DNA from: Acidobacteriota bacterium
Lineage (GTDB): Bacteria; Acidobacteriota; Terriglobia; Acidiferrales; UBA7541
Assembly: GCA_003223215.1 (NCBI GenBank)
Contig: QHYH01000079.1
Coordinates: 124,001 to 188,000, forward strand
Reading direction: 5' to 3'
Length of the DNA: 64,000 nt
A program made the position numbers and the translations under genes. Under the pieces are notes generated by a model. That model saw nothing but the letters and a program-made list of their open reading frames with translations. It was not told the DNA's origin and did not search any database. Below are positions 1 to 64,000 of the stretch, one piece after another (the stretch's first letter is position 1; each line of letters opens with the position of its first letter).

Positions 1-1
1 G

Positions 2-1222
2 CCGGTTGCCCATGCCATCGTTTGGCAAGACACGCGCGTGGCCGATGACGTGAAGCGATTTTCCGCGACGGGCGGGCAAGACCGCTTCCGCCCGGAAACC
101 GGCCTCCCGCTCAGCACCTACTTCAGTGGGCTGAAGCTGCGCTGGCTGCTCGAAAACGTGCCCGGAGGGCGAGCAAAAGCCGCAGCGGGCGAACTGCTTT
201 TCGGAAATGTCGATACGTTTCTCCTCTGGAACCTCACCGGCGGAGCGCGGGGCGGCGTGCATGCCACAGACGTGACCAATGCGAGCCGCACGCAACTCCT
301 CAATATAAAAACACTGGATTGGGACGAAAAGTTGCTGGCGGCCTTCGAGGTGCCGCGCGGCATGCTGCCCGAAGTGCGCTCGAGCAGCGAAATCTATGGA
401 GAAGCGTCGCTGGCGGCGATCGCGGGAGTGCCGGTAGCGGGAATACTGGGAGATCAGCAGGCAGCGCTGGTCGGGCAAGCTTGTTTTCGAGCGGGCGAGG
501 TGAAGAACACCTACGGCACGGGATGTTTTTTGCTGATGAACACGGGCGAGCGGATGGTGCCATCGAGCTTTGGATTGCTCACCACGCTGGCGTACAAGTT
601 CGGCAACGCGCCGGCACACTACGCGCTGGAAGGGAGCGTAGCGATTGCGGGAGCGCTGGTGCAATGGCTGCGCGACAATCTGGGGATCATCGCGAAGAGT
701 CCGGACGTGGAAGTGCTGGCGCGAACAGTCAACGACAATGGCGGAGTGTACTTTGTGCCGGCGTTTTCGGGATTGTTTGCGCCGTACTGGAAGGAGACGG
801 CGCGCGGTGTGATTGCGGGCCTGACGGGATTTGCCAATAAGGGACACCTGGCGCGCGCGGTGCTGGAGGCCAGCGCCTTTCAGACGCGCGAGGTGATTGA
901 GGCGATGGAAAAGGATTCGCAGATTTCGCTCGAAAGTTTGCGCGTGGACGGCGGAATGGTGGTTAACGAACTTCTGATGCAGTTTCAGGCGGACATTTTG
1001 AACCGCGAGGTGGTGCGCCCGGTGATTCAGGAAACGACAGCGCTCGGGGCGGCCTATGCAGCGGGCCTGGCGGTCGAATTCTTTTCCGGGTTGGAAGAAT
1101 TGCGCGCGAAGTGGGCGGTGGACCGGAGGTGGAAGCCGTGCCTGGCGGAAGCGGAGCGCGAGCGGCTCTATGAGCGATGGAAGAAGGCCGTGACGCTCTC
1201 TTTCGATTGGGTGGAATCTTGA
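2..1222 (+). CDS. glpK: Glycerol kinase, 5'-truncated by the window edge
   Basis: Glycerol kinase phosphorylates glycerol to glycerol-3-phosphate in the cytosol with ATP (FGGY sugar-kinase family). The frame is open from base 2 and reads [10 protein letters not shown] before the first possible internal start (GTG at 38), so the true start lies upstream. About 406 residues are visible of the usual ~500, so roughly the first 90 are missing. Family-like stretches include the [14 protein letters not shown] segment, [10 protein letters not shown] and [10 protein letters not shown], the [18 protein letters not shown] segment, and the C-terminal [18 protein letters not shown] and [14 protein letters not shown]. 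The glycerol facilitator gene follows 135 bases downstream on the same strand, which supports glycerol rather than another FGGY substrate. No frameshift is seen. Confidence 0.95.
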
Positions 1223-1357
1223 GCGGCTTGTCGAAAAAAACCGGCCCGCTAGCGATGAGCGTGACCGAGGCGGTCGCTTCAGCTTGCCTGTTTTAAGCTA
1301 GAGGGATTCCGATCAAAGGCTTTTTTTGAACCAACTTCTCGTAGGAGGCCTCGATCT

Positions 1358-2086
1358 ATGACTTCACCGTGGCTCGGTGAATTTCTTGGCACCATGATTC
1401 TGATTTTGCTGGGTGACGGAGTCGTCGCGGCGGTGCTGCTCAAACGGTCGAAAGCAGAGAGCGGCGGCTGGATGGTGATTACGGCAGGATGGGCGTTCGC
1501 GGTGATGGCCGGGGTATTCACGGCGATCGCTTGCGGAAGCAGCGACGCGCATTTGAATCCCGCGGTGACACTGGGCTTCGCCGTGCGCGACGGAAATTTT
1601 GCAAAACTCGCGCCGTATTTCGCCGCCCAGATGCTGGGAGCAATGGCCGGCGCGGCGCTGGTATGGCTCCATTACCTTCCGCATTGGAAAGAAACGCAGG
1701 ACGCGGCGATGAAACTCCTGTGCTTCTCGACGGCGCCGGCGATTCGCAAGATGCTGGCAAATTTGGTGAGCGAATTAATCGGGACGTTCGTGCTCGTCTT
1801 TGTTGTGGGCGCGATTTTCTCGAAGAGCGTGGCCGCATCGGGACCGGCGGCCGGCTTGGCGCCTTATCTCGTGGGCAGTCTGGTTTGGGGCATCGGACTT
1901 TCGCTCGGCGGCACGACCGGCTATGCGATCAACCCCGCGCGGGACCTGGGGCCGCGCATTGTGCACGCGATTTTCCCCGTGGCCGGCAAAGCAGGCTCGG
2001 ACTGGGGCTACGCGGCGGTTCCGGTGGTGGGCCCGCTCGTGGGAGGAGCGCTGGCAGGTGTGCTGCTGCGGGCGCTCGGCGTTTAA
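1358..2086 (+). CDS. glpF: Aquaglyceroporin / glycerol uptake facilitator (MIP family)
   Basis: This is an inner-membrane channel of the MIP family, most likely passing glycerol for the adjacent kinase. Its 242 residues are typical of the family. Both half-helix signatures are present, HLNPAVTLG in the first half and AINPARDLGPR in the second; the Asp after the second NPAR is typical of glycerol facilitators rather than strict water channels. Six or more hydrophobic segments are visible, starting with the first ~30 residues. The ATG is preceded by a strong AGGAGG ribosome site about 9 bases upstream. A water channel is the alternative, but the glpK neighbour argues for glycerol. Confidence 0.93.
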   Translation: MTSPWLGEFLGTMILILLGDGVVAAVLLKRSKAESGGWMVITAGWAFAVMAGVFTAIACGSSDAHLNPAVTLGFAVRDGNFAKLAPYFAAQMLGAMAGAALVWLHYLPHWKETQDAAMKLLCFSTAPAIRKMLANLVSELIGTFVLVFVVGAIFSKSVAASGPAAGLAPYLVGSLVWGIGLSLGGTTGYAINPARDLGPRIVHAIFPVAGKAGSDWGYAAVPVVGPLVGGALAGVLLRALGV

Positions 2087-2178
2087 GAAGCCTGTGGTTT
2101 AGAATTTAGGTTGCCCTGGAATACAGGCGGCGTCGCGGCGAACGCTTGCATGCGACCTACGGAGATCAACAACAGCCT

Positions 2179-3108
2179 ATGAGCCTGATGCGCTCGTTCC
2201 TGCTGGCCGCTTCACAAAACCGTTGGCTGCGCGATCACGCTTCGCACTACAAGTTCGTACGGAGAAGCGTAGCGCGGTTCATGCCCGGCGAGACGCTCGA
2301 TGATGCGCTCATCGCCGCGCAGACGCTTCGCAGAAAGAAAATTGGAACGGTTTTTACACGCCTTGGAGAAAACATCAGTGACCGGGCGGAAGCACAGGAG
2401 GTGGCGGATCACTATCTGGAGGTTCTCGAGCGCGTCCGGCAAAAGGGGCTCAAAACGGAGATCTCCGTCAAGCTGACGCAACTGGGGCTGGACCTTTCCT
2501 CCGAACTGTGTTTTGGTCATTTGCAAGCGATCATCGCGCACGCGCCCAAGGAATCCATCGTCTGGATCGATATGGAAGCGAGCAACTACGTGGACGTGAC
2601 GCTCGACTTGTACCGCCGCGCGCTCGGCGAGTTTCCCAACGTGGGCGTATGCCTGCAGGCGTATCTTCACCGGACCAAGGATGATCTTCGAAAGCTGCTG
2701 CCGCTGCGGCCCTCGATCCGGCTGGTCAAAGGCGCCTACATGGAGCCGCCGGAAATTGCGTTTCCGCGCAAGACGGACGTGGATGCGAATTACTTCGCGC
2801 TCGGCAAAGAGCTGCTTAAGGCCAAGAAGGAAAACGCTTGCCTGCGAGTGGCGTTTGCGACGCACGACGTGGCGATGATCCGCGGACTTTCGGAACAGGC
2901 TATCGAGGAAGGCTTTTCGAAGGCCGATTTCGAGGTGCAAATGCTGTACGGCATCCAGCGCGGCGAGCAGGAGCGGCTGGCTGCCGAGGGATGCACTTCC
3001 ATCGTTCTGGTAGCCTATGGGACCTTCTGGTATCCGTGGTTCGTGCGGCGGCTGGCGGAGCGTCCGGCGAACCTGTGGTTCATTGCGCGCAATGTGTTTG
3101 CAGGATAG
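2179..3108 (+). CDS. Proline dehydrogenase (monofunctional, FAD-dependent)
   Basis: Proline dehydrogenase oxidises L-proline to pyrroline-5-carboxylate with FAD, passing electrons to quinones at the membrane. The ORF is open from a TTG at 2146, but the ATG at 2179 (MSLMRSFLLA) is the more natural start; about 310 residues fits the short monofunctional form rather than bifunctional PutA. Recognisable parts are ISVKLTQLGLDL, the barrel strand VWIDMEASNYVD, RLVKGAYMEP, FATHDV, QMLYGIQ and the C-terminal RRLAERPANLWF, whose arginines bind the substrate carboxylate in the family. No P5C dehydrogenase gene is adjacent, so that step must be encoded elsewhere. The stop is only 21 bases from the end of the convergent permease gene. 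Confidence 0.9.
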   Translation: MSLMRSFLLAASQNRWLRDHASHYKFVRRSVARFMPGETLDDALIAAQTLRRKKIGTVFTRLGENISDRAEAQEVADHYLEVLERVRQKGLKTEISVKLTQLGLDLSSELCFGHLQAIIAHAPKESIVWIDMEASNYVDVTLDLYRRALGEFPNVGVCLQAYLHRTKDDLRKLLPLRPSIRLVKGAYMEPPEIAFPRKTDVDANYFALGKELLKAKKENACLRVAFATHDVAMIRGLSEQAIEEGFSKADFEVQMLYGIQRGEQERLAAEGCTSIVLVAYGTFWYPWFVRRLAERPANLWFIARNVFAG

Positions 3109-3129
3109 TCTGCAACTAGAGATTCTGTG

Positions 3130-4113
3130 TCAACTCGCGGTATTGGCCCTGGCGACCAGAAAAATCGCGAGAATGTAGAAGACAAACATCAGGGCGAGAA
3201 ATGTTTTCGCGCGGCGAGTGGCTCCCTCGAATTCCTTCCAGGCAAGAACACCCCAGAGCGCAGCAACCATCGGAGCAGACTGGCCGATGGCGTAGGAAAT
3301 CGCCACGCCGGTGAAGTTTGCCGCGACCAGATTAAAGACTGTTCCGGTGCCCCAGATGATTCCTCCAAACAGGCCAAGCAGGTGGCCCGAAGCCGGCCCG
3401 CGGAAAAAGTCGCTGAAATTGACCGGAGTGCCCACCAGCGGCTTTTTCATGAAATAGACGTTCCACAAGAAGCAGGAAAGAAGCGCCCCGAGGGTGAAGA
3501 ACACGGCTACGCTATACGGCCCGAGTGTGTGGCCCTGGGTCATCGCGTGCGTGACGAACGGCGCCCAGAGGCCCATCAGGATTCCGGAGACCACGGAGAC
3601 GAGAAGGCTTTTGCGGGACAGAGGGCTTGCCGCCTTTTGTAAACCTGCGTAGGCCTTGCCATCGAGGATCACGGCAAGGATGGCCGAAGCGACTCCGGCG
3701 GCGAGTAACAGGGGATTCCCTTTTGGCTCGATGATGTAGCTCGAGACCACGCCGACGACCAGAGCGATGCCGATCGAAACGGGGAACGCGGTGGCCAAGC
3801 CCGCCATGTCGATGGCGGCAACCAGCAGAAGGTTCGCCAGATTGAAGATGGCACCGCCGACAAGCGTGTAGTAGAAATTCGCGGTGTCCGCAGCATGGAC
3901 ATTGTTGGGGAAGCTCGAAGCGTCCTGCGTGCTGCTTCCCATGGTGAAGGCGAGCACGAGCGAGATCAGAAAAATACCGATGGCATAGTCCCAATAGAAC
4001 AGCTCGAATCGGTAGTTCTTCACGCCTTTGTAAGTGTTCGCCCAGGAGCCCCAACAGATGGCGCTCGCGATCATCATGAGAAGCGCGGAGCCGACCGAGT
4101 GGGGTGCAAACAT
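3130..4113 (-). CDS. DMT-superfamily sugar/nucleoside-type permease (ureide permease / GRP-like)
   Basis: This is a 327-residue polytopic membrane protein with about ten hydrophobic segments. It begins with the family-like stretch ICWGSWANTYKG followed by FELFYWDYAIG, which I recognise from bacterial relatives of plant ureide permeases and glucose/ribose porters in the drug/metabolite transporter superfamily. The gene is divergent from ribokinase across a 255-base gap, and ribokinase and deoC lie beyond it, so uptake of ribose, deoxyribose or a nucleoside is the best guess. That substrate is inferred from context only. Length and topology are intact. Confidence 0.8.
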   Translation of the reverse strand: MFAPHSVGSALLMMIASAICWGSWANTYKGVKNYRFELFYWDYAIGIFLISLVLAFTMGSSTQDASSFPNNVHAADTANFYYTLVGGAIFNLANLLLVAAIDMAGLATAFPVSIGIALVVGVVSSYIIEPKGNPLLLAAGVASAILAVILDGKAYAGLQKAASPLSRKSLLVSVVSGILMGLWAPFVTHAMTQGHTLGPYSVAVFFTLGALLSCFLWNVYFMKKPLVGTPVNFSDFFRGPASGHLLGLFGGIIWGTGTVFNLVAANFTGVAISYAIGQSAPMVAALWGVLAWKEFEGATRRAKTFLALMFVFYILAIFLVARANTAS

Positions 4114-4338
4114 AAATCCGCCGCTCCTTTAACCCTCAACCCATTCGAACGCATGGCTTGCGACAAGAATCGCGGGACGCGAAGCCGTCCCGCGCCATTG
4201 CTGCCCGTGCTTATAATGGGGACAAAGAACGGTGTCAAGCAGATACGAAGAAAGAAAGCCGGCGCCCTCCTGCGCCAGCCCGGGAAACAGTGAAACGCTG
4301 GAGGGAGTGGCCGTGGAGGCTCCCGGCGCGAATTCTTA

Positions 4339-4344
4339 TATAAT
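4339..4344 (+). promoter_or_regulatory. Candidate -10 box upstream of ribokinase
   Basis: A perfect TATAAT lies 25 bases before the ribokinase ATG, in the 255-base gap between the divergent permease and kinase genes. No convincing -35 hexamer is visible at the right distance, so this is a sequence-only guess. Confidence 0.35.
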
Positions 4345-4368
4345 CCGCGGACAGCCAGGGGTGAAACG

Positions 4369-5307
4369 ATGGCCAGCCGACCCTTCATCGCCGTTGTGGG
4401 TAGCGCGAACGTGGACCTGACCACGTTTCATGACGCGTTTCCGAAGCCGGGAGAGACCATCTTTGGAAAGAGCTTCGACCTGGGGTTTGGGGGGAAAGGC
4501 GCGAACCAGGCGGTGGCCGCACGCTTGTGCGGAGCCAACGTCGCCATGGTGGCAAAAGTAGGGAATGATCTATTCGGCCCGGCAACCATCAAAAACTTTG
4601 AGGCGCAGGGGATTGACGCCAGCTGCGTAGGGATTGCCGAAGGCGTCTCGAGCGGCGTCGCTCCCATTTTCGTGGACAGCGAAGGGCAGAACCGCATCAT
4701 CGTCGTCAAAGGCGCGAACGATTTGCTCGCGCCCGAGGACGTGGACAGGGCTGAGGCGCTTTTGCGGAAGGCAAACGCCATCGTCCTGCAATTCGAAATC
4801 CCGCTCCGCACCGTGTATCACGCGGTCGAATTTGCGAAACGCACCGGGATCCCCTGCATCGTGAATCCCGCGCCCGCGCTCCCCGTCGACTTCGCCGAGC
4901 TCCGGGGCGTGGACTATTTCATCCCCAACGAGAGTGAGGCGGGAACCATCACCGGGATGCCCGTCGATACCGCTGGCGACGCGAAGGAATGCGCACAGTT
5001 CCTAATGGCGCAAGGCGTCAAGCGCGTGGTCATCACCAGGGGCGAGCGCGGGTGTCTTTTGGCGAGCGAGGAGGGAACGGAACTCGTGCCACCCTTCGAG
5101 GTCGCGTCCGTGGATACGACCGGGGCGGGCGATGCTTTCATTGGCAGCTTTGCCGTGTTTCTGGGAGAGGGTCATCCGGAGAAGGAAGCGCTTCGTCGGG
5201 CGAGCCTCTACGCGGCCCTTTCCACCACAAAGGTGGGCACGCAGAAATCGTTCTGGAACCGGGCGGAATTCGAGAAAGAGTGGCAAAAACGCTGCGCGCG
5301 AGTGTAA
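4369..5307 (+). CDS. rbsK: Ribokinase (PfkB family)
   Basis: Ribokinase phosphorylates D-ribose (or a related pentose) to the 5-phosphate with ATP. The 312 residues are the usual length. The N-terminal substrate signature appears as GSANVDL near residue 11 and GGKGANQAVAA at 41-51. The C-terminal PfkB signature is DTTGAGDAFIGSFA, with GAGDAF at 252-257 and the catalytic base Asp255. NPAPALP and PNESEA are also typical of ribokinase. The gene is divergent from a permease and is followed 66 bases later by deoC, suggesting a pentose/nucleoside salvage-catabolism block. Another PfkB sugar kinase is possible but less likely. Confidence 0.9.
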   Translation: MASRPFIAVVGSANVDLTTFHDAFPKPGETIFGKSFDLGFGGKGANQAVAARLCGANVAMVAKVGNDLFGPATIKNFEAQGIDASCVGIAEGVSSGVAPIFVDSEGQNRIIVVKGANDLLAPEDVDRAEALLRKANAIVLQFEIPLRTVYHAVEFAKRTGIPCIVNPAPALPVDFAELRGVDYFIPNESEAGTITGMPVDTAGDAKECAQFLMAQGVKRVVITRGERGCLLASEEGTELVPPFEVASVDTTGAGDAFIGSFAVFLGEGHPEKEALRRASLYAALSTTKVGTQKSFWNRAEFEKEWQKRCARV

Positions 5308-5373
5308 ACCCGCCTTAGCGTGGTGATAAGATGAAGTGTCCATGCAGTTTTTCTGATCCTGTGCGGAAATCCC

Positions 5374-6435
5374 ATGACGCCTCGCGACAAAACTCCGGCG
5401 ATGTCAGATCCCGACCGGCTTTCCGTTCGAATGCCGGGTGCGGTCTCGCCTTCCGACACCGCCATTGCGCAGTACGCCGGGCGCGACCTGCAGCCCAACC
5501 GCGGCATCCCGCTCAATCTGGATCGGATTGACGCGGTGCGCGTGAATACCAGCGCGGTCGAGCGCCGCGCGCAGACGCTGGTCACGCGGCGAACGGTGAA
5601 GAAGGAATGGCAGGCCGCTTGGCTGCTTCGCGCCATCACCTGTATGGACCTGACCACGCTTTCCGGCGATGACACCGACGAGCGCGTGCGGCGCCTGTGC
5701 GCGAAGGCGCGGCAACCGATTCAGCAGGAACTCGCGCAAAAACTTGGGGTGGAGGGCCTCGGGATTAAGGTTGCGGCGGTGTGCGTCTATCACACGTTTG
5801 TGGAGACGGCTCGCCGGGCGGTCGAGGGCAGCGGGATCCACGTGGCTGCGGTCTCGACCGGTTTTCCCGCCGGACTTTCGCCGCTCCGGGAGCGCGTCAA
5901 TGAAATTCGCAGCTCGGTGGAGGCCGGGGCGGATGAAATCGACGTGGTCATCACACGCGCTCACGTTTTCAGCGCGAGATGGCAGGCGCTTTATGATGAA
6001 ATCGCGACGTTTAAGGACGCCTGCGGACCGGCACACTTGAAAGTGATTTTGGGCACCGGCGATTTGCTGACGCTGCGCAACGTGGCGCGGGCGAGCTTTG
6101 TGGCCATGATGGCGGGAGCGGATTTCATCAAGACTTCCACGGGCAAGGAAGCGGTAAATGCGACGCTGCCGGTAAGTTTAGTGATGGTGCGCGCGATTCG
6201 TGAGTACGCCGAGGAAACCGGAATGGCCGTGGGGTTCAAACCCGCGGGCGGGATTCGAACGGCAAAGCAGGCACTCGAATGGCTGACGCTTGTGAAAGAA
6301 GAGCTGGGCACCTCGTGGATGAAAGCGGAGCTTTTTCGCTTTGGCGCGAGCGGCATGCTTGCGGATATCGAACGCCAGCTCGAACACCACGCGACGGGAC
6401 GTTATTCGGCGGATTATCGCCATCCGCTTGCCTGA
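5374..6435 (+). CDS. deoC: Deoxyribose-phosphate aldolase
   Basis: DERA is a class I Schiff-base aldolase that cleaves 2-deoxyribose-5-phosphate to glyceraldehyde-3-phosphate and acetaldehyde. The TIM-barrel core carries the Schiff-base lysine K253 in DFIKTSTGK, the second active-site lysine K289 in GFKPAGGIR, and Asp190 in DEIDVVI. At 353 residues it is about 90 longer than the E. coli enzyme; the extra length is an N-terminal extension before the barrel, as in other long DeoC proteins. The aldehyde dehydrogenase gene follows 45 bases downstream, so the acetaldehyde is probably oxidised by the next gene product. Confidence 0.93.
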   Translation: MTPRDKTPAMSDPDRLSVRMPGAVSPSDTAIAQYAGRDLQPNRGIPLNLDRIDAVRVNTSAVERRAQTLVTRRTVKKEWQAAWLLRAITCMDLTTLSGDDTDERVRRLCAKARQPIQQELAQKLGVEGLGIKVAAVCVYHTFVETARRAVEGSGIHVAAVSTGFPAGLSPLRERVNEIRSSVEAGADEIDVVITRAHVFSARWQALYDEIATFKDACGPAHLKVILGTGDLLTLRNVARASFVAMMAGADFIKTSTGKEAVNATLPVSLVMVRAIREYAEETGMAVGFKPAGGIRTAKQALEWLTLVKEELGTSWMKAELFRFGASGMLADIERQLEHHATGRYSADYRHPLA

Positions 6436-6480
6436 ACAGGATGACCGTGGCGGAATAAGGAAGGGAGCGCGAAGAAACCG

Positions 6481-8865
6481 GTGGGCATCGTCGAAAAATT
6501 CATGACCATGGAGTATGGTCCGGCGCCGGAAGACCCGCGTGAGGCGCTGGCCTGGCTCGACGTTCACAACCGCCGCTTCGGACATTTCATCAACGGCGAA
6601 TGGCACGCTCCCGCAGCGGGAACCTCTTTTGAAACCGCCGACCCTTCGACTGGCGAAAAACTGGCGACGGTCGCACAGGGCTCGCCCGGCGATATCGACC
6701 GCGCCGTCAAAGCAGCGCGCGCTGCGCTGCCCGCGTGGCAAGCTCTGTCTCCCCATGCCCGCGCACGCTACCTTTACGCGCTAGCGCGACAGGTGCAGAA
6801 ACATTCGCGCTGGCTCGCAGTGCTCGAAACGCTGGACAACGGCAAGCCCATTCGCGAGAGCCGTGACATTGACATACCGCTCGTCGCGAGGCACTTCTAT
6901 CATCACGCGGGCTGGGCGCAGATCTTAGAACAGGAATTTGCCGGGTACACGGCCTGTGGCGTCGTGGGCCAGATTATTCCCTGGAATTTTCCGTTGCTGA
7001 TGCTCGCGTGGAAAATTGCACCGGCGCTGGCCACGGGAAACACCGTGGTCTTAAAGCCTGCCGAGTTCACTCCTTTGACGGCGCTGGCTTTTGCGCACAT
7101 CTGCCAGGAAGTGGCGTTGCCTCCGGGCGTTGTGAACATCGTCACGGGAGACGGCTCGACCGGCGAAGCACTCGTGAAGCATCCCGAAGTGGACAAGATC
7201 GCGTTCACCGGCTCGACGGAAGTCGGCCGGGCCATCCGCAAGGCCACTGCCGAGACCCACAAGAAACTCTCACTCGAACTCGGCGGCAAATCGCCGTTCA
7301 TTATCTTTGAAGATGCGGACCTGGATAGCGCCGTCGAAGGGCTGGTCGACGGCATCTGGTTCAATCAGGGACAGGTTTGCTGCGCGGGATCGCGCCTTCT
7401 GATGCAGGAAAGCATCGCTCGGAAATTGACCGGCAAAATTCAGGACCGCATGAACGCGCTGCGCATCGGTCCGCCGCTTGACAAAGCCATCGATATCGGG
7501 GCGATTGTCGCGCGCGTGCAGCTGGAACGTATCCGGCGCCTGGTGGATCAGGGCGTCGCCGAAGGCGCAACCTGCTGGCAGCCCGCGATTCCTGTTCCCT
7601 CGCGCGGTTTGTATTTCCCGCCGACGCTATTGAGCAACGTGCATCCGAGCTCCATCGTCGCACAGCAGGAGATTTTTGGCCCGGTCCTTGCGGCAATGAC
7701 CTTTCGCACGCCGCGCGAAGCGGTCGAACTGGCGAACAACACGGTGTACGGTCTTGCCGCCTGCGTGTGGAGCGAGAGCATCAACGTGGCGCTCGACGTC
7801 GCAGCGCAACTGAAAGCCGGCGTGGTTTGGGTCAACTGCACGAATCTTTTTGACGCGGCTTGCGGATTCGGCGGCTACCGCGAGAGCGGATTCGGCCGCG
7901 AAGGCGGCCGCGAAGGCTTGCTCGAATATTTAGAACCCGCCTGGTTTAAGCAGGCGCCGCCGACTCACGCGACGCCCCTGGCGACCGATCAGCCGCCGGA
8001 TGCGGCTCTAGACTTTTCCTCCCCGCCGATGGACCGCACGGTGAAGCTCTACATTGGGGGCAAGCAGGCGCGGCCAGACTCCGGCTACAGCATGGCCGTG
8101 CGCGCCGCCGACGGCCGCGTGCTCGGCGAGGCGCCGCTCGGCAATCGCAAAGACATTCGTAACGCGGTCGAAGCGGCGCGCAAGGCCGAAACCTGGGGCA
8201 AAGCGACCGCCCACAATCGCGCGCAGGTGCTCTATTACATTGCGGAGAACCTTTCCGGGCGCGGCGAAGAAATCGCGACACGTCTGGCTGCCGTAGTGGG
8301 GAAAAAGCAAGCTGAAATGGAAGTTTGCCTTGGTATCGAGCGCATTTTTTCCTACGCCGCCTGGGCCGACAAATTTGACGGCGCGGTGCACAACCCGCCG
8401 TTCCGCAACGTAGCGCTCGCGATGAAGGAGCCGGTCGGCACGGTGGGCATCCTGTGCCCTGCGGATGCGCCGCTGCTTGGGTTTCTGTCGCTGGTGATGC
8501 CCGCGATTTGCGCGGGCAACACGGTGATTGCGATTCCCTCGGAAAAATATCCCCTGATGACGGGCGATCTCTATCAGGTCTTTGACACGAGCGATTTACC
8601 GGGCGGCGTGGTGAACATGGTCACGGGCCGCCCTGCGGAACTATTGAAAACGCTCGCCGAGCACGACGACGTAGACGCGATCTGGAGTTTCACCGATGAA
8701 GCGAGCGTTGCCGCGGCCAAGACCCTTTCCATTGGAAATTTGAAGCAGGTCTTCAGTAACGAAGGCCGCGCTATCGACTGGTTCGACCGAAAGCAGGGCG
8801 AAGGCCGGTGGTTCCTCGATCACGCCGTGCAGGTTAAAAATATCTGGGTTCCTTACGGCGAATGA
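6481..8865 (+). CDS. Two-domain ALDH16-like aldehyde dehydrogenase with a degenerate second domain
   Basis: The 794 residues are far longer than a normal ~490-residue aldehyde dehydrogenase. Residues ~30-500 form a complete NAD(P)-dependent ALDH: IIPWNFPLLM near 165, GSTEVGR near 244, the general base Glu266 in LSLELGGKSP and the catalytic Cys300 in NQGQVCCAGSR. Residues ~530-794 are a second, shortened ALDH-like domain: the WNFP position reads ADAPL, AGNTVI and VVNMVTG are recognisable, and no catalytic Cys or Glu segment remains. This is the layout of ALDH16 proteins. The gene follows deoC by 45 bases, suggesting oxidation of DERA-derived acetaldehyde. GTG is taken as start; the ATG at 6502 is an alternative. 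Confidence 0.9.
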   Translation: MGIVEKFMTMEYGPAPEDPREALAWLDVHNRRFGHFINGEWHAPAAGTSFETADPSTGEKLATVAQGSPGDIDRAVKAARAALPAWQALSPHARARYLYALARQVQKHSRWLAVLETLDNGKPIRESRDIDIPLVARHFYHHAGWAQILEQEFAGYTACGVVGQIIPWNFPLLMLAWKIAPALATGNTVVLKPAEFTPLTALAFAHICQEVALPPGVVNIVTGDGSTGEALVKHPEVDKIAFTGSTEVGRAIRKATAETHKKLSLELGGKSPFIIFEDADLDSAVEGLVDGIWFNQGQVCCAGSRLLMQESIARKLTGKIQDRMNALRIGPPLDKAIDIGAIVARVQLERIRRLVDQGVAEGATCWQPAIPVPSRGLYFPPTLLSNVHPSSIVAQQEIFGPVLAAMTFRTPREAVELANNTVYGLAACVWSESINVALDVAAQLKAGVVWVNCTNLFDAACGFGGYRESGFGREGGREGLLEYLEPAWFKQAPPTHATPLATDQPPDAALDFSSPPMDRTVKLYIGGKQARPDSGYSMAVRAADGRVLGEAPLGNRKDIRNAVEAARKAETWGKATAHNRAQVLYYIAENLSGRGEEIATRLAAVVGKKQAEMEVCLGIERIFSYAAWADKFDGAVHNPPFRNVALAMKEPVGTVGILCPADAPLLGFLSLVMPAICAGNTVIAIPSEKYPLMTGDLYQVFDTSDLPGGVVNMVTGRPAELLKTLAEHDDVDAIWSFTDEASVAAAKTLSIGNLKQVFSNEGRAIDWFDRKQGEGRWFLDHAVQVKNIWVPYGE

Positions 8866-9296
8866 GACGCTAACCTCTCTAGCTCATGCTCCTATGCTGG
8901 GGTTGCTGCGGCGGAACGCTAAGCGGTTGTCTTTTCTGTGGCTTTTGCGCATTCCCGATCACGGTTTGCGGCGGTTTTCGGCGGCGATCGTTCCCCACGC
9001 TTGTCGCCCGCCTAGCAAGCATCAGCCGGCAGACGTTTCTTTCGATCTTCTGCTCCGCTAAGGAGTCTACTGCCCCGGCAATCAGGTCTTTCCCCGATTG
9101 CAGGGGCAGTATAGCTAGCAAAGAATGATAACGTGGGAGTGTATTCGAGCAATGCGAGCTCCCTTGTTCGACTGCTCCTGGAGCGCCCAGCACTGGGGTG
9201 AGGAGATGCCCGCGTCTACCATTCGTCACCGCTTATTTTTCGGAGTCTTTTCTTGAAAGTGGGTCGAATGAACCATGACGCGGGACGAGGTGTGCT
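8866..9296. other. Gene-free stretch of about 430 bases
   Basis: No convincing coding sequence is found here; the small open frames on both strands are low-complexity or lack a ribosome site and family resemblance. The main structure is a long inverted repeat at 9070-9109, listed separately. The promoter of the PAS/PilZ kinase gene should lie here but cannot be assigned. Confidence 0.5.
9070..9109. repeat. 14-base inverted repeat (hairpin)
   Basis: Arms at 9070-9083 and 9096-9109 pair in 13 of 14 positions (CTGCCCCGGCAATC against GATTGCAGGGGCAG) around a 12-base loop. No T-run follows on either side, so it is not a classic Rho-independent terminator. It could be an operator or an RNA structure in the leader of the kinase gene that begins about 190 bases later. 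Confidence 0.6.
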
Positions 9297-10784
9297 ATGG
9301 CTGCCCCCAAGGAACGCTTCTCTCCCGACAACAGTTCTGGCGACCAACCGTCCAAAAAACGGCCAGGATCCCCTGAGAGGAGGGGTGGAAGTTCGACCGA
9401 TTTCGAGGAAGTTCAGCATGAGAAGTTGCTCGAGATGGGGCTGTCCTTCCGCAGGATAGTGGAAAGGACAAGCGAGTACGCCATCTTTGCGCTTGACCGT
9501 GAGGGGCATGTTGCCAGTTGGAATGATGGCGCAGAAAAGATCAAAGGATATAAAGCGGAAGAGATCATCGGCCAGAATATGTCGTGCTTTTATACCGCCG
9601 AGGATGTCCAGCGTGGCCACCCCGCAAAGTTATTGAAGATCGCGGAATCGCAGGGACAGGTGACTGACGAGGGTTGGCGTGTGCGCAAGGACGGCACGAT
9701 CTTCTGGGCAGACATCAGCATCACGGCATTGCGCGACAAAAAAGGCGTACTCCAAGGCTTTGGCAAAGTTACGCGTGATGTGACGAGGCGTAAGCGAGCC
9801 GAAGAAGCTCTGGGGGAATTGGCGTCGCGGTTGCTCGAGGCACATGAGCGGGAGCGAGCGAGGATCGCGGTCGAGTTGAACGACAAGACCAGTCCAAGGT
9901 TTTCATCGTTGCTCGCAAAGCTGTACCAATTACAGAAGCGAGCTGACGGATTGAGCGACGAAACGTTACAGTTGGCCCGGGACAGTATTTCATTGGCCGA
10001 ATCCTTGTCCACGGATATCACCGTCGTTTCTCAATTTTTGAACCCGCCTTTGCTTGATAAAGAAGGTTTGTTGGCGAGCTTGCGTTGGTATCTCGAGCGG
10101 TTCGCCAAGCAGACGGGAATCTCCGTCGACATTGATTTCCCCAAAGAACTAAAGAGGTTCCTGGAGCCTGCCGAGCGGGCGCTATATCGCGTCACCCAGG
10201 AGTGCCTTACGGATATTTTTGGGCGCTCAGGGAGCTCCCGTGTCAAAATACGGCTCTTCGTCGATCAAGAACTTCTGACACTTGAGGTAAACGATGATGG
10301 ACGTGGGTTATCTCCATCTCTGCTGGAGTCCCTCAGGAAAGGGACTGGCGACTTGCGGGTTAGCATAGCAGGCATGCGGGAGCTAATGAAGCAATTCGGC
10401 GGCCTTCTAAATGTCACTCCGTCAGACTCGGGCACGTTCTTCACGGCGATTTTGCCAATGGAGAGAAATGCCGGCGTGTTTCCCGATAGAGTGGTACATG
10501 ATGACCGGTCGAATGGGCGAGTGGGCAAGAAAGTATCGGTAGCACTTGGCCGCTCGGATCATCCGGAGCCAACGGAGAAGGCCATATCGCAAAATCTCAG
10601 TTCTCATGGGATGCGCCTGACAACCGAACATGCCTGGCGTCCGGGTGAGCAAGCGCTGGTTAGCTCACCGGGTGGTGTGCGCACCGAAGCAAGAGTCGTT
10701 TATTGCGAGTACATGGGGGCGGATAAGTTTGCCGTCGGGTTGGAACTTGTAAGGCCTTTAGAAAGCTGGACGAGTCCGGCTTAG
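9297..10784 (+). CDS. PAS / degenerate histidine kinase / PilZ hybrid protein
   Basis: This 495-residue protein has no membrane segment. A PAS domain covers about 50-165 (WNDGAEKIKGYKAEEIIG). A NarL-type dimerisation region follows at 175-260, where the usual ELHD reads VELND: the phosphoacceptor His is Asn195. A HATPase-like domain spans about 280-388; its glycine loop is present (NDDGRGLSP, then IAGMRELMKQFGG), but the N-box reads LTDIFGRSG with Asp where Asn is normal. A C-terminal PilZ domain at ~405-490 keeps NxSxxG (NLSSHG at 433-438), while the RxxxR motif is weak (RVGKK). It is probably not a functional histidine kinase and may act as a sensor or adaptor that binds c-di-GMP. The next intact gene encodes another PilZ protein. 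Confidence 0.82.
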   Translation: MAAPKERFSPDNSSGDQPSKKRPGSPERRGGSSTDFEEVQHEKLLEMGLSFRRIVERTSEYAIFALDREGHVASWNDGAEKIKGYKAEEIIGQNMSCFYTAEDVQRGHPAKLLKIAESQGQVTDEGWRVRKDGTIFWADISITALRDKKGVLQGFGKVTRDVTRRKRAEEALGELASRLLEAHERERARIAVELNDKTSPRFSSLLAKLYQLQKRADGLSDETLQLARDSISLAESLSTDITVVSQFLNPPLLDKEGLLASLRWYLERFAKQTGISVDIDFPKELKRFLEPAERALYRVTQECLTDIFGRSGSSRVKIRLFVDQELLTLEVNDDGRGLSPSLLESLRKGTGDLRVSIAGMRELMKQFGGLLNVTPSDSGTFFTAILPMERNAGVFPDRVVHDDRSNGRVGKKVSVALGRSDHPEPTEKAISQNLSSHGMRLTTEHAWRPGEQALVSSPGGVRTEARVVYCEYMGADKFAVGLELVRPLESWTSPA

Positions 10785-11133
10785 CTTGAGGCTGTGGAGA
10801 AATGCGCGAAATACGGCCCCGAGCTTCAGGACAGCTGTAGCTCAGGCCCTTCCAGCAATTCCACGACGGCGTTAGCGCCTTCCGGCTTGGCTTCGCTACT
10901 GGCCATTCCGACAAACCTCGAACTCCCGAAAGTGACCAACAGGAGCCGCGGGGCGCTCCGCGGTGAATCACCGACGCTTATCTCGGGTCCTCATCGAGGC
11001 TTGCGATCTGTGCTTTGATAGTCTTTCATGATTCTGGTCAGCTCTTTGACCCGCCTCCCAAAATTGTGGGAGACACTTCGACTCGGCCACCGAGAACACC
11101 GAGAAGGTTGCTATTGACTATCAGAGATGGACA
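10785..11133. other. Gene-free stretch of about 350 bases
   Basis: I see no supported gene. A short perfect hairpin (6-base arms CTCCCA/TGGGAG, 11055-11072, loop AAATTG) sits about 60 bases before the PilZ gene start. It has no T-run, so it looks more like a leader structure or binding site than a terminator. Confidence 0.4.
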
Positions 11134-11778
11134 ATGATACAGCCTACTAGGGGCGGCGCGCAGACATTCCGAAAGATCTTGAAACGATCAAGGAAATTCT
11201 TGGCAGATCCACCTTCAGAGGGCCGAGCCGAAACCCGCATTCCAAAGCGGATGCTTGTGCGCCTCTGGAATCCTGAGAATGCCGGATTGGAAATAACCCC
11301 TACGATTGACATCAGTTGGCATGGCGCACAGGTCGTGAGTAAACGTTTCCGGCAACCGAACGACCAGCTTTTGGTGCGATCGATTCGTGGCAGTCTCTAT
11401 TCGCGAGCTCGCGTGGCTCATTATCGATCGGTTACAAATGACTCCTACATGGTTGGGCTGCACCTGTACCGCCCGACGCGGGATTGGCAAACGTCTGTCA
11501 ATCTCCAAAAGTCGTCAAAGACCGCCGACACCTCTCTACCGAAGCGATCAGTTAATCCCCATGAGGCCTTGACGGAGCTGTGCCTTCTGTTAGAGGAGTA
11601 TGCCCCCGCTTGGTACACGGATGAACAACGCGGTAGGGCTTTGGCGGAACGGCAACTTCCAGCAGGAGCTTTGTTGGAGTTGGTTGCTTTGCTGGAAGAA
11701 TATGCCCCCACTTGGTACACGGAAAAACAGCGCGATAGGGCTTTGGCTGCACTGCAAGTCCTGGGGCTTCTTAACTAA
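11134..11778 (+). CDS. PilZ-domain protein with a duplicated C-terminal motif
   Basis: This 214-residue protein is probably cytosolic and binds c-di-GMP. A PilZ domain covers about 33-118: the arginine-rich entry RAETRIPKR at 31-39 and the D/NxSxxG motif as DISWHG at 59-64, with hydrophobic strands ending in YMVGLHLYRP. The C-terminal ~70 residues carry two copies of a motif reading LEEYAPAWYT and LEEYAPTWYT, each followed by (D/E)xQRxRAL, with a period of 36 residues (about 144-171 and 180-207). I do not recognise this motif; it looks helical and could be a protein-binding module. The preceding kinase-like gene also ends in PilZ, so the two may share a c-di-GMP response. Confidence 0.75.
   Translation: MIQPTRGGAQTFRKILKRSRKFLADPPSEGRAETRIPKRMLVRLWNPENAGLEITPTIDISWHGAQVVSKRFRQPNDQLLVRSIRGSLYSRARVAHYRSVTNDSYMVGLHLYRPTRDWQTSVNLQKSSKTADTSLPKRSVNPHEALTELCLLLEEYAPAWYTDEQRGRALAERQLPAGALLELVALLEEYAPTWYTEKQRDRALAALQVLGLLN
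11563..11754 (+). repeat. Two-copy intragenic repeat in the PilZ gene
   Basis: Two ~108-base copies encode the LEEYAP(A/T)WYT motif followed by QRxRAL. The copies also match well at DNA level (for example tatgcccccgcttggtacac against tatgcccccacttggtacac), pointing to a recent tandem duplication. Confidence 0.75.
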
Positions 11779-11857
11779 TAAGGATGGTTTGCATCACCGA
11801 TCGCCGGGGCACCGTGGCCACATCTCGCGCGAAAACCTCGCATAGCAACCGCCCCGG

Positions 11858-12217
11858 TTGCCCCGTCTCTCGACAGTTCCCGGGAATCGGATCGGCCGCC
11901 AAGTAAATTTGCAGAACTGCTACGAGCTTCTTGCCAACACTTTACACATTCCCTGCCCTTCCGCATTACTGCTTCTTCCAAGCAAGAACGCCCGTCCAAA
12001 AGACTTCGCGACTCGCGACATGATCTTTGTCGCTGGTGATCCAGCAAAAGAAGTATTCCTGCTGGTAAGCGGCCGGGTGCGAATAATGCAGTTTTGCAGG
12101 AACGTTCGAGAAGGGATCGTTCGACTCGAGCGGCCTGGAGAGCTGATTGACGTTATGAGTTCGAGTCCTTCATGTCCTGCTTGGCCTGCTTCGTCGCGCT
12201 GCGGGCCTCAGCCTTAG
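11858..12217 (+). pseudogene. Truncated Crp/Fnr-type cyclic-nucleotide-binding regulator
   Basis: Residues ~47-100 read like the core of a Crp/Fnr cNMP-binding domain: a FATRDMIFVAGDPAKEVFLL stretch followed by VSGRVRIM, EGIVRLERPGELID. The resemblance stops there. The rest of the effector domain, the dimerisation helix and the helix-turn-helix are absent, and the last ~20 residues are compositionally random and lie over the 3' end of a convergent gene. A normal family member has about 220 residues; this has 119. I read it as a 3'-deleted remnant. A functional small cNMP-binding protein is possible but less likely. Confidence 0.6.
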
Positions 12218-12632
12218 CGTCGGCCTGCGGACGGCATCCTTGAATGCCCGCACCGAGGTTCTTCGCCGTCGAGAGATCGGCGAGAGTGCAGCTCGGGAAT
12301 TTGTGGTTGATGTGAAGAGCCGCAATGCACTGGCCCAGGGTCTTGAAGGGCTTGCAAGTGCCTGCAAGATCGCTCACCTGTATTCCGCTCTTCGCCAAAG
12401 CCTTACTCAGCGCCCCACTGAGATGCGAGTTGCGGGAAAGAACAGCGTCAGGTGAACTGGGGCTGGTCGTCGGCCTCGATGAGGCATGACTTTCCCCGGA
12501 AGAGGCGCCGCCGTGCATACTCGGGGCAACCGCACCGGGCGAAGCCGGACGGCCGTGTTGCGCAAACGCAGGTGTGTTGGCGATCCAGAAAGTCGCCGCT
12601 ACAAATGCAGTTGCGAGAATTGAGCGCTTCAT
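12153..12632 (-). CDS. Small secreted protein of unknown function
   Basis: This is a 159-residue protein with a clear Sec signal peptide (MKRSILATAFVAATFWIANT, then PAFAQ with cleavage after AFA). The mature part starts with a low-complexity Ser/Pro/Gly/His stretch to about residue 65. A compact region follows with three cysteines (GTCKPF, GQCIAALH, PSCTLADL) and one more near GIQGCRP, so disulfides are likely. The C-terminal ~25 residues are Lys/Ala/Asp rich and probably helical. It resembles small secreted proteins I associate with Acidobacteria, but I cannot name a family. Its 3' end overlaps the truncated Crp-like remnant. Confidence 0.7.
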   Translation of the reverse strand: MKRSILATAFVAATFWIANTPAFAQHGRPASPGAVAPSMHGGASSGESHASSRPTTSPSSPDAVLSRNSHLSGALSKALAKSGIQVSDLAGTCKPFKTLGQCIAALHINHKFPSCTLADLSTAKNLGAGIQGCRPQADAKAEARSATKQAKQDMKDSNS

Positions 12633-12846
12633 TTTCCCTCCTATCCTTCAGGGGTTCCTGTCGCCCCCAAGCGTTAATTGCAAGCCTCGGGCCAGTGTGA
12701 TCTTTATATAAGTGGCTTCTGTTCAACGAGTCACGAAGGTTGCTTGGTCAAAAATCTGGGCGGGCTCAACACACAACTGGGTGGGTAAGATACAAGCCGG
12801 AATCGTCAATGACTACTAGGCGTGTGACGCCAATCGTCGATTCCGC

Positions 12847-13548
12847 TCAAGGCTTTCCTCTCGGGTGTGCTACCTGACCTGCTCTTGCAGCCGCAGACCG
12901 TTGATCGCCTCTACCCTCGCCGTTTGCGGCATGCGAACGCATCTCCGCAGTCGGCCGGGGCGTTTCGGGAGGTGTATCCATGCCAACTCGTGTTGAAGAT
13001 CCTGCGTGCACCAAAACGGATGTGCTGGAATGGCGTCCCGTTACTTCGACCACACCCTCGTAGACATGCACCTCCGTCTCTTGCCGCTGACTGACTTCGA
13101 CTTCAAATTGCGTGCCGCGAACGGCAATGACCGCGCTGGGAGTGCCAAGTTCAAAAGGCGGAGCGCCACCCGTGCGTTTGTTGATGGTAGCCCGTATGCG
13201 CCCCAGCAGCAATTGGAAATAACCGCGGTCGCCAGGCGCCGGTTGCTCTACCGTCAATCGCGTGTGCGCGCGGATGAGCACCTGACTACCGTCGGCGAGT
13301 TGCAGCAAAAGTTTTCCGCCACCCGTTTCGAGAACCGTACCCGGGGGGAGCGTTTCGCCGATCGTGGGAGCCGACGGGGACTGGCCGGGCAGGCTCACAT
13401 GGATCTTGCCCTTCCACTCGGAAATCGTCGCCCCTGCGAATGGCGCGTTTACCGGAACAGTGTTGGGCTCCTGAGCCGGTGCTAGACCTACCATCGAAAA
13501 AAACAGAACCAAGAAAATTGCGGAGTTAATGCAAGCACGCCGTTTCAT
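12847..13548 (-). CDS. Secreted FecR-domain protein
   Basis: A signal peptide (IFLVLFFSMVGLAPAQ) precedes a FecR-type beta domain: TLPPGTVLETGGGKLLLQLADG, in pieces VLETGGGKLLLQLADG and VIAVRGTQFEVEV, ending in VHVYEGVVEVTG. The last ~50 residues are low complexity. In the FecR family this domain often senses a periplasmic signal. Here there is no N-terminal cytosolic anti-sigma part and no neighbouring ECF sigma factor, so it is the exported, stand-alone type. Its start overlaps the end of the CHASE2 kinase gene by 23 bases and has a GAGGAA ribosome site, so it is co-transcribed with the two-component pair. It may be the periplasmic partner of the CHASE2 sensor; this is inferred. Confidence 0.85.
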   Translation of the reverse strand: MKRRACINSAIFLVLFFSMVGLAPAQEPNTVPVNAPFAGATISEWKGKIHVSLPGQSPSAPTIGETLPPGTVLETGGGKLLLQLADGSQVLIRAHTRLTVEQPAPGDRGYFQLLLGRIRATINKRTGGAPPFELGTPSAVIAVRGTQFEVEVSQRQETEVHVYEGVVEVTGRHSSTSVLVHAGSSTRVGMDTPPETPRPTAEMRSHAANGEGRGDQRSAAARAGQVAHPRGKP

Positions 13549-15961
13549 TGTAGTTCCTCACTGGATAGAACCCGCTTGGCGGCAAGTGTACTCGAAAACA
13601 TGTACCCAATTCTGGTTCACTGCTGGCCTCTACTTTGCCTCCGTGCTGCTCGGCGATGCGCTTGACGAAGGCCAGCCCGAGGCCCCAACCGGGAGTCGCG
13701 CCTTCCCGCTCCGGTCCTCGGTAAAACGGTTCAAAGAGGCGCTCTAGGTCGTCAGGCGGAATGACCGGACCCGGGTTCCAAACCTCCATCACGATCATGT
13801 TGCTCTCGGCCAGCACGCGAAGTTTGACCTCTTTTCCATGCGCTGTATACTTGACGGCATTGCCCAAGAGGTTAAGAAGGGCCCCCGCGATCAAGTGCGG
13901 ATCGCCTTCGATGGGAGGTAGGTCGCAAGCGATCTCGGTCGTAACCAGGATCTTCGAAGCTTCCGCCAACGGTTGAAGCACCTGTTTCACTTGATTCACG
14001 GTATCCCTGACGTCGAAACTCTCCCGCCGGAGCGGCCGCGAACCCGCTTCGAGTCGCAGCACATCGAGGTAGGTGTTGATCATGGCCACCAAACGCCCCG
14101 ATTCCCTGAAAATAGTCGCTGCCGCTTCGTTGCTGGCTGCCTGCCCGGGATACCGCAACAGGTATTCAGCGAACCCTTGAATAGAAACCAGCGGCGTGCG
14201 CAGCTCGTGAGTCACAAAACTCAGGGCCTCCGCTCTTGCTCGGTCCCGTTCCAGGCGAGCGGTTAAATCGGTCACGACCAGCAACGTCAACCCAGCCGGA
14301 TTCGTTTCCGACGTGGAGGGCAGCCTCGTGGCCCGCAACTGAAAAAGACTATCGCCCCACAGCACCTCGGAATCAAACTGCCCGCCGGGCTGTGCCAATG
14401 AGTCACGTAATTTGCAACGGGTTGACTCGTTGAAGGAAGACGCCAGCTCATCAAGGTTAGCCGAGGGATTCCCATTTTGCCTCGCGCAAAGGCTTTGCCA
14501 CCGCGGATTGCAAAAGACTAAGCGATTGTCCGAGGCAAAGACAGCGAGACCGTCCCCGATCGCATTCAACAAAGTTTCGTCAAACGCATAAAGAGAAGTT
14601 AGCTCGGTCTGCAGTTCCTGCAACAAATTGATTTTCCAGTGCAGATCTCCGACGGGCGGGTTCTTTTCCGAGCGCAAAGCCGCGGAGACATGGCGTGGGT
14701 TGTCAGACGTTGACGGTCTCAGAGCAATCTGCAATTGGCGAAGCCCTTGGGTAACCCTTCTGTCCAACGCAATAAGATTCTGCAACTGGGCTACGGGCCC
14801 GGCCAGGACACCGGCGCAAAGAAACGGGCCAAACTCAATCAAGCGATGCGCCCATGCAAACAACAAATAGCTCCCGAGATAACTAACCGCAATCAGGGTC
14901 ATCAGCGAAAGCAAACCCCGCCATCCCGGCGATCGCAAAACCATCCACGTTGCAGTGAGCGTGAAGCCTACCAGCAGGATCACTTGCGGTAGGGTTCCCC
15001 AAGCCTTTAAGCCGCGTCCGGCCAGGATCGTATCTACTAAGTTCGCGTGGATTTCTACACCCGGCATGGGAATTCGTCCGCTGACGGGAGTGGGTAAACG
15101 GTCCCCAATCTCCGTGGAGCTAAATCCCATTAGCAGCACTTTCCCTCTCAGTTGGTCGCGCGTCCTCCCCTCCAATAGGTCGATTACCGAGAAGGCCAAA
15201 AATGGTGGCGGTGTCTCTCCCGCCTGGAGCTGTCCGCGATAGTTGATTTCTAGAAAGCGCGGCGACTCGCTCTCGACTCCCGGCACTTTGAGCTGCCAAG
15301 CCTCCCCGATGGTGGGAATTCCAATTTTTCCCAGACGTAGGAATTGGCCGTCATCTTCGAGCGGTGTTCGCAGTGCGACGCGGGCAACTTCCAGGGCAAA
15401 CGCCCAGCGCGCTCCTTCGATGGTTAATTCCTGAACAGGAACGCTCCGGCAAATGCTGTCGGGTCCCAGGACTGCTTGGGCATGGCCTATCGCCACGGCG
15501 CTCTGGGAAAAAAGGGGCAATGGTTCCTCCCAGAGTTCGCCCCCTTGTGAATTGCTGACCTTGCTCACCAAGACGGCGTTGCCGGCCGTCTTGAGCGCCG
15601 CTGCGAATTCCCTGTCGTTCTTTGCGTCTTCCGACTCTAAGAGCAGAATGTCGAGGCCGAGTGCTTTGGGTTGTTGCGCGGCCGCCGCTCGGACGACGCG
15701 TGCCAGCATCGAGCGTTTCCAGGGCCAACGACCGTAGCGGTTCAGGCTGGCGTCATCAATGAGCACGAGGGCCACATCACGCGAAGTCGTTCGCGTCCCT
15801 CGCAAACGAAAGTTCAAATCTGCAATCCGGCGGCTCAGTTCCTCGACCGGATAACTCATGCCCAGTAGTCCCACGACGGTGAGGAGGATCGCATTGAGCA
15901 GCAGCCATCGCTTGGCCTGAGTGTGATTCTTTGCCGGATGCAGTTCTCCAAAAATCTTCAT
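13526..15961 (-). CDS. CHASE2-domain membrane histidine kinase
   Basis: The 811-residue sensor starts with one membrane segment (LLLNAILLTVVGLLGM) and a large extracytoplasmic CHASE2 domain (~45-320; ALVLIDDASLNRYGRWPWKR, ALGLDILLLE). About three membrane helices follow at ~330-395. The cytosolic part has a PAS-like region (~455-565), a HisKA domain with the phosphoacceptor in FVTHELRTPLVSIQGF, and a HATPase domain with N-box LLGNAVKYTA and G-boxes NPGPVIPPDDLERLF and GWGLGLAFVK. All kinase residues look intact. It overlaps the upstream NtrC-type regulator gene by 4 bases and the downstream FecR gene by 23 bases, so all three are translated from one message. Confidence 0.92.
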   Translation of the reverse strand: MKIFGELHPAKNHTQAKRWLLLNAILLTVVGLLGMSYPVEELSRRIADLNFRLRGTRTTSRDVALVLIDDASLNRYGRWPWKRSMLARVVRAAAAQQPKALGLDILLLESEDAKNDREFAAALKTAGNAVLVSKVSNSQGGELWEEPLPLFSQSAVAIGHAQAVLGPDSICRSVPVQELTIEGARWAFALEVARVALRTPLEDDGQFLRLGKIGIPTIGEAWQLKVPGVESESPRFLEINYRGQLQAGETPPPFLAFSVIDLLEGRTRDQLRGKVLLMGFSSTEIGDRLPTPVSGRIPMPGVEIHANLVDTILAGRGLKAWGTLPQVILLVGFTLTATWMVLRSPGWRGLLSLMTLIAVSYLGSYLLFAWAHRLIEFGPFLCAGVLAGPVAQLQNLIALDRRVTQGLRQLQIALRPSTSDNPRHVSAALRSEKNPPVGDLHWKINLLQELQTELTSLYAFDETLLNAIGDGLAVFASDNRLVFCNPRWQSLCARQNGNPSANLDELASSFNESTRCKLRDSLAQPGGQFDSEVLWGDSLFQLRATRLPSTSETNPAGLTLLVVTDLTARLERDRARAEALSFVTHELRTPLVSIQGFAEYLLRYPGQAASNEAAATIFRESGRLVAMINTYLDVLRLEAGSRPLRRESFDVRDTVNQVKQVLQPLAEASKILVTTEIACDLPPIEGDPHLIAGALLNLLGNAVKYTAHGKEVKLRVLAESNMIVMEVWNPGPVIPPDDLERLFEPFYRGPEREGATPGWGLGLAFVKRIAEQHGGKVEASSEPELGTCFRVHLPPSGFYPVRNYNETACLH

Positions 15962-17322
15962 GACGGCCTCGACTGCAAATCAATGGCCAGGCGGCGCGCC
16001 TTTTCATAGAGGGTCTTTCGCTCAATCCCGAGCATCCGAGCGGCCAGGGATTTGTTACCCTTGGCTTCGCGCAATACACGAAGAATTTCCTGACGCTCGA
16101 TCTCTTCAAGCTTTCCGCCGAGTGTGGAGGCCGGGTTTTCTGATCCCCTGGCCGCCCCGGCCCGCTCGGTACGCTCCCTCTCGACTTCTTGCGCCGTGAT
16201 TTGGCCCGTGGCGGTAAAGATGGCAAGCCGTTCGATTAGATTTTCGAGCTCGCGGACGTTACCCGGCCACCGTAAAGAAGTCAACCGTCGAACTGCACCT
16301 TCGCTGATGGTCACCTGGCGCTGGTTGCGCTGATTGAATTGCGCGAGGAAGTGCTCGGCCAGCAGCGGGATATCTTCAAGCCGCTCCTCGAGGGAGGGGA
16401 GGTCGATGGTTATCACGCTGATACGGTAATAGAGGTCTTCGCGAAATTGTCCCGATGGTATGAGCGAATTGAGATTCTTGTTCGTCGCCGCCACAATCCG
16501 AACGTCCACCGAGGTGAAGGTATTTGATCCCAGGCGGCGCACCTGCTGCTCCTGCAAGACGCGAAGCAACTTCACCTGAAAACTTAGGCTCGTCTCGGAA
16601 ATCTCGTCCAGGAAAAGCGTGCCGCCGCTGGTGGCTTCAAACAGTCCGGCGCGACTGCTGTCCGCTCCGGTGAACGCACCTTTTTCGTGGCCAAAAAGTT
16701 CGCTCTCGAGAATCGTTTCGGGGAAGGATCCGCAATTGATCGGAGTGAAGGGTTTCCCTGCGCGCCTGCTGTGCTCGTGTATGGCGCGCGCCACTAGCTC
16801 TTTCCCGGTTCCGCTCGCTCCAGTGATCAGCACGCTGGCCGTACTCGGCGCTACCCGGGCTATGGCACGGTAAACTTCCAACATTTTGGGGCTGCGGCCG
16901 ACGATCGCCGTGTCGGGAGCAAGGCTTTCTTTCGCGGTCTGGGATGGCTGCTGGCGCCGGGTTTCCATCCTTCGCACAACCGCCAGCAGATCGTCGATCA
17001 GAAGAGGCTTGCTCAGATATTCGAGCGCTCCTTTGGCGACCGAACGCGCTACCGTTTCCATACTTGCATGTGCCGTCATCATCACGCAGTTGCATGCCGG
17101 CTGCAGCGATTTGAGTTTCTCGAGAAACTCCAGGCCGTTCTTGTTTCCCAGGTAAATGTCTAGCAGGGCTAGGTGGAACGCACCCTCATCGAGCAACGGT
17201 TCTGCCTCCTCAGAGCTGTGGGCAATGCGGCACCGGTAACCCTCGGCGGTCAGCACCGCATCCAACCACCGGCAAGTCGACTGGTCATCGTCAACTATGA
17301 GAATTTGCAGTTGCTCTCCCAT
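15958..17322 (-). CDS. NtrC-family sigma-54-dependent response regulator
   Basis: The receiver domain (~5-120) has the acidic pocket DDD, phosphoacceptor Asp55 in LLDIYLG and the MMTAHAS and LSKPLL motifs. The AAA+ domain (~140-370) has Walker A GASGTGKELV, the sigma-54-contacting GAFTGAD loop, LFLDEISE as Walker B and an arginine-finger region. A Fis-type helix-turn-helix closes the protein (NKSLAARMLGIERKTLYEKA). It should activate sigma-54 promoters when phosphorylated by the CHASE2 kinase encoded next. The frame opens at a GTG at 17349, but the ATG at 17322 has a GGAGAG site 6 bases upstream and is preferred. I found no good -24/-12 promoter in the neighbouring gaps. Confidence 0.93.
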   Translation of the reverse strand: MGEQLQILIVDDDQSTCRWLDAVLTAEGYRCRIAHSSEEAEPLLDEGAFHLALLDIYLGNKNGLEFLEKLKSLQPACNCVMMTAHASMETVARSVAKGALEYLSKPLLIDDLLAVVRRMETRRQQPSQTAKESLAPDTAIVGRSPKMLEVYRAIARVAPSTASVLITGASGTGKELVARAIHEHSRRAGKPFTPINCGSFPETILESELFGHEKGAFTGADSSRAGLFEATSGGTLFLDEISETSLSFQVKLLRVLQEQQVRRLGSNTFTSVDVRIVAATNKNLNSLIPSGQFREDLYYRISVITIDLPSLEERLEDIPLLAEHFLAQFNQRNQRQVTISEGAVRRLTSLRWPGNVRELENLIERLAIFTATGQITAQEVERERTERAGAARGSENPASTLGGKLEEIERQEILRVLREAKGNKSLAARMLGIERKTLYEKARRLAIDLQSRPS

Positions 17323-17909
17323 GCGGCTCTCCGCGACCTCGTGAAGCACTATTTAGCAATCTGCCTCGGTCTTCCTTTCTGTTTTGAATTTCTCAAAACT
17401 TGTCCGCTCAACTGGCAACTTCATGCCGTGTGGACCGCACCTAGATTCCGCTCGCGCTCGAGCAGTGCCAGCATAAGCCCCCTTGCCAGACGGGTAGCCC
17501 GCAATCCCTTGCCTCCATTCTACGCGCCAACGGATTGCCCCTGACAAAGCATTCGATTGGCCAACTTTGACCGAAACTTAGCCCTTCCGGGAATGGACCA
17601 GTTGTGGACGCTGTCCCCGCCTATTGTATTGAATCGTCATGGTTTGCTCGCTTTCCGCCCCTAAGATCGTGCCCAACTACACACGCTAAAAGGGAGCAAC
17701 CAGAACCTCCGCTGGTCGCCATCTGGGAGGTCTGCTGGGTTGCTGCAACACAGGTGTGTTGTCCTTCCCCGGGCGAGACTCATTAACCGGGTTGCAATCA
17801 TTGGAGTTATTTCCCCTGAGTTTGGCAAGCGGGATGCCTTATACCCTTATACAAGGATGAGCCGCAAATGGAGCCTCCGCGAGCGATTGGGCGATGAGGT
17901 CATTCTGAG
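17323..17909. other. Intergenic region of about 590 bases between the NtrC-type and FHA genes
   Basis: No supported gene. It should hold the promoters of both divergent units. Two small patterns are visible: a palindrome CAACACA-GG-TGTGTTG at 17746-17761, and a perfect 8-base tandem repeat CCTTATAC-CCTTATAC at 17837-17852, about 60 bases before the FHA gene. Either could be a regulator site; neither is assigned. Confidence 0.45.
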
Positions 17910-18455
17910 ATGCAATCGAGCGATGGTCAAGCACTGGGCGGTCGGGGAGATCGACACGTGGCGTCACGTCCAATGCGGTACGGGTGGTCGACCTTAGACG
18001 GCGCATCCGGGCCTCTGCCCTTGGCCGGCCCGGAGCAGGCAGCTTTGCGACCACAAGAACCCCCTAACGGCCGAGCTCCTGTGCTTAGCGCGAACGTCCC
18101 AGTCGAGGGCCGGACCGCCTTTGAACTGCCGAAGGATAAGACCATCACGATCTCGATCATCACAGGGCCGTCGAAGGGAATCACCCATCAAATCCACAAA
18201 CCACGCATTAGCATCGGAGGTGCGGGGGGCGGCGCTGATATCGAAATCGACGACCCGAAGCTATCTCGTTTGCACTGCGCCCTGGGAGTGAGCCATGGCG
18301 CGATCCGGCTGTGTGCCTTGGACTCGACCAACGGAACCTATGTCAATGATGAACTCGTCCAGGCGACCGAGCTCGGACACTTGTCAGAGTTCCGCGTGGG
18401 CTCGTCGCTGCTCCTGGTCACCATCATCGCAAAGCGCGAGATGGACCATGCGTGA
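17910..18455 (+). CDS. FHA-domain protein
   Basis: The 181 residues end in a forkhead-associated domain at about 75-172, a phosphothreonine-binding fold: RISIGGAGGGADIEI, DPKLSRLHCAL with the conserved Ser-Arg-x-His, and DSTNGTYVND. The first ~70 residues are Pro/Gly/Ala rich and look disordered. No kinase or phosphatase gene is adjacent, so the partner is unknown. The start is uncertain: the ATG used has only a weak ribosome site (GAGG 12 bases upstream), and the real N terminus may be shorter. Confidence 0.82.
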   Translation: MQSSDGQALGGRGDRHVASRPMRYGWSTLDGASGPLPLAGPEQAALRPQEPPNGRAPVLSANVPVEGRTAFELPKDKTITISIITGPSKGITHQIHKPRISIGGAGGGADIEIDDPKLSRLHCALGVSHGAIRLCALDSTNGTYVNDELVQATELGHLSEFRVGSSLLLVTIIAKREMDHA

Positions 18456-18624
18456 ATCCGTAACTACTGGTTCCTGTCAGCGTTGCCGACTGCGCCCAAT
18501 GAGCAGACCGCCCGTCTTGAGTATTCCTTCGAAACCCAGTCCATGTCGTAAAACACTTCGAGCAGCGTGTTGAAAAGCAGAAAACAGCAGTGCGAGGACA
18601 GGAGAACTCGGAGAAGGAGAGCAC

Positions 18625-18840
18625 ATGCACGGCCAGGTCAAATGGTTCAATAATTCCAAAGGTTACGGCTTCATCGGGCACGCGGGTGGCCCGGATGTAT
18701 TTGTCCACTACACGGCAATCCTGGCCGCGGGATACCGAACTTTGAGTGAAGGGGACTCGGTTGAATTCGAAATCGCCCATGGTCCGAGCGGACCGCAAGC
18801 TGCCAACGTGATCAAAACGCCGGAGCCGCAGGGTGGATGA
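18625..18840 (+). CDS. Cold-shock-domain protein (CspA-like)
   Basis: This 71-residue single cold-shock domain binds single-stranded nucleic acid and usually acts as an RNA chaperone. RNP1 is present as KGYGFIGH and RNP2 as DVFVHYTAI, preceded by the typical start [10 protein letters not shown]. One difference from most relatives is [11 protein letters not shown], where a DG-type loop is more usual. The ATG has a strong GGAGAAGGAG site. The 169-base gap from the FHA gene leaves room for its own promoter and a long leader, as is common for csp genes. Confidence 0.93.
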
Positions 18841-18906
18841 CCGAGTGATTGCGCTCGCGAGATCGCACATCCAATTTTTCGGTGTCGGAACACGATAGGA
18901 CTCCTC

Positions 18907-20259
18907 TTACTGGACCGCGAACGAAGCGGATTCAATACCTACGTCATTGTGGCCATCAAACGCGTAGACGTAAATCTTCCACACTCCAGCAGTATTGGGC
19001 GCTGTTACCAAAAAGGTCTGCGGGCCGGTCGGCGTGAAGGTGGCATTGGAGAGAGACGTACTGCCGTTGATGTACTTTTCGCTGAGCATAATGTTGAAGG
19101 TCGTGGGGTCGTTTTCAGGATCGACGAAGTCGGTTGTCACTGTAAAGGGGCCGCCCGGCGGAATATTGCATGTTTGGCTTAACGTCATACTTTGACAAGC
19201 GGGCGGTTGATTGGCCGTGGATGCCGCTCCCGTGTACATCTTGTACTGCGAGTAGTAGGAGAGGCGCCTCGTCATGGAAGTAGTGTATTCGTCGTTGAAC
19301 CAGACACCCCCGAAATCGTTCTTGTTGCCATAAATGAACGCGGTCGCGCCCAGCGACACTCCAGCAGCACCGTTGCCGTCAGAGCCCGTGATGCACGCCC
19401 AGGCATTAGGATATGCTGCGGCCTTCTGTAGATCGGTGGGCTCGAGCGGCACGCCATTGGAATCATTCGGAACTTCCCACTCACCGGAAGGCCCAAACTC
19501 GGTAACGATGTAGGGCTTGCTGTAGGACACGCCGTTGTTGCTCGGGCCGCTGGCCCAAGCACTCTGGACCGTGCAGATGCCGCCGTAGGAGTTTACCGCG
19601 AGCAGGTCCAAGTCCGGTGAATACTGTGCGTAGTATGGCCAGGCCCCGGTCCAGGCGTCCGTAGAAGTGGTTGGGTGATTTGGATCCGTCGCGTGGATGC
19701 CCTGCGAGATTTGATTCACGAACTGCGCATAGCAGACGCGGTCGTTCTCGAGCGTCGTGCCGGAGAAATAGTTCTGGGCTTGCAAAATCACCTCGTTGCC
19801 GATGTCCCAGATCAGCACGCCTGGGTCATTCTTATAGGTGTTCACCCAGTTGACGATCTGGTTCAGAGTCGTATTCAGATTGCTCGCGGTGCAGTAGTTT
19901 ACGTTCTGGTTTAACCAGAAGCCCATGACCACGTGCGCGTTGTATTTGTCCACGGCTGCGAGCAGATTGGCGGTGGTGGAGCCCGTTCCCCATGTGCGCG
20001 TCGTATTGGCTCCCGTCGCTACGAGGTCCGCCGCGTAGGCGTTTGTGGTGCTCTGGGTGGTCTTGAGGTCCGGCCCATAATCCAGGCCTTTAATGTAGTA
20101 GGGTTGGCCGTTAAGAGTGAGTTGCCAGTTCCCTTGCGTGCCAGAAACTTTGACGACGCTTTGCGCCGTCGCTCGACCAGCAAGGATGCCCATCAAGATT
20201 AGCGCTGAACCGATTGCAAGGCACTTCGAGCAGGTCCCTAACTTGTTCGCTATGTTCAT
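18907..20259 (-). CDS. Exported clan-A glycoside hydrolase-like protein
   Basis: The 450-residue protein has a signal peptide (IGSALILMGILAGRATAQ). Residues ~45-345 form a probable TIM barrel: GQPYYIKGLDYGP, LIWDIGNEV with the putative acid/base Glu156, AVNSYGG, and PYIVTEFGPSGEW with the putative nucleophile Glu254. The Asn-Glu and Glu-Phe-Gly contexts are those of clan GH-A (GH2/GH5-like). The C-terminal ~95 residues resemble an Ig/cadherin-like beta domain (ACQSMTLSQTCNIPPGGPF, then DPENDPTTFNIML). The substrate is unknown. Its place beside glycosyltransferases suggests trimming of a self-made polysaccharide rather than scavenging. A GGAGGGG site lies just before the ATG. Confidence 0.82.
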   Translation of the reverse strand: MNIANKLGTCSKCLAIGSALILMGILAGRATAQSVVKVSGTQGNWQLTLNGQPYYIKGLDYGPDLKTTQSTTNAYAADLVATGANTTRTWGTGSTTANLLAAVDKYNAHVVMGFWLNQNVNYCTASNLNTTLNQIVNWVNTYKNDPGVLIWDIGNEVILQAQNYFSGTTLENDRVCYAQFVNQISQGIHATDPNHPTTSTDAWTGAWPYYAQYSPDLDLLAVNSYGGICTVQSAWASGPSNNGVSYSKPYIVTEFGPSGEWEVPNDSNGVPLEPTDLQKAAAYPNAWACITGSDGNGAAGVSLGATAFIYGNKNDFGGVWFNDEYTTSMTRRLSYYSQYKMYTGAASTANQPPACQSMTLSQTCNIPPGGPFTVTTDFVDPENDPTTFNIMLSEKYINGSTSLSNATFTPTGPQTFLVTAPNTAGVWKIYVYAFDGHNDVGIESASFAVQ

Positions 20260-20656
20260 GGCCCCTCCGAGGTTTTGACCCTCTTGGTCGGGTAGGGTAT
20301 TTGGAAATTAGATTGGAAAGATTTCCCTCGGCAATCGCGTGTCTTTCTCCAACTCAGAGCAGGTAAATCCCTTATGAGGAAGTGGTCGGGGCGAAACTGC
20401 GCTGATCGATTCGTTTTTGGCTCTCCGCTGGAAAGCTGGATTTTGACGTGCGTTCGACTCCAATTCTCCTGCAACTTAAACCAAAGCTGTGCTTCTCGCG
20501 AATACTGGGAGCAAGCATAGCCCTGTTGCAAGTCACATCTCGCCTTAAGCTGGCGCGTCGCTGTGTTTTTTGTTAGCGAATAGAGTAGAGGGATGCCGCC
20601 CGCTTGTGCCTCCGTTCTTCGGTCAGTAGAGAGTCTGCCAAGGGTGCGGTCAAGTG
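20260..20656. other. Intergenic region of about 400 bases
   Basis: No supported gene. It is the leader/promoter region of the glycoside hydrolase gene (minus strand) and follows the end of the glycosyltransferase gene on the same strand. Only a small hairpin (GACC-CTCTT-GGTC near 20276) and a short inverted GGAAAT/ATTTCC pair are seen, neither with a T-run. Confidence 0.4.
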
Positions 20657-21919
20657 CTAGCCGTGTATCCAAGTTTCGCGCTCGCTGCGTCCACTGTGGT
20701 AAGCAGTGGGCGAGGTGCGGGCCGTTATGAGGAGCTCGGCCAGACGGTTTGCAGCTTTTTGGCCCCCGGTGCTGTCAATCCCTGGTTCATACAGTGGGTA
20801 ATCCGTCCGCTCCAGGTCGTCCATCAACTTGTCGGCCATCCTCTTGGGAGACAATTCGCCCGGATGGACGATGTCGACGAGGCCGAGCCGAGCAAATAGT
20901 CGCGCGCGTGTTTGCTGCTCCGCGCTTGGCCCGGAACGCGGAATGACCAGTCCCTTCTTGCGCAGCCGCAGAAGCTGATACAGGGTGTTGTAGCCTGCCA
21001 TGGTGACCACCAAGTCGGCCGCATTCATGTAGCTCAAGTGATCGTCTACATGGACCAGCACTCGGACCTTTAACCCGTTTGCTAACTCGCGCAGGTGTTC
21101 GCGCTGACCGCCCTCCATCAAAGGCCCGGTTATAAAGATGGCCTCCGGACCCGCGCTTGGGCCCAATAGCCTCAAAGCCTTCATGCACTCCAACATCATC
21201 GGAAAGGCGTCCGCTCCGCCGCCCCCGGTGACCAACAACAATTTGTCCTTCACCTGGAGCTCGTTGCGCATCTCGTTTTGACTTCTGTACGGCTCCTTTT
21301 CGCATACATATCCGACGTAGCGCAATTTCGCCGCGAACTCCCCATCCAGTCCATAGTGGGCCCCGGTATCGAAGATCTCCTTGCGGCCATAGATGAAGAT
21401 CTCGTCGTAATAGCGGCGGATTGCTTCGTAGGTTCCGTCCCTTTCCCAGAGCGTGCGGGTAACTTCCGGGGCGTCCAAAATATCCCTAAGGCCGAGGACG
21501 ATGGTCGGTCTGTCGCCCCGCCGTTGCAACATCTTGAGAGAGGGCAGTAACTCCCCCCAGATCCCCACCGGAACGTGATCCACGAGAAGGATCTGCGGGT
21601 GAAACACGCGAACAGCCTCGTGGATTGTCGCGACGCGCAGAGCTTTGGTCTTCTCCAGGCCAATCCGCAACCGTAACGGCAACCAAACTCCAGTCTGGCG
21701 TTTGACGACCGAAGGAAGCTTGATGAAGTCCACGCCCGTTGGCAGCCTGAACACCGCCCCCGAGGGGCACCCGATCATCATTAACACGCTGGAGTCGGGA
21801 ACCTGGTGGGCCAGGATCGAAGCGATTGTCGTGTTCCTTCTCAGATGCCCCAGTCCAAACCCATCGTGAGAGTAGGTCATGACGCACGTTGCGTTGTCAT
21901 CCTTCTCGAGCTGATTCAT
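20657..21919 (-). CDS. MurG-like predicted glycosyltransferase (COG4671 type)
   Basis: This 420-residue cytosolic GT-B-fold enzyme starts with the characteristic YSHDGFGLGHLRRN and has the nucleotide-sugar half ending in LLVTGGGGADAF, then VLVHVDDHLSYMNAADLVVTMAGYN, in pieces DHLSYMNAADLVV and MAGYNTLYQLLRL, and RSGPSAEQQTRARLF. These are features of the predicted glycosyltransferases of COG4671, related to MurG and UDP-GlcNAc epimerase folds. Donor and acceptor are not known. A good GGAGG site precedes the ATG. It lies upstream of the exported glycosidase on the same strand (397-base gap) and within the exopolysaccharide-like region. Confidence 0.85.
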   Translation of the reverse strand: MNQLEKDDNATCVMTYSHDGFGLGHLRRNTTIASILAHQVPDSSVLMMIGCPSGAVFRLPTGVDFIKLPSVVKRQTGVWLPLRLRIGLEKTKALRVATIHEAVRVFHPQILLVDHVPVGIWGELLPSLKMLQRRGDRPTIVLGLRDILDAPEVTRTLWERDGTYEAIRRYYDEIFIYGRKEIFDTGAHYGLDGEFAAKLRYVGYVCEKEPYRSQNEMRNELQVKDKLLLVTGGGGADAFPMMLECMKALRLLGPSAGPEAIFITGPLMEGGQREHLRELANGLKVRVLVHVDDHLSYMNAADLVVTMAGYNTLYQLLRLRKKGLVIPRSGPSAEQQTRARLFARLGLVDIVHPGELSPKRMADKLMDDLERTDYPLYEPGIDSTGGQKAANRLAELLITARTSPTAYHSGRSERETWIHG

Positions 21920-22949
21920 TCGCGTCCTCCGTTCCGACTGGACAAAATACGGGGCCGAGGGTTCGCCTTTTCCTACATCGCGTCATTGGTCCTAAACGGC
22001 AGTTAGGTTGGCAGCAACGTTTCTTGGCGACACGCGATAGTGTCGGGTGCTGCCGCAAAAAAAAATAGCAAAGTCGCTAGTCGTCCGGCTTCGCTCTGGA
22101 AAATCGGCGGTACCAAGGAGTTCACTGCTTCGTCTTCGCCGGCACTTTCGCGGAGGCCCTCTCTTTCTTCGTATGTCGGGCAGGCACCTTGGACTGGTTA
22201 AGCTAGCGAGCTTTCTCGACCGGCATTATGTTGGTCGTGCAACGGGGGGTACTTCCCAGCGCGGTCCCGGTTGGGCGACAGTCGCAGGTAGGAAGAACTT
22301 GAGCATAAAATGCTTCCCCGGCCGGAACTCTACCAAGACCCATTCGCCCTCCTTAAAGTGCGCTCGTGTCTTTGGTAAATGTCGTGTTAATTCTCCGCGA
22401 AAGGCGCGTTATTGACAATCAGGTGTTGTCTTGAACCGGCAAGAGAGAAATGCTTAAAACGCACTGCGGAAAAGGAACGAGGGCCGCTGCCTCTGGCGCG
22501 ACGTAGAAGTCGGAATGGTCATGGGCATCGGGTCTTGCTCTGAACGGCGTGGACGAACCGGTAGGGCCGTGCTTGTCAGGGATGCCTTCAAGAAATGCCT
22601 TGCTTGCGTCTTCCGCCTCGGCGGCGACGACGGCCAGAGCAACCGCCGCCTGACGCAGAGAAGCAAGAAGCAAAAAAAAAGGGCAAGTGACTAAAGAACA
22701 GATTGGGCCCATCTCTACAAAGTATGCGGCTCGGCGCAGGTTGTGACATTCAACCAAGTTCGCAAAACGAGGCTCGCTATGCGGTGTAGCGGAAAGACGC
22801 CGTGAGCATCGCCGGTACAGTTCAAGGCGCCGACGATGCCACTGTCGTCGACGCCTAGGTGACTACCGCTTAATCGGAAGTTCCACATGCAACTTCGGTT
22901 TAATGTGCGCGGCCCGCTTCTTCTCTGCAGCTCGCGGCGGAGCATCGCG
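21920..22949. other. Long gene-free region of about 1 kb
   Basis: The largest empty gap in the window. Open frames exist (for example 22047-22415 plus, 22419-22757 minus), but they have no ribosome site, domain or plausible composition, and stops are frequent. A perfect 6-base-arm hairpin (CGACAC-GCGATA-GTGTCG) lies at 22028-22045, followed on the plus strand by an A-run. On the minus strand, 22200-22400 encodes a short stretch without a usable start (KEGEWVLVEFRPGKHF), which may be a decayed fragment. Confidence 0.45.
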
Positions 22950-24983
22950 CTACTGAAAGAAGTCCGCCATGGGCACCCGCGCGGCTGCTGCACCCAGGCC
23001 GGACGTCTTCAGTCCAAGCGCATCAGCGATCGTGCGCAGGATGCTTGCTTCATCGTACGTGCTGTTGAAGTTGGCGGGATCACCGGCCGTGGACTGGTAC
23101 GCCAGCTTGCTCCGCGCGCTGACCACCACGGTTTCGACTTGACCGCCGCAGCCTTGCCCAACCGTCGTGGTAGTACAGCTGGGAGTGCCTCCCTTGTCGT
23201 CCTCATCAAAGGTGATAATCAGCAAGCCGTCGCCCCCCGGTTGAAAATAGCTGCTCGCCAGGAGTGGGCCGATTTCGGTCTTCAGCCAGGTGTCGAACGT
23301 GCCGACCGAGCAGTCATGGGCGTCATCGCAGCCGTTCGGCGCCAGCCAGGAAAAATTCGGCAGCGTATTATTGGCCAAGTCCGTGGCGAATTGGCTGAAG
23401 CAAACAAAATTCGCCGTGTTAATGTTCGTAAAGTACTTGAGCGGATCGTGGCGGACGAAATAGGCGCCGCTCTTCAGGCCTCCACAGCCGCTGATGTTCG
23501 GGTCGCTCTCCGCGTAGTCTTTCCAGGTTTTGCCCGCCTGCTCCACCTCGTGGGCGATGTTGTCAATCGCCAGCGGCAGACTGGAGGGGGTAGCGCTATC
23601 GTTGTTAGTGGAAATCACGCCGCTGGCCAAGTTCAAGTCGTTGCCAATCGAGGGATGGGTATCGGCCCAATAATGCAGGGACACCCCGTACTGGTTGGCG
23701 AGGGAGGTCAGGTACGGCATGTTGCTGCTGCTATAGGTGCTGCTAAAGCTCGTGTTCTCTCCTTCGACAATAAAGACGTGCCCAAACTGCGGCATTGTGC
23801 CACCACCAGTGCCGGTCGTCACAGTGAGGGTGGCAGGATTACTGGTCACATTGCCGGCGACATTGCTAACGGTCACGGTGAACTGCGCGCTATTGTCCGA
23901 GGAGGTGGTGGCCGGAGTGGTGTAGCTCGCTGCCGTGGCCCCCGATATGGCCGTGCCGTTTTTCCTCCAAGCGTAGCTCAAGGGCGCGGTGCCTGTCGCT
24001 ACCACCGTGAAGGTGGCCGTCTGACCCACCGTCACTGTCTGGCTGGCCGGTTGCGTGGTGATGGAAGGCGCCGTCGCAGCGCTGTTCACCGTGAGTGTGG
24101 CGGCATTGCTGGTCACGCTGCCTGCCGTGTTGCTCACCACCACGACGAACTTGGCGCTGTTGTCTGCGGAGGTCGTCGCGGGCGTGGTGTAGCTGGCCGA
24201 AGTCGCCCCGCTGATAGCGGTTGTGTTCTTCTGCCATTGGTAACTCAACGGTGCCGTGCCCGTGGCTACCACGGTGAACGTGGCCATCTGCCCCACAGTC
24301 ACCGTCTGGTTCGCCGGCTGCGTGGTGATCAGGGGTGCTACCGCTCCCGCATTGACCGTAAGCGTGGCGGCGTTGCTTGTCACGCTCCCCGCGGTGTTGC
24401 TGACCACCACAACGAACTGCGCGCCGTTATCGGAAGAAGTCGTCGCGGCGGTAGTGTAGCTAGCCGAAGTCGCCCCGCTGATGGCCGTGCCATTCTTCTG
24501 CCACTGGTAACTCAACGGTGCTGTGCCTGTGGCCACCACCGTGAACGTGGCGGTCTGTCCCACCGTCACTGTCTGGTTCACTGGCTGCGTGGTGATCGAG
24601 GGTGCTGCTGCCGCCGCATTGACCATAAGCGTGACCGCGTTGCTTGTGACGCTCCCCGCAGAGTTGCTAACCACCACTTGAAACTTGGCTCCGTTATCTG
24701 ACGAACTTGTGGCCGCGGTGGTGTAGCTGGCTGAAGTCGCCCCGCTGATGGCCGTGCCGTTCTCCTGCCACTGGTAACTCAACGGTGCCGTACCCGCGGC
24801 CACTACCATAAACGTGGCGGTCTGCCCGATGGTCACCGTCTGGTTCGTTGGCTGCGTGGCGATCGAGGGCATCACGGGAGGCGGATTATTTGTGGCAGCA
24901 ACCTTTCCGGTGCATCCAGCATTCACAAACGCAATTGCGCAGAGCAAGCAAAGCGAAGCCACACCAACACGGTTCATAATCAC
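22950..24983 (-). CDS. Ig-repeat lipoprotein with C-terminal phosphoesterase domain
   Basis: The 677-residue protein begins with a lipoprotein-type signal (LCLLCAIAFVNAGC, lipidated Cys24). Four Ig-like repeats follow at ~40-122, 129-211, 218-300 and 307-389, each reading TxQPxNQTVTVGQTATF, GTAPLSYQW and SASYTT. The C-terminal 398-677 region resembles the phosphoesterase family that includes AcpA acid phosphatase and phospholipase C: VEGENTSFSS for the nucleophile region, ADTHPSIGNDLNL, and LIITFDEDD for metal ligands. It is probably a surface-anchored phosphatase or phosphodiesterase held away from the membrane by the Ig stalk. It lies within the polysaccharide region but has no tight operon partner. 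Confidence 0.85.
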   Translation of the reverse strand: MIMNRVGVASLCLLCAIAFVNAGCTGKVAATNNPPPVMPSIATQPTNQTVTIGQTATFMVVAAGTAPLSYQWQENGTAISGATSASYTTAATSSSDNGAKFQVVVSNSAGSVTSNAVTLMVNAAAAAPSITTQPVNQTVTVGQTATFTVVATGTAPLSYQWQKNGTAISGATSASYTTAATTSSDNGAQFVVVVSNTAGSVTSNAATLTVNAGAVAPLITTQPANQTVTVGQMATFTVVATGTAPLSYQWQKNTTAISGATSASYTTPATTSADNSAKFVVVVSNTAGSVTSNAATLTVNSAATAPSITTQPASQTVTVGQTATFTVVATGTAPLSYAWRKNGTAISGATAASYTTPATTSSDNSAQFTVTVSNVAGNVTSNPATLTVTTGTGGGTMPQFGHVFIVEGENTSFSSTYSSSNMPYLTSLANQYGVSLHYWADTHPSIGNDLNLASGVISTNNDSATPSSLPLAIDNIAHEVEQAGKTWKDYAESDPNISGCGGLKSGAYFVRHDPLKYFTNINTANFVCFSQFATDLANNTLPNFSWLAPNGCDDAHDCSVGTFDTWLKTEIGPLLASSYFQPGGDGLLIITFDEDDKGGTPSCTTTTVGQGCGGQVETVVVSARSKLAYQSTAGDPANFNSTYDEASILRTIADALGLKTSGLGAAAARVPMADFFQ
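23817..24866 (-). repeat. Four tandem ~267-base Ig-domain repeats
   Basis: Period 89 codons. The copies share long near-identical DNA stretches, so they arose by tandem duplication and could change in number by recombination. They also create a long spurious open frame on the opposite strand. Confidence 0.85.
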
Positions 24984-25309
24984 GTCTCTCTTTCTTGTTT
25001 TCCCCGTCAGGCGTTAAGTTGGAACGCGGGAAGAGCCCTCGACTGCGACTGCGGGCCAAAACAGCCCGCCGTGGTTCGCCTGTTGTATAGGCCGGACTCG
25101 AAACCTTAAGCCTTGGGCATGCCAACGATCTACTGTGCAGAAGACCAAAAAATGGTGCTCGGCCTTTCTTGCCCTCAAGTACAGGTAGGGACTCGTATCG
25201 AGCGTGGCGCCCCGTCAGCGATGAGGCATTCGCCGAGGTTGCTCTTGCGTCCCCAAAAGGTGGCCGCGAGGTCCTTCCGCAGTTGTTCCCGAGTGGCTCG
25301 TCTTGTCCG
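24984..25309. other. Intergenic region of about 325 bases
   Basis: Upstream of the lipoprotein and downstream of the ABC exporter, both on the minus strand. No supported gene, strong hairpin or clear promoter was seen. Confidence 0.4.
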
Positions 25310-27400
25310 TCAGGTTAGCGGATTTTCTGGTGTGAAGACCGCGGGTTGGTGCGGGGAGACCTGAAGTTGATAAAGATGCGCGTACCGGCCGTTGCGCGCC
25401 AGGAGTTCCGCGTGAGTACCTGCCTCCGCGATGCCCGCCCCGTCAAGCACGACAATGCGATCTGCAAGGCGCACGGTGCTGAGGCGGTGAGCGATGATGA
25501 GCGTAGTGCGTCCGGCTGCCGCCCGCTCCAGCGCGTTCATGACCGTGTGCTCGGCGTGGGCATCGAGACCGCTGGTGGGTTCGTCGAGAATCAAAATAGG
25601 CGCGTTGCGCAGCACGGCACGGGCGATAGCAATTCGCTGTTTCTGCCCGCCGGATAAAGTGGTTCCCCTTTCTCCCACGCGCGTATCGTAGCCCTCGGGA
25701 AGCCGACAAATGAACTCGTCCGCGTTGGCGGTCCTGGCGGCGGCCGAGATCTCCTCGTCGGTTGCGTCCGTCTGACCAAATGTGATGTTGTCCCGGATCG
25801 TACCGCTCAAAAGCAACGAGTCCTGAAGGACCAAACTGATCTGCTCGCGGACCGAGCGAAGGAAATAATTCCGAATGTCTTGTCCGTCGATCATGACCGC
25901 GCCTCCAGTCGGGTCGTAGAAGCGGGGAACTAAACTCACCAGCGTGCTTTTCCCGGCACCGGTGGCCCCGACTATGGCGAGTTTCTCTCCCGGTTTGATG
26001 GAAAGGTTGATGTTGGAAAGAACGGTTACGCCTGGCTCGTATTCAAAGCAGACGTTTCGAAATTCTATGGCTCCCTTGAATCGGGGGGCTGGCCGCGCGC
26101 GTTTGCGGTCTCTGACCTCACTGCGATGCTGCAAAACCTCGACGATGCGCTCGGCGCCTACACTGGCCTTCGTAAAGGTATTCGCCGAACGTGAAATGGA
26201 CTTCATGGGAGTGTAGAAGTTATTCACATAAGCAAAGAAAATGATCACATCGCCGGTTGTGAGCTGGCCGTTAAGAACGCATCTGGCGCCGTACCACATC
26301 ACCATGGTTAGCCCGATGGCTGATAAGCAATCAACGACGGGCGCGATCCGCGCCTGATACCGCACGCTCTCCAAGAAGGCCTCTAGAGTGGTTTCGCTTT
26401 GTGCCTGGAAGCGGTCGTCGATCTGGTCCTCTTGCGCCAGCCCTTGGACGATGCGAATGGAGGCTAGCGTTTCTTGCGCAAGCGCGGCCAGCAGTCCGGT
26501 GCTGGCGCGCGCTCTGCGCGTCGCGCGCTTGATGAGGAGTTTGTGACGATAAACGATCCAGAACATCAGCGGCGAAATCGAGAGGGTAGCGAAAGCGAAC
26601 CTCCAGTTGACCCAGAACATCAGGACAGCCATCCCGGTCAGCAACAGCGCGTTGCTGCAGAAGGAGGTGACGCCGCTCGTAATGAAGTCTTGGATCGATT
26701 GAATGTCCGACGTCAACCGCGTTGTGAGGTCGCCCGTCCTTTGCGTGTCGTGGAAACGCAGGGACAGACGCTGCATATGGGCGAACAGGTCCCGCCGCAG
26801 GTCATAAACGAAAAGCTGGCCGACTTTACCGATTAGGCGGGTATAACAGTAAACGGTTAGACCGGTGGCGATCGCGATAAGAAGGACAGCCGCACAGGCG
26901 CCGTACAAGATTTGCATGCTTGTGAAGGGCGCGGCGTCCAGCCACTGGTGGATCAGAGGCACGCGGCTTGGTTTGTGCGAAAGCACCCGATCAATCACCA
27001 CTTTGAGCGGCCAAGGACGCATGACGCCGAGTACGGCCTCGAACAGCAAGCCCAGAATGGCAAGCAAGATTTTCTTCCAGTAGCGGGGAAGAAAGCGCAG
27101 AAAGTAATGCAGGGTTTCTTTTTCGCGACTTCCAAAGTTCGTCTGACTCTGCCGCTCTTGTCGGTCTTCTGGTTTCGAACTCCGCTGGTCGGAGGGAGTC
27201 GGCGGTTTTTGCCGGGGTTCGTAACCGCGCGCAGTTCCCGCGGGCAGCCCGGGCTCCCCGGGCATCACGTCGACTGCCGAAGCCTGCATCGCATCGGTTC
27301 TTCGCGAAGGCGATGACGCCGTCGGAGCAACCTCTCCCGACCAACCTGGGTAGGCTTCGTCCAGTGCTTTTAGGAAAGCCACTTTGTAGGATCCCGCCAT
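25310..27400 (-). CDS. MsbA-like ABC exporter (fused permease and ATPase)
   Basis: This is a half-transporter of the type IV exporter family that works as a homodimer in the inner membrane. The first ~95 residues are a Pro/Ser/Arg-rich cytosolic extension. Six membrane helices span ~110-400 (IPLMFWIVYRHKLLIK and similar), then the nucleotide-binding domain: Walker A VGATGAGKSTLV, Q-loop LVLQDSLL, signature LSGGQKQRIAIARA, Walker B ILILDEPTSGLD and switch IIAHRLSTV. All ATPase residues are intact. The frame opens at 27499, but ATG 27400 (MAGSYKVAFLKALDEAYPGW) is the more natural start. A lipid, lipid-linked glycan or small amphiphile could be the cargo; with glycosyltransferases around it, a glycolipid or polysaccharide precursor is plausible. 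Confidence 0.88.
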   Translation of the reverse strand: MAGSYKVAFLKALDEAYPGWSGEVAPTASSPSRRTDAMQASAVDVMPGEPGLPAGTARGYEPRQKPPTPSDQRSSKPEDRQERQSQTNFGSREKETLHYFLRFLPRYWKKILLAILGLLFEAVLGVMRPWPLKVVIDRVLSHKPSRVPLIHQWLDAAPFTSMQILYGACAAVLLIAIATGLTVYCYTRLIGKVGQLFVYDLRRDLFAHMQRLSLRFHDTQRTGDLTTRLTSDIQSIQDFITSGVTSFCSNALLLTGMAVLMFWVNWRFAFATLSISPLMFWIVYRHKLLIKRATRRARASTGLLAALAQETLASIRIVQGLAQEDQIDDRFQAQSETTLEAFLESVRYQARIAPVVDCLSAIGLTMVMWYGARCVLNGQLTTGDVIIFFAYVNNFYTPMKSISRSANTFTKASVGAERIVEVLQHRSEVRDRKRARPAPRFKGAIEFRNVCFEYEPGVTVLSNINLSIKPGEKLAIVGATGAGKSTLVSLVPRFYDPTGGAVMIDGQDIRNYFLRSVREQISLVLQDSLLLSGTIRDNITFGQTDATDEEISAAARTANADEFICRLPEGYDTRVGERGTTLSGGQKQRIAIARAVLRNAPILILDEPTSGLDAHAEHTVMNALERAAAGRTTLIIAHRLSTVRLADRIVVLDGAGIAEAGTHAELLARNGRYAHLYQLQVSPHQPAVFTPENPLT

Positions 27401-28049
27401 ACTCAATTTTCCGGCTCCGCAAAGCAGCCTGCTTGCTCGAAGATCGCCTCCATTGCTTGCCTCCCGCCTTCGGTCTGCGGCATCACCCCTTCCACACATC
27501 CAGGTTTACAGATTTGCCGTCCTCGGCGCTGTTACCACGCCAGAATCGCAGGCTCTTGCTGGCTTTGGCTAGGGAGGATCCGCCTAAACGCTATGGTGCG
27601 AAGACACCGGCCCGCGTCGCTCGACAAACAGAAAGGTGTGACCCTCTGGTCGAAACTTGACTTAGGCCTGTTAGGCCCACGGTTCCTTTTGCAAGCCTTA
27701 GGCACGGTAAAAGTTTGCTAAATCTACGGTAACAAGCCAATCCGGCTTTCGCCCGATAACCCCCGCGGGAAATCCAGCAGTAGTCGAGCGAGACCTTTGA
27801 CGGCGGTCAGGACGAGCCAGTCCGGTGCTCGCCGGGAGTGAAGAAGGCGATGGTCCGGGTCATCATCGGCTCGTGCGAAAAGTGGCCGGCCGTTCGGGCC
27901 TTCCCGTATTTCACTGAATGAATCTACCTGCCGGATTTGAGGTATTTCTTGGATTGAAAACCGATTTCCTCTTTGTAGGATCAGGTTTGAGGCGAAGTAC
28001 CCGCCCTCAATCCTCTGGTGGTTCTCGCCCAGGCGGCGCGATTGCCTTA
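27401..28049. other. Divergent intergenic region of about 650 bases
   Basis: It separates the ABC exporter from the glycosyltransferase operon, so promoters for both are expected. Two short perfect hairpins are seen: GGCCT-GTT-AGGCC at 27665-27677 and AAGCC-AATCC-GGCTT near 27735. No regulator site is recognised. The true start of the plus-strand gene may lie further downstream, which would lengthen this gap. Confidence 0.4.
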
Positions 28050-29483
28050 ATGAGCGAACCCCGTGGCGACCGACGCCCGCTGGGCAAAGACCCTGAGACT
28101 GCATGCAAGGAAGAGGAGCGCACTTGGATCTCAGTAGGTGGATTCTGTCTCAAAAGCAGCTGGGACTCGAAGGGCGGAGCTGTGTCCCTTCAGCGCAGAC
28201 GATTTGATTCGATATCTCGTCGGAGTTTGTCGGACAGCGGTTGCGTGAATCCGCAGCCAAATGGACATCCAAAGGTCGGATATGTCGTGAGCGCGTGGCC
28301 GCGGTTATCGGAGACTTTTATCCTGAATGAAGTGGTTGGCGTCGAGCGACTCGGAGTCCGCCTGCAGATTTTTGCTGTGAAGGACGCAAATGATAAATCC
28401 GCTCATCCCAAAGTGGCCGAGGTACGAGCACCGGTGACCTGCCTTTCGATGAAGCGCAACCACAAGGCCATTGGGCTGGCCAGTGTCCGTTTGCTCTTGC
28501 GGCAGCCTGTCAGCTTCTGCCAAACCGGACTCCGTGCCTTGCGATACCGTCGGCGGGGTGCTCTCCGATGCTTTTTTCAAGCGACTTATCTTGCGGAGAT
28601 GCTCTTCCGGGAATCGTTGACTCATCTGCACGCGCACTTCGCGCATGACCCAACCCTGGTCACCATGTTTGTCCATTATCTGACGGGCATTCCCTACAGC
28701 TTCACCGCCCACGCCAAGGATATCTACGTGAAAACCTCGCCCGAGCTGCTTCGCGACGAGGCGCAAGCTGCCGAAGCCGTGGTGACCTGCACGGAGTACA
28801 ACCGTCGGTATATGTCAGCGCAAATCGGCCCAGCCGGCGCTCGAAAACTACATTGCATTTATCACGGCCTTGATCTTTCACCATTTAAGTTCTCCTGCCG
28901 GCGTGCTCTTGCTTCAGAGCCAATGGTGATTCTGTCCGTGGCCAGGCTGGTCGAAAAGAAGGGGTTGCGCGACCTTATCGCGGCCGCGGACATTCTTCGG
29001 CAGCGCGATCGCCGCTTCCAAGTCGAGATTGTCGGGGACGGCCCTCTTCGCCAGAGCCTGGAAGCCCAGGTGAGGCGGCTTGCTCTGGACGACCGAGTAA
29101 AATTCTCAGGACCCTTGCCTCACGACGAGCTCTGCCGTGTTTACCAGAGAGCTTCTCTTTTTGCGCTTCCCTGTGTAGTTGCCGCCGACGGTGACCGCGA
29201 CGGCATTCCTAACGTTTTGCTGGAGGCCATGGCTAGCGGGATACCGGTCGTGTCCACGCCGGTTTCGGGCATTCCTGAGGTGATCAACTCAGAAAGTGAA
29301 GGCCTCCTTGTCCCCCCGAACAACCCCGCCAGCCTTGCCGAGGCGCTCGACAGACTTCTCCACTCGGCTGAGCTGCGGGAACGACTGGCGCTCGCCGCCA
29401 GGGCCAAGATCGAAGCTTGCTTCTCAATCGAAAAGAACTCTGCGCAATTAGTGTCTCTTTTCCAACAGGACGGGGGCGGATGA
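28050..29483 (+). CDS. GT4-type glycosyltransferase (first gene of the exopolysaccharide operon)
   Basis: This is a GT-B-fold retaining glycosyltransferase of the GT4 group. The catalytic part begins at HPKVGYVVSAWPRLSETFIL, in pieces VGYVVSAWPRLSETF, and includes THLHAHFAHDPT, YSFTAHAKDIY, the mid-protein VARLVEKKGLRDLI, VGDGPLR and the C-terminal EAMASGIPVVSTPVSGIPE that binds the donor nucleotide. The region before the core (~70 codons) is not conserved-looking. ATG 28050 is my choice, but a start nearer 28240 is possible. The stop overlaps the next gene's ATG (ATGA), so the two are translationally coupled. Donor and acceptor cannot be told. Confidence 0.88.
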   Translation: MSEPRGDRRPLGKDPETACKEEERTWISVGGFCLKSSWDSKGGAVSLQRRRFDSISRRSLSDSGCVNPQPNGHPKVGYVVSAWPRLSETFILNEVVGVERLGVRLQIFAVKDANDKSAHPKVAEVRAPVTCLSMKRNHKAIGLASVRLLLRQPVSFCQTGLRALRYRRRGALRCFFQATYLAEMLFRESLTHLHAHFAHDPTLVTMFVHYLTGIPYSFTAHAKDIYVKTSPELLRDEAQAAEAVVTCTEYNRRYMSAQIGPAGARKLHCIYHGLDLSPFKFSCRRALASEPMVILSVARLVEKKGLRDLIAAADILRQRDRRFQVEIVGDGPLRQSLEAQVRRLALDDRVKFSGPLPHDELCRVYQRASLFALPCVVAADGDRDGIPNVLLEAMASGIPVVSTPVSGIPEVINSESEGLLVPPNNPASLAEALDRLLHSAELRERLALAARAKIEACFSIEKNSAQLVSLFQQDGGG

Positions 29484-30775
29484 AGATTCTTTATCTATGC
29501 AACGACCCGGGTATCGATCTGGCTGGAAAAAGCGGCGCGGCCATTCATATCCGCTCTTTTGTTCGCGCTCTTGCGGATCTCGGTCACGAAGTTGCTATCG
29601 TCGCTTGCGGTCTGCCGAGCGGTAAGCAAGCTCTCGAAGACAACTTGCGTGCCACGATTTTTCCGGTAGCCCTCGCTCCGTGGAATCGCGCGCTCGCTCG
29701 GGTTCTGCGAACGGCCAACCGGGCGATCGGCCGAACTCCTCGGCGCAGCCCAGATGCGGTTCGCCTCCTTCATAATCTGACGTTCTTCCTCACCGCCAGG
29801 CGGGCCGCGGCGCAACTGCGTCCGGCTTTCATTTACGAGCGTTACAGCCTCTGGGCTGTGGCGGGCCTGTGGTTGGCCAAGGAATGCTCCGTTCCACTGG
29901 TCCTCGAGGTAAACGCGCCCTTCGCCTACGAACAGCAGCACTACCGGTCCGGTGTGACCTGCCCGCCGCTGGCCCGTTGGGTCGAAGGGATGATCTGGAG
30001 AAATGCCGATCTGGTGTTCTCTGTTTCGGAACCACTCTCGAGTCAATTGCGAGATTCCGGGGTGAAGCCCGAGCGGATTCACGTTCTGCCCAACGCCGTC
30101 AACACGGACTTGTTCCATACCGGGCTGGACGGTTCGTCGGTGAGGCAACGTCTTAACCTGCAGGGACGCTTCGTCATCAGCTTCGTCGGTACTTTCAAAC
30201 GCTGGCATGGAGTGGATTTCCTGCTCTCCGCGTTTCAGGTTTTGCACCGGAGTGACCCCTCGATGCACTTACTCCTGGTGGGAGACGGGCCGTTGCGCTC
30301 CCAATTTGAGGAAGAAGTCCGGAAGATGGGGTTGCTCCAAGCAGTCACCTTCGCCGGGGCTCTCGCTCACGAAGATGTGCCTCCGTATTTGGCCGCAACA
30401 GACGTCGCCGTTGCTCCTTACCCCGCTTTGCAGGATTTCTACTTCTCTCCGTTGAAGCTCTTTGAATACATGGCTACCGGTCGCGCCGTCGTTGCAAGCC
30501 GAGTTGGACAGGTCGCAGAAGTCGTCACCGACGGTGTTACGGGTCTGCTATTTGAGCCAGGCAACGTCGCGGATCTGGTCGGTTGCATCCGGAGCCTCCG
30601 GGACAATCCCGCGCTGCGTAGAGAACTGGGGCGAAACGCCAGCGCGGCCTGCGCCAAGCGCACGTGGACCCATAACGGGGCCAAGGTTATCGATCGAGTC
30701 CGGTCGCTCTTTAAGCAAAATGCCGCCTGGCCGCGGCATGCAATCGGGTTAGGCAACTCGCACGCTGAGAATTAG
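29480..30775 (+). CDS. GT4-type glycosyltransferase (second)
   Basis: The 431-residue GT-B enzyme starts MKILYLCNDPGIDLAGKSGA with an N-terminal acceptor domain (HIRSFVRALADLGHEV) and the GT4 donor half: FVGTFKRWHGVDFLL, LLLVGDGPLRSQFEEE, VTFAGALAHEDVPPYLAATD, in pieces GALAHEDVPPYLAATD, and KLFEYMATGRAVVASRVGQ. The ATG at 29480 overlaps the preceding stop by 4 bases and was chosen over an in-frame TTG at 29417 for that reason. It probably adds the next sugar in the same glycan. No membrane segment is seen. Confidence 0.9.
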   Translation: MKILYLCNDPGIDLAGKSGAAIHIRSFVRALADLGHEVAIVACGLPSGKQALEDNLRATIFPVALAPWNRALARVLRTANRAIGRTPRRSPDAVRLLHNLTFFLTARRAAAQLRPAFIYERYSLWAVAGLWLAKECSVPLVLEVNAPFAYEQQHYRSGVTCPPLARWVEGMIWRNADLVFSVSEPLSSQLRDSGVKPERIHVLPNAVNTDLFHTGLDGSSVRQRLNLQGRFVISFVGTFKRWHGVDFLLSAFQVLHRSDPSMHLLLVGDGPLRSQFEEEVRKMGLLQAVTFAGALAHEDVPPYLAATDVAVAPYPALQDFYFSPLKLFEYMATGRAVVASRVGQVAEVVTDGVTGLLFEPGNVADLVGCIRSLRDNPALRRELGRNASAACAKRTWTHNGAKVIDRVRSLFKQNAAWPRHAIGLGNSHAEN

Positions 30776-30815
30776 GTTTTCCTCGGTCTTCGTGATGGGA
30801 GGAAGAAAGTCGGGA

Positions 30816-32285
30816 ATGAACATCGACGACGTGCTATCGGGACGCGCGGGGTCGCAGGGTATCCGCTGGCTCTTGCTTTCCACGACAGCCAAGAAGGCGT
30901 TGGCGGATCAGTTGAGGGCACTCCTTCCGGATGGAGCAGCCGTGCGAGAGTGTCGCTTACGGGAGGTAAGGTTCAAGCCTGGGCGCAAGATCACTGCGTA
31001 TTACGACGTGTCGGCGAGCCCCGTGGATTCCGCAGGGCAGCAGGTTCGCCCTGTCGCCGTAACCTGGGAACAAAATGCACACGCACCTCGGCACGAAGAG
31101 ACGGCTGCTCTTGCCAGAATGCAGGCGGAAGTGGTGCGGCGCGGAGTGGCGGCGCCCTTCGAGCGACTTCTGAGGCATTCTTGCGATTGGAAAATGCGTA
31201 TCTGTGTTTCGCCGCTAGACGCCCGATTCACGCAACTTGCCCGGGTTTCCGATCCGCGGCACATCCGCAACTTGCTGACAAGGACCGGGATTGCCGCGTC
31301 GCCTTCGCGGCGGAGCGGCGAGTACACCGTTACCCCTCTGAAGTACCGGCCCGGCAAGACGCACATCTTGCGCTACGACCCACTGGACCCCGGGGGCGAC
31401 AGCGTTTTTGCCAAGCTCTACATCATCGAAGGCCAGGAACGCGCCTTTCGCCGCGAAGACCCGGCACGCTGTTTTCGCGTGGCGCGCAACGCGGCAGACT
31501 GGCTCGAAGAGCGTGGAGATTGTGGGCGCGCCTTGCGGCCGCTGGCCTACTTCGCTGAGGACGCGGTCGTTGTTTACCCGCAAGCGGCGGGCACGCCCCT
31601 GTCCGACTATGCCCGACGCCGGGTCGACGAGGTCGCCCCGTGGTTCGAGCGCGCCGGAGCGGTCCTCCGTAATCTGCATCAGATGCCGGTGGAGCTGCTC
31701 GGTCCTCTCGGCCCGCCACATGATTTTGCCGCGGAGATTCGGTTAATTGCGAAGAAGAGTGAGCACATCCTCGCGCTCGTTCCCGAGGTCGCGTCGGCGA
31801 TTGAGGCGTTGCTCAACAGCGCGCGAGAACTCGCCGAACGGCTCCCCCAGGAGCCCCCGACCTTCACGCACGGAGACCTCAAATCCGAGCACATCTGGGT
31901 TGCGCCTGGCCGGATCACACTGATGGATTTCGATACTTCTCATTTAGCCGACCCGGCGCTCGATTTGGGGTGTTTTTTGGCCGATTGGCAGTTTTGGAAT
32001 GTCACTTGTCACGCTGGATTAGAAAAGATGCAGGAAAGTTTCCTCGCGGGTTACTCGCCCGGCGTGCCGAAAGAGCGCTTGATGCGCGCTCGTCTATACG
32101 AAGCCATCGAGTTGGTCAAATGCGCTGTTCGTCGGGTCCAACTCTTCGAGCACGATTGGGTGCACCGTACCGCCGCGCTGGTTGAACGCGCCCAGGCAGT
32201 GCTCGACCATCTTCAATTTACCTTCGGCATAGCTCGCTACGGCTGTGCCGCCACCACCGGTGAAGAACGGAGAGAACTACCATGA
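30816..32285 (+). CDS. APH-fold kinase (phosphotransferase family), paralogue A
   Basis: The ~489-residue protein has the aminoglycoside-phosphotransferase/choline-kinase catalytic core near the C terminus: THGDLKSEHIWV (catalytic Asp in HGDL) and LMDFDTSHLADPALDLG (metal-binding Asp). The N-terminal third reads REVRFKPGRKITAYYDV, and about 130 residues later a similar strand pair occurs, LKYRPGKTHILRYDP, which is the normal kinase N-lobe; the first copy looks like a duplicated lobe. ATG 30816 (MNIDDVLSG) matches the start of the minus-strand paralogue at 40839-42335 and has a GGAGGAAG site. The substrate is unknown. Its place between glycosyltransferases and the AMIN-Oar gene (4-base overlap) suggests phosphorylation of a sugar, lipid or glycan end. 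Confidence 0.85.
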   Translation: MNIDDVLSGRAGSQGIRWLLLSTTAKKALADQLRALLPDGAAVRECRLREVRFKPGRKITAYYDVSASPVDSAGQQVRPVAVTWEQNAHAPRHEETAALARMQAEVVRRGVAAPFERLLRHSCDWKMRICVSPLDARFTQLARVSDPRHIRNLLTRTGIAASPSRRSGEYTVTPLKYRPGKTHILRYDPLDPGGDSVFAKLYIIEGQERAFRREDPARCFRVARNAADWLEERGDCGRALRPLAYFAEDAVVVYPQAAGTPLSDYARRRVDEVAPWFERAGAVLRNLHQMPVELLGPLGPPHDFAAEIRLIAKKSEHILALVPEVASAIEALLNSARELAERLPQEPPTFTHGDLKSEHIWVAPGRITLMDFDTSHLADPALDLGCFLADWQFWNVTCHAGLEKMQESFLAGYSPGVPKERLMRARLYEAIELVKCAVRRVQLFEHDWVHRTAALVERAQAVLDHLQFTFGIARYGCAATTGEERRELP

Positions 32286-35200
32286 TCCAAAGATACCTTT
32301 GCCTGCCCGTCCTCCTTACGGCCGTATTTTGCATGGGCGCGCCTGTCCGCGCACAGCAAGGCTCTCCACCCCAACACGCGCAAAACCAGCGCGCGCTGAG
32401 TACGCCGGACTCGGCTTCCCGCAGCGTCGTAGCGGGCGGAACGCCGTCGGTGCAAGAGGTGGAAGTGAGGCGCGTGCGCATCTCGAAGACGGACCGTTGC
32501 CAAGTGATCATGGAACTCGGAGGCCGGGTGCACTATCAGGCCGTCCGCCTCTCTGATCCGGATCGCATCTACTTCGACATCGAACACGCCCGATTGAGCA
32601 ATGAACTCCTGGACCAGCCGATCGACGTTCCTTCCGGTAGCTGCCTGAAGGCGGTCCGCGTGGCACAAAACCGCGCGGACGTGGTGCGCGTGGTGCTGGA
32701 TGTGGCCCAAGTAAAAGATTACTCCGTCTCTGAACTTGCCGATCCCGATCGCTTAGTGGTCGATCTATACGGGGCGGCCAATAGCACGGCCGCGGCTGCA
32801 AATTCCGCGACCGAAACGAGTGCGAAGACCGTGGAAGTGAGTCGCTTGCGCGTCTCGAACGCGAACAACTGCGCCCAAGTGATCATGGATCTCGGAGGCC
32901 GGGTGCAATATCAGGCCGCCCGCCTCTCTGATCCGGATCGCGTCTACTTCGACATCAAACACGCGCGATTGAGCAATGAACTCCTGCGCCAGCCGATCGA
33001 CGTTCCTTCCGGCCGCTGCCTGAAGGCGGTGCGCGTGGCACAAAACCGCGCGGACGTGGTGCGCGTAGTGCTGGATGTGGCCCAACTAAAAGATTACTCC
33101 GTCTCTGAACTCGCCGTTCCCGATCGCCTGGTGGTCGACGTATACGGGTCAGCCGATAACACGGCCGCAAATGCCGCGCCGGAAACGGGCGCGAAGACCA
33201 CCGCTTTGGCGCCGGGGAGCTCGGCGCCTGAGGTTCGAGGGGAAGCTTCAGCACCAAAGACAGCGCCATCGGAAACCGCGCCAAGTCCCGCCACAGCGGA
33301 AGCCTCAGCACCAAAGACAGCGCCATCGGAAACCGCGCCAAGTCCCGCCACAGGGGAAGCCTCGACACCAAAGACAGCGCCATCGGAAACCGCGCCAAGT
33401 CCCGCCACAGCGGAAGCCTCGACACCAAAGACAGCGCCATCGGAAACCGCGCCAAGTCCCGCCACAGGGGAAGCCTCGACACCAAAGACAGCGCCATCGG
33501 AAACCGCGCCGGGTCCCGCCATAGCTCCGCTGCCTCCTTCCGTGAAGGCCCCGCCTTCTCCATCGCCCATGCCCACTTCGTTGGGAGTCGCCACGGCAAC
33601 CGCCGTTGGGCAATCGCCATCGCCAAAAACCACGGCCGATCGCCAAGACCCCCGGCCCGCCTCAAAACTCACGGTAGCCAGCAGTCCTCAAGACACAGGG
33701 GCGGTGCGCGGAAACGTTCACGATCCCGACGGCACCGCCGTGCCGGATACCAATGTTGATCTGACCAACTCGAGCGGAGGGCAGCGCCTTAGCACGACAA
33801 CCGACGAAGACGGCGTTTTTGAGTTTACGAAAGTCCCTCCGGGAAACTATGCTCTGCATGTGATCATCCCCGGCTTCGAGCCGGTCGAAAAACCGGTCGT
33901 TGTCGGATCGGAACCGCTAGCCCGCATTCGGGTAAAGCTCAAGATTGCGCAGGTTTCCGAGAAGGTGACGGTCAGTGGACAGTCGGTCGTCGTCGCGGAG
34001 GAAAATCGCAGCCAGGCTCGATTCGATGAGCACATGGTGATGAACATGCCGGTGCGCGATGCCGACCCTTTGGTTGTTCCTTCTTTGTTTCTCAACCCTG
34101 CGGTGGTCGGTTCGAGCGGACCGACTCTCATTGTGGATGGCGTGGAGACCAGTTCTCTCGATCTGCCCACTTCGAGCGTGAAAAGCGTGACCGTCGACCA
34201 GAATCCGTATTCGCCGGAATTCGGACGGCCCGGCAAGGGCCGGCTGGAAATCACTACCCGGAAAGGCGTCCACAGCCGTTACCGGGGCAACGTGCTCGCG
34301 ATGTTCCGTAATTCCGCGCTGGATGCCCGTAATGCTCTAGCGGTGGAGCGGCCGGTGCAGCAGCGCGGAATCGGCGAGGTGGAATTGGATGGCCCGCTTA
34401 CTGGTTCCGGACTGACGACCTTTTTCGTGGCGGGACGCTACCATCTCTTTAACAATAGTGCGGTGGTTGACGCAACCACACCGCCGGGACTGGTCGTAAA
34501 CAACATTACGACGCCGGGAGGCAGCTTGATAGAGAACGTCGCGGTTCCCGAGCGCACGACCTCTTTGTTCGGCAGGGTCGACAGCCACTTCCGCCCGACT
34601 CACACGTTATCCCTTTTCTATAAGTACAAAGATAGCAAGCTGGACAACCAGGGCGTTGGCGGGCTCGATCTTCCGGATCGAGGAACGAACTTTTTTGAGC
34701 ATGAGAATGAGTTTAGGGCTGTCGAAACGGCAACACCTTCGGCAAATTTTCAAAACCAGGCACGCTTTACCTACAAACAGGACCGTCAGAGTACAACCAG
34801 CGTGTCCAATGACCCTGCCGTAATTGTCCTCGGTGCCTTCAATTCCGGAGGCGCCCAAACGGACCGCCACTTGACGGAAACCATGGCCGACGCGCAGGAC
34901 GTGGCCTCGCTTTTTTACGGCCGCCATAATCTGAGGTTCGGTACGGGGGTGAAACTCCGGTACTTCTCCGCCGAAGACCGCTCCAATTTTGGCGGTACCT
35001 TCACTTTTTCGAGCCTGGCAGATTTCCAGAGCACGCCATCCCCGCAGCCCTCGCAGTTCAACATGAACTTCGGCAATCCCTCGGTTGACTTCCAGGACCA
35101 CCAAGTTTTTGCCTTTCTGCAGGACCAGCTACGTCTGCTGCCGAACTTGTCGGTTATGGCGGGATTGCGGTATGAGTTCCAGCCCGCTGTTTCCCACTAC

Positions 35201-36247
35201 CAGAATCTAGCTCCGCGTCTCGCGGTGGCTTACTCCCCCGGAGGCACCAACCGCATTCTCTCGAACACCGTGTTCCGCGGGGGCTTCGGAATTTTCTACG
35301 ATCGGCAGCCATACTTGATGCAGCAAGACGGCCTCCTTTATGACGGGTCGGCTATCCGCGGGATCGTTCTATCTTGCCCGTTATCCTGCCCGTCCTACCC
35401 TAACGCCTTTCTGCCTGGCAACCCGCCGGCGGCCGTGGCTACACCTAGCATCAGAACGACTGATCCCAATATCCGCTTCCCCTATCTGATGCAGGGCAGT
35501 CTGGCGATTGAGCGCAAACTCTGGCGCGGCCAGAATTATCTCACGCTGGAACTTTCGACCGTGCGTGGCCTGGACCTCTACCGCTCGCGCAACATCAATG
35601 CCCCGCTCCCCGGGACCATCAGCCCTCCCAACCCCAATTTTGTCAACATTGATCAATTCGAGGCCTCGGGCTCCTCGCGCAGCAATAGCTTGTCCATCGC
35701 CTACAAGGGGGACGTCCACAAACTGAATATCATGCTTCAATATGTCCTCTCCCGCACTCTTGACGACGTTAATGACGTCAAGAACGGCTTTCTTTATACG
35801 CCGGCCAATAATTACAATCCGCACGGCGACTGGGGCCGCTCGGATCTCGACCGCAGGCATCGCTTCAATGCGGTTTTCCTCTATCCATTGCGGTTCGGCT
35901 TTCATGTGTCGGGAATCGTCAATGTCTGGTCGGGCCTCCCCTACAACATCACCACGGGCAAGGACGACAATTACGATACCGTCTTTAATGATCGCCCCCT
36001 GGGCCTTTGGCGCAATGCCGGGCGCGCGGCGGGCTACACCGACGTGGACTTGCGTCTGACCAAACGCTGGCGGGTCACGCACAGCGAGCATGCGCACTTT
36101 GTCGAAGCTGCGGTGGACGTCTTCAATATCTTCAACCACACAAATTTTGGAAGCTACAACGGTGTACTCTCCTCGCCGACGTTTGGCCAACCCTACACCG
36201 CCAACTCCGCCCGGCAGCTCCAGGTTTCTGTGCGTTATCACTTCTGA
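32282..36247 (+). CDS. AMIN-AMIN-Oar-type outer-membrane TonB-dependent-receptor-like protein
   Basis: The 1321-residue protein has a signal peptide (LCLPVLLTAVFCMGAPVRAQ), then two near-identical AMIN-like domains at ~60-165 and ~185-292 (VIMELGGRVHYQ / VIMDLGGRVQYQ, then RVVLDVAQVKDYSV). A Pro/Thr/Ser linker with five 19-residue repeats covers 321-415. A carboxypeptidase-regulatory beta domain lies at ~473-559 (GAVRGNVHDPDGTAVPDT), a shortened plug-like part at ~570-650 (LIVDGVE) and a large beta-barrel to the C-terminal aromatic residue (VSVRYHF). AMIN domains bind peptidoglycan or localise envelope proteins. An Oar-type barrel with two AMIN domains is not an arrangement I know. The gene overlaps the kinase gene by 4 bases (ATGA) and is followed 31 bases later by the epimerase, so it is part of the polysaccharide operon. 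Confidence 0.88.
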   Translation: MIQRYLCLPVLLTAVFCMGAPVRAQQGSPPQHAQNQRALSTPDSASRSVVAGGTPSVQEVEVRRVRISKTDRCQVIMELGGRVHYQAVRLSDPDRIYFDIEHARLSNELLDQPIDVPSGSCLKAVRVAQNRADVVRVVLDVAQVKDYSVSELADPDRLVVDLYGAANSTAAAANSATETSAKTVEVSRLRVSNANNCAQVIMDLGGRVQYQAARLSDPDRVYFDIKHARLSNELLRQPIDVPSGRCLKAVRVAQNRADVVRVVLDVAQLKDYSVSELAVPDRLVVDVYGSADNTAANAAPETGAKTTALAPGSSAPEVRGEASAPKTAPSETAPSPATAEASAPKTAPSETAPSPATGEASTPKTAPSETAPSPATAEASTPKTAPSETAPSPATGEASTPKTAPSETAPGPAIAPLPPSVKAPPSPSPMPTSLGVATATAVGQSPSPKTTADRQDPRPASKLTVASSPQDTGAVRGNVHDPDGTAVPDTNVDLTNSSGGQRLSTTTDEDGVFEFTKVPPGNYALHVIIPGFEPVEKPVVVGSEPLARIRVKLKIAQVSEKVTVSGQSVVVAEENRSQARFDEHMVMNMPVRDADPLVVPSLFLNPAVVGSSGPTLIVDGVETSSLDLPTSSVKSVTVDQNPYSPEFGRPGKGRLEITTRKGVHSRYRGNVLAMFRNSALDARNALAVERPVQQRGIGEVELDGPLTGSGLTTFFVAGRYHLFNNSAVVDATTPPGLVVNNITTPGGSLIENVAVPERTTSLFGRVDSHFRPTHTLSLFYKYKDSKLDNQGVGGLDLPDRGTNFFEHENEFRAVETATPSANFQNQARFTYKQDRQSTTSVSNDPAVIVLGAFNSGGAQTDRHLTETMADAQDVASLFYGRHNLRFGTGVKLRYFSAEDRSNFGGTFTFSSLADFQSTPSPQPSQFNMNFGNPSVDFQDHQVFAFLQDQLRLLPNLSVMAGLRYEFQPAVSHYQNLAPRLAVAYSPGGTNRILSNTVFRGGFGIFYDRQPYLMQQDGLLYDGSAIRGIVLSCPLSCPSYPNAFLPGNPPAAVATPSIRTTDPNIRFPYLMQGSLAIERKLWRGQNYLTLELSTVRGLDLYRSRNINAPLPGTISPPNPNFVNIDQFEASGSSRSNSLSIAYKGDVHKLNIMLQYVLSRTLDDVNDVKNGFLYTPANNYNPHGDWGRSDLDRRHRFNAVFLYPLRFGFHVSGIVNVWSGLPYNITTGKDDNYDTVFNDRPLGLWRNAGRAAGYTDVDLRLTKRWRVTHSEHAHFVEAAVDVFNIFNHTNFGSYNGVLSSPTFGQPYTANSARQLQVSVRYHF
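32458..33155 (+). repeat. Tandem duplication of the AMIN-coding segment
   Basis: Two copies with a 375-base offset (about 32458-32780 and 32833-33155). Long blocks are nearly identical at DNA level, including synonymous sites, which indicates a recent duplication or gene conversion. Confidence 0.85.
33242..33526 (+). repeat. Five 57-base tandem repeats in the Pro/Thr linker
   Basis: Units start at 33242, 33299, 33356, 33413 and 33470 and encode EASxPKTAPSETAPSPATx (19 residues). Differences are limited to a few bases. The minisatellite keeps the reading frame on gain or loss of units, so linker length can vary. Confidence 0.95.
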
Positions 36248-36278
36248 ACTCTAAAACAAAGGCAGAGGGGGCACCCAA

Positions 36279-37319
36279 ATGCGTGACCAACGAAAGAGCG
36301 TGCTGCTGACCGGCGGAGCCGGATTCATCGGATCCCATCTTGCCGAGGCCTTGCTGCGTCGCGGCTCTCGGCTAGCCATCGTGGACAATTTTGATCCCTT
36401 CTACGACTACCATTTGAAGAAAGCCAACCTCGAAGCCAGCGCCCGCGTTGGCAGCTACGAGTTTTATGCCGTCGATATTTGCAATAAAGCGCAGCTTTCT
36501 CAGATCATGACAGTCCATCGTCCTGAGGTGGTCATTCATCTGGCCGCGTGCGTGGGTGTGCGTCCCTCCATCCGCCAGCCCCACTGGTACGAACAGGTAA
36601 ACGTGGCTGGCACTTTGAACCTGCTGGAGCTCTGCCGCGAGTTTCATGTGGACAAGTTCATCTTTGGTTCCTCCAGTTCTGTCTATGGCGCCACCGACCG
36701 TGCGCCTTTTTCCGAAAAGCAATCGGAATTACGTCCGCTCTCTCCCTATGCGGCCACGAAACTGGCCGGTGAGATGATGGCTTACACCTACGCGCAGTTG
36801 TTCAGACTGCAGGTAATCTGCCTGCGCTTCTTCACCGTGTACGGTCCACGGCAGCGCCCAGACCTCGCCATCCGCAAGTTCACAGCGTTGATCGAGGAAG
36901 GCAAGCCGCTCCCTATTTTTGGAGATGGTTCGACGGCTCGTGACTATACCCATGTGAGTGATATTGTGGCCGGAATACTGGCTAGCCTTGATTACAGCTT
37001 CAAGGTTCCCTCGGACTGTGCCCCCTTTGAGGTCTTTAATCTCGGCAATTCGCATGCGGTCAAGCTCACTGAGCTTATCGAATTGCTAGAGACGGTAACC
37101 GGACACAAGGCCATCTGCGAATGGCGCCCCCCGCAGCCTGGCGATTCGCCAGTGACCTGGGCAGATATATCCAAAGCGAGCCACCTGCTCGGGTACCGCC
37201 CGGCCACATCCCTCGAAGAGGGGCTTGCAAGTTTTGTGAACTGGTACCGGGACGTGGCGCCGGTGTGGGCGCCCACCGCACACACGGCTGTGGACAGTGT
37301 GCAAAATGCATTGGGCTAG
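36279..37319 (+). CDS. NAD-dependent sugar-nucleotide epimerase (UDP-glucuronate 4-epimerase-like)
   Basis: A short-chain dehydrogenase of the extended GalE type, 346 residues, in the cytosol. The Rossmann motif is GGAGFIGSHLAEALL near residue 10, followed by VDNFDPFYDYHLKKAN, which is the pattern of UDP-glucuronate epimerases. The catalytic Ser is in GSSSSVYG and the YxxxK pair in YAATKLAGE. RFFTVYGPRQRPDLAI and FGDGSTARDYTHVSDIV complete the substrate site. It most likely makes UDP-galacturonate from UDP-glucuronate, supplying an acidic sugar to the glycosyltransferases of this operon. UDP-galactose or another 4-epimer is the alternative. Confidence 0.88.
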   Translation: MRDQRKSVLLTGGAGFIGSHLAEALLRRGSRLAIVDNFDPFYDYHLKKANLEASARVGSYEFYAVDICNKAQLSQIMTVHRPEVVIHLAACVGVRPSIRQPHWYEQVNVAGTLNLLELCREFHVDKFIFGSSSSVYGATDRAPFSEKQSELRPLSPYAATKLAGEMMAYTYAQLFRLQVICLRFFTVYGPRQRPDLAIRKFTALIEEGKPLPIFGDGSTARDYTHVSDIVAGILASLDYSFKVPSDCAPFEVFNLGNSHAVKLTELIELLETVTGHKAICEWRPPQPGDSPVTWADISKASHLLGYRPATSLEEGLASFVNWYRDVAPVWAPTAHTAVDSVQNALG

Positions 37320-37426
37320 ATTTCACCGGTCCGCCCGGTGAGTTCATCTGGCAGTCCGGGATGGACTGCAAAGCGCCTGAAGAGTGCATGATTTTGCGTT
37401 AAAGAGTATGAGGGAAGGGAGACGTC

Positions 37427-38668
37427 ATGCGAATCGCTTACTATGTTCCCCGTGCAACCTACCTTGAGAGTTGTCCCGGCGGTGAAAAACACACCTCGGG
37501 GAGTGGCATGTTCATCACCAACGTGTTGACCGGTCTCAGAGACCGCGGGCATGAGGTGAAAATTATTTCTCGGTTGGACGTGCGTGGCTTCTGGCGTGGC
37601 CAGCTCCCCGCGCGTCGTCTCCTCGCCGAGGCGGCTTTGGTGCGCGGGGAAGTTAAGAGATTCTCGCCAGACGCCTGGCTTGTCTACGCCTCTTCGGTTC
37701 AGTATCCCGACCTGTTCGGCTGGTGGCAGCATCCCAAAAGGTACGTACTCCTCGGTTGCGAAGGATCAGGCGAGCAAAGAGTCGAGGCGTTGCCCAAACC
37801 GTGGCGACACCTGTACACCTTTGCGTTCCGGAAGTCGTTACAGCGAGCGCACAAGGTCGTCGCGGTCCGAGCAATGGGGGAACTCGGAGGAGCGATGCAA
37901 CATCTCCGCAGTTGGGGGGTTCCTGAAGAAAGAATCTGCTTCCTTCCGCTCGCGGTAAAAACTTGGACGCGCCTGCCCAGCCGCGAGGAAGCACGCCGCG
38001 TGCTCGGGCTGCCGCAGGACGGGCCGATCGTCCTGTGCGTGAGCCGCTTTTCGGTTCGAAAACACAAGGATGACCCGCGACCCGGAAAAGCGGAGTCGGT
38101 CCTCGACTTGATGCGTGCCTTCGCGGCGCTTCCTCGAAACGCTCTCCTGCTGCTGGTTGGTGACGGCGACGGCCGCGCCCAAATAGAAAACGAAGCGGCA
38201 AGGCTCCATCTTGGGGAACGCGTCCACCTGGCCGGCGAAGTGCAGCACAGCGAGATCAGCTGGTACTACGCTGCTTGCGATTTCTTTGCCATCCCGGAGA
38301 AGGCCGAAAGTAACCGTCCCTATCAGGCATTACTCGAGGCTCAGGCGGCTGGTCGGGCCGTGATCACCATGGATACGGATCTGGCCCAGATAACCACGGA
38401 AGCCGGCCGCTCGGGTCTGCTCGCAAAAGACTCCGAGGAGTTCCAAACTCACCTGCGCGCACTCGCCAAGGACCGGAGCAGGTGCGACGAGATGGGTCGG
38501 GCAGCGGCTGCCTTTGTGGCGCGCTCCTACTCCATCGAGGTCCGTGCCGCTCAAATCGAGCAATTACTCCTCGGTTCCGCGGAAGCTGCAAATGGCAGGT
38601 ATCCTCTTCCCGCTCATCAGAGCGGCGTTTTCTCCGCTCAGGAGATGCTTACGAAGAACCCGCACTAG
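37427..38668 (+). CDS. GT4-type glycosyltransferase (third)
   Basis: The 413-residue GT-B enzyme begins MRIAYYVPRATYLESCPGG with the loop GSGMFITNVLTGLRDRGHEV. The donor half has LCVSRFSVRKHKDDPRPGKA (an unusual long insertion after the first strand), LLLVGDGDGRAQIENEA, VHLAGEVQHSEISWYYAACDF, in pieces GEVQHSEISWYYAACDF, and EAQAAGRAVITMDTDL. The usual EAMA motif reads EAQA with the catalytic-type Glu kept. A GGAAGGGAG site precedes the ATG. It lies 107 bases after the epimerase and 18 bases before another APH-fold kinase gene, in the same operon. Confidence 0.85.
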   Translation: MRIAYYVPRATYLESCPGGEKHTSGSGMFITNVLTGLRDRGHEVKIISRLDVRGFWRGQLPARRLLAEAALVRGEVKRFSPDAWLVYASSVQYPDLFGWWQHPKRYVLLGCEGSGEQRVEALPKPWRHLYTFAFRKSLQRAHKVVAVRAMGELGGAMQHLRSWGVPEERICFLPLAVKTWTRLPSREEARRVLGLPQDGPIVLCVSRFSVRKHKDDPRPGKAESVLDLMRAFAALPRNALLLLVGDGDGRAQIENEAARLHLGERVHLAGEVQHSEISWYYAACDFFAIPEKAESNRPYQALLEAQAAGRAVITMDTDLAQITTEAGRSGLLAKDSEEFQTHLRALAKDRSRCDEMGRAAAAFVARSYSIEVRAAQIEQLLLGSAEAANGRYPLPAHQSGVFSAQEMLTKNPH

Positions 38669-38686
38669 AGCCAGGCCAAACCGTGA

Positions 38687-39763
38687 ATGGATCGTCCCGC
38701 CTTGCGCGAGGGGAGCAACATGTCGGAACCGATGGGCAACTCCGGGAATTCGCAACTCTTCACTCCCGCGGTTCGCGGCGATTCGCCTGATGCGATCCCC
38801 CGGCTCGCCGAGCTGGATGGCTCTACGTTGGCCGAACAAATCGGCGGGCTTCCCACCTCTCGGTGGCCCTGGGGTACCCCCCGAGAGGTTCGCATCCAAT
38901 TGCTGGCCTCGCACCCGGAGCCGCACTGCACTTTCGAGATCGGCGTCCGCGCTCGCGACGGGTGGCATCGCCTGATCGGCAAAGCCTACGCGACCGACCA
39001 TCACTACGTGTATCAAGTCATGGAGAGACTGAGGTATGCAGGTCTTGGCCCGGAAGACGAATTCTCGACCCCACGAGCGATTGCTTATCTGCCGTCCTTG
39101 CGTCTGCTCTTGCAGGAAAAGGTCGAGGGAACATCAGCGAAGGACATTTTCAAACTCGGGGATGACCGCCCATGCCGATCGGCGGCAGATCGATGCGGGC
39201 GATGGTTAGGCCGCTTCCAAACCTTAGCCCCGACCTCCGGTCGAACCTCGGGGATCGCGAGGTTTCTTACGAGCGCGGAACGTAAATGCCGACTGCTCTC
39301 CGAGGCAGACCGTGCTTGGATGGTCAGAACCGAGCAACTGCTCGAACGCTTGAAAGCCGCCGCACCATTTCTTGACCCTGGCCTTGCGTGTGCTGGTCAC
39401 GGCGACTTTTGCGAACACCAGATTATTCTCACCGAGGGACGCACGGTGGTCTTTGATTGGGACCTTCATGACATCGCCCATCCCGCGCGCGACGTCGCAA
39501 AATTTATTGTCAGCCTCGAGCGGCTAGCGATGAACGGTCTTGGCTCCGTCCGCGCCCTAGACACTGCCGCCGAGGTGTTTCTTGGGGCTTACCTCGGCTC
39601 CGGCGGGCATCCGGAGGTTCCCGCTGCCCTGCCGTTCTACAAGGCGGTCTTCTGGCTAAAGGGCCGGACTACAGCAATTCGGACGAAGGCCGTCGGGTGG
39701 CGCGAGCAAGCCGAGATCATGTTCAGTGAAAGCTTGAGAAACATCGCTAACGGTCTTCCTTAA
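38687..39763 (+). CDS. APH-fold kinase (phosphotransferase family), shorter type
   Basis: The 358-residue protein has the catalytic loop GHGDFCEHQIIL and the metal-binding VFDWDLHDIAHPARDVAKF, both APH-family signatures. The N lobe is recognisable as CTFEIGVRARDGWHRLIGKAY and LLLQEKVEG. It is more distant from the other two APH-fold proteins of the window and lacks their duplicated N-terminal part. The start may instead be ATG 38720 (MSEPMGN); the upstream residues are not conserved-looking. It closes the plus-strand polysaccharide operon. Substrate unknown: sugar, lipid carrier or a nascent glycan are candidates. Confidence 0.8.
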   Translation: MDRPALREGSNMSEPMGNSGNSQLFTPAVRGDSPDAIPRLAELDGSTLAEQIGGLPTSRWPWGTPREVRIQLLASHPEPHCTFEIGVRARDGWHRLIGKAYATDHHYVYQVMERLRYAGLGPEDEFSTPRAIAYLPSLRLLLQEKVEGTSAKDIFKLGDDRPCRSAADRCGRWLGRFQTLAPTSGRTSGIARFLTSAERKCRLLSEADRAWMVRTEQLLERLKAAAPFLDPGLACAGHGDFCEHQIILTEGRTVVFDWDLHDIAHPARDVAKFIVSLERLAMNGLGSVRALDTAAEVFLGAYLGSGGHPEVPAALPFYKAVFWLKGRTTAIRTKAVGWREQAEIMFSESLRNIANGLP

Positions 39764-39839
39764 AGTTTCACCTTTCAAACACTGGGTGTTGGGATCAGCG
39801 ATGAGGCACTCATCGGAGCACTGCGTTTATCATCGAAGG

Positions 39840-40420
39840 ATGACGGAACCAGCGACTTCCTCAGCCATTCAAGTGGTCGACCACGGTCGGGATTGGCCTC
39901 GAACATTTCTTCGGCTTAGGGACTGGATCTGGCCTTCTGTTTCCGATGTGGCGATCGCGATCGAGCATGTCGGGAGTACCGCCGTCCCCGGAATGGCGGC
40001 CAAGCCAGTGATAGATATGGACGTAGTGATAGCGTCGCGTACCAACCTGCCATCGATCGTGTCGCGCCTCGGGAGCTTGGGCTATCAGCATCGCGGCGAT
40101 CTCGGCATCGCGGATCGTGAGGCGTTCCTAGCTCCGCGGAATCAACCAGCCCACCACCTCTATCTATGCGTCGAGAATAGCCTTGCGCTCAAGAACCACC
40201 TAGCGGTTCGTGATTATCTTCGGACCACCTGTCGGACGCGGTGGCTTATTCCGCTCTGAAGAAGGCCTTGGCGAAACGATTTGGCAAGGAAAGAGAGCGC
40301 TACGCCCAGGCGAAAACGGATTTCATCCTGTCCATCCTGGAGCGCTGTGGGTTCTCCGAGAAAGAGCTAGATTCCATCAAGCGCGCGAATCACTTACGTC
40401 TGAGATGGCAGTGCCCATAG
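39840..40420 (+). pseudogene. GrpB-family protein, frameshifted
   Basis: The first ~130 codons read as a GrpB (UPF0157, nucleotidyltransferase-fold) protein: IEHVGSTAVPGMAAKPVIDM and RDYLR. After about 40224 the frame runs into a stop at 40257-40259. Shifting frame restores HLSDAVAYSALKKALAKRFG, then RERYAQAKTDFILSILERCG, and a stop at 40418-40420, giving a normal ~193-residue family length. One missing base near 40224-40226 (cggaccacctg) explains this. It could be a real mutation or a sequencing error; apart from the shift both halves look intact, so any inactivation is recent. Confidence 0.85.
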
Positions 40421-40471
40421 TGCCCAATCCTAATCTGGACTTGATGCGAGCTGATGTATAAGAATTGCCGG

Positions 40472-40543
40472 ATGAGTCCATTTCCCGATGTCAATCTCTG
40501 GTCCTCGCCCGAGCATGCGCTCGAATATCTTCAACGCGCGTGA
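40472..40543 (+). pseudogene. Remnant of a SAM-dependent methyltransferase N terminus
   Basis: A 23-codon frame reads MSPFPDVNLWSSPEHALEYL then QRA and stop. The WSSPEHALEYL pattern is how I remember the N terminus of a class of small SAM methyltransferases, where it continues as xRADxIPHR and a Rossmann motif. Nothing of the catalytic domain follows. Low-confidence family call. Confidence 0.35.
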
Positions 40544-40806
40544 AAACGAACCAGTAGGCCAGAAAGAACACCGGCCACAAGCCAAATCTCGCGATCCGGA
40601 GCGATCGTGCGGTGCGCCGGTCTCCGCTGAACCACTCGGGTAATCCTTTTCACCGCTTCCGGAGTCTCTGGATGGTCCGGACTCAAGAACCCACAGGGCG
40701 CAATCAGCTCGGCTTCAGTCACTGTGGAGTGCCAAGCATCCGCCGCTCGGATCGCGATGTCGCCTGTTTTGGGAAAACGATCTTGAAGAATATCGAGCAG
40801 GCCAAA
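40531..40806 (-). pseudogene. Possible remnant of a PIN-domain (VapC-like) protein
   Basis: The minus-strand frame from 40806 to the stop at 40531 reads DILQDRFPK, AWHSTVTEAELIAPCGFL, SPDHPETPEAVKRI, RPAHRTIAPDREIWLVAGVL and stops. This is like the first two thirds of VapC-type PIN nucleases (xVYIDxLQGRLP ... HSTVxxAEL ... PAHRxxAPDxxxWxxAG). The first acidic residues fall behind an in-frame stop at 40807-40809, and the C-terminal catalytic part is missing. No antitoxin gene is seen. It is probably a decayed fragment. Confidence 0.35.
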
Positions 40807-40838
40807 TTATGGAAGCTGTCCGATACGGTCCAGATCGC

Positions 40839-42335
40839 TTAATGTAGGTACCTGCTCTTAACTCGGGAACTCCCCGCAAAGCTGCGTGGCACCAAGAATC
40901 GCCGTGTGCGCAAAACGAGCGTGCGCTGGACATCGTCTATAGCAGCCTCAGCACAGTCAACTACCCCTTCAATACGGGACGCCCAGTCGTTCTCGAAGAG
41001 CGGTACCCGGCGCACCGCACATTTGAGCAACTCGACGGCCTCACATAGGCGGGAGCGGATCGAGAAATCTTTCCTCGCACTGGCGGCGTACCCGGCAAAG
41101 AAACTCTGGTACATCCCCTCTATTTTGGCCTGATCCCAGTCGGCTTGCTGGAACTGCCAATCGGCCAGGAAATATCCTACATCGAGGGCCGGGTCGGCCG
41201 GGCGCGCGCTGTCGAAATCCATCACGGTAAGCCCGTCGGCCGCAGCCCAGATGTGTTCAGTTTTGAGGTCACCGTGTGTGAAGGTTGGCGGTTCCTGGGG
41301 CAGGCGGTCGTGCAATTCCCGCGCACGGTCGAGGAGGGCCTCAATCGCCGATCCGACATGTGGCAGGAGAACCGCGATAGGATGGCTCTTCCGCACAATC
41401 GACCGAATCTCTGCCGAAAGATCATGGGGCTCAGATCGGCCAGCGAGCGCCACAGGGAGGCGATGCAAAGTGCGGAGCGCTGCCCCGGCACGGCGCAGCC
41501 ACCGCGCGCTGTCCAGGTTAAGGCGCCGCGCGTAGGTGGACAGGGGCACACCGCAAAGTCGTGGGTAAAGGACAACCGCATCCTCAGCCAGGTAGGCCAG
41601 CGGCCGCAGACAATTCAAGCCCCTGCAGTGTTCTGCCACCGCGTCTGCTACGTCGCACGCAACGCGGAAAGTGCGGGCTCCGTCCTCGCGGCGAAAGGCG
41701 CGGGCCTCTTCTTCGGCGATATAGACTTTGGCGAATAGCGTTGCCCCGCTAGCTGGATCGCCCGGATCGTAGCGCAGCACGTGTCGCCTGCCCGGTCGAT
41801 ATTTAATTGATGTGACAATCCAATCGCTGGTTTGATGGTGATGCGACGCTGCCTTACCGGACTCGTAGGTGTCGGCCAGCATGGCGCGCACGTGACGCGG
41901 ATCCGACAGGCGAGCAAGCTGGGTGAATCGGGCATCCAGCGGCGAGACCTGGATACGCATGCTCCAAGCGGGAAAATCCGCCATCAGTTGCAGGAAGGGT
42001 GCCGCCACCGAGTGGCGCTCCGCTTCGGCCACCGCCTTGATGATATCGGCCTTCCAATTTGCGCCAGTATCCGGTCCCCAGGATACCGCTATGGGGCGAA
42101 CGCAAGTCTCCTTCGTCTCCCTGCCTTCGCGGTAAATACGCGCGTCGTAGTAAGCCGTGAGCTCGCGGCCGGGCTTGAATCGCACCTCCCTTGGATGAAG
42201 CGGCCCCGGCAGGGCCCGCGCCGGTAGAAGGGCCCTCAGCTGATCTGCTAAAACCTTGCAGGCCGTGGCAGAGAATAACACCCATTGGATACCTCTCCAC
42301 TTAGCCCGTCCTGAGACGACGTCAGCAATGTTCAT
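40839..42335 (-). CDS. APH-fold kinase (phosphotransferase family), paralogue B
   Basis: The 498-residue paralogue of the plus-strand kinase at 30816-32285 is similar over its whole length (MNIADVVSGRAKWRGIQWVL against MNIDDVLSGRAGSQGIRWLL). It keeps HGDLKTEHIWAA with the catalytic Asp and VMDFDSARPADPALDVG with the metal-binding Asp. Both xPGR/xPGK strand motifs are present, EVRFKPGRELTAYYDA and IKYRPGRRHVLRYDP, again about 130 residues apart. It is encoded opposite to the polysaccharide operon and faces a sensor kinase gene. Two copies this close suggest duplication with inversion or transposition and possibly different acceptor substrates. Confidence 0.85.
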   Translation of the reverse strand: MNIADVVSGRAKWRGIQWVLFSATACKVLADQLRALLPARALPGPLHPREVRFKPGRELTAYYDARIYREGRETKETCVRPIAVSWGPDTGANWKADIIKAVAEAERHSVAAPFLQLMADFPAWSMRIQVSPLDARFTQLARLSDPRHVRAMLADTYESGKAASHHHQTSDWIVTSIKYRPGRRHVLRYDPGDPASGATLFAKVYIAEEEARAFRREDGARTFRVACDVADAVAEHCRGLNCLRPLAYLAEDAVVLYPRLCGVPLSTYARRLNLDSARWLRRAGAALRTLHRLPVALAGRSEPHDLSAEIRSIVRKSHPIAVLLPHVGSAIEALLDRARELHDRLPQEPPTFTHGDLKTEHIWAAADGLTVMDFDSARPADPALDVGYFLADWQFQQADWDQAKIEGMYQSFFAGYAASARKDFSIRSRLCEAVELLKCAVRRVPLFENDWASRIEGVVDCAEAAIDDVQRTLVLRTRRFLVPRSFAGSSRVKSRYLH

Positions 42336-42478
42336 GCCCGCCCTCTTTCCTCAAGGAAGGGGGCGCTCTGGTGCACCAAAATAGCTATCTTTGAGGTTGA
42401 AGCTTGGCTATCTTTTGTCCAGTCCATTAGAAAGGGGTTCCCCCTGTCCAGTCCGCGGGGGATCATGCATCGTCGGTC
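42336..42478. promoter_or_regulatory. Divergent promoter region with paired direct repeats
   Basis: Between the APH-fold paralogue (minus) and the sensor kinase (plus). GCTATCTTT occurs at 42384-42392 and 42407-42415, start to start 23 bases. TGTCCAGTCC occurs at 42416-42425 and 42445-42454, start to start 29 bases, flanking a GGGG-TT-CCCC hairpin. Repeats at near-helical spacing suggest cooperative regulator binding. Confidence 0.45.
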
Positions 42479-43885
42479 ATGCGGGACCCTTTATCTATTT
42501 TTGTTCCCGGCAACCGCAGGAAATTGTTGGTTGCGGCAGTAGTATGCGGAGCAGCGATTGCCCTGCTCGACTGGTGGACGGAGCCCTATATCTCGTTAGG
42601 CTTTCTATACCTGTTTCCGATCATGATTGCGGGAGGATTCCTGTCTCGCCAAGGGATTGTCATCGTTGCCCTGTTGTGCGCTGGTCTTGATTTCAGCAAT
42701 CTGCCAAAGAATCAGAACGAGAGGCTCGTACACCTTATATTTAGCTCCGCCGGCTTCATGGGCACGGGGCTGTTTATTTCGGAGCTTAGTCGCAACCGAC
42801 GGGTCGCACTCCAACGCCACGCGGACGAACTGGCAGACCAGGTGAAGCGTCGGCAGGAAGCGGAAGAGCAGTTGGATGTTCTTGTCGAAAGCAGTCCGGC
42901 TGCTATCGTGACAATCGGCTCGGACGGGAAGATCCTTCTCTACAACGAAGCGGCTCAGCACCTGATGGCGCCGGAAGCACAACCGTTGCGGGGGCAATCC
43001 ATCAGCACTTACCTGCCTGCCTTGCAACGAGCCGTTGAGACTCCATCTTCCACAGTATTTCGGACTACCATGCAATGCACAGGGCAGCGACATAATGGAG
43101 AGCTATTCCTGGCCGGCGTCTGGTTTTCTACCTATAGGACGGTTTCGGGTACGCGGGTGGCGGCGATCATAGTGGATCTCTCGGAGGATCTGCGTAGCCG
43201 AGAGGATCTAAGCCTGGATTATTTATTGAAAAAAAGCCGCATTCTCATGAGTGCAGCTGCCCACGAGGTTCGGAATTTGTGCGGTGCAGTACTGGTGGTT
43301 TACAACAATCTTTTGCGGGTTAAGGAACTCCAGGACAATGAGGACTTTCACGCTCTGGGCACCCTGGTGCAGAGTCTGCAAAGAGTATCGGCTTTGGAGT
43401 TACAAGCCGCCCCCGGCCAGAACGCGGCTGTGGTTGAGTTGAAAACCGTGCTCGACGAATTCCACGTCTTAATCGAGAATGCCTACCGCGAATCGGGAAT
43501 CCAAATTGTATGGCAAGTCGCTGAACCGCTGCCCCTCGTTTGGGCGGACCGCTATGGACTCGTTCAAGTCTTCTTGAATCTCGCAAAGAATAGCCAACAT
43601 GCAATGCTGGCGACAAAAGCGAAGAGACTGTGCGTGCAGGCGTCGCAGGAAGATGGCTGGATCGTTATCCGCTTCGAAGATACTGGCGTTGGGATCGGCT
43701 CCCCGGAAAATCTGTTCCGACCTTTTCAGCGCGGTGCTGACCTTGGTGGGCTGGGGCTTTATGTGTCGCGTGCGATAATGAGAAGTTTCGGCGGTGAGCT
43801 GGCCTACGAAGCCAGTCCTGCGGGGTGTTGCTTCGCTGTATCTGTGCCAGTGTTGCGCGCCGCCAAGGAAAGCGTCAATGCCTGA
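42479..43885 (+). CDS. Membrane-bound PAS sensor histidine kinase
   Basis: The 468-residue kinase has about three N-terminal membrane helices (LLVAAVVCGAAIALL, ISLGFLYLFPIMIAGGF, IVIVALLCAGL), a possible fourth at ~85-101, then a coiled coil (~103-135) and a PAS domain (~133-235, SSPAAIVTIGSDGKILLYNE). The phosphoacceptor is His262 in SAAAHEVRNLCGAV, the N-box is NLAKNSQHAM and the G-box FEDTGVGI, then LGGLGLYVSRAIM. The gene overlaps the response regulator start by a few bases (ATG at 43878, kinase stop at 43883-43885), so the pair is co-translated. The signal is not known; the helices are nearly without loops, so sensing may be within the membrane. Confidence 0.9.
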   Translation: MRDPLSIFVPGNRRKLLVAAVVCGAAIALLDWWTEPYISLGFLYLFPIMIAGGFLSRQGIVIVALLCAGLDFSNLPKNQNERLVHLIFSSAGFMGTGLFISELSRNRRVALQRHADELADQVKRRQEAEEQLDVLVESSPAAIVTIGSDGKILLYNEAAQHLMAPEAQPLRGQSISTYLPALQRAVETPSSTVFRTTMQCTGQRHNGELFLAGVWFSTYRTVSGTRVAAIIVDLSEDLRSREDLSLDYLLKKSRILMSAAAHEVRNLCGAVLVVYNNLLRVKELQDNEDFHALGTLVQSLQRVSALELQAAPGQNAAVVELKTVLDEFHVLIENAYRESGIQIVWQVAEPLPLVWADRYGLVQVFLNLAKNSQHAMLATKAKRLCVQASQEDGWIVIRFEDTGVGIGSPENLFRPFQRGADLGGLGLYVSRAIMRSFGGELAYEASPAGCCFAVSVPVLRAAKESVNA

Positions 43886-44534
43886 AGCAATGGAAAAAAC
43901 GATTGCCATCTTGTTACTGGACGACCATGCGCTTTTTCGCGAGAGTTTGGTGCGTTTTCTGCACGCAGAACCGGGGTTGGAAGTAGTGGCGCAGTGCGGT
44001 TCAATCGAAGAAGCTCTTAGGGTTCTCGAGAGAAGGCAAGTGGATGTCGTGCTGCTTGATCTTGATCTTGGGAAACATAACGGAACGCAATTCCCGAGTT
44101 CTGCAAAGCAACAAGGCTTTGGCGGCAAGATCTTGGTAGTGACTGCAGGGGTCGATCAAAACCAAGCAGCCGAGTTAATCCACGACGGCATCTCGGGCAT
44201 TTTTATGAAACATCACTCTGCGGCCTTGCTCGCGCAAGCGATCCGCGACGTAGCGAACGGAAAAGTGTTCTTCGACCAAAGACTCTTGCAGGCAGCTATG
44301 GCGGCGACTGCGAGACGTACACCTCCCTCTCGTCCAGAACAATTCACGCCACGCGAGCGGCAGGTTCTTTCTTTTGTCTTTGAGGGCCTGGCTAACAAGG
44401 AAATCGCGGGACGAATTGACGTCTCAGAGAGTTCTGTCAAGGCTACCCTGCAGCAACTCTTTGCCAAGACAGGCACCCATACCCGCGCTCAGCTTGTTCG
44501 CGTCGCTTTGGAACAGCACAAGCACAAAATCTAG
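43878..44534 (+). CDS. NarL/LuxR-family response regulator
   Basis: The 218-residue partner of the preceding kinase has a receiver domain at ~8-125: acidic pair DD15-16, phosphoacceptor Asp61 in VVLLDLDLG, VVTAG and FMKHHS with the conserved Lys. The C-terminal helix-turn-helix is TPRERQVLSFVFEGLANKEI and DVSESSVKATLQQLFAKTG. ATG 43878 (MPEAMEK) overlaps the kinase stop and is chosen over the in-frame upstream start at 43794, which lies inside the kinase gene. Target genes are unknown; the divergent APH-fold kinase gene is an obvious candidate. Confidence 0.92.
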   Translation: MPEAMEKTIAILLLDDHALFRESLVRFLHAEPGLEVVAQCGSIEEALRVLERRQVDVVLLDLDLGKHNGTQFPSSAKQQGFGGKILVVTAGVDQNQAAELIHDGISGIFMKHHSAALLAQAIRDVANGKVFFDQRLLQAAMAATARRTPPSRPEQFTPRERQVLSFVFEGLANKEIAGRIDVSESSVKATLQQLFAKTGTHTRAQLVRVALEQHKHKI

Positions 44535-44629
44535 GCCCTCGTTCGCAATGGGCCGGCTGCAAATGTCGAGATGGCAGCTCGACACCGCGGCAATTCACAT
44601 TCTTGGTCATTCCAATAGGTTCCACAATC

Positions 44630-45265
44630 TCAATGTGGATTTGTGGTGTGCCAAGCGACGGGGTAATGGCGGCGGTCGCTTAAGCCCAGCACGTACGCCG
44701 GTGGCCAGTGTGCCGGCGGACAGACTTTTTGAGCTGCTTCGTCATCCATTCGCGAACCAGTTCGGAGACTTATCGCCTCAAAGTAGGCGCCGGCTTTTTC
44801 GGCAATGCAGACGTACTCTCCCGTGAACCGAACAATTGCCGGCGGGCCGGTTCCCGTCATCTGATGAGCGACGAGCGTCCCACTATATTGAACAGCGATC
44901 CCGCCTCCCAGTTCGCCCGAGAAAAACTCCTCGAGGATAAATGTCTTTCCTTCGAGTGTGCCCTGCCAGCAGCCGAGCAGTTTGTAGTCCGCAATGGATG
45001 TGGAAGATGGGCCTGCGTTAAAAGGATTTCTGAGATCAGGGGAGAGAATGTGGGGACAGGAGGACAGCGAAGCAATGGGCTCAGCGGCTCCTGCGAAATC
45101 CGGGACGGTCTCCGCGCCGGTGCTGACGTTCCGGGTGGGCGAAGAGGGTTGCGAAGGGCCGCATGCGGCGAGCACCAGAAGCGCAGCCAAGCAAAGCGTG
45201 CCATGAAGGGCGAAAGGCGGCACTCCCCTCGCGCCGTGTTCAAGCTGCCCCGCATCAGAGGTCAT
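44630..45265 (-). CDS. Lipoprotein of unknown function
   Basis: A ~211-residue protein with a lipobox LLVLAACG about 35 residues from the chosen start (ATG 45265, GAGG upstream). A start at 45337 is possible but would overlap the preceding gene. After a Ser/Thr/Pro-rich spacer, the mature region (~75-195) reads ISLR-type beta strands: DYKLLGCWQGTLEGKTFILE, IAVQYSGTLVAHQMTG, IVRFTGEYVCIAEKAG. It resembles small beta-barrel lipoproteins in style only; no family is recognised. It follows the DUF1906 gene by about 13 bases, so the two may be co-transcribed. Confidence 0.65.
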   Translation of the reverse strand: MTSDAGQLEHGARGVPPFALHGTLCLAALLVLAACGPSQPSSPTRNVSTGAETVPDFAGAAEPIASLSSCPHILSPDLRNPFNAGPSSTSIADYKLLGCWQGTLEGKTFILEEFFSGELGGGIAVQYSGTLVAHQMTGTGPPAIVRFTGEYVCIAEKAGAYFEAISLRTGSRMDDEAAQKVCPPAHWPPAYVLGLSDRRHYPVAWHTTNPH

Positions 45266-45278
45266 TCCGCGCGAAGCC

Positions 45279-45974
45279 TCACCACATGCTTCGAAAGCCT
45301 GCGTCATTTGCCAGGTCCTCGTCGACCCTGCCCCCAAAGCAATTCTCAGCGTATTGCCAAATCACTGTGTTGGGATTGCATGGCGGCATGTCTGGGGCGA
45401 ACGCCGGGGCTTGCGCAGCCGTCGTGCAACCAGGCTCAGGCTCAGAACTAAAAATGTAAGCCGCGACTTGATCGGTCCCCCGCATGTTGGGGTCACCATT
45501 AAAAGCATTGCAGTAGGGGACGTTAAAATTCGCTGCGTTGGTCTTGTGGGGGTTGCCGTAGATACCGCCCGCGCCTCCAAACTGCGAATTGAGCATGGTG
45601 TCCGACCAGCCTGCAAACCACTCAGGGGTTGGCGTCCAGCCAGACTCGACGTCGGCGTAGATCCAGACGCCGCCGGGAATGCCGAGGGTTTGCGCGGCAG
45701 CGATCGCTTTGTTCGCGTCATTCGCTCCCTCGGCAAAACCTCCCTGCACACTTCGAGGAGAATTGCGCGTACCATTATAAACGACGAGTATGCGGCAGCC
45801 CCTGTCGTGAAGAAACTTTTCCTCGACTGCTGTCAACGCAAAGCGTCCTCCAATATAGCGTCCCCAAAAGGCAGGCGGCTGCCCGCATTGCTCGGTGATG
45901 AAATCGAACAGCGTTTGGTTTTGCACCATGCTATTTGCAGGCTGTGCCGAATCTACACCCCAGAACGTCGTCAT
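45279..45974 (-). CDS. DUF1906 / Rv2525c-like glycoside-hydrolase-fold protein
   Basis: This 231-residue single-domain protein starts FWGVDSAQPAN and continues FWGRYIGGRFALTAVEEKFL, ILVVYNGTRN, GVWIYADVESGW and VIWQYAENCFGG. These are the strand-end motifs of the DUF1906 (Rv2525c-like) family, a TIM barrel related to GH25 lysozymes. The acidic pair in YADVES takes the place of the lysozyme catalytic site. There is no signal peptide. The next gene downstream on the same strand encodes a lipoprotein. The role is unknown; peptidoglycan or glycan binding or cleavage is plausible. Confidence 0.85.
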   Translation of the reverse strand: MTTFWGVDSAQPANSMVQNQTLFDFITEQCGQPPAFWGRYIGGRFALTAVEEKFLHDRGCRILVVYNGTRNSPRSVQGGFAEGANDANKAIAAAQTLGIPGGVWIYADVESGWTPTPEWFAGWSDTMLNSQFGGAGGIYGNPHKTNAANFNVPYCNAFNGDPNMRGTDQVAAYIFSSEPEPGCTTAAQAPAFAPDMPPCNPNTVIWQYAENCFGGRVDEDLANDAGFRSMW

Positions 45975-46419
45975 GATCGACCCCCTTTCCCCCGACTGTC
46001 GAGACGCCTCCGGACCTTGGATCTAGCAGCTAGTTGCGATTCGTGTTCCGAGTCGTCAGACGTAACAGGAGGATTGGGCTGCCGCTCTTACGACCAGCGG
46101 TTCTCCGGAGAATGTGGACATATTGTAAACTCTCCGCCGCTCATTTCCTCGAAACGGTCTGCCCAAGAGCATGGACGCAAAGAGAATTTCATGTAAGCAC
46201 CGCATTCGGCGCGGGTGGCGGTACTCGTCGCCATGCTGTCCGTTGCTGACGAAAGCGGCAACTCAAAGACAAGCACGTATTCGTAGAAGAATCCCCCAAG
46301 CCTGCGCCAGCCCCCGAGCGCGATACCAACATCGCGCACAAACGAAATGATTGTCGGCGCGAGTACTCCAATTTGGAATCGAGTGTCTTTTAGTGTCTTG
46401 GTCGACGGCCGCGACTCGC
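45975..46419. other. Intergenic region of about 445 bases
   Basis: No supported gene. A minus-strand frame (46088-46528) overlaps the upstream gene's end and has no ribosome site or recognisable domain. Promoter signals for the DUF1906 gene should be here, but none is clear. Confidence 0.4.
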
Positions 46420-47625
46420 TCAAGTCATCCAGGAGAGAATCCCGCGCAAATCGATGGTTTCCGTCGAAACTGTGCCGCGGGGAAGAGCCGGTGAAATAGC
46501 AACGGCTTCCTTGTGATTTTCGAACCACACCAGAAAGAGCGATTTTTCAGACCCGGGTAGCCGCTGCTGGTTCATCCAGTTGTAATATGCACCCATATCC
46601 GCGTCCACCAGCGAGCCAACCGGATCCAATGCAACCTGCTCCGGGCCGGGTGAGAGCAGTTCGTGCATGGGCTTTTGCCGCTGGCGAGGTGCAAAACGGG
46701 CAAGCACCGTCAGGGGCTCGGCGCGTCGAAGCGCTTCTCGCGCCGCCCATTCGACAAAGCTCGTGCTGAAGATCTGCGTCCCTGATCCTTCCGTCAATAA
46801 CTTGATCTGGAAACGGTTGAGAACCGGGTCGCCGCCAGGAGCCATGCTCAACTCCACCGGCCGCAACCGGGCCATCAGCGTACGCAGGGCCTCCGGCCCC
46901 ATGCCTGTTTTCTGGGTTTCCGCATGGATTCTCGCGAGGAGCGCCGCACGAACCGGCTCCATGGCCTGGTAAGAAACGCTGGTGACTCCCGAAGCATGGG
47001 GAAGCGGTTCTCCGCCGTCGATATACCAGTGGCCATAGGGGGCGGGATTCGAGTTGGCCCGCGCTGCAACTACCTCGAGCAGCTGCCGGAGACCGTTTTC
47101 CGGATTGACGGCGCTGAAGTAGGCGCCATAAGTGCGCAGTTTTCGAAACAGCGGCCCTGGCGCAACATCGACTCCCTGACCAATCACGGCGATCCCTAAA
47201 CGGGGGGATGTCGGCGGTTCTGGGGCGACCGCCGCGCGTAACTTGTCCGCGTAGCCCAGGGCCGCGTGGCGAAAGGCATCCATCTGGTGGGTGGCCCAAA
47301 GATGGGCGGAAAGCTGCTCTACAAATTGTGCCGGCGAAGCAATCCAGTTTAATTTCTCAAGGCTTTCCGACAGCCTGATCTCCGTGAATTCTCGAAACCA
47401 TGCCCGCAGGTCCTCGTGCGAAAGGGAGCGCAGATTCCCGAGTTCCTTCTCGAGATGCCTGCGCTCCACGGGAAATTTGAAATCAAATTCAATCACCTCC
47501 CGCAACAGGCTCGGAAGGAAGCTCAGCGGCAATCGCCTGAACGTCTCCAGATAGTCCAGCGCCAACTTTCTCGCTTCCGGCGGATAACCGCTGAACTGTT
47601 CGGGCTTAAGATCTTCCGGATGCAT
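46420..47625 (-). CDS. Cytosolic protein of unknown function, last gene of the Oar operon
   Basis: The 401-residue protein has no signal peptide or membrane helix. The first ~130 residues look all-helical (RKLALDYLETFRRLPLSFLP, LRAWFREFTEIRLSESLEKL). The rest is mixed alpha/beta: RLGIAVIGQGVDVAPGPLF, YGHWYIDGGEPLP, MAPGGDPVLNRFQIKLLTEG and a C-terminal SLFLVWFENHKEA. I do not recognise the family. It follows the Tat-exported phosphatase-fold gene by 5 bases, so it is surely co-expressed with it. A link to that enzyme is suggested by position only. Confidence 0.75.
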   Translation of the reverse strand: MHPEDLKPEQFSGYPPEARKLALDYLETFRRLPLSFLPSLLREVIEFDFKFPVERRHLEKELGNLRSLSHEDLRAWFREFTEIRLSESLEKLNWIASPAQFVEQLSAHLWATHQMDAFRHAALGYADKLRAAVAPEPPTSPRLGIAVIGQGVDVAPGPLFRKLRTYGAYFSAVNPENGLRQLLEVVAARANSNPAPYGHWYIDGGEPLPHASGVTSVSYQAMEPVRAALLARIHAETQKTGMGPEALRTLMARLRPVELSMAPGGDPVLNRFQIKLLTEGSGTQIFSTSFVEWAAREALRRAEPLTVLARFAPRQRQKPMHELLSPGPEQVALDPVGSLVDADMGAYYNWMNQQRLPGSEKSLFLVWFENHKEAVAISPALPRGTVSTETIDLRGILSWMT

Positions 47626-47630
47626 AAGGC

Positions 47631-48836
47631 CTACAGGATCTCGGTAATCGGCTTGCCCCTGGAAAGCGACGCGGTGAACCCCATCATGGAGCCGAGAGTG
47701 GGAACCAGGTCAATGCTGTCGACCGGCCGGTCGTAAACTACGCCCTCACGGATGCCGGGACCGAGGGCCATCATCCAGGTGGTTCGGGAAATGACATCCC
47801 CCGTACGGTGGTGCTGAAAACCGTTGCCGCCGGCGTCCTCGTCGGAATCACGCCCGAAGTCCGGAAGTATGAAGAGTGTGCACTTACCCGCATATTCCGG
47901 TTCGCTCTGGATGGCCTTCCAGATTTCCGCCGAGAGGCGGTCCGTCCGCCGGATTCCTTCGATGTACAGGGAATACGCGCCGGCGTGCGCGATATCAATG
48001 TCGTGCAAGGTAACCCAGAGGAGACTGGGAGCAAACTGCCGCATAAGTTGCCGGACGATATACACGGAGAGTTCATCCGGGCTCGACAACGTTAGCGCGT
48101 GCGCCCTGAAGTCCTCCACCGAGAGTTTCAGGATCGTCTCCAACTGCTCCAGCTCAAAGATATTCCCACTTAGCTCCGGCGCGTACAGCGGCGTTTCGTA
48201 GCTGTCCCGAAGCAAGTGTCCGTAATCGCCCAGTCCGGAAGTTGCCGCGCCCAACAAATATTTGGGCAAAATCACTCGCGCCCCCGAACCGGGACCAAAG
48301 GAGCGGTGACTGCTCTCCCCAATGCGATTAAACCCGTTGCTGGGAGCAACGACCCAGACATCCGAAGCAGGCCGCTTCAAGTCTTTGCGAAAGTACTCAA
48401 ATACCGTGGGAGATTCCGGCGGAAGCGAGGCAAAGTTATTTATGGTCTCGTACACACCCGTTGCCAGGCTTGCGGTGGCGACGTAGTGGCCGAGGATTCC
48501 CCGATTGACCACTTGGGTGAAGAACGTCGACTGTGGGGCTAGTTCGCGCAGCAGGTGCGGAACATTTTCCTGGCCTTCCGGCGCAAACGTTTCCTGATCG
48601 CGCGCTCCACCGCCGAAGGTAACGACGACGACTTTTCTCTTACGGGCGGAGATGCCCGTTCGAGCGATCAGGCTGGAGGGCAGCAGGGAACTGCCTAGAG
48701 CCACTCCCGCAGCGCCACGCAAAAATTCTCGCCGGGTCCAGACGAGGTGTCGCGCGAGTTCTTGTGGAGTGGATCCTTTCGCAGAGGCTAGGCGAGCGCG
48801 ATCCTTTGCGGTTCGCAATGAAGTGTGGGAACTCAT
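47631..48836 (-). CDS. Tat-exported alkaline-phosphatase/sulfatase-fold protein
   Basis: The protein carries a twin-arginine signal (TRREFLRGAAGVALGSSLL) about 33 residues after the chosen ATG (48836, MSSHTSLRT), so it is folded before export. The mature part has alkaline-phosphatase-superfamily features: VVTFGGGARDQETFAPEGQ near the start, SPTVFEYFRKD, LHDIDIAHAGAY, FILPDFGRDSD for metal ligands, and DSIDLVPTLGSMMGF at the C terminus as in sulfatases and DUF1501-like proteins. The nucleophile position is not obvious, so hydrolase activity is not assured. The frame extends upstream to 48887. It lies between the TPR gene and the unknown 401-residue gene. Confidence 0.8.
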   Translation of the reverse strand: MSSHTSLRTAKDRARLASAKGSTPQELARHLVWTRREFLRGAAGVALGSSLLPSSLIARTGISARKRKVVVVTFGGGARDQETFAPEGQENVPHLLRELAPQSTFFTQVVNRGILGHYVATASLATGVYETINNFASLPPESPTVFEYFRKDLKRPASDVWVVAPSNGFNRIGESSHRSFGPGSGARVILPKYLLGAATSGLGDYGHLLRDSYETPLYAPELSGNIFELEQLETILKLSVEDFRAHALTLSSPDELSVYIVRQLMRQFAPSLLWVTLHDIDIAHAGAYSLYIEGIRRTDRLSAEIWKAIQSEPEYAGKCTLFILPDFGRDSDEDAGGNGFQHHRTGDVISRTTWMMALGPGIREGVVYDRPVDSIDLVPTLGSMMGFTASLSRGKPITEIL

Positions 48837-48951
48837 TCCATTTGAACACTTTCCGTAAAAGCTACGACGCGGCCAAACAGGTGTCAAGACATCCGTCAGA
48901 CCAGACGGACGAAGCTTCTTTTTTCAAGCCCGCACGGCGGACCGAAGTAAA

Positions 48952-50370
48952 TCACGGTTTCGCGGAAGGGGAATCCTTCGCCGAATAAACAAATTGTCGA
49001 ATTTCGGCGCGCTGCTTGTCCAGGTCCGCGAGATGTTGTTCGCGGAGCCGTTGATAAACCTGAAACTGCTGCTGGGCGCGGTCCCTGTCGCCGGTGCGAA
49101 CATAAGCCTGGCCGAGGCGATAGTAAGCGTCGGCAAGATCGGAACTGAGTTCCAGCGCGCGCGTATACTCGGGGATGGCTTGGGCATATTTATTTTGGTC
49201 GGAGTAGAGATTGCCCAACTGCAAGTGCGCCTCCGCGAGCTTGGGGTCGATCGCCAACGATTTGCTCAGCAGAGATTCGATTTGATGAAGATCGAGATCC
49301 GGATCTTGGGCACGCTTGCCTTTCCATAAACTCATCGCGTAGTAGTAGAGGGCGCGCGCGTTGCTCGGCTGAAGTTCCGCAAAGCGGCGGAAGCGCTGGA
49401 TGACGTCGCCGGCCTGACCGGGGGAGCTGTCGTAGGCCTTGGAAAGGAAAAGGTAGCAGCCAGGGTCGGCGGGATTGAGATCGGTCGCGCGCAAAAGAGA
49501 TTTGACCGCATCGTCGTAGTTGCCACGCGCGTAGAGTGCGACGCCAAGACCGATCGCGAGTCGCTGCGAAGCAGGATAGCGCTCGGCGGCTTGCTGAAAC
49601 ACTTCGACTGCCGGTCCGAGCGTACGATGGAGAAGGAGTTCACTCCCCCAGTCAAAGAGGTTGCTCTCGCTGGGTTCCATGTGCGCTGCCGTTTCGTATT
49701 CATTTTCAGCCGCGACGAACTTGCCGTCTTTTTCTTCCACTTCACCAAGGAGGTTGTGCAATTCCGCGGTGTTTTTGCGTTTCAAAAGATCCTGGATCAG
49801 TTGCCGGGCGTCTGCGAGCCGGCCGGTTTGAATGTATGCCAGAGACAAATCGTAGCCGTTATCGTAGGCGGAAGGATTGATTTGCTGGGCCTTTTCGAGG
49901 AAAGACGCGGCGTCGGCGATCTTGCCGGAGCGAACGTAGGCTTCGCCCAGGTTGTGATTGGTGTCGAAGTTGCGCGGGTCAAGCTCGACCGCTTTCTTGA
50001 ACTGCTCGGTAGCGAGGTCGAGTTTGCCAAGCCGCGCTAGATTGGCGGCAAGGTTAGTTCTGGCGGGCGCAGAATTGGGTTTGAGATGAACGGCCTTCTG
50101 GAGATGTTGCGTGGCTCTGGCATCCTGCGATTGCGCGGAATAGACCAATCCCAGGAGTTCCTGGACTTCAAAACTTTCAGGGGCTTCGCGCACCAGATTC
50201 TCCAGCTTTGAGGCGGCTTCGGGGTAATGGCCCGAGTGATATTGAGCGACGGCGGCCTGGAACTCGCGATCTAGATCGCGATTCTGCCGAGGGCCGTCAG
50301 CCGCCTCTGCTATAAGGCATGCCAAAAAGGCCAGTGACATCGCACAGATCGACCGTTTTCTCGTCATCAC
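48952..50370 (-). CDS. Exported TPR-repeat protein
   Basis: The 472-residue protein has a short signal peptide (ICAMSLAFLACLIAEAADG) and at least ten tetratricopeptide-like units from ~35 to ~455, e.g. LEPxxAxxxxNLG-type units DPRNFDTNHNLGEAYVRSGK and DPKLAEAHLQLGNLYSDQNK. It should act in the periplasm as a scaffold for other proteins. It is the second gene of a minus-strand operon: the Oar-type receptor gene ends 125 bases upstream and the Tat-exported protein follows. A partner in the receptor complex is a reasonable guess. Confidence 0.85.
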   Translation of the reverse strand: MMTRKRSICAMSLAFLACLIAEAADGPRQNRDLDREFQAAVAQYHSGHYPEAASKLENLVREAPESFEVQELLGLVYSAQSQDARATQHLQKAVHLKPNSAPARTNLAANLARLGKLDLATEQFKKAVELDPRNFDTNHNLGEAYVRSGKIADAASFLEKAQQINPSAYDNGYDLSLAYIQTGRLADARQLIQDLLKRKNTAELHNLLGEVEEKDGKFVAAENEYETAAHMEPSESNLFDWGSELLLHRTLGPAVEVFQQAAERYPASQRLAIGLGVALYARGNYDDAVKSLLRATDLNPADPGCYLFLSKAYDSSPGQAGDVIQRFRRFAELQPSNARALYYYAMSLWKGKRAQDPDLDLHQIESLLSKSLAIDPKLAEAHLQLGNLYSDQNKYAQAIPEYTRALELSSDLADAYYRLGQAYVRTGDRDRAQQQFQVYQRLREQHLADLDKQRAEIRQFVYSAKDSPSAKP

Positions 50371-50494
50371 AATGATTGCAGATTACCACCAGGCCGCAGC
50401 GCGCGGAGCAGGGGATTCAGAGAATGACATGGCGAAGACAAAGGCCGCCCAAGTCCATTGAGGCGCCCTTTGCGGGGTGTCACTTGGGCCTAGA

Positions 50495-53400
50495 CTAGTA
50501 GTACAGTTTCAAGGCGAACTGGATCTGGCGCGCGTCGTAGGGTGCGTCGCGTGTAGAGCCGATTTCGCCAAAGTGCGTCGTATTGAAATTTGTGGATCCG
50601 GAGATGGCGACAACACCGTTGCCGCCGAAGCCGGGAGCGTTGAAGTTGGGGTGATTGAGTATATTAAAGATCTCTGTCCGGAACTGGAAGTGGACACGCT
50701 CGTTGACCGGAAGGTCCTTGAATACAGAAAAATCCAGCCTGTGGAATCCCGGTCCGGGAACCTGGGCCGGACCACCGCCCAGCGCAGAGATCCCACAGTT
50801 GACCAGCGCGGCCCCCACTGTTGCCTGTGTACACTTCGGCGGCTGAGTGAAAGCGCCGGGGTTTCCAAACCAGCTCAGCTTTCCGTTCGCGTCCGTGTGC
50901 AGGCCTAGGTCCAAGGGTTGACCGGGCACAAGGAGGTCATAGCAGCCTGTTCCAGTGGTGGTACCGTTGGGACAACCAAGAGTAATTGGCTGGCCACCTT
51001 GAAGAGTAGTGATCCATTGCAAGCTCCAGCCACCGACAAGCCTGTCCGTTGCACCGGTAGCGCTGGACATGTACTTCCTGCCTTTGCCGAAGGGGAGCTG
51101 ATACCCACCACTGAAGTGGAAGACGTTGCGGATATCGAACGAAGCAAGGCCGTAATCGTGCTGAATCCCTACACCCGGAACGGCCGGTGCGCGGTAGCCC
51201 CGCAGGCTTCCGCCGTTTAGCAAATCGCCGGCGTCCGAGAGCGTCTTAGAGAAAGTGTAAGTGACCAGGAAGTTCAGGCCACCCACGAATTGCTTTTCGA
51301 CCTTGGTCTGGAGGCCATGGTAAGCACTGCTGCCCTCGGTTGCCGCGTAGCTCGCGCCTCGGCTAAAATCCGGAAGCGGTAAGAATTGTGACGTTTTTTC
51401 GCCTGCTGGCAAGCTGGCAGGCAAGATTTGGCTGACGTTGTTGGAACCCGGAAACGCCTCCAAATGCCGCGCCAGCGACGTCACGTAAGCAGCTTGAACG
51501 GACATCGAGTGCGTCAGTTGATACTGCAGGGTGAGGTTGCCGCTCATAGAGTAAGGAGTCTGGTAGTTGAATTGGATTCCACGTAACGACAACCCGGATG
51601 CGAGGACCTGAAGTGGACTGAGCGGGTTGCATGAAAAGCCGGACTCAAAGGTCGGAGTGTTCCCGGTAGCGGCAGTAGCAGGACAGCCCACATAGTTGGT
51701 GGGGATTTGCGAGGGAATTGTGGCTGTTCCGCTACTGCTGTCTCCATAAGAGAAATTGAATTGGAAGGGATAGTTCTCGCCGATGTTTGGCGAAAACCCG
51801 CGGTTTTCAAAGCCGTTGTAGAAGATGCCAAACCCGCCACGGGCAACGAGTTTGGGGCTAACTTGATACGCGAAGCCGACTCGCGGCGCAAAATTCGTCT
51901 TCTGCGAGTTGCCGAGTCCTCCACCATAAGCATTCGTAGCGACGCACTTAATGCCGTCTTGAGCCAGCAGCGGGAGGAAACCTCCCGGGCCGCTCGAGAG
52001 ATGAGACGAGTCGCATGCGTTTGTGCCTCCTGGCATCAGGTAAGTAGGACCGTTGAGCGGACCGCCTGAGGGAATGAAATTGGCTTGGTTGTTGTGGTGT
52101 TCGTACACTAGTCCAAAGAAATCCCAACGCAGACCGAGGTTGACGGTCAACTTGCGAGTAAGCTTGAAGTCGTCGTTACCGTAAACACCATAATAGTTTT
52201 TGCCGTTGTCCGTAAGGGAGATGTTCGAGAGGTAGATCTGGTTTGGGCCTCCGAGGAAACCAACTGTACCGCCATTGGCAGCGGCAGCCGGGATCAGCAG
52301 GAAATTCGCGATGCCGGTGTTTCCATTGGCATTGTTGGGGATGTCCGTGTAATTGCCGTTGTAATCGAATTCACCTCGTGACCAGGGAGGTTGCAGGGTC
52401 GAAAACTTGACGTGCTGATATTCGATCCCCATCTTGAAAGTATGCTTGCTGTAGATCTTGGTGACGTCGTCGGTGAGTTGGATTGTTGAGGTGACTTCGT
52501 CCGAAGGCAAGAATGCATTGCTGCCCAGGGTTTGCAAACCGTTGATCCCAAAAGCTGGAAGTCCGCCATTCAGTGCCTGCTGAGAAACGCCCAGAATTCC
52601 GTAGTTTCCCGGGATGTTGGTTAGATTATTGGCCTCCGGCGAATAGCGTGAAGTGTGGAGGTAATTCAGCCCGGCGCGGGCTACGTTCACCAAGGTGGGC
52701 GAAAATGTATGCGTATAGCCAAGGGCACTCTGCTGGGCATTCGCCGTTTGCGTACCTTGTTGGAAACCACCACCGTCGGCGATACCGCCAAAAATGCTGG
52801 GAATGAGCTGGGGGTCGTCCACAAAACTGAAGCGGTAAAACAGTGTGTCCTTCTGGCTGAAATTGATGTCCAACCGGGAATCAAACGCGTTGCGATGCTC
52901 ATTGAGCTTGGGGGAATTGGCGAAATTGCTCGAAATCCCAGTACCGGTCGGCAGGGGATAGAGCTTCAAGAGCTCGATGGCATTTGGGTCCAATCGCCCG
53001 GCAGGGAGATGGTTCGTAACGCAAGCGCCCACTGTAAAGTCCGTGGTTCCGGGGCCACAGCTGCTGAATGGGTCGCGAACGAACCCGCTGGACACCGCAG
53101 TTAATCCGGATACGGAGTCAACCGCATTCGCCGTGACCTGTCGGGTGGTTGTTGGATCGAAGACGGTGCCAATAAACACCGTCCGACCAAGAGGGTCTTT
53201 TTCCGTCTTGGTCTGAAGCCGGTCCGACAAGTCTGTGAAGTCAGAGTTTCGTTCCGCCACAGTGGGAACAGAGCCAGTGAGCACCGTTCCTTGAATTCTT
53301 CTGAATCCTTCGTAGTCGCCGAAGAAGAACACTTTGTTTCGACCGTCAAACAGATGCGGTATTACGACGGGCCCGCCTGCGGAAACACCAAACTGATTTT

Positions 53401-54283
53401 GGCGCAATTCGCCCTTCTTGATGCCGCCTGCATTTTCAAAGAAGTCCGCCGCGTCTAGTTTGTCATTGCGGAAAAACTCCCAAACGGCGCCATGTAGCTC
53501 ATTGGTGCCCGATTTGATTGTGGCGTTCAGGACTGCGGCGCCAGAGCGGCCAAACTCCGCGCTAAAGCCAGTGGTTTGAACCTTGAATTCTTCAATGGCG
53601 TCAACGGGAGGCAAAACGACGAAGTTCGTGCCATTCAGGAAGTCCACCGTGTCCGAATTGTTGTCAATGCCATCGAGCAAATAGTTGTTCTGGGCGGGCC
53701 GATTGCCATTGGCGGCGAAGGCGCCGCTGGCAGCGTTGCCGCGCGTGTCGGCCTGGGGAGTGTTCACACCAGCAGCGAGCTGGGCCAGGAAAGTGAAATT
53801 CCGTCCATTGAGCGGAAGATCATTAACACTACGTGAGTCTACGACTTGGCCGACAGATCCGCTTTGAGTTTCAAGTACAGGAGGGGCCGCAGATACTTCC
53901 ACCGTCTGGGTCACCGCGCCGGGCTTGAGCTCGAAGTTGATCACTACGTCCGAGCCCACATTTACCGGGATATTCGTCTGCGTGGTGGTCTGGAACCCCT
54001 GGAAGGATGCCGTGACCTTGTAACTCCCGATTTTGAGCGGCGTGAACTTGTAACTTCCATCCGGTCCTGTATTCGTCGAGAGGGCCGCACTGGTCCCTTC
54101 ATTGGTCAGCGTCACTTTAGCGCCGTTGATCGACGCCCCCGAAGCGTCCGTCACGGTCCCTAGGATAGTGCCGGTGTCCACTTGAGCATAGAGAGGCGTC
54201 GCGCTCAAGAACAGAACTAACAGCACGCCTGTTATTGTCAAGGATGCTCGCAGGAACCCGGATGAGATGGCCTTACGATTCAT
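50495..54283 (-). CDS. Oar-type TonB-dependent receptor
   Basis: The ~1262-residue outer-membrane protein has a signal peptide (LTITGVLLVLFLSATPLYAQ), a carboxypeptidase-regulatory beta domain at ~25-110 (GTILGTVTDASGASINGAKV), a plug domain (LPLNGRNFTFLAQLAAGV, NYLLDGIDNN, FKVQTTGFSAEFGRSGAAV) and a barrel ending in the aromatic IQFALKLYY. This is the standard acidobacterial layout, thought to import large substrates with TonB energy. ATG 54283 has a GGGGAGGAC site. The gene starts a probable four-gene operon with the TPR, Tat-exported and unknown genes. A LacI-type operator lies 41 bases upstream of the start. Confidence 0.93.
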   Translation of the reverse strand: MNRKAISSGFLRASLTITGVLLVLFLSATPLYAQVDTGTILGTVTDASGASINGAKVTLTNEGTSAALSTNTGPDGSYKFTPLKIGSYKVTASFQGFQTTTQTNIPVNVGSDVVINFELKPGAVTQTVEVSAAPPVLETQSGSVGQVVDSRSVNDLPLNGRNFTFLAQLAAGVNTPQADTRGNAASGAFAANGNRPAQNNYLLDGIDNNSDTVDFLNGTNFVVLPPVDAIEEFKVQTTGFSAEFGRSGAAVLNATIKSGTNELHGAVWEFFRNDKLDAADFFENAGGIKKGELRQNQFGVSAGGPVVIPHLFDGRNKVFFFGDYEGFRRIQGTVLTGSVPTVAERNSDFTDLSDRLQTKTEKDPLGRTVFIGTVFDPTTTRQVTANAVDSVSGLTAVSSGFVRDPFSSCGPGTTDFTVGACVTNHLPAGRLDPNAIELLKLYPLPTGTGISSNFANSPKLNEHRNAFDSRLDINFSQKDTLFYRFSFVDDPQLIPSIFGGIADGGGFQQGTQTANAQQSALGYTHTFSPTLVNVARAGLNYLHTSRYSPEANNLTNIPGNYGILGVSQQALNGGLPAFGINGLQTLGSNAFLPSDEVTSTIQLTDDVTKIYSKHTFKMGIEYQHVKFSTLQPPWSRGEFDYNGNYTDIPNNANGNTGIANFLLIPAAAANGGTVGFLGGPNQIYLSNISLTDNGKNYYGVYGNDDFKLTRKLTVNLGLRWDFFGLVYEHHNNQANFIPSGGPLNGPTYLMPGGTNACDSSHLSSGPGGFLPLLAQDGIKCVATNAYGGGLGNSQKTNFAPRVGFAYQVSPKLVARGGFGIFYNGFENRGFSPNIGENYPFQFNFSYGDSSSGTATIPSQIPTNYVGCPATAATGNTPTFESGFSCNPLSPLQVLASGLSLRGIQFNYQTPYSMSGNLTLQYQLTHSMSVQAAYVTSLARHLEAFPGSNNVSQILPASLPAGEKTSQFLPLPDFSRGASYAATEGSSAYHGLQTKVEKQFVGGLNFLVTYTFSKTLSDAGDLLNGGSLRGYRAPAVPGVGIQHDYGLASFDIRNVFHFSGGYQLPFGKGRKYMSSATGATDRLVGGWSLQWITTLQGGQPITLGCPNGTTTGTGCYDLLVPGQPLDLGLHTDANGKLSWFGNPGAFTQPPKCTQATVGAALVNCGISALGGGPAQVPGPGFHRLDFSVFKDLPVNERVHFQFRTEIFNILNHPNFNAPGFGGNGVVAISGSTNFNTTHFGEIGSTRDAPYDARQIQFALKLYY

Positions 54284-54323
54284 GACCGTCCTCCCCGCTT
54301 TGCACCATTGCGCAGCTAACTCT

Positions 54324-54337
54324 TGCAAGCGCTTTCA
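54324..54337. promoter_or_regulatory. LacI-family operator
   Basis: TGCAAGCGCTTTCA differs at one position from the ideal LacI-family palindrome TGAAAGCGCTTTCA. It lies 41 bases upstream of the receptor ATG, near where a repressor would block transcription. Confidence 0.6.
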
Positions 54338-54481
54338 CTCCATGCTAACTACTCGACTGTTACAGGGAAGCGAAAACACATTCCCTAGTCTTCCTCGAAC
54401 GGTTTCTAACGTATATTTTTCTTGAGACCCTTGAGCGCCGCTGTGGATGTATAACACGATACCAATCGGGCCCCAAACCAC

Positions 54482-54493
54482 TTAAACGCTTAA
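54482..54493. promoter_or_regulatory. Second LacI-like operator candidate
   Basis: TTAAACGCTTAA is a near-palindrome with the central CG typical of LacI-family sites. It is weaker than the first, and lies about 145 bases before the LacI remnant, so it might serve autoregulation. Confidence 0.35.
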
Positions 54494-54628
54494 CCTAGTT
54501 TGCCATCAGTTACACCGTTCATTGCATCTTGTCAAGCAATTTTTCCCATCTATACTTCCCCGGCAGTGGGCGTGCCTCGAACGCTGAAGACAAGCCGGAA
54601 TCGCCGGTGAGCGGCTGAGTAATCCAAC

Positions 54629-55170
54629 ATGGGCCTAACGATTCGTGATGTCGAGAAGGCAGCCGGCGTTTCCACTGCAACCGTTTCCAACGTCTTGAAC
54701 AAGACGGGCAGAGTGGGGCGGCGCACGCACCTGCTGGTGCTCTCGACGGTAAAGCGCTTTGGGGGTAGTTCCCTAATGTTCACGCGCGCCACCTCGCCTC
54801 GCGCGATAGTCGGACGCTCGGCATCATCGTGTCTGACATCGAAAACCCCTTCTTTCCTGAAGTGATTAAGAGTTTCGACGTCCGCGCCCGCCAGCTCGGG
54901 TATGACGCAGTTCTCAGCGATACGAACTATGGTCCGCACCGGACCCGCGAGGCCGCCGAGAGAATGATGGAGCACGACGTCCGTGGCGTTGCTGTGATGA
55001 CCTCCGAAATCCGCTTGAAGTTAATCCGGGAACTTGCCCGCAGAAGAATCGCCGTGACGTTTCTCGATCTCGCTCCCGTTCGGAGTTACGTGAGCAACTT
55101 GAAAATCGATTATTTCTCTGGAATCGAGCAGATCCGCAGGGGAGGGAATATCAGATTCCCGCCGAGCTAA
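54629..55170 (+). pseudogene. LacI-family regulator, frameshifted and 3'-truncated
   Basis: The first frame gives a complete LacI helix-turn-helix (LTIRDVEKAAGVSTATVSNV, LNKTGRVGRRT). After GTVKRFG the frame is lost at a GGGGG run (54761-54765). The +1-type shifted frame continues as FPNVHARHLASRDSRTLGII, VSDIENPFFPEVIKSFDVRA, RQLGYDAVLSDTNY, typical of the effector domain, up to SGIEQ. It then stops at 55168-55170 with about 150 C-terminal residues missing. Both defects make a working repressor unlikely. The first could be a sequencing error in the homopolymer; the truncation could not. It is divergent from the receptor operon that carries a LacI operator. Confidence 0.85.
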
Positions 55171-55285
55171 TTTGGGGAGATTCCTCAGGTCCTGCTCCGT
55201 CTGAATGATGCCTTGAGGTTTGGAACGACCTCACGCCGGTGCTAGCATGAAAAAAGTTCGGGTATCTTAGCTTGGACACATAGGA

Positions 55286-58200
55286 ATGGCGCGTCGCAAA
55301 GGCAACAATCAAGCTTTTTCACGTCGCACCTTCTTGCAAGGCGTGCGGTGGGCGCCCATCCTCTTTCTTCCCGCTCCTATCCGTGAGTTTCCCTTACCGT
55401 CAATACGCCCCGAGAGTTCCGGAGAGGGGATCGCCAATCTTCCTTTCGTTGATTTTCGCTTGACGCCGCACTATCCGGTGAAGTCTCCATTGGATGATGT
55501 TTTGGGCCGAGTTGCACCGGGCTCGGACGAGTACATCACGGAAAAGTACGCTTTTGAAATCATGCAGCTCCTGGGTGAATGGAGCCAAGCCCTTAAGTTC
55601 TCACCGCCGGCTCTAGCAGTTTTGGCGAAGTTCCTGGACGCATCGATTAAAGCCACTTCGCTGACATCGGTACAGGAAAAGATTGTGCGCTCGGGGAACG
55701 GCTTAGATGTCTTTCGAAGGGAGTTTTCAACCGAAGTGATGACTAACCGCGAGCGCTTTCTTCAGGACATGAAGAACTACCTGGCGCCGATGTCGCGGGT
55801 GGAGGTGGCTGAATTCGAAGTCGTCGAGATCAAGGAAAGTTCAGGATCATCGATGACCGTGCAGATTGACATTCGGTATGACTTTGTCGGAACACGAAAG
55901 GACAATGGGCGCGAGGAGCGTATCGGACATTGGAAGACCAAGTGGACACGCGGTGAATCCAGCGCATGGCGAGCCATTCTGTGGGCGGCGACCGAAGAAA
56001 CGCTGAGCCGCGCGCGCGAGCCAGTTTTCATTGACATTACTTCTCACGCTATGGGCCAAACGGAATCGTACAGAAACCAGATGCTTCACGGAGTTGATTA
56101 TTGGCGCACAGTTCTGGACGGTGCATGCGGGATCGACGTTTATGGGAACAACGGTTTGGCCACAGGGGATTTCGACGGCGACGGAATGGATGATCTATAT
56201 ATTTGCCAACCTGCGGGACTTCCCAACCGGCTCTATCGCAATCGCGGCGATGGGACGTTCGACGACGTGACAGAGAAGGCAGGAGTGGGGGTGTTGGACA
56301 GCACGGCTTGCGCTCTTTTCGCGGATTTCGAGAACAAAGGGCTCCAGGACCTTTTGGTGGTTTGCGGCAGCGGGCCGCTACTATTCTTGAACCAAGGAAA
56401 CGGAAGCTACTCACTCAAGCGCGATGCCTTCCAGTTTGTGCAGCCTCCGCAGGGGACGTTCACGCATGCCGCCATTGCGGACTACGATGGCGACGGACGG
56501 CTCGACATTTATTTTTGCCTCTACAGCTATTATGTGGGACTTGACCAATATCATTATCCCGCGCCTTATTTTGACGCGCGGAACGGCCCGCCGAACTTTC
56601 TGCTTCACAACGAAGGGAATGGCACTTTTCTGGACCGGACAGAAGCCGCAGGGCTGAACGTGGATAACGACCGCTACAGCTTTGCGTGCGCCTGGGGCGA
56701 CTACAACAATGATGGCATTCCGGACCTCTATGTGGCCAACGATTTCGGGCGAAGCAACCTTTATCGCAACAAGGGGGATGGACAGTTTACCGTCGTCTCT
56801 GCTGAAGCGGGCGTTGACGGCGTGGGGGCGGGAATGAGCGCCACTTGGTTCGATTTCAACAACGATGGGAAGCAAGACATTTACGTTGCGGATATGTGGT
56901 CCGCCGCTGGCATTCGAGTTTCAGGACAAGGGCGGTTTCATGAAAACGAACCGGAAAACATCCGTGCGCTTTACCGTCAGCACGCGCGAGGTAATTCGTT
57001 ATATTGCAATGAGGGAAATGGAAAATTTCAGAATGTAAGCAGTCAAGCCGGAGTTGGGATGGGCCGGTGGGCCTGGTGCTCAGACGCTTGGGACTTCGAC
57101 CATGATGGTTATTCGGACCTCTACATCGTGAATGGTTATATTTCAGGTCCTGAGAATTCGGTACGCAACAAGAGTGATCTTTCGAGTTTCTTCTGGCGGC
57201 AGTTGGTGGCGAAATCGCCCCAGAGCCAAACTCCGTCGTTGCGCTACGAGCAGGGATGGAACGCTATCAATGAACTGATTCGGTCGGATTACTCCTGGAG
57301 CGGGCAGGAGAGGAATGTTTTCTACGTGAACGATCACGACGGCACGTTTTCAGAAGTCTCAGGCGCAGTGGAACTGGATTTTCTTGAAGATGGCAGGGCG
57401 TTTGCACTCGCTGACTTGGACCAGGACGGGCGATTGGAAGTGGTCCTGAAAAACCGAAACGCGCCGCAGCTGCGGATCTTGCGCAACTCCATGAAGGACC
57501 TAGGTCAATCGATCGCCTTCAGGTTACGCGGGCAAAAGAGCAATCGCGATGCGATTGGAGCTGCGGTAACGGTGGAAGCCGAAGCACATCGACAGACGAA
57601 ATCTCTTCAGGCGGGTTCGGGATTTTTGTCGCAGCACAGCAAAGAGCTTTTCTTTGGCGTTGGAAAGGTCCAGGGAACTGTACGGGCCTCGATTCGTTGG
57701 CCCAGTGGTTTGACGCAGGCTTTCGAGCATTTGCCTGTTAACCATCGAATCGAAATTCAGGAAGGCTCCGATAAATTCCTGGCCAAGCCCTTTGCGGCTT
57801 CACCAGCTTCTTATGCGCGAGCGGGCGAACCTGAGAAGCCAGAACTTCTGCCTTCGTTGGTGGAAACATGGCTCATCGAGCCGCTGAGCGCGCCGGAGTT
57901 TTCCTTGCCCGACCTCGGCAGCGAAAAGCAGGATCTGCGGTCGTTCCGAGGCGGCGCGTTGCTTCTGAACTTTTGGGCAACAGCTTCGCCGCCCTGCCGT
58001 GAACAGTTGCGGCTCTTTCAGAAATACCAGTCAATTCTCGCCGCGAATGGCCTTCGAATTCTCGGCATCAACGTCGATGACGCGAACGTTGGGCAAGCGT
58101 CGCGATCACTCGCCGCCCAAGAAGCACTTAGCTTTCGCAACGAGCTTGCCACTCAGCAAGTGGCTGGCATCTACAACATCATTTACCGCTATCTGTTCGA

Positions 58201-59137
58201 CCGCCGCCGGGATCTGCCTATCCCGGCCTCTCTTTTGCTCGATAAGGACGGCATGATTGTTAAGGTTTATCAGGGGCCAGTGCATCCCGAACGGCTGATG
58301 GAAGACTTGAGATCGTTGCCAAGCACCCAAGCTGAGCGCATCGTAAAGGCGCTTCCTTTTGGTGGAGTGCTCTACCAGGGTGCGTTTCAGCGCAACGATT
58401 TCACCTACGGTGTTGCGATGTTCCAGCGCGGGTACCTGGAGCAGGCAGCGTCATCCTTCAAGCAGGTCATTGCGGCCAAGCCTGAAGACCCTGAAGCCTA
58501 CTACAATTTGGGAACGCTGTATCTCCGAAGAAACTCCCTCCAGGACGCACGGCACTACCTCGAGCAGACAGTAAAGCTGCGTCCGAACCATCCGGAAGCG
58601 TGGAACAATCTGGGAATGGTGGCCGCGCAGGAAGGCCGGACGGACGAGGCGATCCGCAACTTCAAACAGTCTTTAGTTCTCAGGCCAACCTATGCCATTG
58701 CGCTTGCAAACCTCGGAAATATTTATCGCCGGCAGGGCGACTTCGAGGAGGGGGAGAAACTTCTGAACCGCGCGCTGGAAATTACACCGGATGATCCGGA
58801 GATCAACTATAGCCTTGGAATGCTCTACGCGCAGCAAAACCAGCTCGAACAGGCCGCGCGCTATCTGGAGAAAGCAGTGAGCTTGCGGCCGGATTATCCC
58901 GACGCGTTGAATAACCTAGGCGTCCTCTTTGTTCGGGAACGGCGCAACGCGGACGCGGAAGAGAGATTCAAGACATGCATACGCGTTGCCCCGAACTTTG
59001 ACCAGGCCTATCTCAATCTGGCCCGCCTCTACGTGATTTTGGAGGAAAAGCAGAAAGCCAAAGATGTTTTGCTGGCGCTGCTCCAACAACAACCGCAGCA
59101 CAGGGTGGCTCGGCAAGAACTGGAAATGCTAAAGTGA
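55286..59137 (+). CDS. CRTAC1-TlpA-TPR fusion protein, Tat-exported
   Basis: The 1283-residue protein has a twin-arginine signal (SRRTFLQGVRWAPILFLPAP), an unassigned region to ~275, FG-GAP/VCBS-type repeats at ~285-720 (GDFDGDGMDDLYI, DYDGDGRLDIYF, DYNNDGIPDLYV), an ASPIC/UnbV domain at ~742-828 (SNRDAIGAAVTVEA, SGFLSQHSKELFFG), a TlpA/thioredoxin-like domain at ~874-1020 and TPR units at ~1049-1283. In the thioredoxin motif WCxxC reads ATASPPC (Ser901, Cys904), so only one Cys remains. The DxDxDG loops should bind calcium. The combination of four module types in one exported chain is unusual. The next gene starts within or just after its stop. Confidence 0.88.
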   Translation: MARRKGNNQAFSRRTFLQGVRWAPILFLPAPIREFPLPSIRPESSGEGIANLPFVDFRLTPHYPVKSPLDDVLGRVAPGSDEYITEKYAFEIMQLLGEWSQALKFSPPALAVLAKFLDASIKATSLTSVQEKIVRSGNGLDVFRREFSTEVMTNRERFLQDMKNYLAPMSRVEVAEFEVVEIKESSGSSMTVQIDIRYDFVGTRKDNGREERIGHWKTKWTRGESSAWRAILWAATEETLSRAREPVFIDITSHAMGQTESYRNQMLHGVDYWRTVLDGACGIDVYGNNGLATGDFDGDGMDDLYICQPAGLPNRLYRNRGDGTFDDVTEKAGVGVLDSTACALFADFENKGLQDLLVVCGSGPLLFLNQGNGSYSLKRDAFQFVQPPQGTFTHAAIADYDGDGRLDIYFCLYSYYVGLDQYHYPAPYFDARNGPPNFLLHNEGNGTFLDRTEAAGLNVDNDRYSFACAWGDYNNDGIPDLYVANDFGRSNLYRNKGDGQFTVVSAEAGVDGVGAGMSATWFDFNNDGKQDIYVADMWSAAGIRVSGQGRFHENEPENIRALYRQHARGNSLYCNEGNGKFQNVSSQAGVGMGRWAWCSDAWDFDHDGYSDLYIVNGYISGPENSVRNKSDLSSFFWRQLVAKSPQSQTPSLRYEQGWNAINELIRSDYSWSGQERNVFYVNDHDGTFSEVSGAVELDFLEDGRAFALADLDQDGRLEVVLKNRNAPQLRILRNSMKDLGQSIAFRLRGQKSNRDAIGAAVTVEAEAHRQTKSLQAGSGFLSQHSKELFFGVGKVQGTVRASIRWPSGLTQAFEHLPVNHRIEIQEGSDKFLAKPFAASPASYARAGEPEKPELLPSLVETWLIEPLSAPEFSLPDLGSEKQDLRSFRGGALLLNFWATASPPCREQLRLFQKYQSILAANGLRILGINVDDANVGQASRSLAAQEALSFRNELATQQVAGIYNIIYRYLFDRRRDLPIPASLLLDKDGMIVKVYQGPVHPERLMEDLRSLPSTQAERIVKALPFGGVLYQGAFQRNDFTYGVAMFQRGYLEQAASSFKQVIAAKPEDPEAYYNLGTLYLRRNSLQDARHYLEQTVKLRPNHPEAWNNLGMVAAQEGRTDEAIRNFKQSLVLRPTYAIALANLGNIYRRQGDFEEGEKLLNRALEITPDDPEINYSLGMLYAQQNQLEQAARYLEKAVSLRPDYPDALNNLGVLFVRERRNADAEERFKTCIRVAPNFDQAYLNLARLYVILEEKQKAKDVLLALLQQQPQHRVARQELEMLK

Positions 59138-59184
59138 TTTTGAAATCCCAACAAACACTCTGCTTGGGGAGGCATACGGGCAGC

Positions 59185-61740
59185 ATGAACCTCGGCGATA
59201 CCCTTCACCATTCATCCAGACTCGTGGTCAGCAGTACGAACTGGAGCGTAATACTGGCGCTGTCCTTGCTTCTCCTGAATTCGGCAACTGCCGTAGCACG
59301 GCAATCCGTCTCCGCCAAAAAGAGTCCTCAGCAATCTTCGAAGACCCTGCCTCAGCTTAAAGAAGCCAAGGAGTTACTAACACAAGGGTTGCTCGAACAG
59401 GCCAAAGAAAAAGCTCAAGAAGAACTCCAACGAAATCCCTCCAGCGTGGAGTGCTACAATTTATTGGGGATTATCTTCAGCGGCCAAAAAGACTACGGAA
59501 ACGCACTCAAGTCTTTCCTGCAGGCTTTAAAGCTCGATCCCAACTCGACGGGAACACGTAACAACCTCGGGAATCTCTATGTCGCCGAGCAGAAGCCCGA
59601 CCTCGCCGAAAAAGAGTTCAGGGCCGTTGTCCGCCTCGACCCCGCGAATCGCGATGGAAATTACAATTTAGGTCTTATCCTGCTGGCGAAAGACCATCCT
59701 GCCGAAGCCATCTCTCACTTTCAGCGCGTTCATCCCGCGAACCTCGAAACTCGCTTCAACCTCATTCGTGCTTTCCTGCAGGCACATAGGACTGCCGAAG
59801 GGCTAAAGGCTGCGACGCAGCTTTCCTCGCAAAATAAGGACGACCTCCAACTCCATTTCACCCTCGGCGTATTGCTGGCTTCCGAAAAGCAATACCGGCC
59901 CGCCGAACTCGAACTCGAAAGAGCCAATGCCCTAAAACCGGAAACTTTCGAAATTCTTTTCGATCTCGGACAGGCTTGTCTTCGGGGCCACGACTATACG
60001 AAGGCTGAACAGTCGCTGAACCGCGCCCTGAGATTGAAACCCGACTCACCGGAATCGCTGTATTTGCTGGCGCAGGTCTTTGTGGATCAGGGCAGGTCCG
60101 TGGATGCCCTAGATCTCCTCGCACGAGCCCACAAACTGGCGCCTGAAAACACCGACGTCATCTTTCTCCTTGCTCGCGTCAGCATGTCGCAGAATTACTT
60201 CGAAGATGCGATCCCCCTGCTGGAATCAGGCTTGAAAATCGCACCGCAACGCGCCGACCTGCACGCCGCTTTGGGCGAGAGCTATTTCATGTCTGGCAAA
60301 GCGGCGAAAGCCATCGAGGAGTTCGCGAATCTCATCCATCTGGACCCCTCCGCGCGATCCTACGCCTTCATGGGACTCTCCTACCGCCATCTGGGGCGAT
60401 TTGATGAAGCCAGAAATTATTTTCAGGAAGGCCTCAAGCAGGATCCTCGCGACGCTTCCTGCCTCTTCAACATGGGCTATATCGAGGAGCGTCAGGGGAA
60501 TCACGCGCGGGCCGAGGAACTGTTTCAGCAAGCGCTGCGATCCAACCCTGATTATTCCGAGGCCCTTCTGGAGCTTGCTAACCTACGCATCGCGGACAAG
60601 AAACTCGAAGAAGCCGCCGCGCTTCTGAGACGCTACCTCAAGGTCAGCCGGAACGCTGCTTCCGGCTACTACAAGCTCGCCATGGTCGAGCGCGGTCTCC
60701 ACCAGAGGGACGCCGCCGAGCGGGACTTGAATGTGTTTCAGACCCTCTCCAAAGACGCCTCCCCGGGCCCCTATCCGTATCAACATCTCTTCGACTACCT
60801 GGATAACCGCTCCAACCTTTCGCCTCAGGCGCGAACTCAACAGGATCTAACGGAGCTCACCGAGGAGATCAAAAAGCATCCCGACCAGCCCCAAGATCTC
60901 TATCTTCTCGCCGAAACCTATTTGAAAATGGGCAAGCCCGATGAAGCTCGCAATACTATCGCGCAACTCGACCAGCTCAGCTCCGGCGATTATCGCACGC
61001 AGACGGGAGTGGGCGTACTGCTTGCCCGTTTCCGTTTGTACGACGATGCCATCATGCATTTCCAAACGGCGTTGCGTGCCAATCCCGATTCCGACGACTT
61101 GAAATACGATTTGGCTGACGCTTACTTTCGCAAAGGCTTCTACGCCCAAGCGCTCGGAGCCGCCCAGCAAGTTTCCGCCGCGGGCCAGCGGGACGATGCC
61201 TTCCTAGCGCTGCTTGGTGACATCCAAACGCATCTCGGAGACACGGCCAGTGCCGCAGAAATTTTCCGGCAGGCCATCGTCCGCAATCCGGACAACGACC
61301 AGTATTACCTCTCGCTGGCCCTCGTCCAACTGCGCGAAAACAATGTCAGCGGCGCGGAAGGCACCTTGCGCAAAGGTCTTGTCAGAATTCCCAGCTCAGG
61401 AAAAATCCGCTGGGGTTTGGGAATTGTCTGTGCCCTGGAAGGGGAAACTCCCCAAGCCGCGGAAAACTTGGAGCGCGCTGTAGAGCTTTTGCCCGAGTGG
61501 TCCGGAAGCTATTCCACGCTAGGCGTCTTTTACTACCAAACCGGGGAAATCGAAAAAGCCAGGGAAGTGCTGAATCGTTTCAAAGCCAGCAACACAGCCG
61601 GCGACCTAGACGTGAGCCGCATCGAACAAACCCTGGCCAATGCCCCCGGGACTTCCTCCACTCTTCATGCACCAATGCCGATGCTTGCAAGACAACAATT
61701 ACTTCAAATGGCATTCTGGCTCGCTGACCACACGCTCTGA
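59185..61740 (+). CDS. Exported TPR-repeat protein (large)
   Basis: This ~851-residue protein has a signal peptide (WSVILALSLLLLNSATAVA) and nearly twenty TPR units from ~60 to ~820 (NPSSVECYNLLGIIFSGQKD, DPNSTGTRNNLGNLYVAEQK). The frame is open from GTG 59134, which overlaps the previous stop (GTGA). ATG 59185 has a GGGGAGG site and places the signal peptide better, so it is preferred. It should be a periplasmic or surface scaffold. It lies between two CRTAC1-type genes on the same strand and is probably co-transcribed with them. Confidence 0.85.
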   Translation: MNLGDTLHHSSRLVVSSTNWSVILALSLLLLNSATAVARQSVSAKKSPQQSSKTLPQLKEAKELLTQGLLEQAKEKAQEELQRNPSSVECYNLLGIIFSGQKDYGNALKSFLQALKLDPNSTGTRNNLGNLYVAEQKPDLAEKEFRAVVRLDPANRDGNYNLGLILLAKDHPAEAISHFQRVHPANLETRFNLIRAFLQAHRTAEGLKAATQLSSQNKDDLQLHFTLGVLLASEKQYRPAELELERANALKPETFEILFDLGQACLRGHDYTKAEQSLNRALRLKPDSPESLYLLAQVFVDQGRSVDALDLLARAHKLAPENTDVIFLLARVSMSQNYFEDAIPLLESGLKIAPQRADLHAALGESYFMSGKAAKAIEEFANLIHLDPSARSYAFMGLSYRHLGRFDEARNYFQEGLKQDPRDASCLFNMGYIEERQGNHARAEELFQQALRSNPDYSEALLELANLRIADKKLEEAAALLRRYLKVSRNAASGYYKLAMVERGLHQRDAAERDLNVFQTLSKDASPGPYPYQHLFDYLDNRSNLSPQARTQQDLTELTEEIKKHPDQPQDLYLLAETYLKMGKPDEARNTIAQLDQLSSGDYRTQTGVGVLLARFRLYDDAIMHFQTALRANPDSDDLKYDLADAYFRKGFYAQALGAAQQVSAAGQRDDAFLALLGDIQTHLGDTASAAEIFRQAIVRNPDNDQYYLSLALVQLRENNVSGAEGTLRKGLVRIPSSGKIRWGLGIVCALEGETPQAAENLERAVELLPEWSGSYSTLGVFYYQTGEIEKAREVLNRFKASNTAGDLDVSRIEQTLANAPGTSSTLHAPMPMLARQQLLQMAFWLADHTL

Positions 61741-61899
61741 GCAGACACGGAAACTTACGGTTGAGCACCCTTAAGCTCGGCGCTAGAATGCTCGACCGAA
61801 GAACGCCATGAATCCGAACGAGCACTCTTGGGGCGCCCTTTGCAATGGCGTCCTTTTGCCTCTGCTTCTTGACCGCAAGCGCACATCGGTAAGCCGGGG

Positions 61900-63669
61900 A
61901 TGGGAAAAAGAACATCGATCAATAACGCGCTCGGCCTGGCAAGCAACCTGAGCGCAATCGTCGTACTCTGCGCCGTGGGTGTTGCTGCCATGCACCTGAA
62001 AAGTGTCGGCGCGCAGGCGCACAAAACGCAGGACGCGCTAATCACCGTGCGGTACACCGATATTCGCCAATCCGCGGGAATCACTTTCCGCCAGGATTCC
62101 ACGGAGACCGAAGAAAAGTATTATCTCGAAACTATGGGCACCGGCGTCGGCTGGATTGACTATGACCAAGATGGCCTGATGGATCTCTACTTTGTGCAAT
62201 CGGCCGCCACTGACATTTACAAACCACCGCATCCTTTGCGCTCGGCTCTTTACCACAACAACGGTGACGGAACGTTTTCCGACGTCACGGAAAAAGCCGG
62301 CGTCGGCGGTGAAGGACACTACGGCCAGGGAGTTGCAGTCGGGGATTACGACAACGACGGCTACCCCGATCTGTACGTTACCGGCTACGGCCGCGCCATC
62401 CTTTATCATAATAACGGTGATGGAACCTTTACCGACGTCACTGCCAAGGCCGGTGTTGCGGATGAAGGCCAGTGGTCCACCAGCGCAGGATGGTTTGACT
62501 ACAACAAGGATGGTTGGCTCGATCTCGTGGTAACCAATTACATCGAGTGGACTCCGAAGACGAATCTGTGGTGTGGCGAACGTCGTCCCGGCTACCGCTC
62601 CTACTGCAATCCCGGCAACTACAAAGGCCAGAAGACCACGCTCTATCACAATAATCACGACGGCACCTTCACTGACGTAAGTGACGCTTCTGGTGTCGGC
62701 AAGCCCGAATCCAAGGGCATGGGAGTCGTACTCGCCGACTTCAACAACGATGGCTGGCCGGACATCGCCGTCGCCAACGACACCTGGCCGAATTTTCTCT
62801 TCATCAACAAGCATGATGGGACTTTTCAGGATGTTTCCATGGTTTCCGGCCTGGCAGCCAGCGAAGACGGCCGCTACGAAGCGGGTATGGGCATTGACGC
62901 TGCGGATGTGGACGGCGACGGCTGGCAAGATGTCTACGTCACGCATCTCGACTTCGAATTGAACCGCCTCTACCACAATAACGGCGACGGAACTTTCGAT
63001 GACTATACCTATCGCTCTGGGATTGGCAACAAGGCTATCCTGTTGAGCGGCGTATCCGCGAAATTTCTGGATTACGATAACGACGGCTGGCCCGACATCT
63101 TGCAACTGAACGGTGCCATGCTCGACAACGTGAATCTCTATCACGGCGAAGTGTCTTACAAAGAGCCCTTGCTCATGTTCCGCAATTTGGGAAAAGGCCA
63201 ATTCGAAAAAGTGTCGGACTCTCTGGGCCCGGACTTCATCCGCCCCATCGCCGGCCGCGGTTTGGCCACGGCAGATTTTGACAACGACGGCGACATCGAC
63301 ATCGCCGTCAACAATCGCGGCAACTTTCCCGAGCTCCTGCGCAATGATGGAGGCAACGCCAATCATTGGCTTGAAGTTCTGCTGATCGGCACAAAATCCA
63401 ACCGTGATGGCATCGGCTCTTCGCTGAAGCTGACCTCCGAAGGCGTTGCGCACGTCGAACAGTCCAAAGGCGGCATGAGCTACATGTCGGCCAGCGATCC
63501 GCGAATTCACTTTGGATTGGGCAAGCGCGCCAAAATCGAATCTCTTGAAATCACTTGGCCCGGCGGCCGCGTGGACAAACTGACGAATGTCCCTGTCGAC
63601 CGCATAATCGCCGTCAAAGAAGGCATAGGTATTGTTCCGCGCAATTTCCCCAAGGTACCCGGTAAATGA
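61900..63669 (+). CDS. CRTAC1-family protein (FG-GAP repeats + ASPIC/UnbV)
   Basis: The 589-residue protein has a hydrophobic signal/anchor at ~15-38 (LSAIVVLCAVGVAAMHL). FG-GAP/VCBS repeats span ~75-480 with many calcium-type loops (DYDQDGLMDLYF, DYDNDGYPDLYV, DFNNDGWPDIAV, DVDGDGWQDVYV, DFDNDGDIDIAV). An ASPIC/UnbV domain follows at ~497-575 (SNRDGIGSSLKL, PRIHFGLGKRAKIESLEITW). The layout and length are typical of bacterial CRTAC1 proteins, predicted calcium-dependent exported beta-propellers of unknown function. A two-Cys insert near 215 (NLWCGERRPGYRSYCNPG) could form a disulfide. Confidence 0.9.
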   Translation: MGKRTSINNALGLASNLSAIVVLCAVGVAAMHLKSVGAQAHKTQDALITVRYTDIRQSAGITFRQDSTETEEKYYLETMGTGVGWIDYDQDGLMDLYFVQSAATDIYKPPHPLRSALYHNNGDGTFSDVTEKAGVGGEGHYGQGVAVGDYDNDGYPDLYVTGYGRAILYHNNGDGTFTDVTAKAGVADEGQWSTSAGWFDYNKDGWLDLVVTNYIEWTPKTNLWCGERRPGYRSYCNPGNYKGQKTTLYHNNHDGTFTDVSDASGVGKPESKGMGVVLADFNNDGWPDIAVANDTWPNFLFINKHDGTFQDVSMVSGLAASEDGRYEAGMGIDAADVDGDGWQDVYVTHLDFELNRLYHNNGDGTFDDYTYRSGIGNKAILLSGVSAKFLDYDNDGWPDILQLNGAMLDNVNLYHGEVSYKEPLLMFRNLGKGQFEKVSDSLGPDFIRPIAGRGLATADFDNDGDIDIAVNNRGNFPELLRNDGGNANHWLEVLLIGTKSNRDGIGSSLKLTSEGVAHVEQSKGGMSYMSASDPRIHFGLGKRAKIESLEITWPGGRVDKLTNVPVDRIIAVKEGIGIVPRNFPKVPGK

Positions 63670-63757
63670 TGAGATTTTCTGAACCGTTTTTTGCAATTGA
63701 TTTGGTTAGTGTGCGCATGTCACGTCCAGCGATTCTCGCTGCCGGTGATCACTGTCT

Positions 63758-64000
63758 ATGAATCTCTTGCGCCGCCGTTTCCTCGGCTCATCCCTCGTGG
63801 TTCTCGGCAGTTCGTTCTTGGACGCGCTGACAACTCCACTCTGGAAATGGCGAGGCGCCATGCGCCTCGAAGCCACGCCAATGCCCGATCCACCCGTTTC
63901 CGATTCACCGGCGGTTTCTCCCGTACGGTTCGTCGACGCAGCCCGCGAAGCTGGCTTGACCATCCCCAATGTCTGGGGCGGCGTCGATCATAAAAAATAC
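63758..64000 (+). CDS. CRTAC1-family protein, N terminus only (cut by the window end)
   Basis: The frame opens at ATG 63758 and runs to the last base. It begins with a Tat-type signal (MNLLRRRFLGSSLVVLGSSF) and reaches RFVDAAREAGLTIPNVWGG, then VDHKKY, which is the start of a CRTAC1 domain (the same place reads as VRYTDIRQSAGITF in the previous gene). Only 81 codons are visible, so domain content after this point is unknown. It is the third CRTAC1-type gene in a row, 88 bases after the previous stop. Confidence 0.8.
   Translation, partial: MNLLRRRFLGSSLVVLGSSFLDALTTPLWKWRGAMRLEATPMPDPPVSDSPAVSPVRFVDAAREAGLTIPNVWGGVDHKKY

Follow-up and report, generated by a model that had tools for sequence, protein, structure and literature searches.

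An Oar-type barrel protein with two AMIN domains in an acidobacterial glycosyltransferase and ABC exporter gene cluster

Acidobacterial genomes encode dozens of Oar-type outer-membrane barrels each, almost none of which has an assigned function. One such protein (hereafter AMIN-Oar; 32282..36247, + strand), encoded in the 64,000-nucleotide stretch of DNA of a soil member of the Acidobacteriota analysed here (the window), carries two AMIN domains and lies among glycosyltransferase and kinase genes, raising the questions of what a barrel of this kind gains from AMIN domains and whether its link to the surrounding genes is real. The AMIN domains of PilQ secretins bind peptidoglycan and are needed for septal or polar placement, and peptidoglycan binding by AMIN and septal or polar placement are likewise established for AmiC (PMC5285504, PMC10653833).

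The 1321-residue product begins at an ATG and comprises (all on the + strand) a putative signal peptide recognised by eye from the sequence (residues 1-24, ...APVRAQQG; 32282..32353), two AMIN domains (residues 58-166, 32453..32779; residues 185-293, 32834..33160), an A/P/T/S-rich linker (residues 292-473; 33155..33700), a CarboxypepD_reg domain (residues 475-553; 33704..33940), a TonB-box-like motif, EKVTVS (residues 560-565; 33959..33976), a plug-like region (approximately residues 570-653; 33989..34240) and an outer-membrane barrel of about 22 strands (34241..36244). Pfam matches AMIN (PF11741) in two stretches (86.5 bits against a cut-off of 20.5, E 1.4e-24), an AlphaFold2 model of residues 25-300 contains two repeated beta domains, and Foldseek matches this model at E <= 0.001 to just two PDB entries, E. 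coli AmiC and the PilQ chain of the M. xanthus T4aP model; both stretches are AMIN domains, as the sequence-only reading had claimed, and neither modelled as any other fold. The linker (22% A, 20% P, 15% T, 14% S) is encoded in part by five 57-bp tandem repeats (33241-33525). Two traits of the Oar subclass are present, namely an N-terminal CarboxypepD_reg domain (PF13620, 59.9 bits) and a 22-strand barrel of the TonB-dependent transporter (TBDT) fold (OMP_b-brl_4, PF25183, 198.9 bits against a cut-off of 30), the strands of the latter being counted on an AlphaFold2 model of residues 474-1321 with a pLDDT of only 68. The 50 PDB matches listed for the barrel model are TBDTs, e.g. PirA, FusA, Cir, SusC and RagA. 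The classical TBDT models PF00593 and PF07715 (Plug) gave no Pfam match in the protein; a plug-like sequence nevertheless precedes the barrel, assigned by its position and by the AlphaFold2 model, and the TonB-box-like motif following CarboxypepD_reg, identified by sequence likeness, retains the pattern E-x-V/I/L-x-V in most of the barrel subfamily described below. Pfam and the models thus bear out the proposed series of signal peptide, two AMIN domains, Pro/Thr linker, regulatory domain and TonB-receptor-like barrel, and the sequence confirms the proposed ATGA overlap with an upstream APH-fold kinase gene (30792..32285, +; PF01636), which reads ...CCATGATCC..., with ATG at 32282 and TGA at 32283-32285.

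The joining of AMIN to a TBDT is already known in kind. A published survey of TBDT N-termini that required both PF00593 and PF07715 (PMC6434023) counts AMIN among the domains defining its five architectures, and its AMIN-TBDTs (Fig. 9) resemble AMIN-Oar in carrying AMIN N-terminal to a TonB-dependent barrel, although they match PF00593 and PF07715 and AMIN-Oar does not. The earlier statement that Oar barrels lack AMIN therefore holds within the genome of the window, where AMIN-Oar alone carries AMIN among the approximately 65 Oar barrels scored, but does not extend to TBDTs as a whole. M. xanthus Oar, also a TBDT, relies on the Ton system in secreting its known substrate, the protease PopC (PMC6434023); it shares with AMIN-Oar the CarboxypepD_reg domain, plug (in AMIN-Oar a plug-like region with no Pfam match), 22-strand barrel and TonB-box-like motif, but has neither AMIN domains nor a linker and, to judge from the text of that paper, does not lie in a glycosyltransferase/ABC exporter operon. 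Importing TBDTs with the same N-terminal domain as Oar also exist (PMC6434023). PilQ secretins, like AMIN-Oar, are outer-membrane proteins with AMIN domains, which place PilQ at septal or polar peptidoglycan, but they are multimeric pilus secretins of an unrelated barrel type. A survey of cyanobacterial TBDTs (PMC2771747) contains no relevant text on AMIN, and in the literature searched we found no description of the AMIN-AMIN-CarboxypepD_reg-PF25183 architecture or of the ABC, kinase and glycosyltransferase association reported below.

Two GT4 glycosyltransferase genes (27918..29483, +, EpsE-like, true start probably further in; 29417..30775, +, with its true start probably some 20 codons into the frame) and the overlapping kinase gene precede AMIN-Oar. 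It is followed by a GalE/GDP-Man-dehydratase-like SDR gene encoding a putative nucleotide-sugar epimerase (36279..37319, +), a further GT4 gene (37427..38668, +) and a second APH-fold kinase gene (38687..39763, +; PF01636). The glycosyltransferase and the SDR predicted downstream are thus present, whilst the designation of the latter as a UDP-sugar epimerase is a family-level guess, its best NCBIfam match being galE at 200.6 bits, below the cut-off of 262.3. On the opposite strand lie an MsbA-type ABC exporter gene (25310..27499, -) that recurs in related loci, a GT28-C-like glycosyltransferase gene (20657..21919, -) whose homologue heads the clusters of genomes G011 and G017, and a third APH-fold kinase gene (40839..42335, -; PF01636), a paralogue of the first, whose membership of the cluster is uncertain. 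Comparison of the APH-fold kinase with solved structures, as a search for its substrate, gave weak matches only.

The recurrent ABC partner is, with scores below the equivalog cut-offs, of the MsbA / NdvA-ChvA type, whose exporters operate with dedicated synthases; such systems are not known to include a TBDT. Wza/Wzc (OPX/PCP) loci resemble the window cluster in that glycosyltransferase and nucleotide-sugar genes adjoin an export function, but differ in that a scan of window genes turned up no OPX (Poly_export PF02563), Wzz (PF02706)/Wzc or Wzx/Wzy gene, the cluster containing a TBDT instead.

To establish how general this arrangement is, the barrel part of AMIN-Oar was used as a query against 95 genomes of the order. 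Close relatives were found in genus g1 and other genera, most of them in frames of approximately 850-1040 aa without AMIN, placing the AMIN-Oar barrel, by sequence, in a subfamily of short-barrel Oar proteins. An ABC exporter, APH kinases and/or glycosyltransferases lie near the barrel in 19 of 22 related loci, and a full MsbA-type exporter in 15; the three exceptions are L094, L103 and L089, the last with its barrel at the edge of a contig. By comparison, exporter, kinase or glycosyltransferase genes adjoin none of 20 other PF25183 Oar loci in the window's own genome, leaving the possibility of a chance link among many Oar genes unsupported, although the 22 related loci share kinship, so that 19/22 against 0/20 cannot serve as a probability. 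Neighbours were detected by BLAST with the genes of the window cluster itself, in genomes that are mostly fragmented assemblies. Two types of cluster could be distinguished, a GT4 type (the window, G011, G017 contig C94 and G041 contig C361) and a GH/GT2-fusion type (contig C151 of the window's own genome, and others), both of which contain the ABC exporter and APH kinases, the latter in tandem arrays of up to five (L088). Across the class, the gene set occurs, whole or in part, at three of 20 further loci (G562, G095 and G097, from three other families) and is missing from the other 17, whose barrels are approximately 31-36% identical, indicating that the association is a trait of this barrel subfamily and not of Oar barrels generally. 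The operon link is therefore real, since the whole subfamily is tied to clusters of this kind.

AMIN-barrel fusions occur in five genomes, i.e. with two AMIN domains in the window's own genome, G024, G018 and G030 and with one in G041, which belongs to another genus. All five sit in the same operon, so that wide occurrence of the fusion away from polysaccharide genes, the outcome set beforehand as counting against a glycan role, was not what was found. In a barrel tree the five group with strong support with G011, in which only about 87 bp separate the kinase stop from the start of the CarboxypepD_reg match in the same operon, and hence no AMIN is present. The tie to a glycan operon proposed for AMIN-Oar thus stands for the whole barrel subfamily, but is independent of AMIN, since the AMIN-free G011 orthologue occupies the same position. 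AMIN may have been gained after the G011 line separated, or lost in that line; the fusion is rare, and this distribution suggests that it is derived. Two of the five copies are interrupted in their assemblies, the G030 copy at ambiguous bases and the G041 copy where CarboxypepD_reg is encoded, apparently through a frameshift. A phylum-wide fusion was not seen among the AMIN matches listed from 396 genomes, a listing that may omit weaker AMINs; the long AMIN frames among these matches (eleven of 996-1492 aa and one of 971 aa) have C-terminal ends that appear by eye secretin-, amidase- or OmpA-like, with no TBDT barrel. A wider Wzc-AMIN family was also considered, for which only one genome was found, and no AMIN homologues were found on plasmids.

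Regarding the origin of the domains, the AMINs of AMIN-Oar group with those of the TPR-AMIN-Amidase_3 (AmiC-like) amidases of the neighbouring genus g7, far from the AMINs of g1 amidases, and AMIN comparisons and trees do not support an amidase of the host genus itself as the source. Among the amidases of this type in family f1, the nearest AMIN sequences are those of genus g7 (63-66% identity over the aligned region), which are soluble hydrolases with Amidase_3 in place of the barrel; strict nesting inside the g7 amidases was not significant (AU p 0.186). The local match to one of them (L047; residues 185-416, 51% identity) does not stop at AMIN but continues into the Pro-rich linker, and is in part low-complexity sequence. 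In the simplest history, AMIN would have been captured from a g7-type amidase in an operon shared between genera and then duplicated in tandem in g1. The GT3 identity of 86% between the window's genome and G041, equal to the range within g1 (83-87%), also fits an exchange of the operon between genera. The two AMIN copies within G018 and within G030 are 92 and 97% identical in DNA, as against 81-88% to other genomes, which points to homogenisation or to separate duplications. Both copies have been kept in four species and are under purifying selection, with dN/dS of 0.18-0.42 as against 0.19-0.24 for the barrel and 0.54-1.0 for the linker, which is hardly constrained; its repeats differ visibly between species, yet it spans 167-185 residues in all of the four but G030, where it has 108.

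We tentatively propose, at a little under an even chance, that AMIN-Oar is a TBDT dedicated to the glycan or glycolipid assembly and export performed by its cluster, and is tethered to peptidoglycan through its two amidase-derived AMIN domains. In such a mechanism the product would be built in the cytoplasm by the glycosyltransferases and would pass the inner membrane through the MsbA-type ABC protein and the outer membrane through the TonB-driven barrel (the genome encodes many TonB_C proteins), whilst the AMIN pair, on a flexible linker of approximately 180 residues, would keep the barrel attached to the cell wall. By analogy with PilQ and AmiC the tether site would most likely be septal or polar peptidoglycan, and the product would exit there. 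Since both AMIN domains lie N-terminal to the TonB box, across the flexible linker, such a tether would leave the TonB box unblocked. The scheme infers that the AMIN pair binds peptidoglycan, and likewise where the protein sits, what it carries and in which direction; export is preferred over re-uptake in view of the biosynthetic nature of the cluster and its exporter gene, although the barrel may instead import, or may secrete a protein as M. xanthus Oar does. Against the proposal stand the predominance of importers among TBDTs, the AMIN-free G011 orthologue that does without a tether in the same operon, the published finding that Oar can secrete without its N-terminal extension (PMC6434023), the location of the window ABC gene on the strand opposite AMIN-Oar, so that the two may not be co-transcribed there, and the interruption of the G030 and G041 copies.

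The principal alternative, which we consider unlikely but by no means negligible, is import or recovery, whereby the cluster would make a saccharide metabolite or a small glycoconjugate and release it by way of the MsbA-type exporter, the Oar TBDT would retake it or a complex of it, and AMIN would only position the receptor. Siderophore exporter/receptor pairs offer an analogue, the PDB matches of the barrel model are themselves importers, MsbA-type exporters also carry small molecules, and the tandem APH kinases would suit a saccharide metabolite cluster; however, the GH/GT2-fusion and GT4 sets resemble glycan synthesis, and no catabolic or uptake genes were recognised adjoining the barrel. 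A non-transporting barrel that, like OmpA-type anchors, ties the outer membrane, or else a glycan on the surface, to the wall appears very unlikely: its long flexible linker bearing two predicted wall-binding domains, with a length largely kept as its sequence turns over, would suit such a role, but the linker of G030 is much shorter, AMIN-free orthologues occur in the same operon, and the plug region and TonB-box-like motif have been kept, although a pure anchor would have no need of them. Least probable of all is that the domain capture was an accident, neutral or now decaying, and that AMIN contributes nothing to placement. The rarity of the fusion (five genomes in one group), the AMIN-free G011 operon and the two interrupted copies might suggest this, but the dN/dS of AMIN, close to that of the barrel and below that of the linker, and the retention of both duplicated copies in four species speak against it.

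Returning to the export proposal, the operon context of the subfamily suggests a wall-tethered route for a sugar product across the outer membrane, and its regular proximity to ABC exporter, kinase and glycosyltransferase genes provides a testable function for these Oar barrels. If correct, TonB-driven glycan export would extend TBDT-driven secretion, as in the Oar/PopC case, to carbohydrates. More speculatively, and in our view rather improbably, Acidobacteriota may possess a hitherto undescribed glycan export route in which an MsbA-type exporter at the inner membrane and a TonB-driven Oar barrel at the outer membrane replace Wza/Wzc, the APH kinases phosphorylate the glycan or its precursors, and, in one lineage, an AMIN tether borrowed from an amidase keeps the point of exit at septal or polar peptidoglycan. 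The probable capture of AMIN from an amidase further illustrates how a transporter of the outer membrane may gain a cell-wall address tag; in the window's own genome AMIN occurs in three genes, encoding AMIN-Oar, an Amidase_3 amidase and a secretin.

In a single genome (G028), an AMIN domain was found inserted within the periplasmic part of a Wzc-like protein of 1019 residues that carries Wzz and BY-kinase domains (L052:1339-4395, contig C123); the gene is directly preceded by a Poly_export/SLBB gene and followed by genes for a MurJ-like flippase and a glycosyltransferase. Four AMIN domains, with a repeat unit of approximately 226 residues, are present in a 1202-residue protein encoded on a short contig (L051:1125-4730, G029:C289), the C-terminal part of which has no Pfam match and, judged by its sequence, reads like the short N-terminal domain of secretin/TonB proteins. 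A further long protein (L143:3985-6972, G376:C4) was read by eye as comprising an OmpA-like stretch and an AMIN domain at its C-terminal end.

Among the related clusters, five APH-fold kinase genes are arranged in tandem at L088:12419-17753 (G032:C40), upstream of genes for an MsbA-type ABC exporter and an Oar protein of the short-barrel subfamily. The APH kinase gene located upstream of the AMIN-Oar gene in G024 (L046:7856-8539, contig C149) retains both ends in a single frame and lacks its middle (residues ~115-380), corresponding either to a real internal deletion or to an assembly join. In G011, which has the same operon without AMIN domains, the ABC exporter gene is directly followed by the leftover of a second short-barrel Oar gene, consisting of the plug part at 59% identity (L086:3879-4328, contig C497).

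The ABC exporter of the window is adjoined by a phosphoesterase (PF04185) with four Ig-like domains (22950-24983), homologues of which adjoin the cluster in G024, G041 and G017. A stand-alone PF02836 protein, a glycoside-hydrolase-like TIM barrel, is encoded at 18907-20259 of the window. A PF02836 barrel joined to a GT2 glycosyltransferase in one fusion protein recurs in the second cluster type, as observed at L099:11272-13830 (contig C151 of the window's own genome) and again at L090:876-3950.
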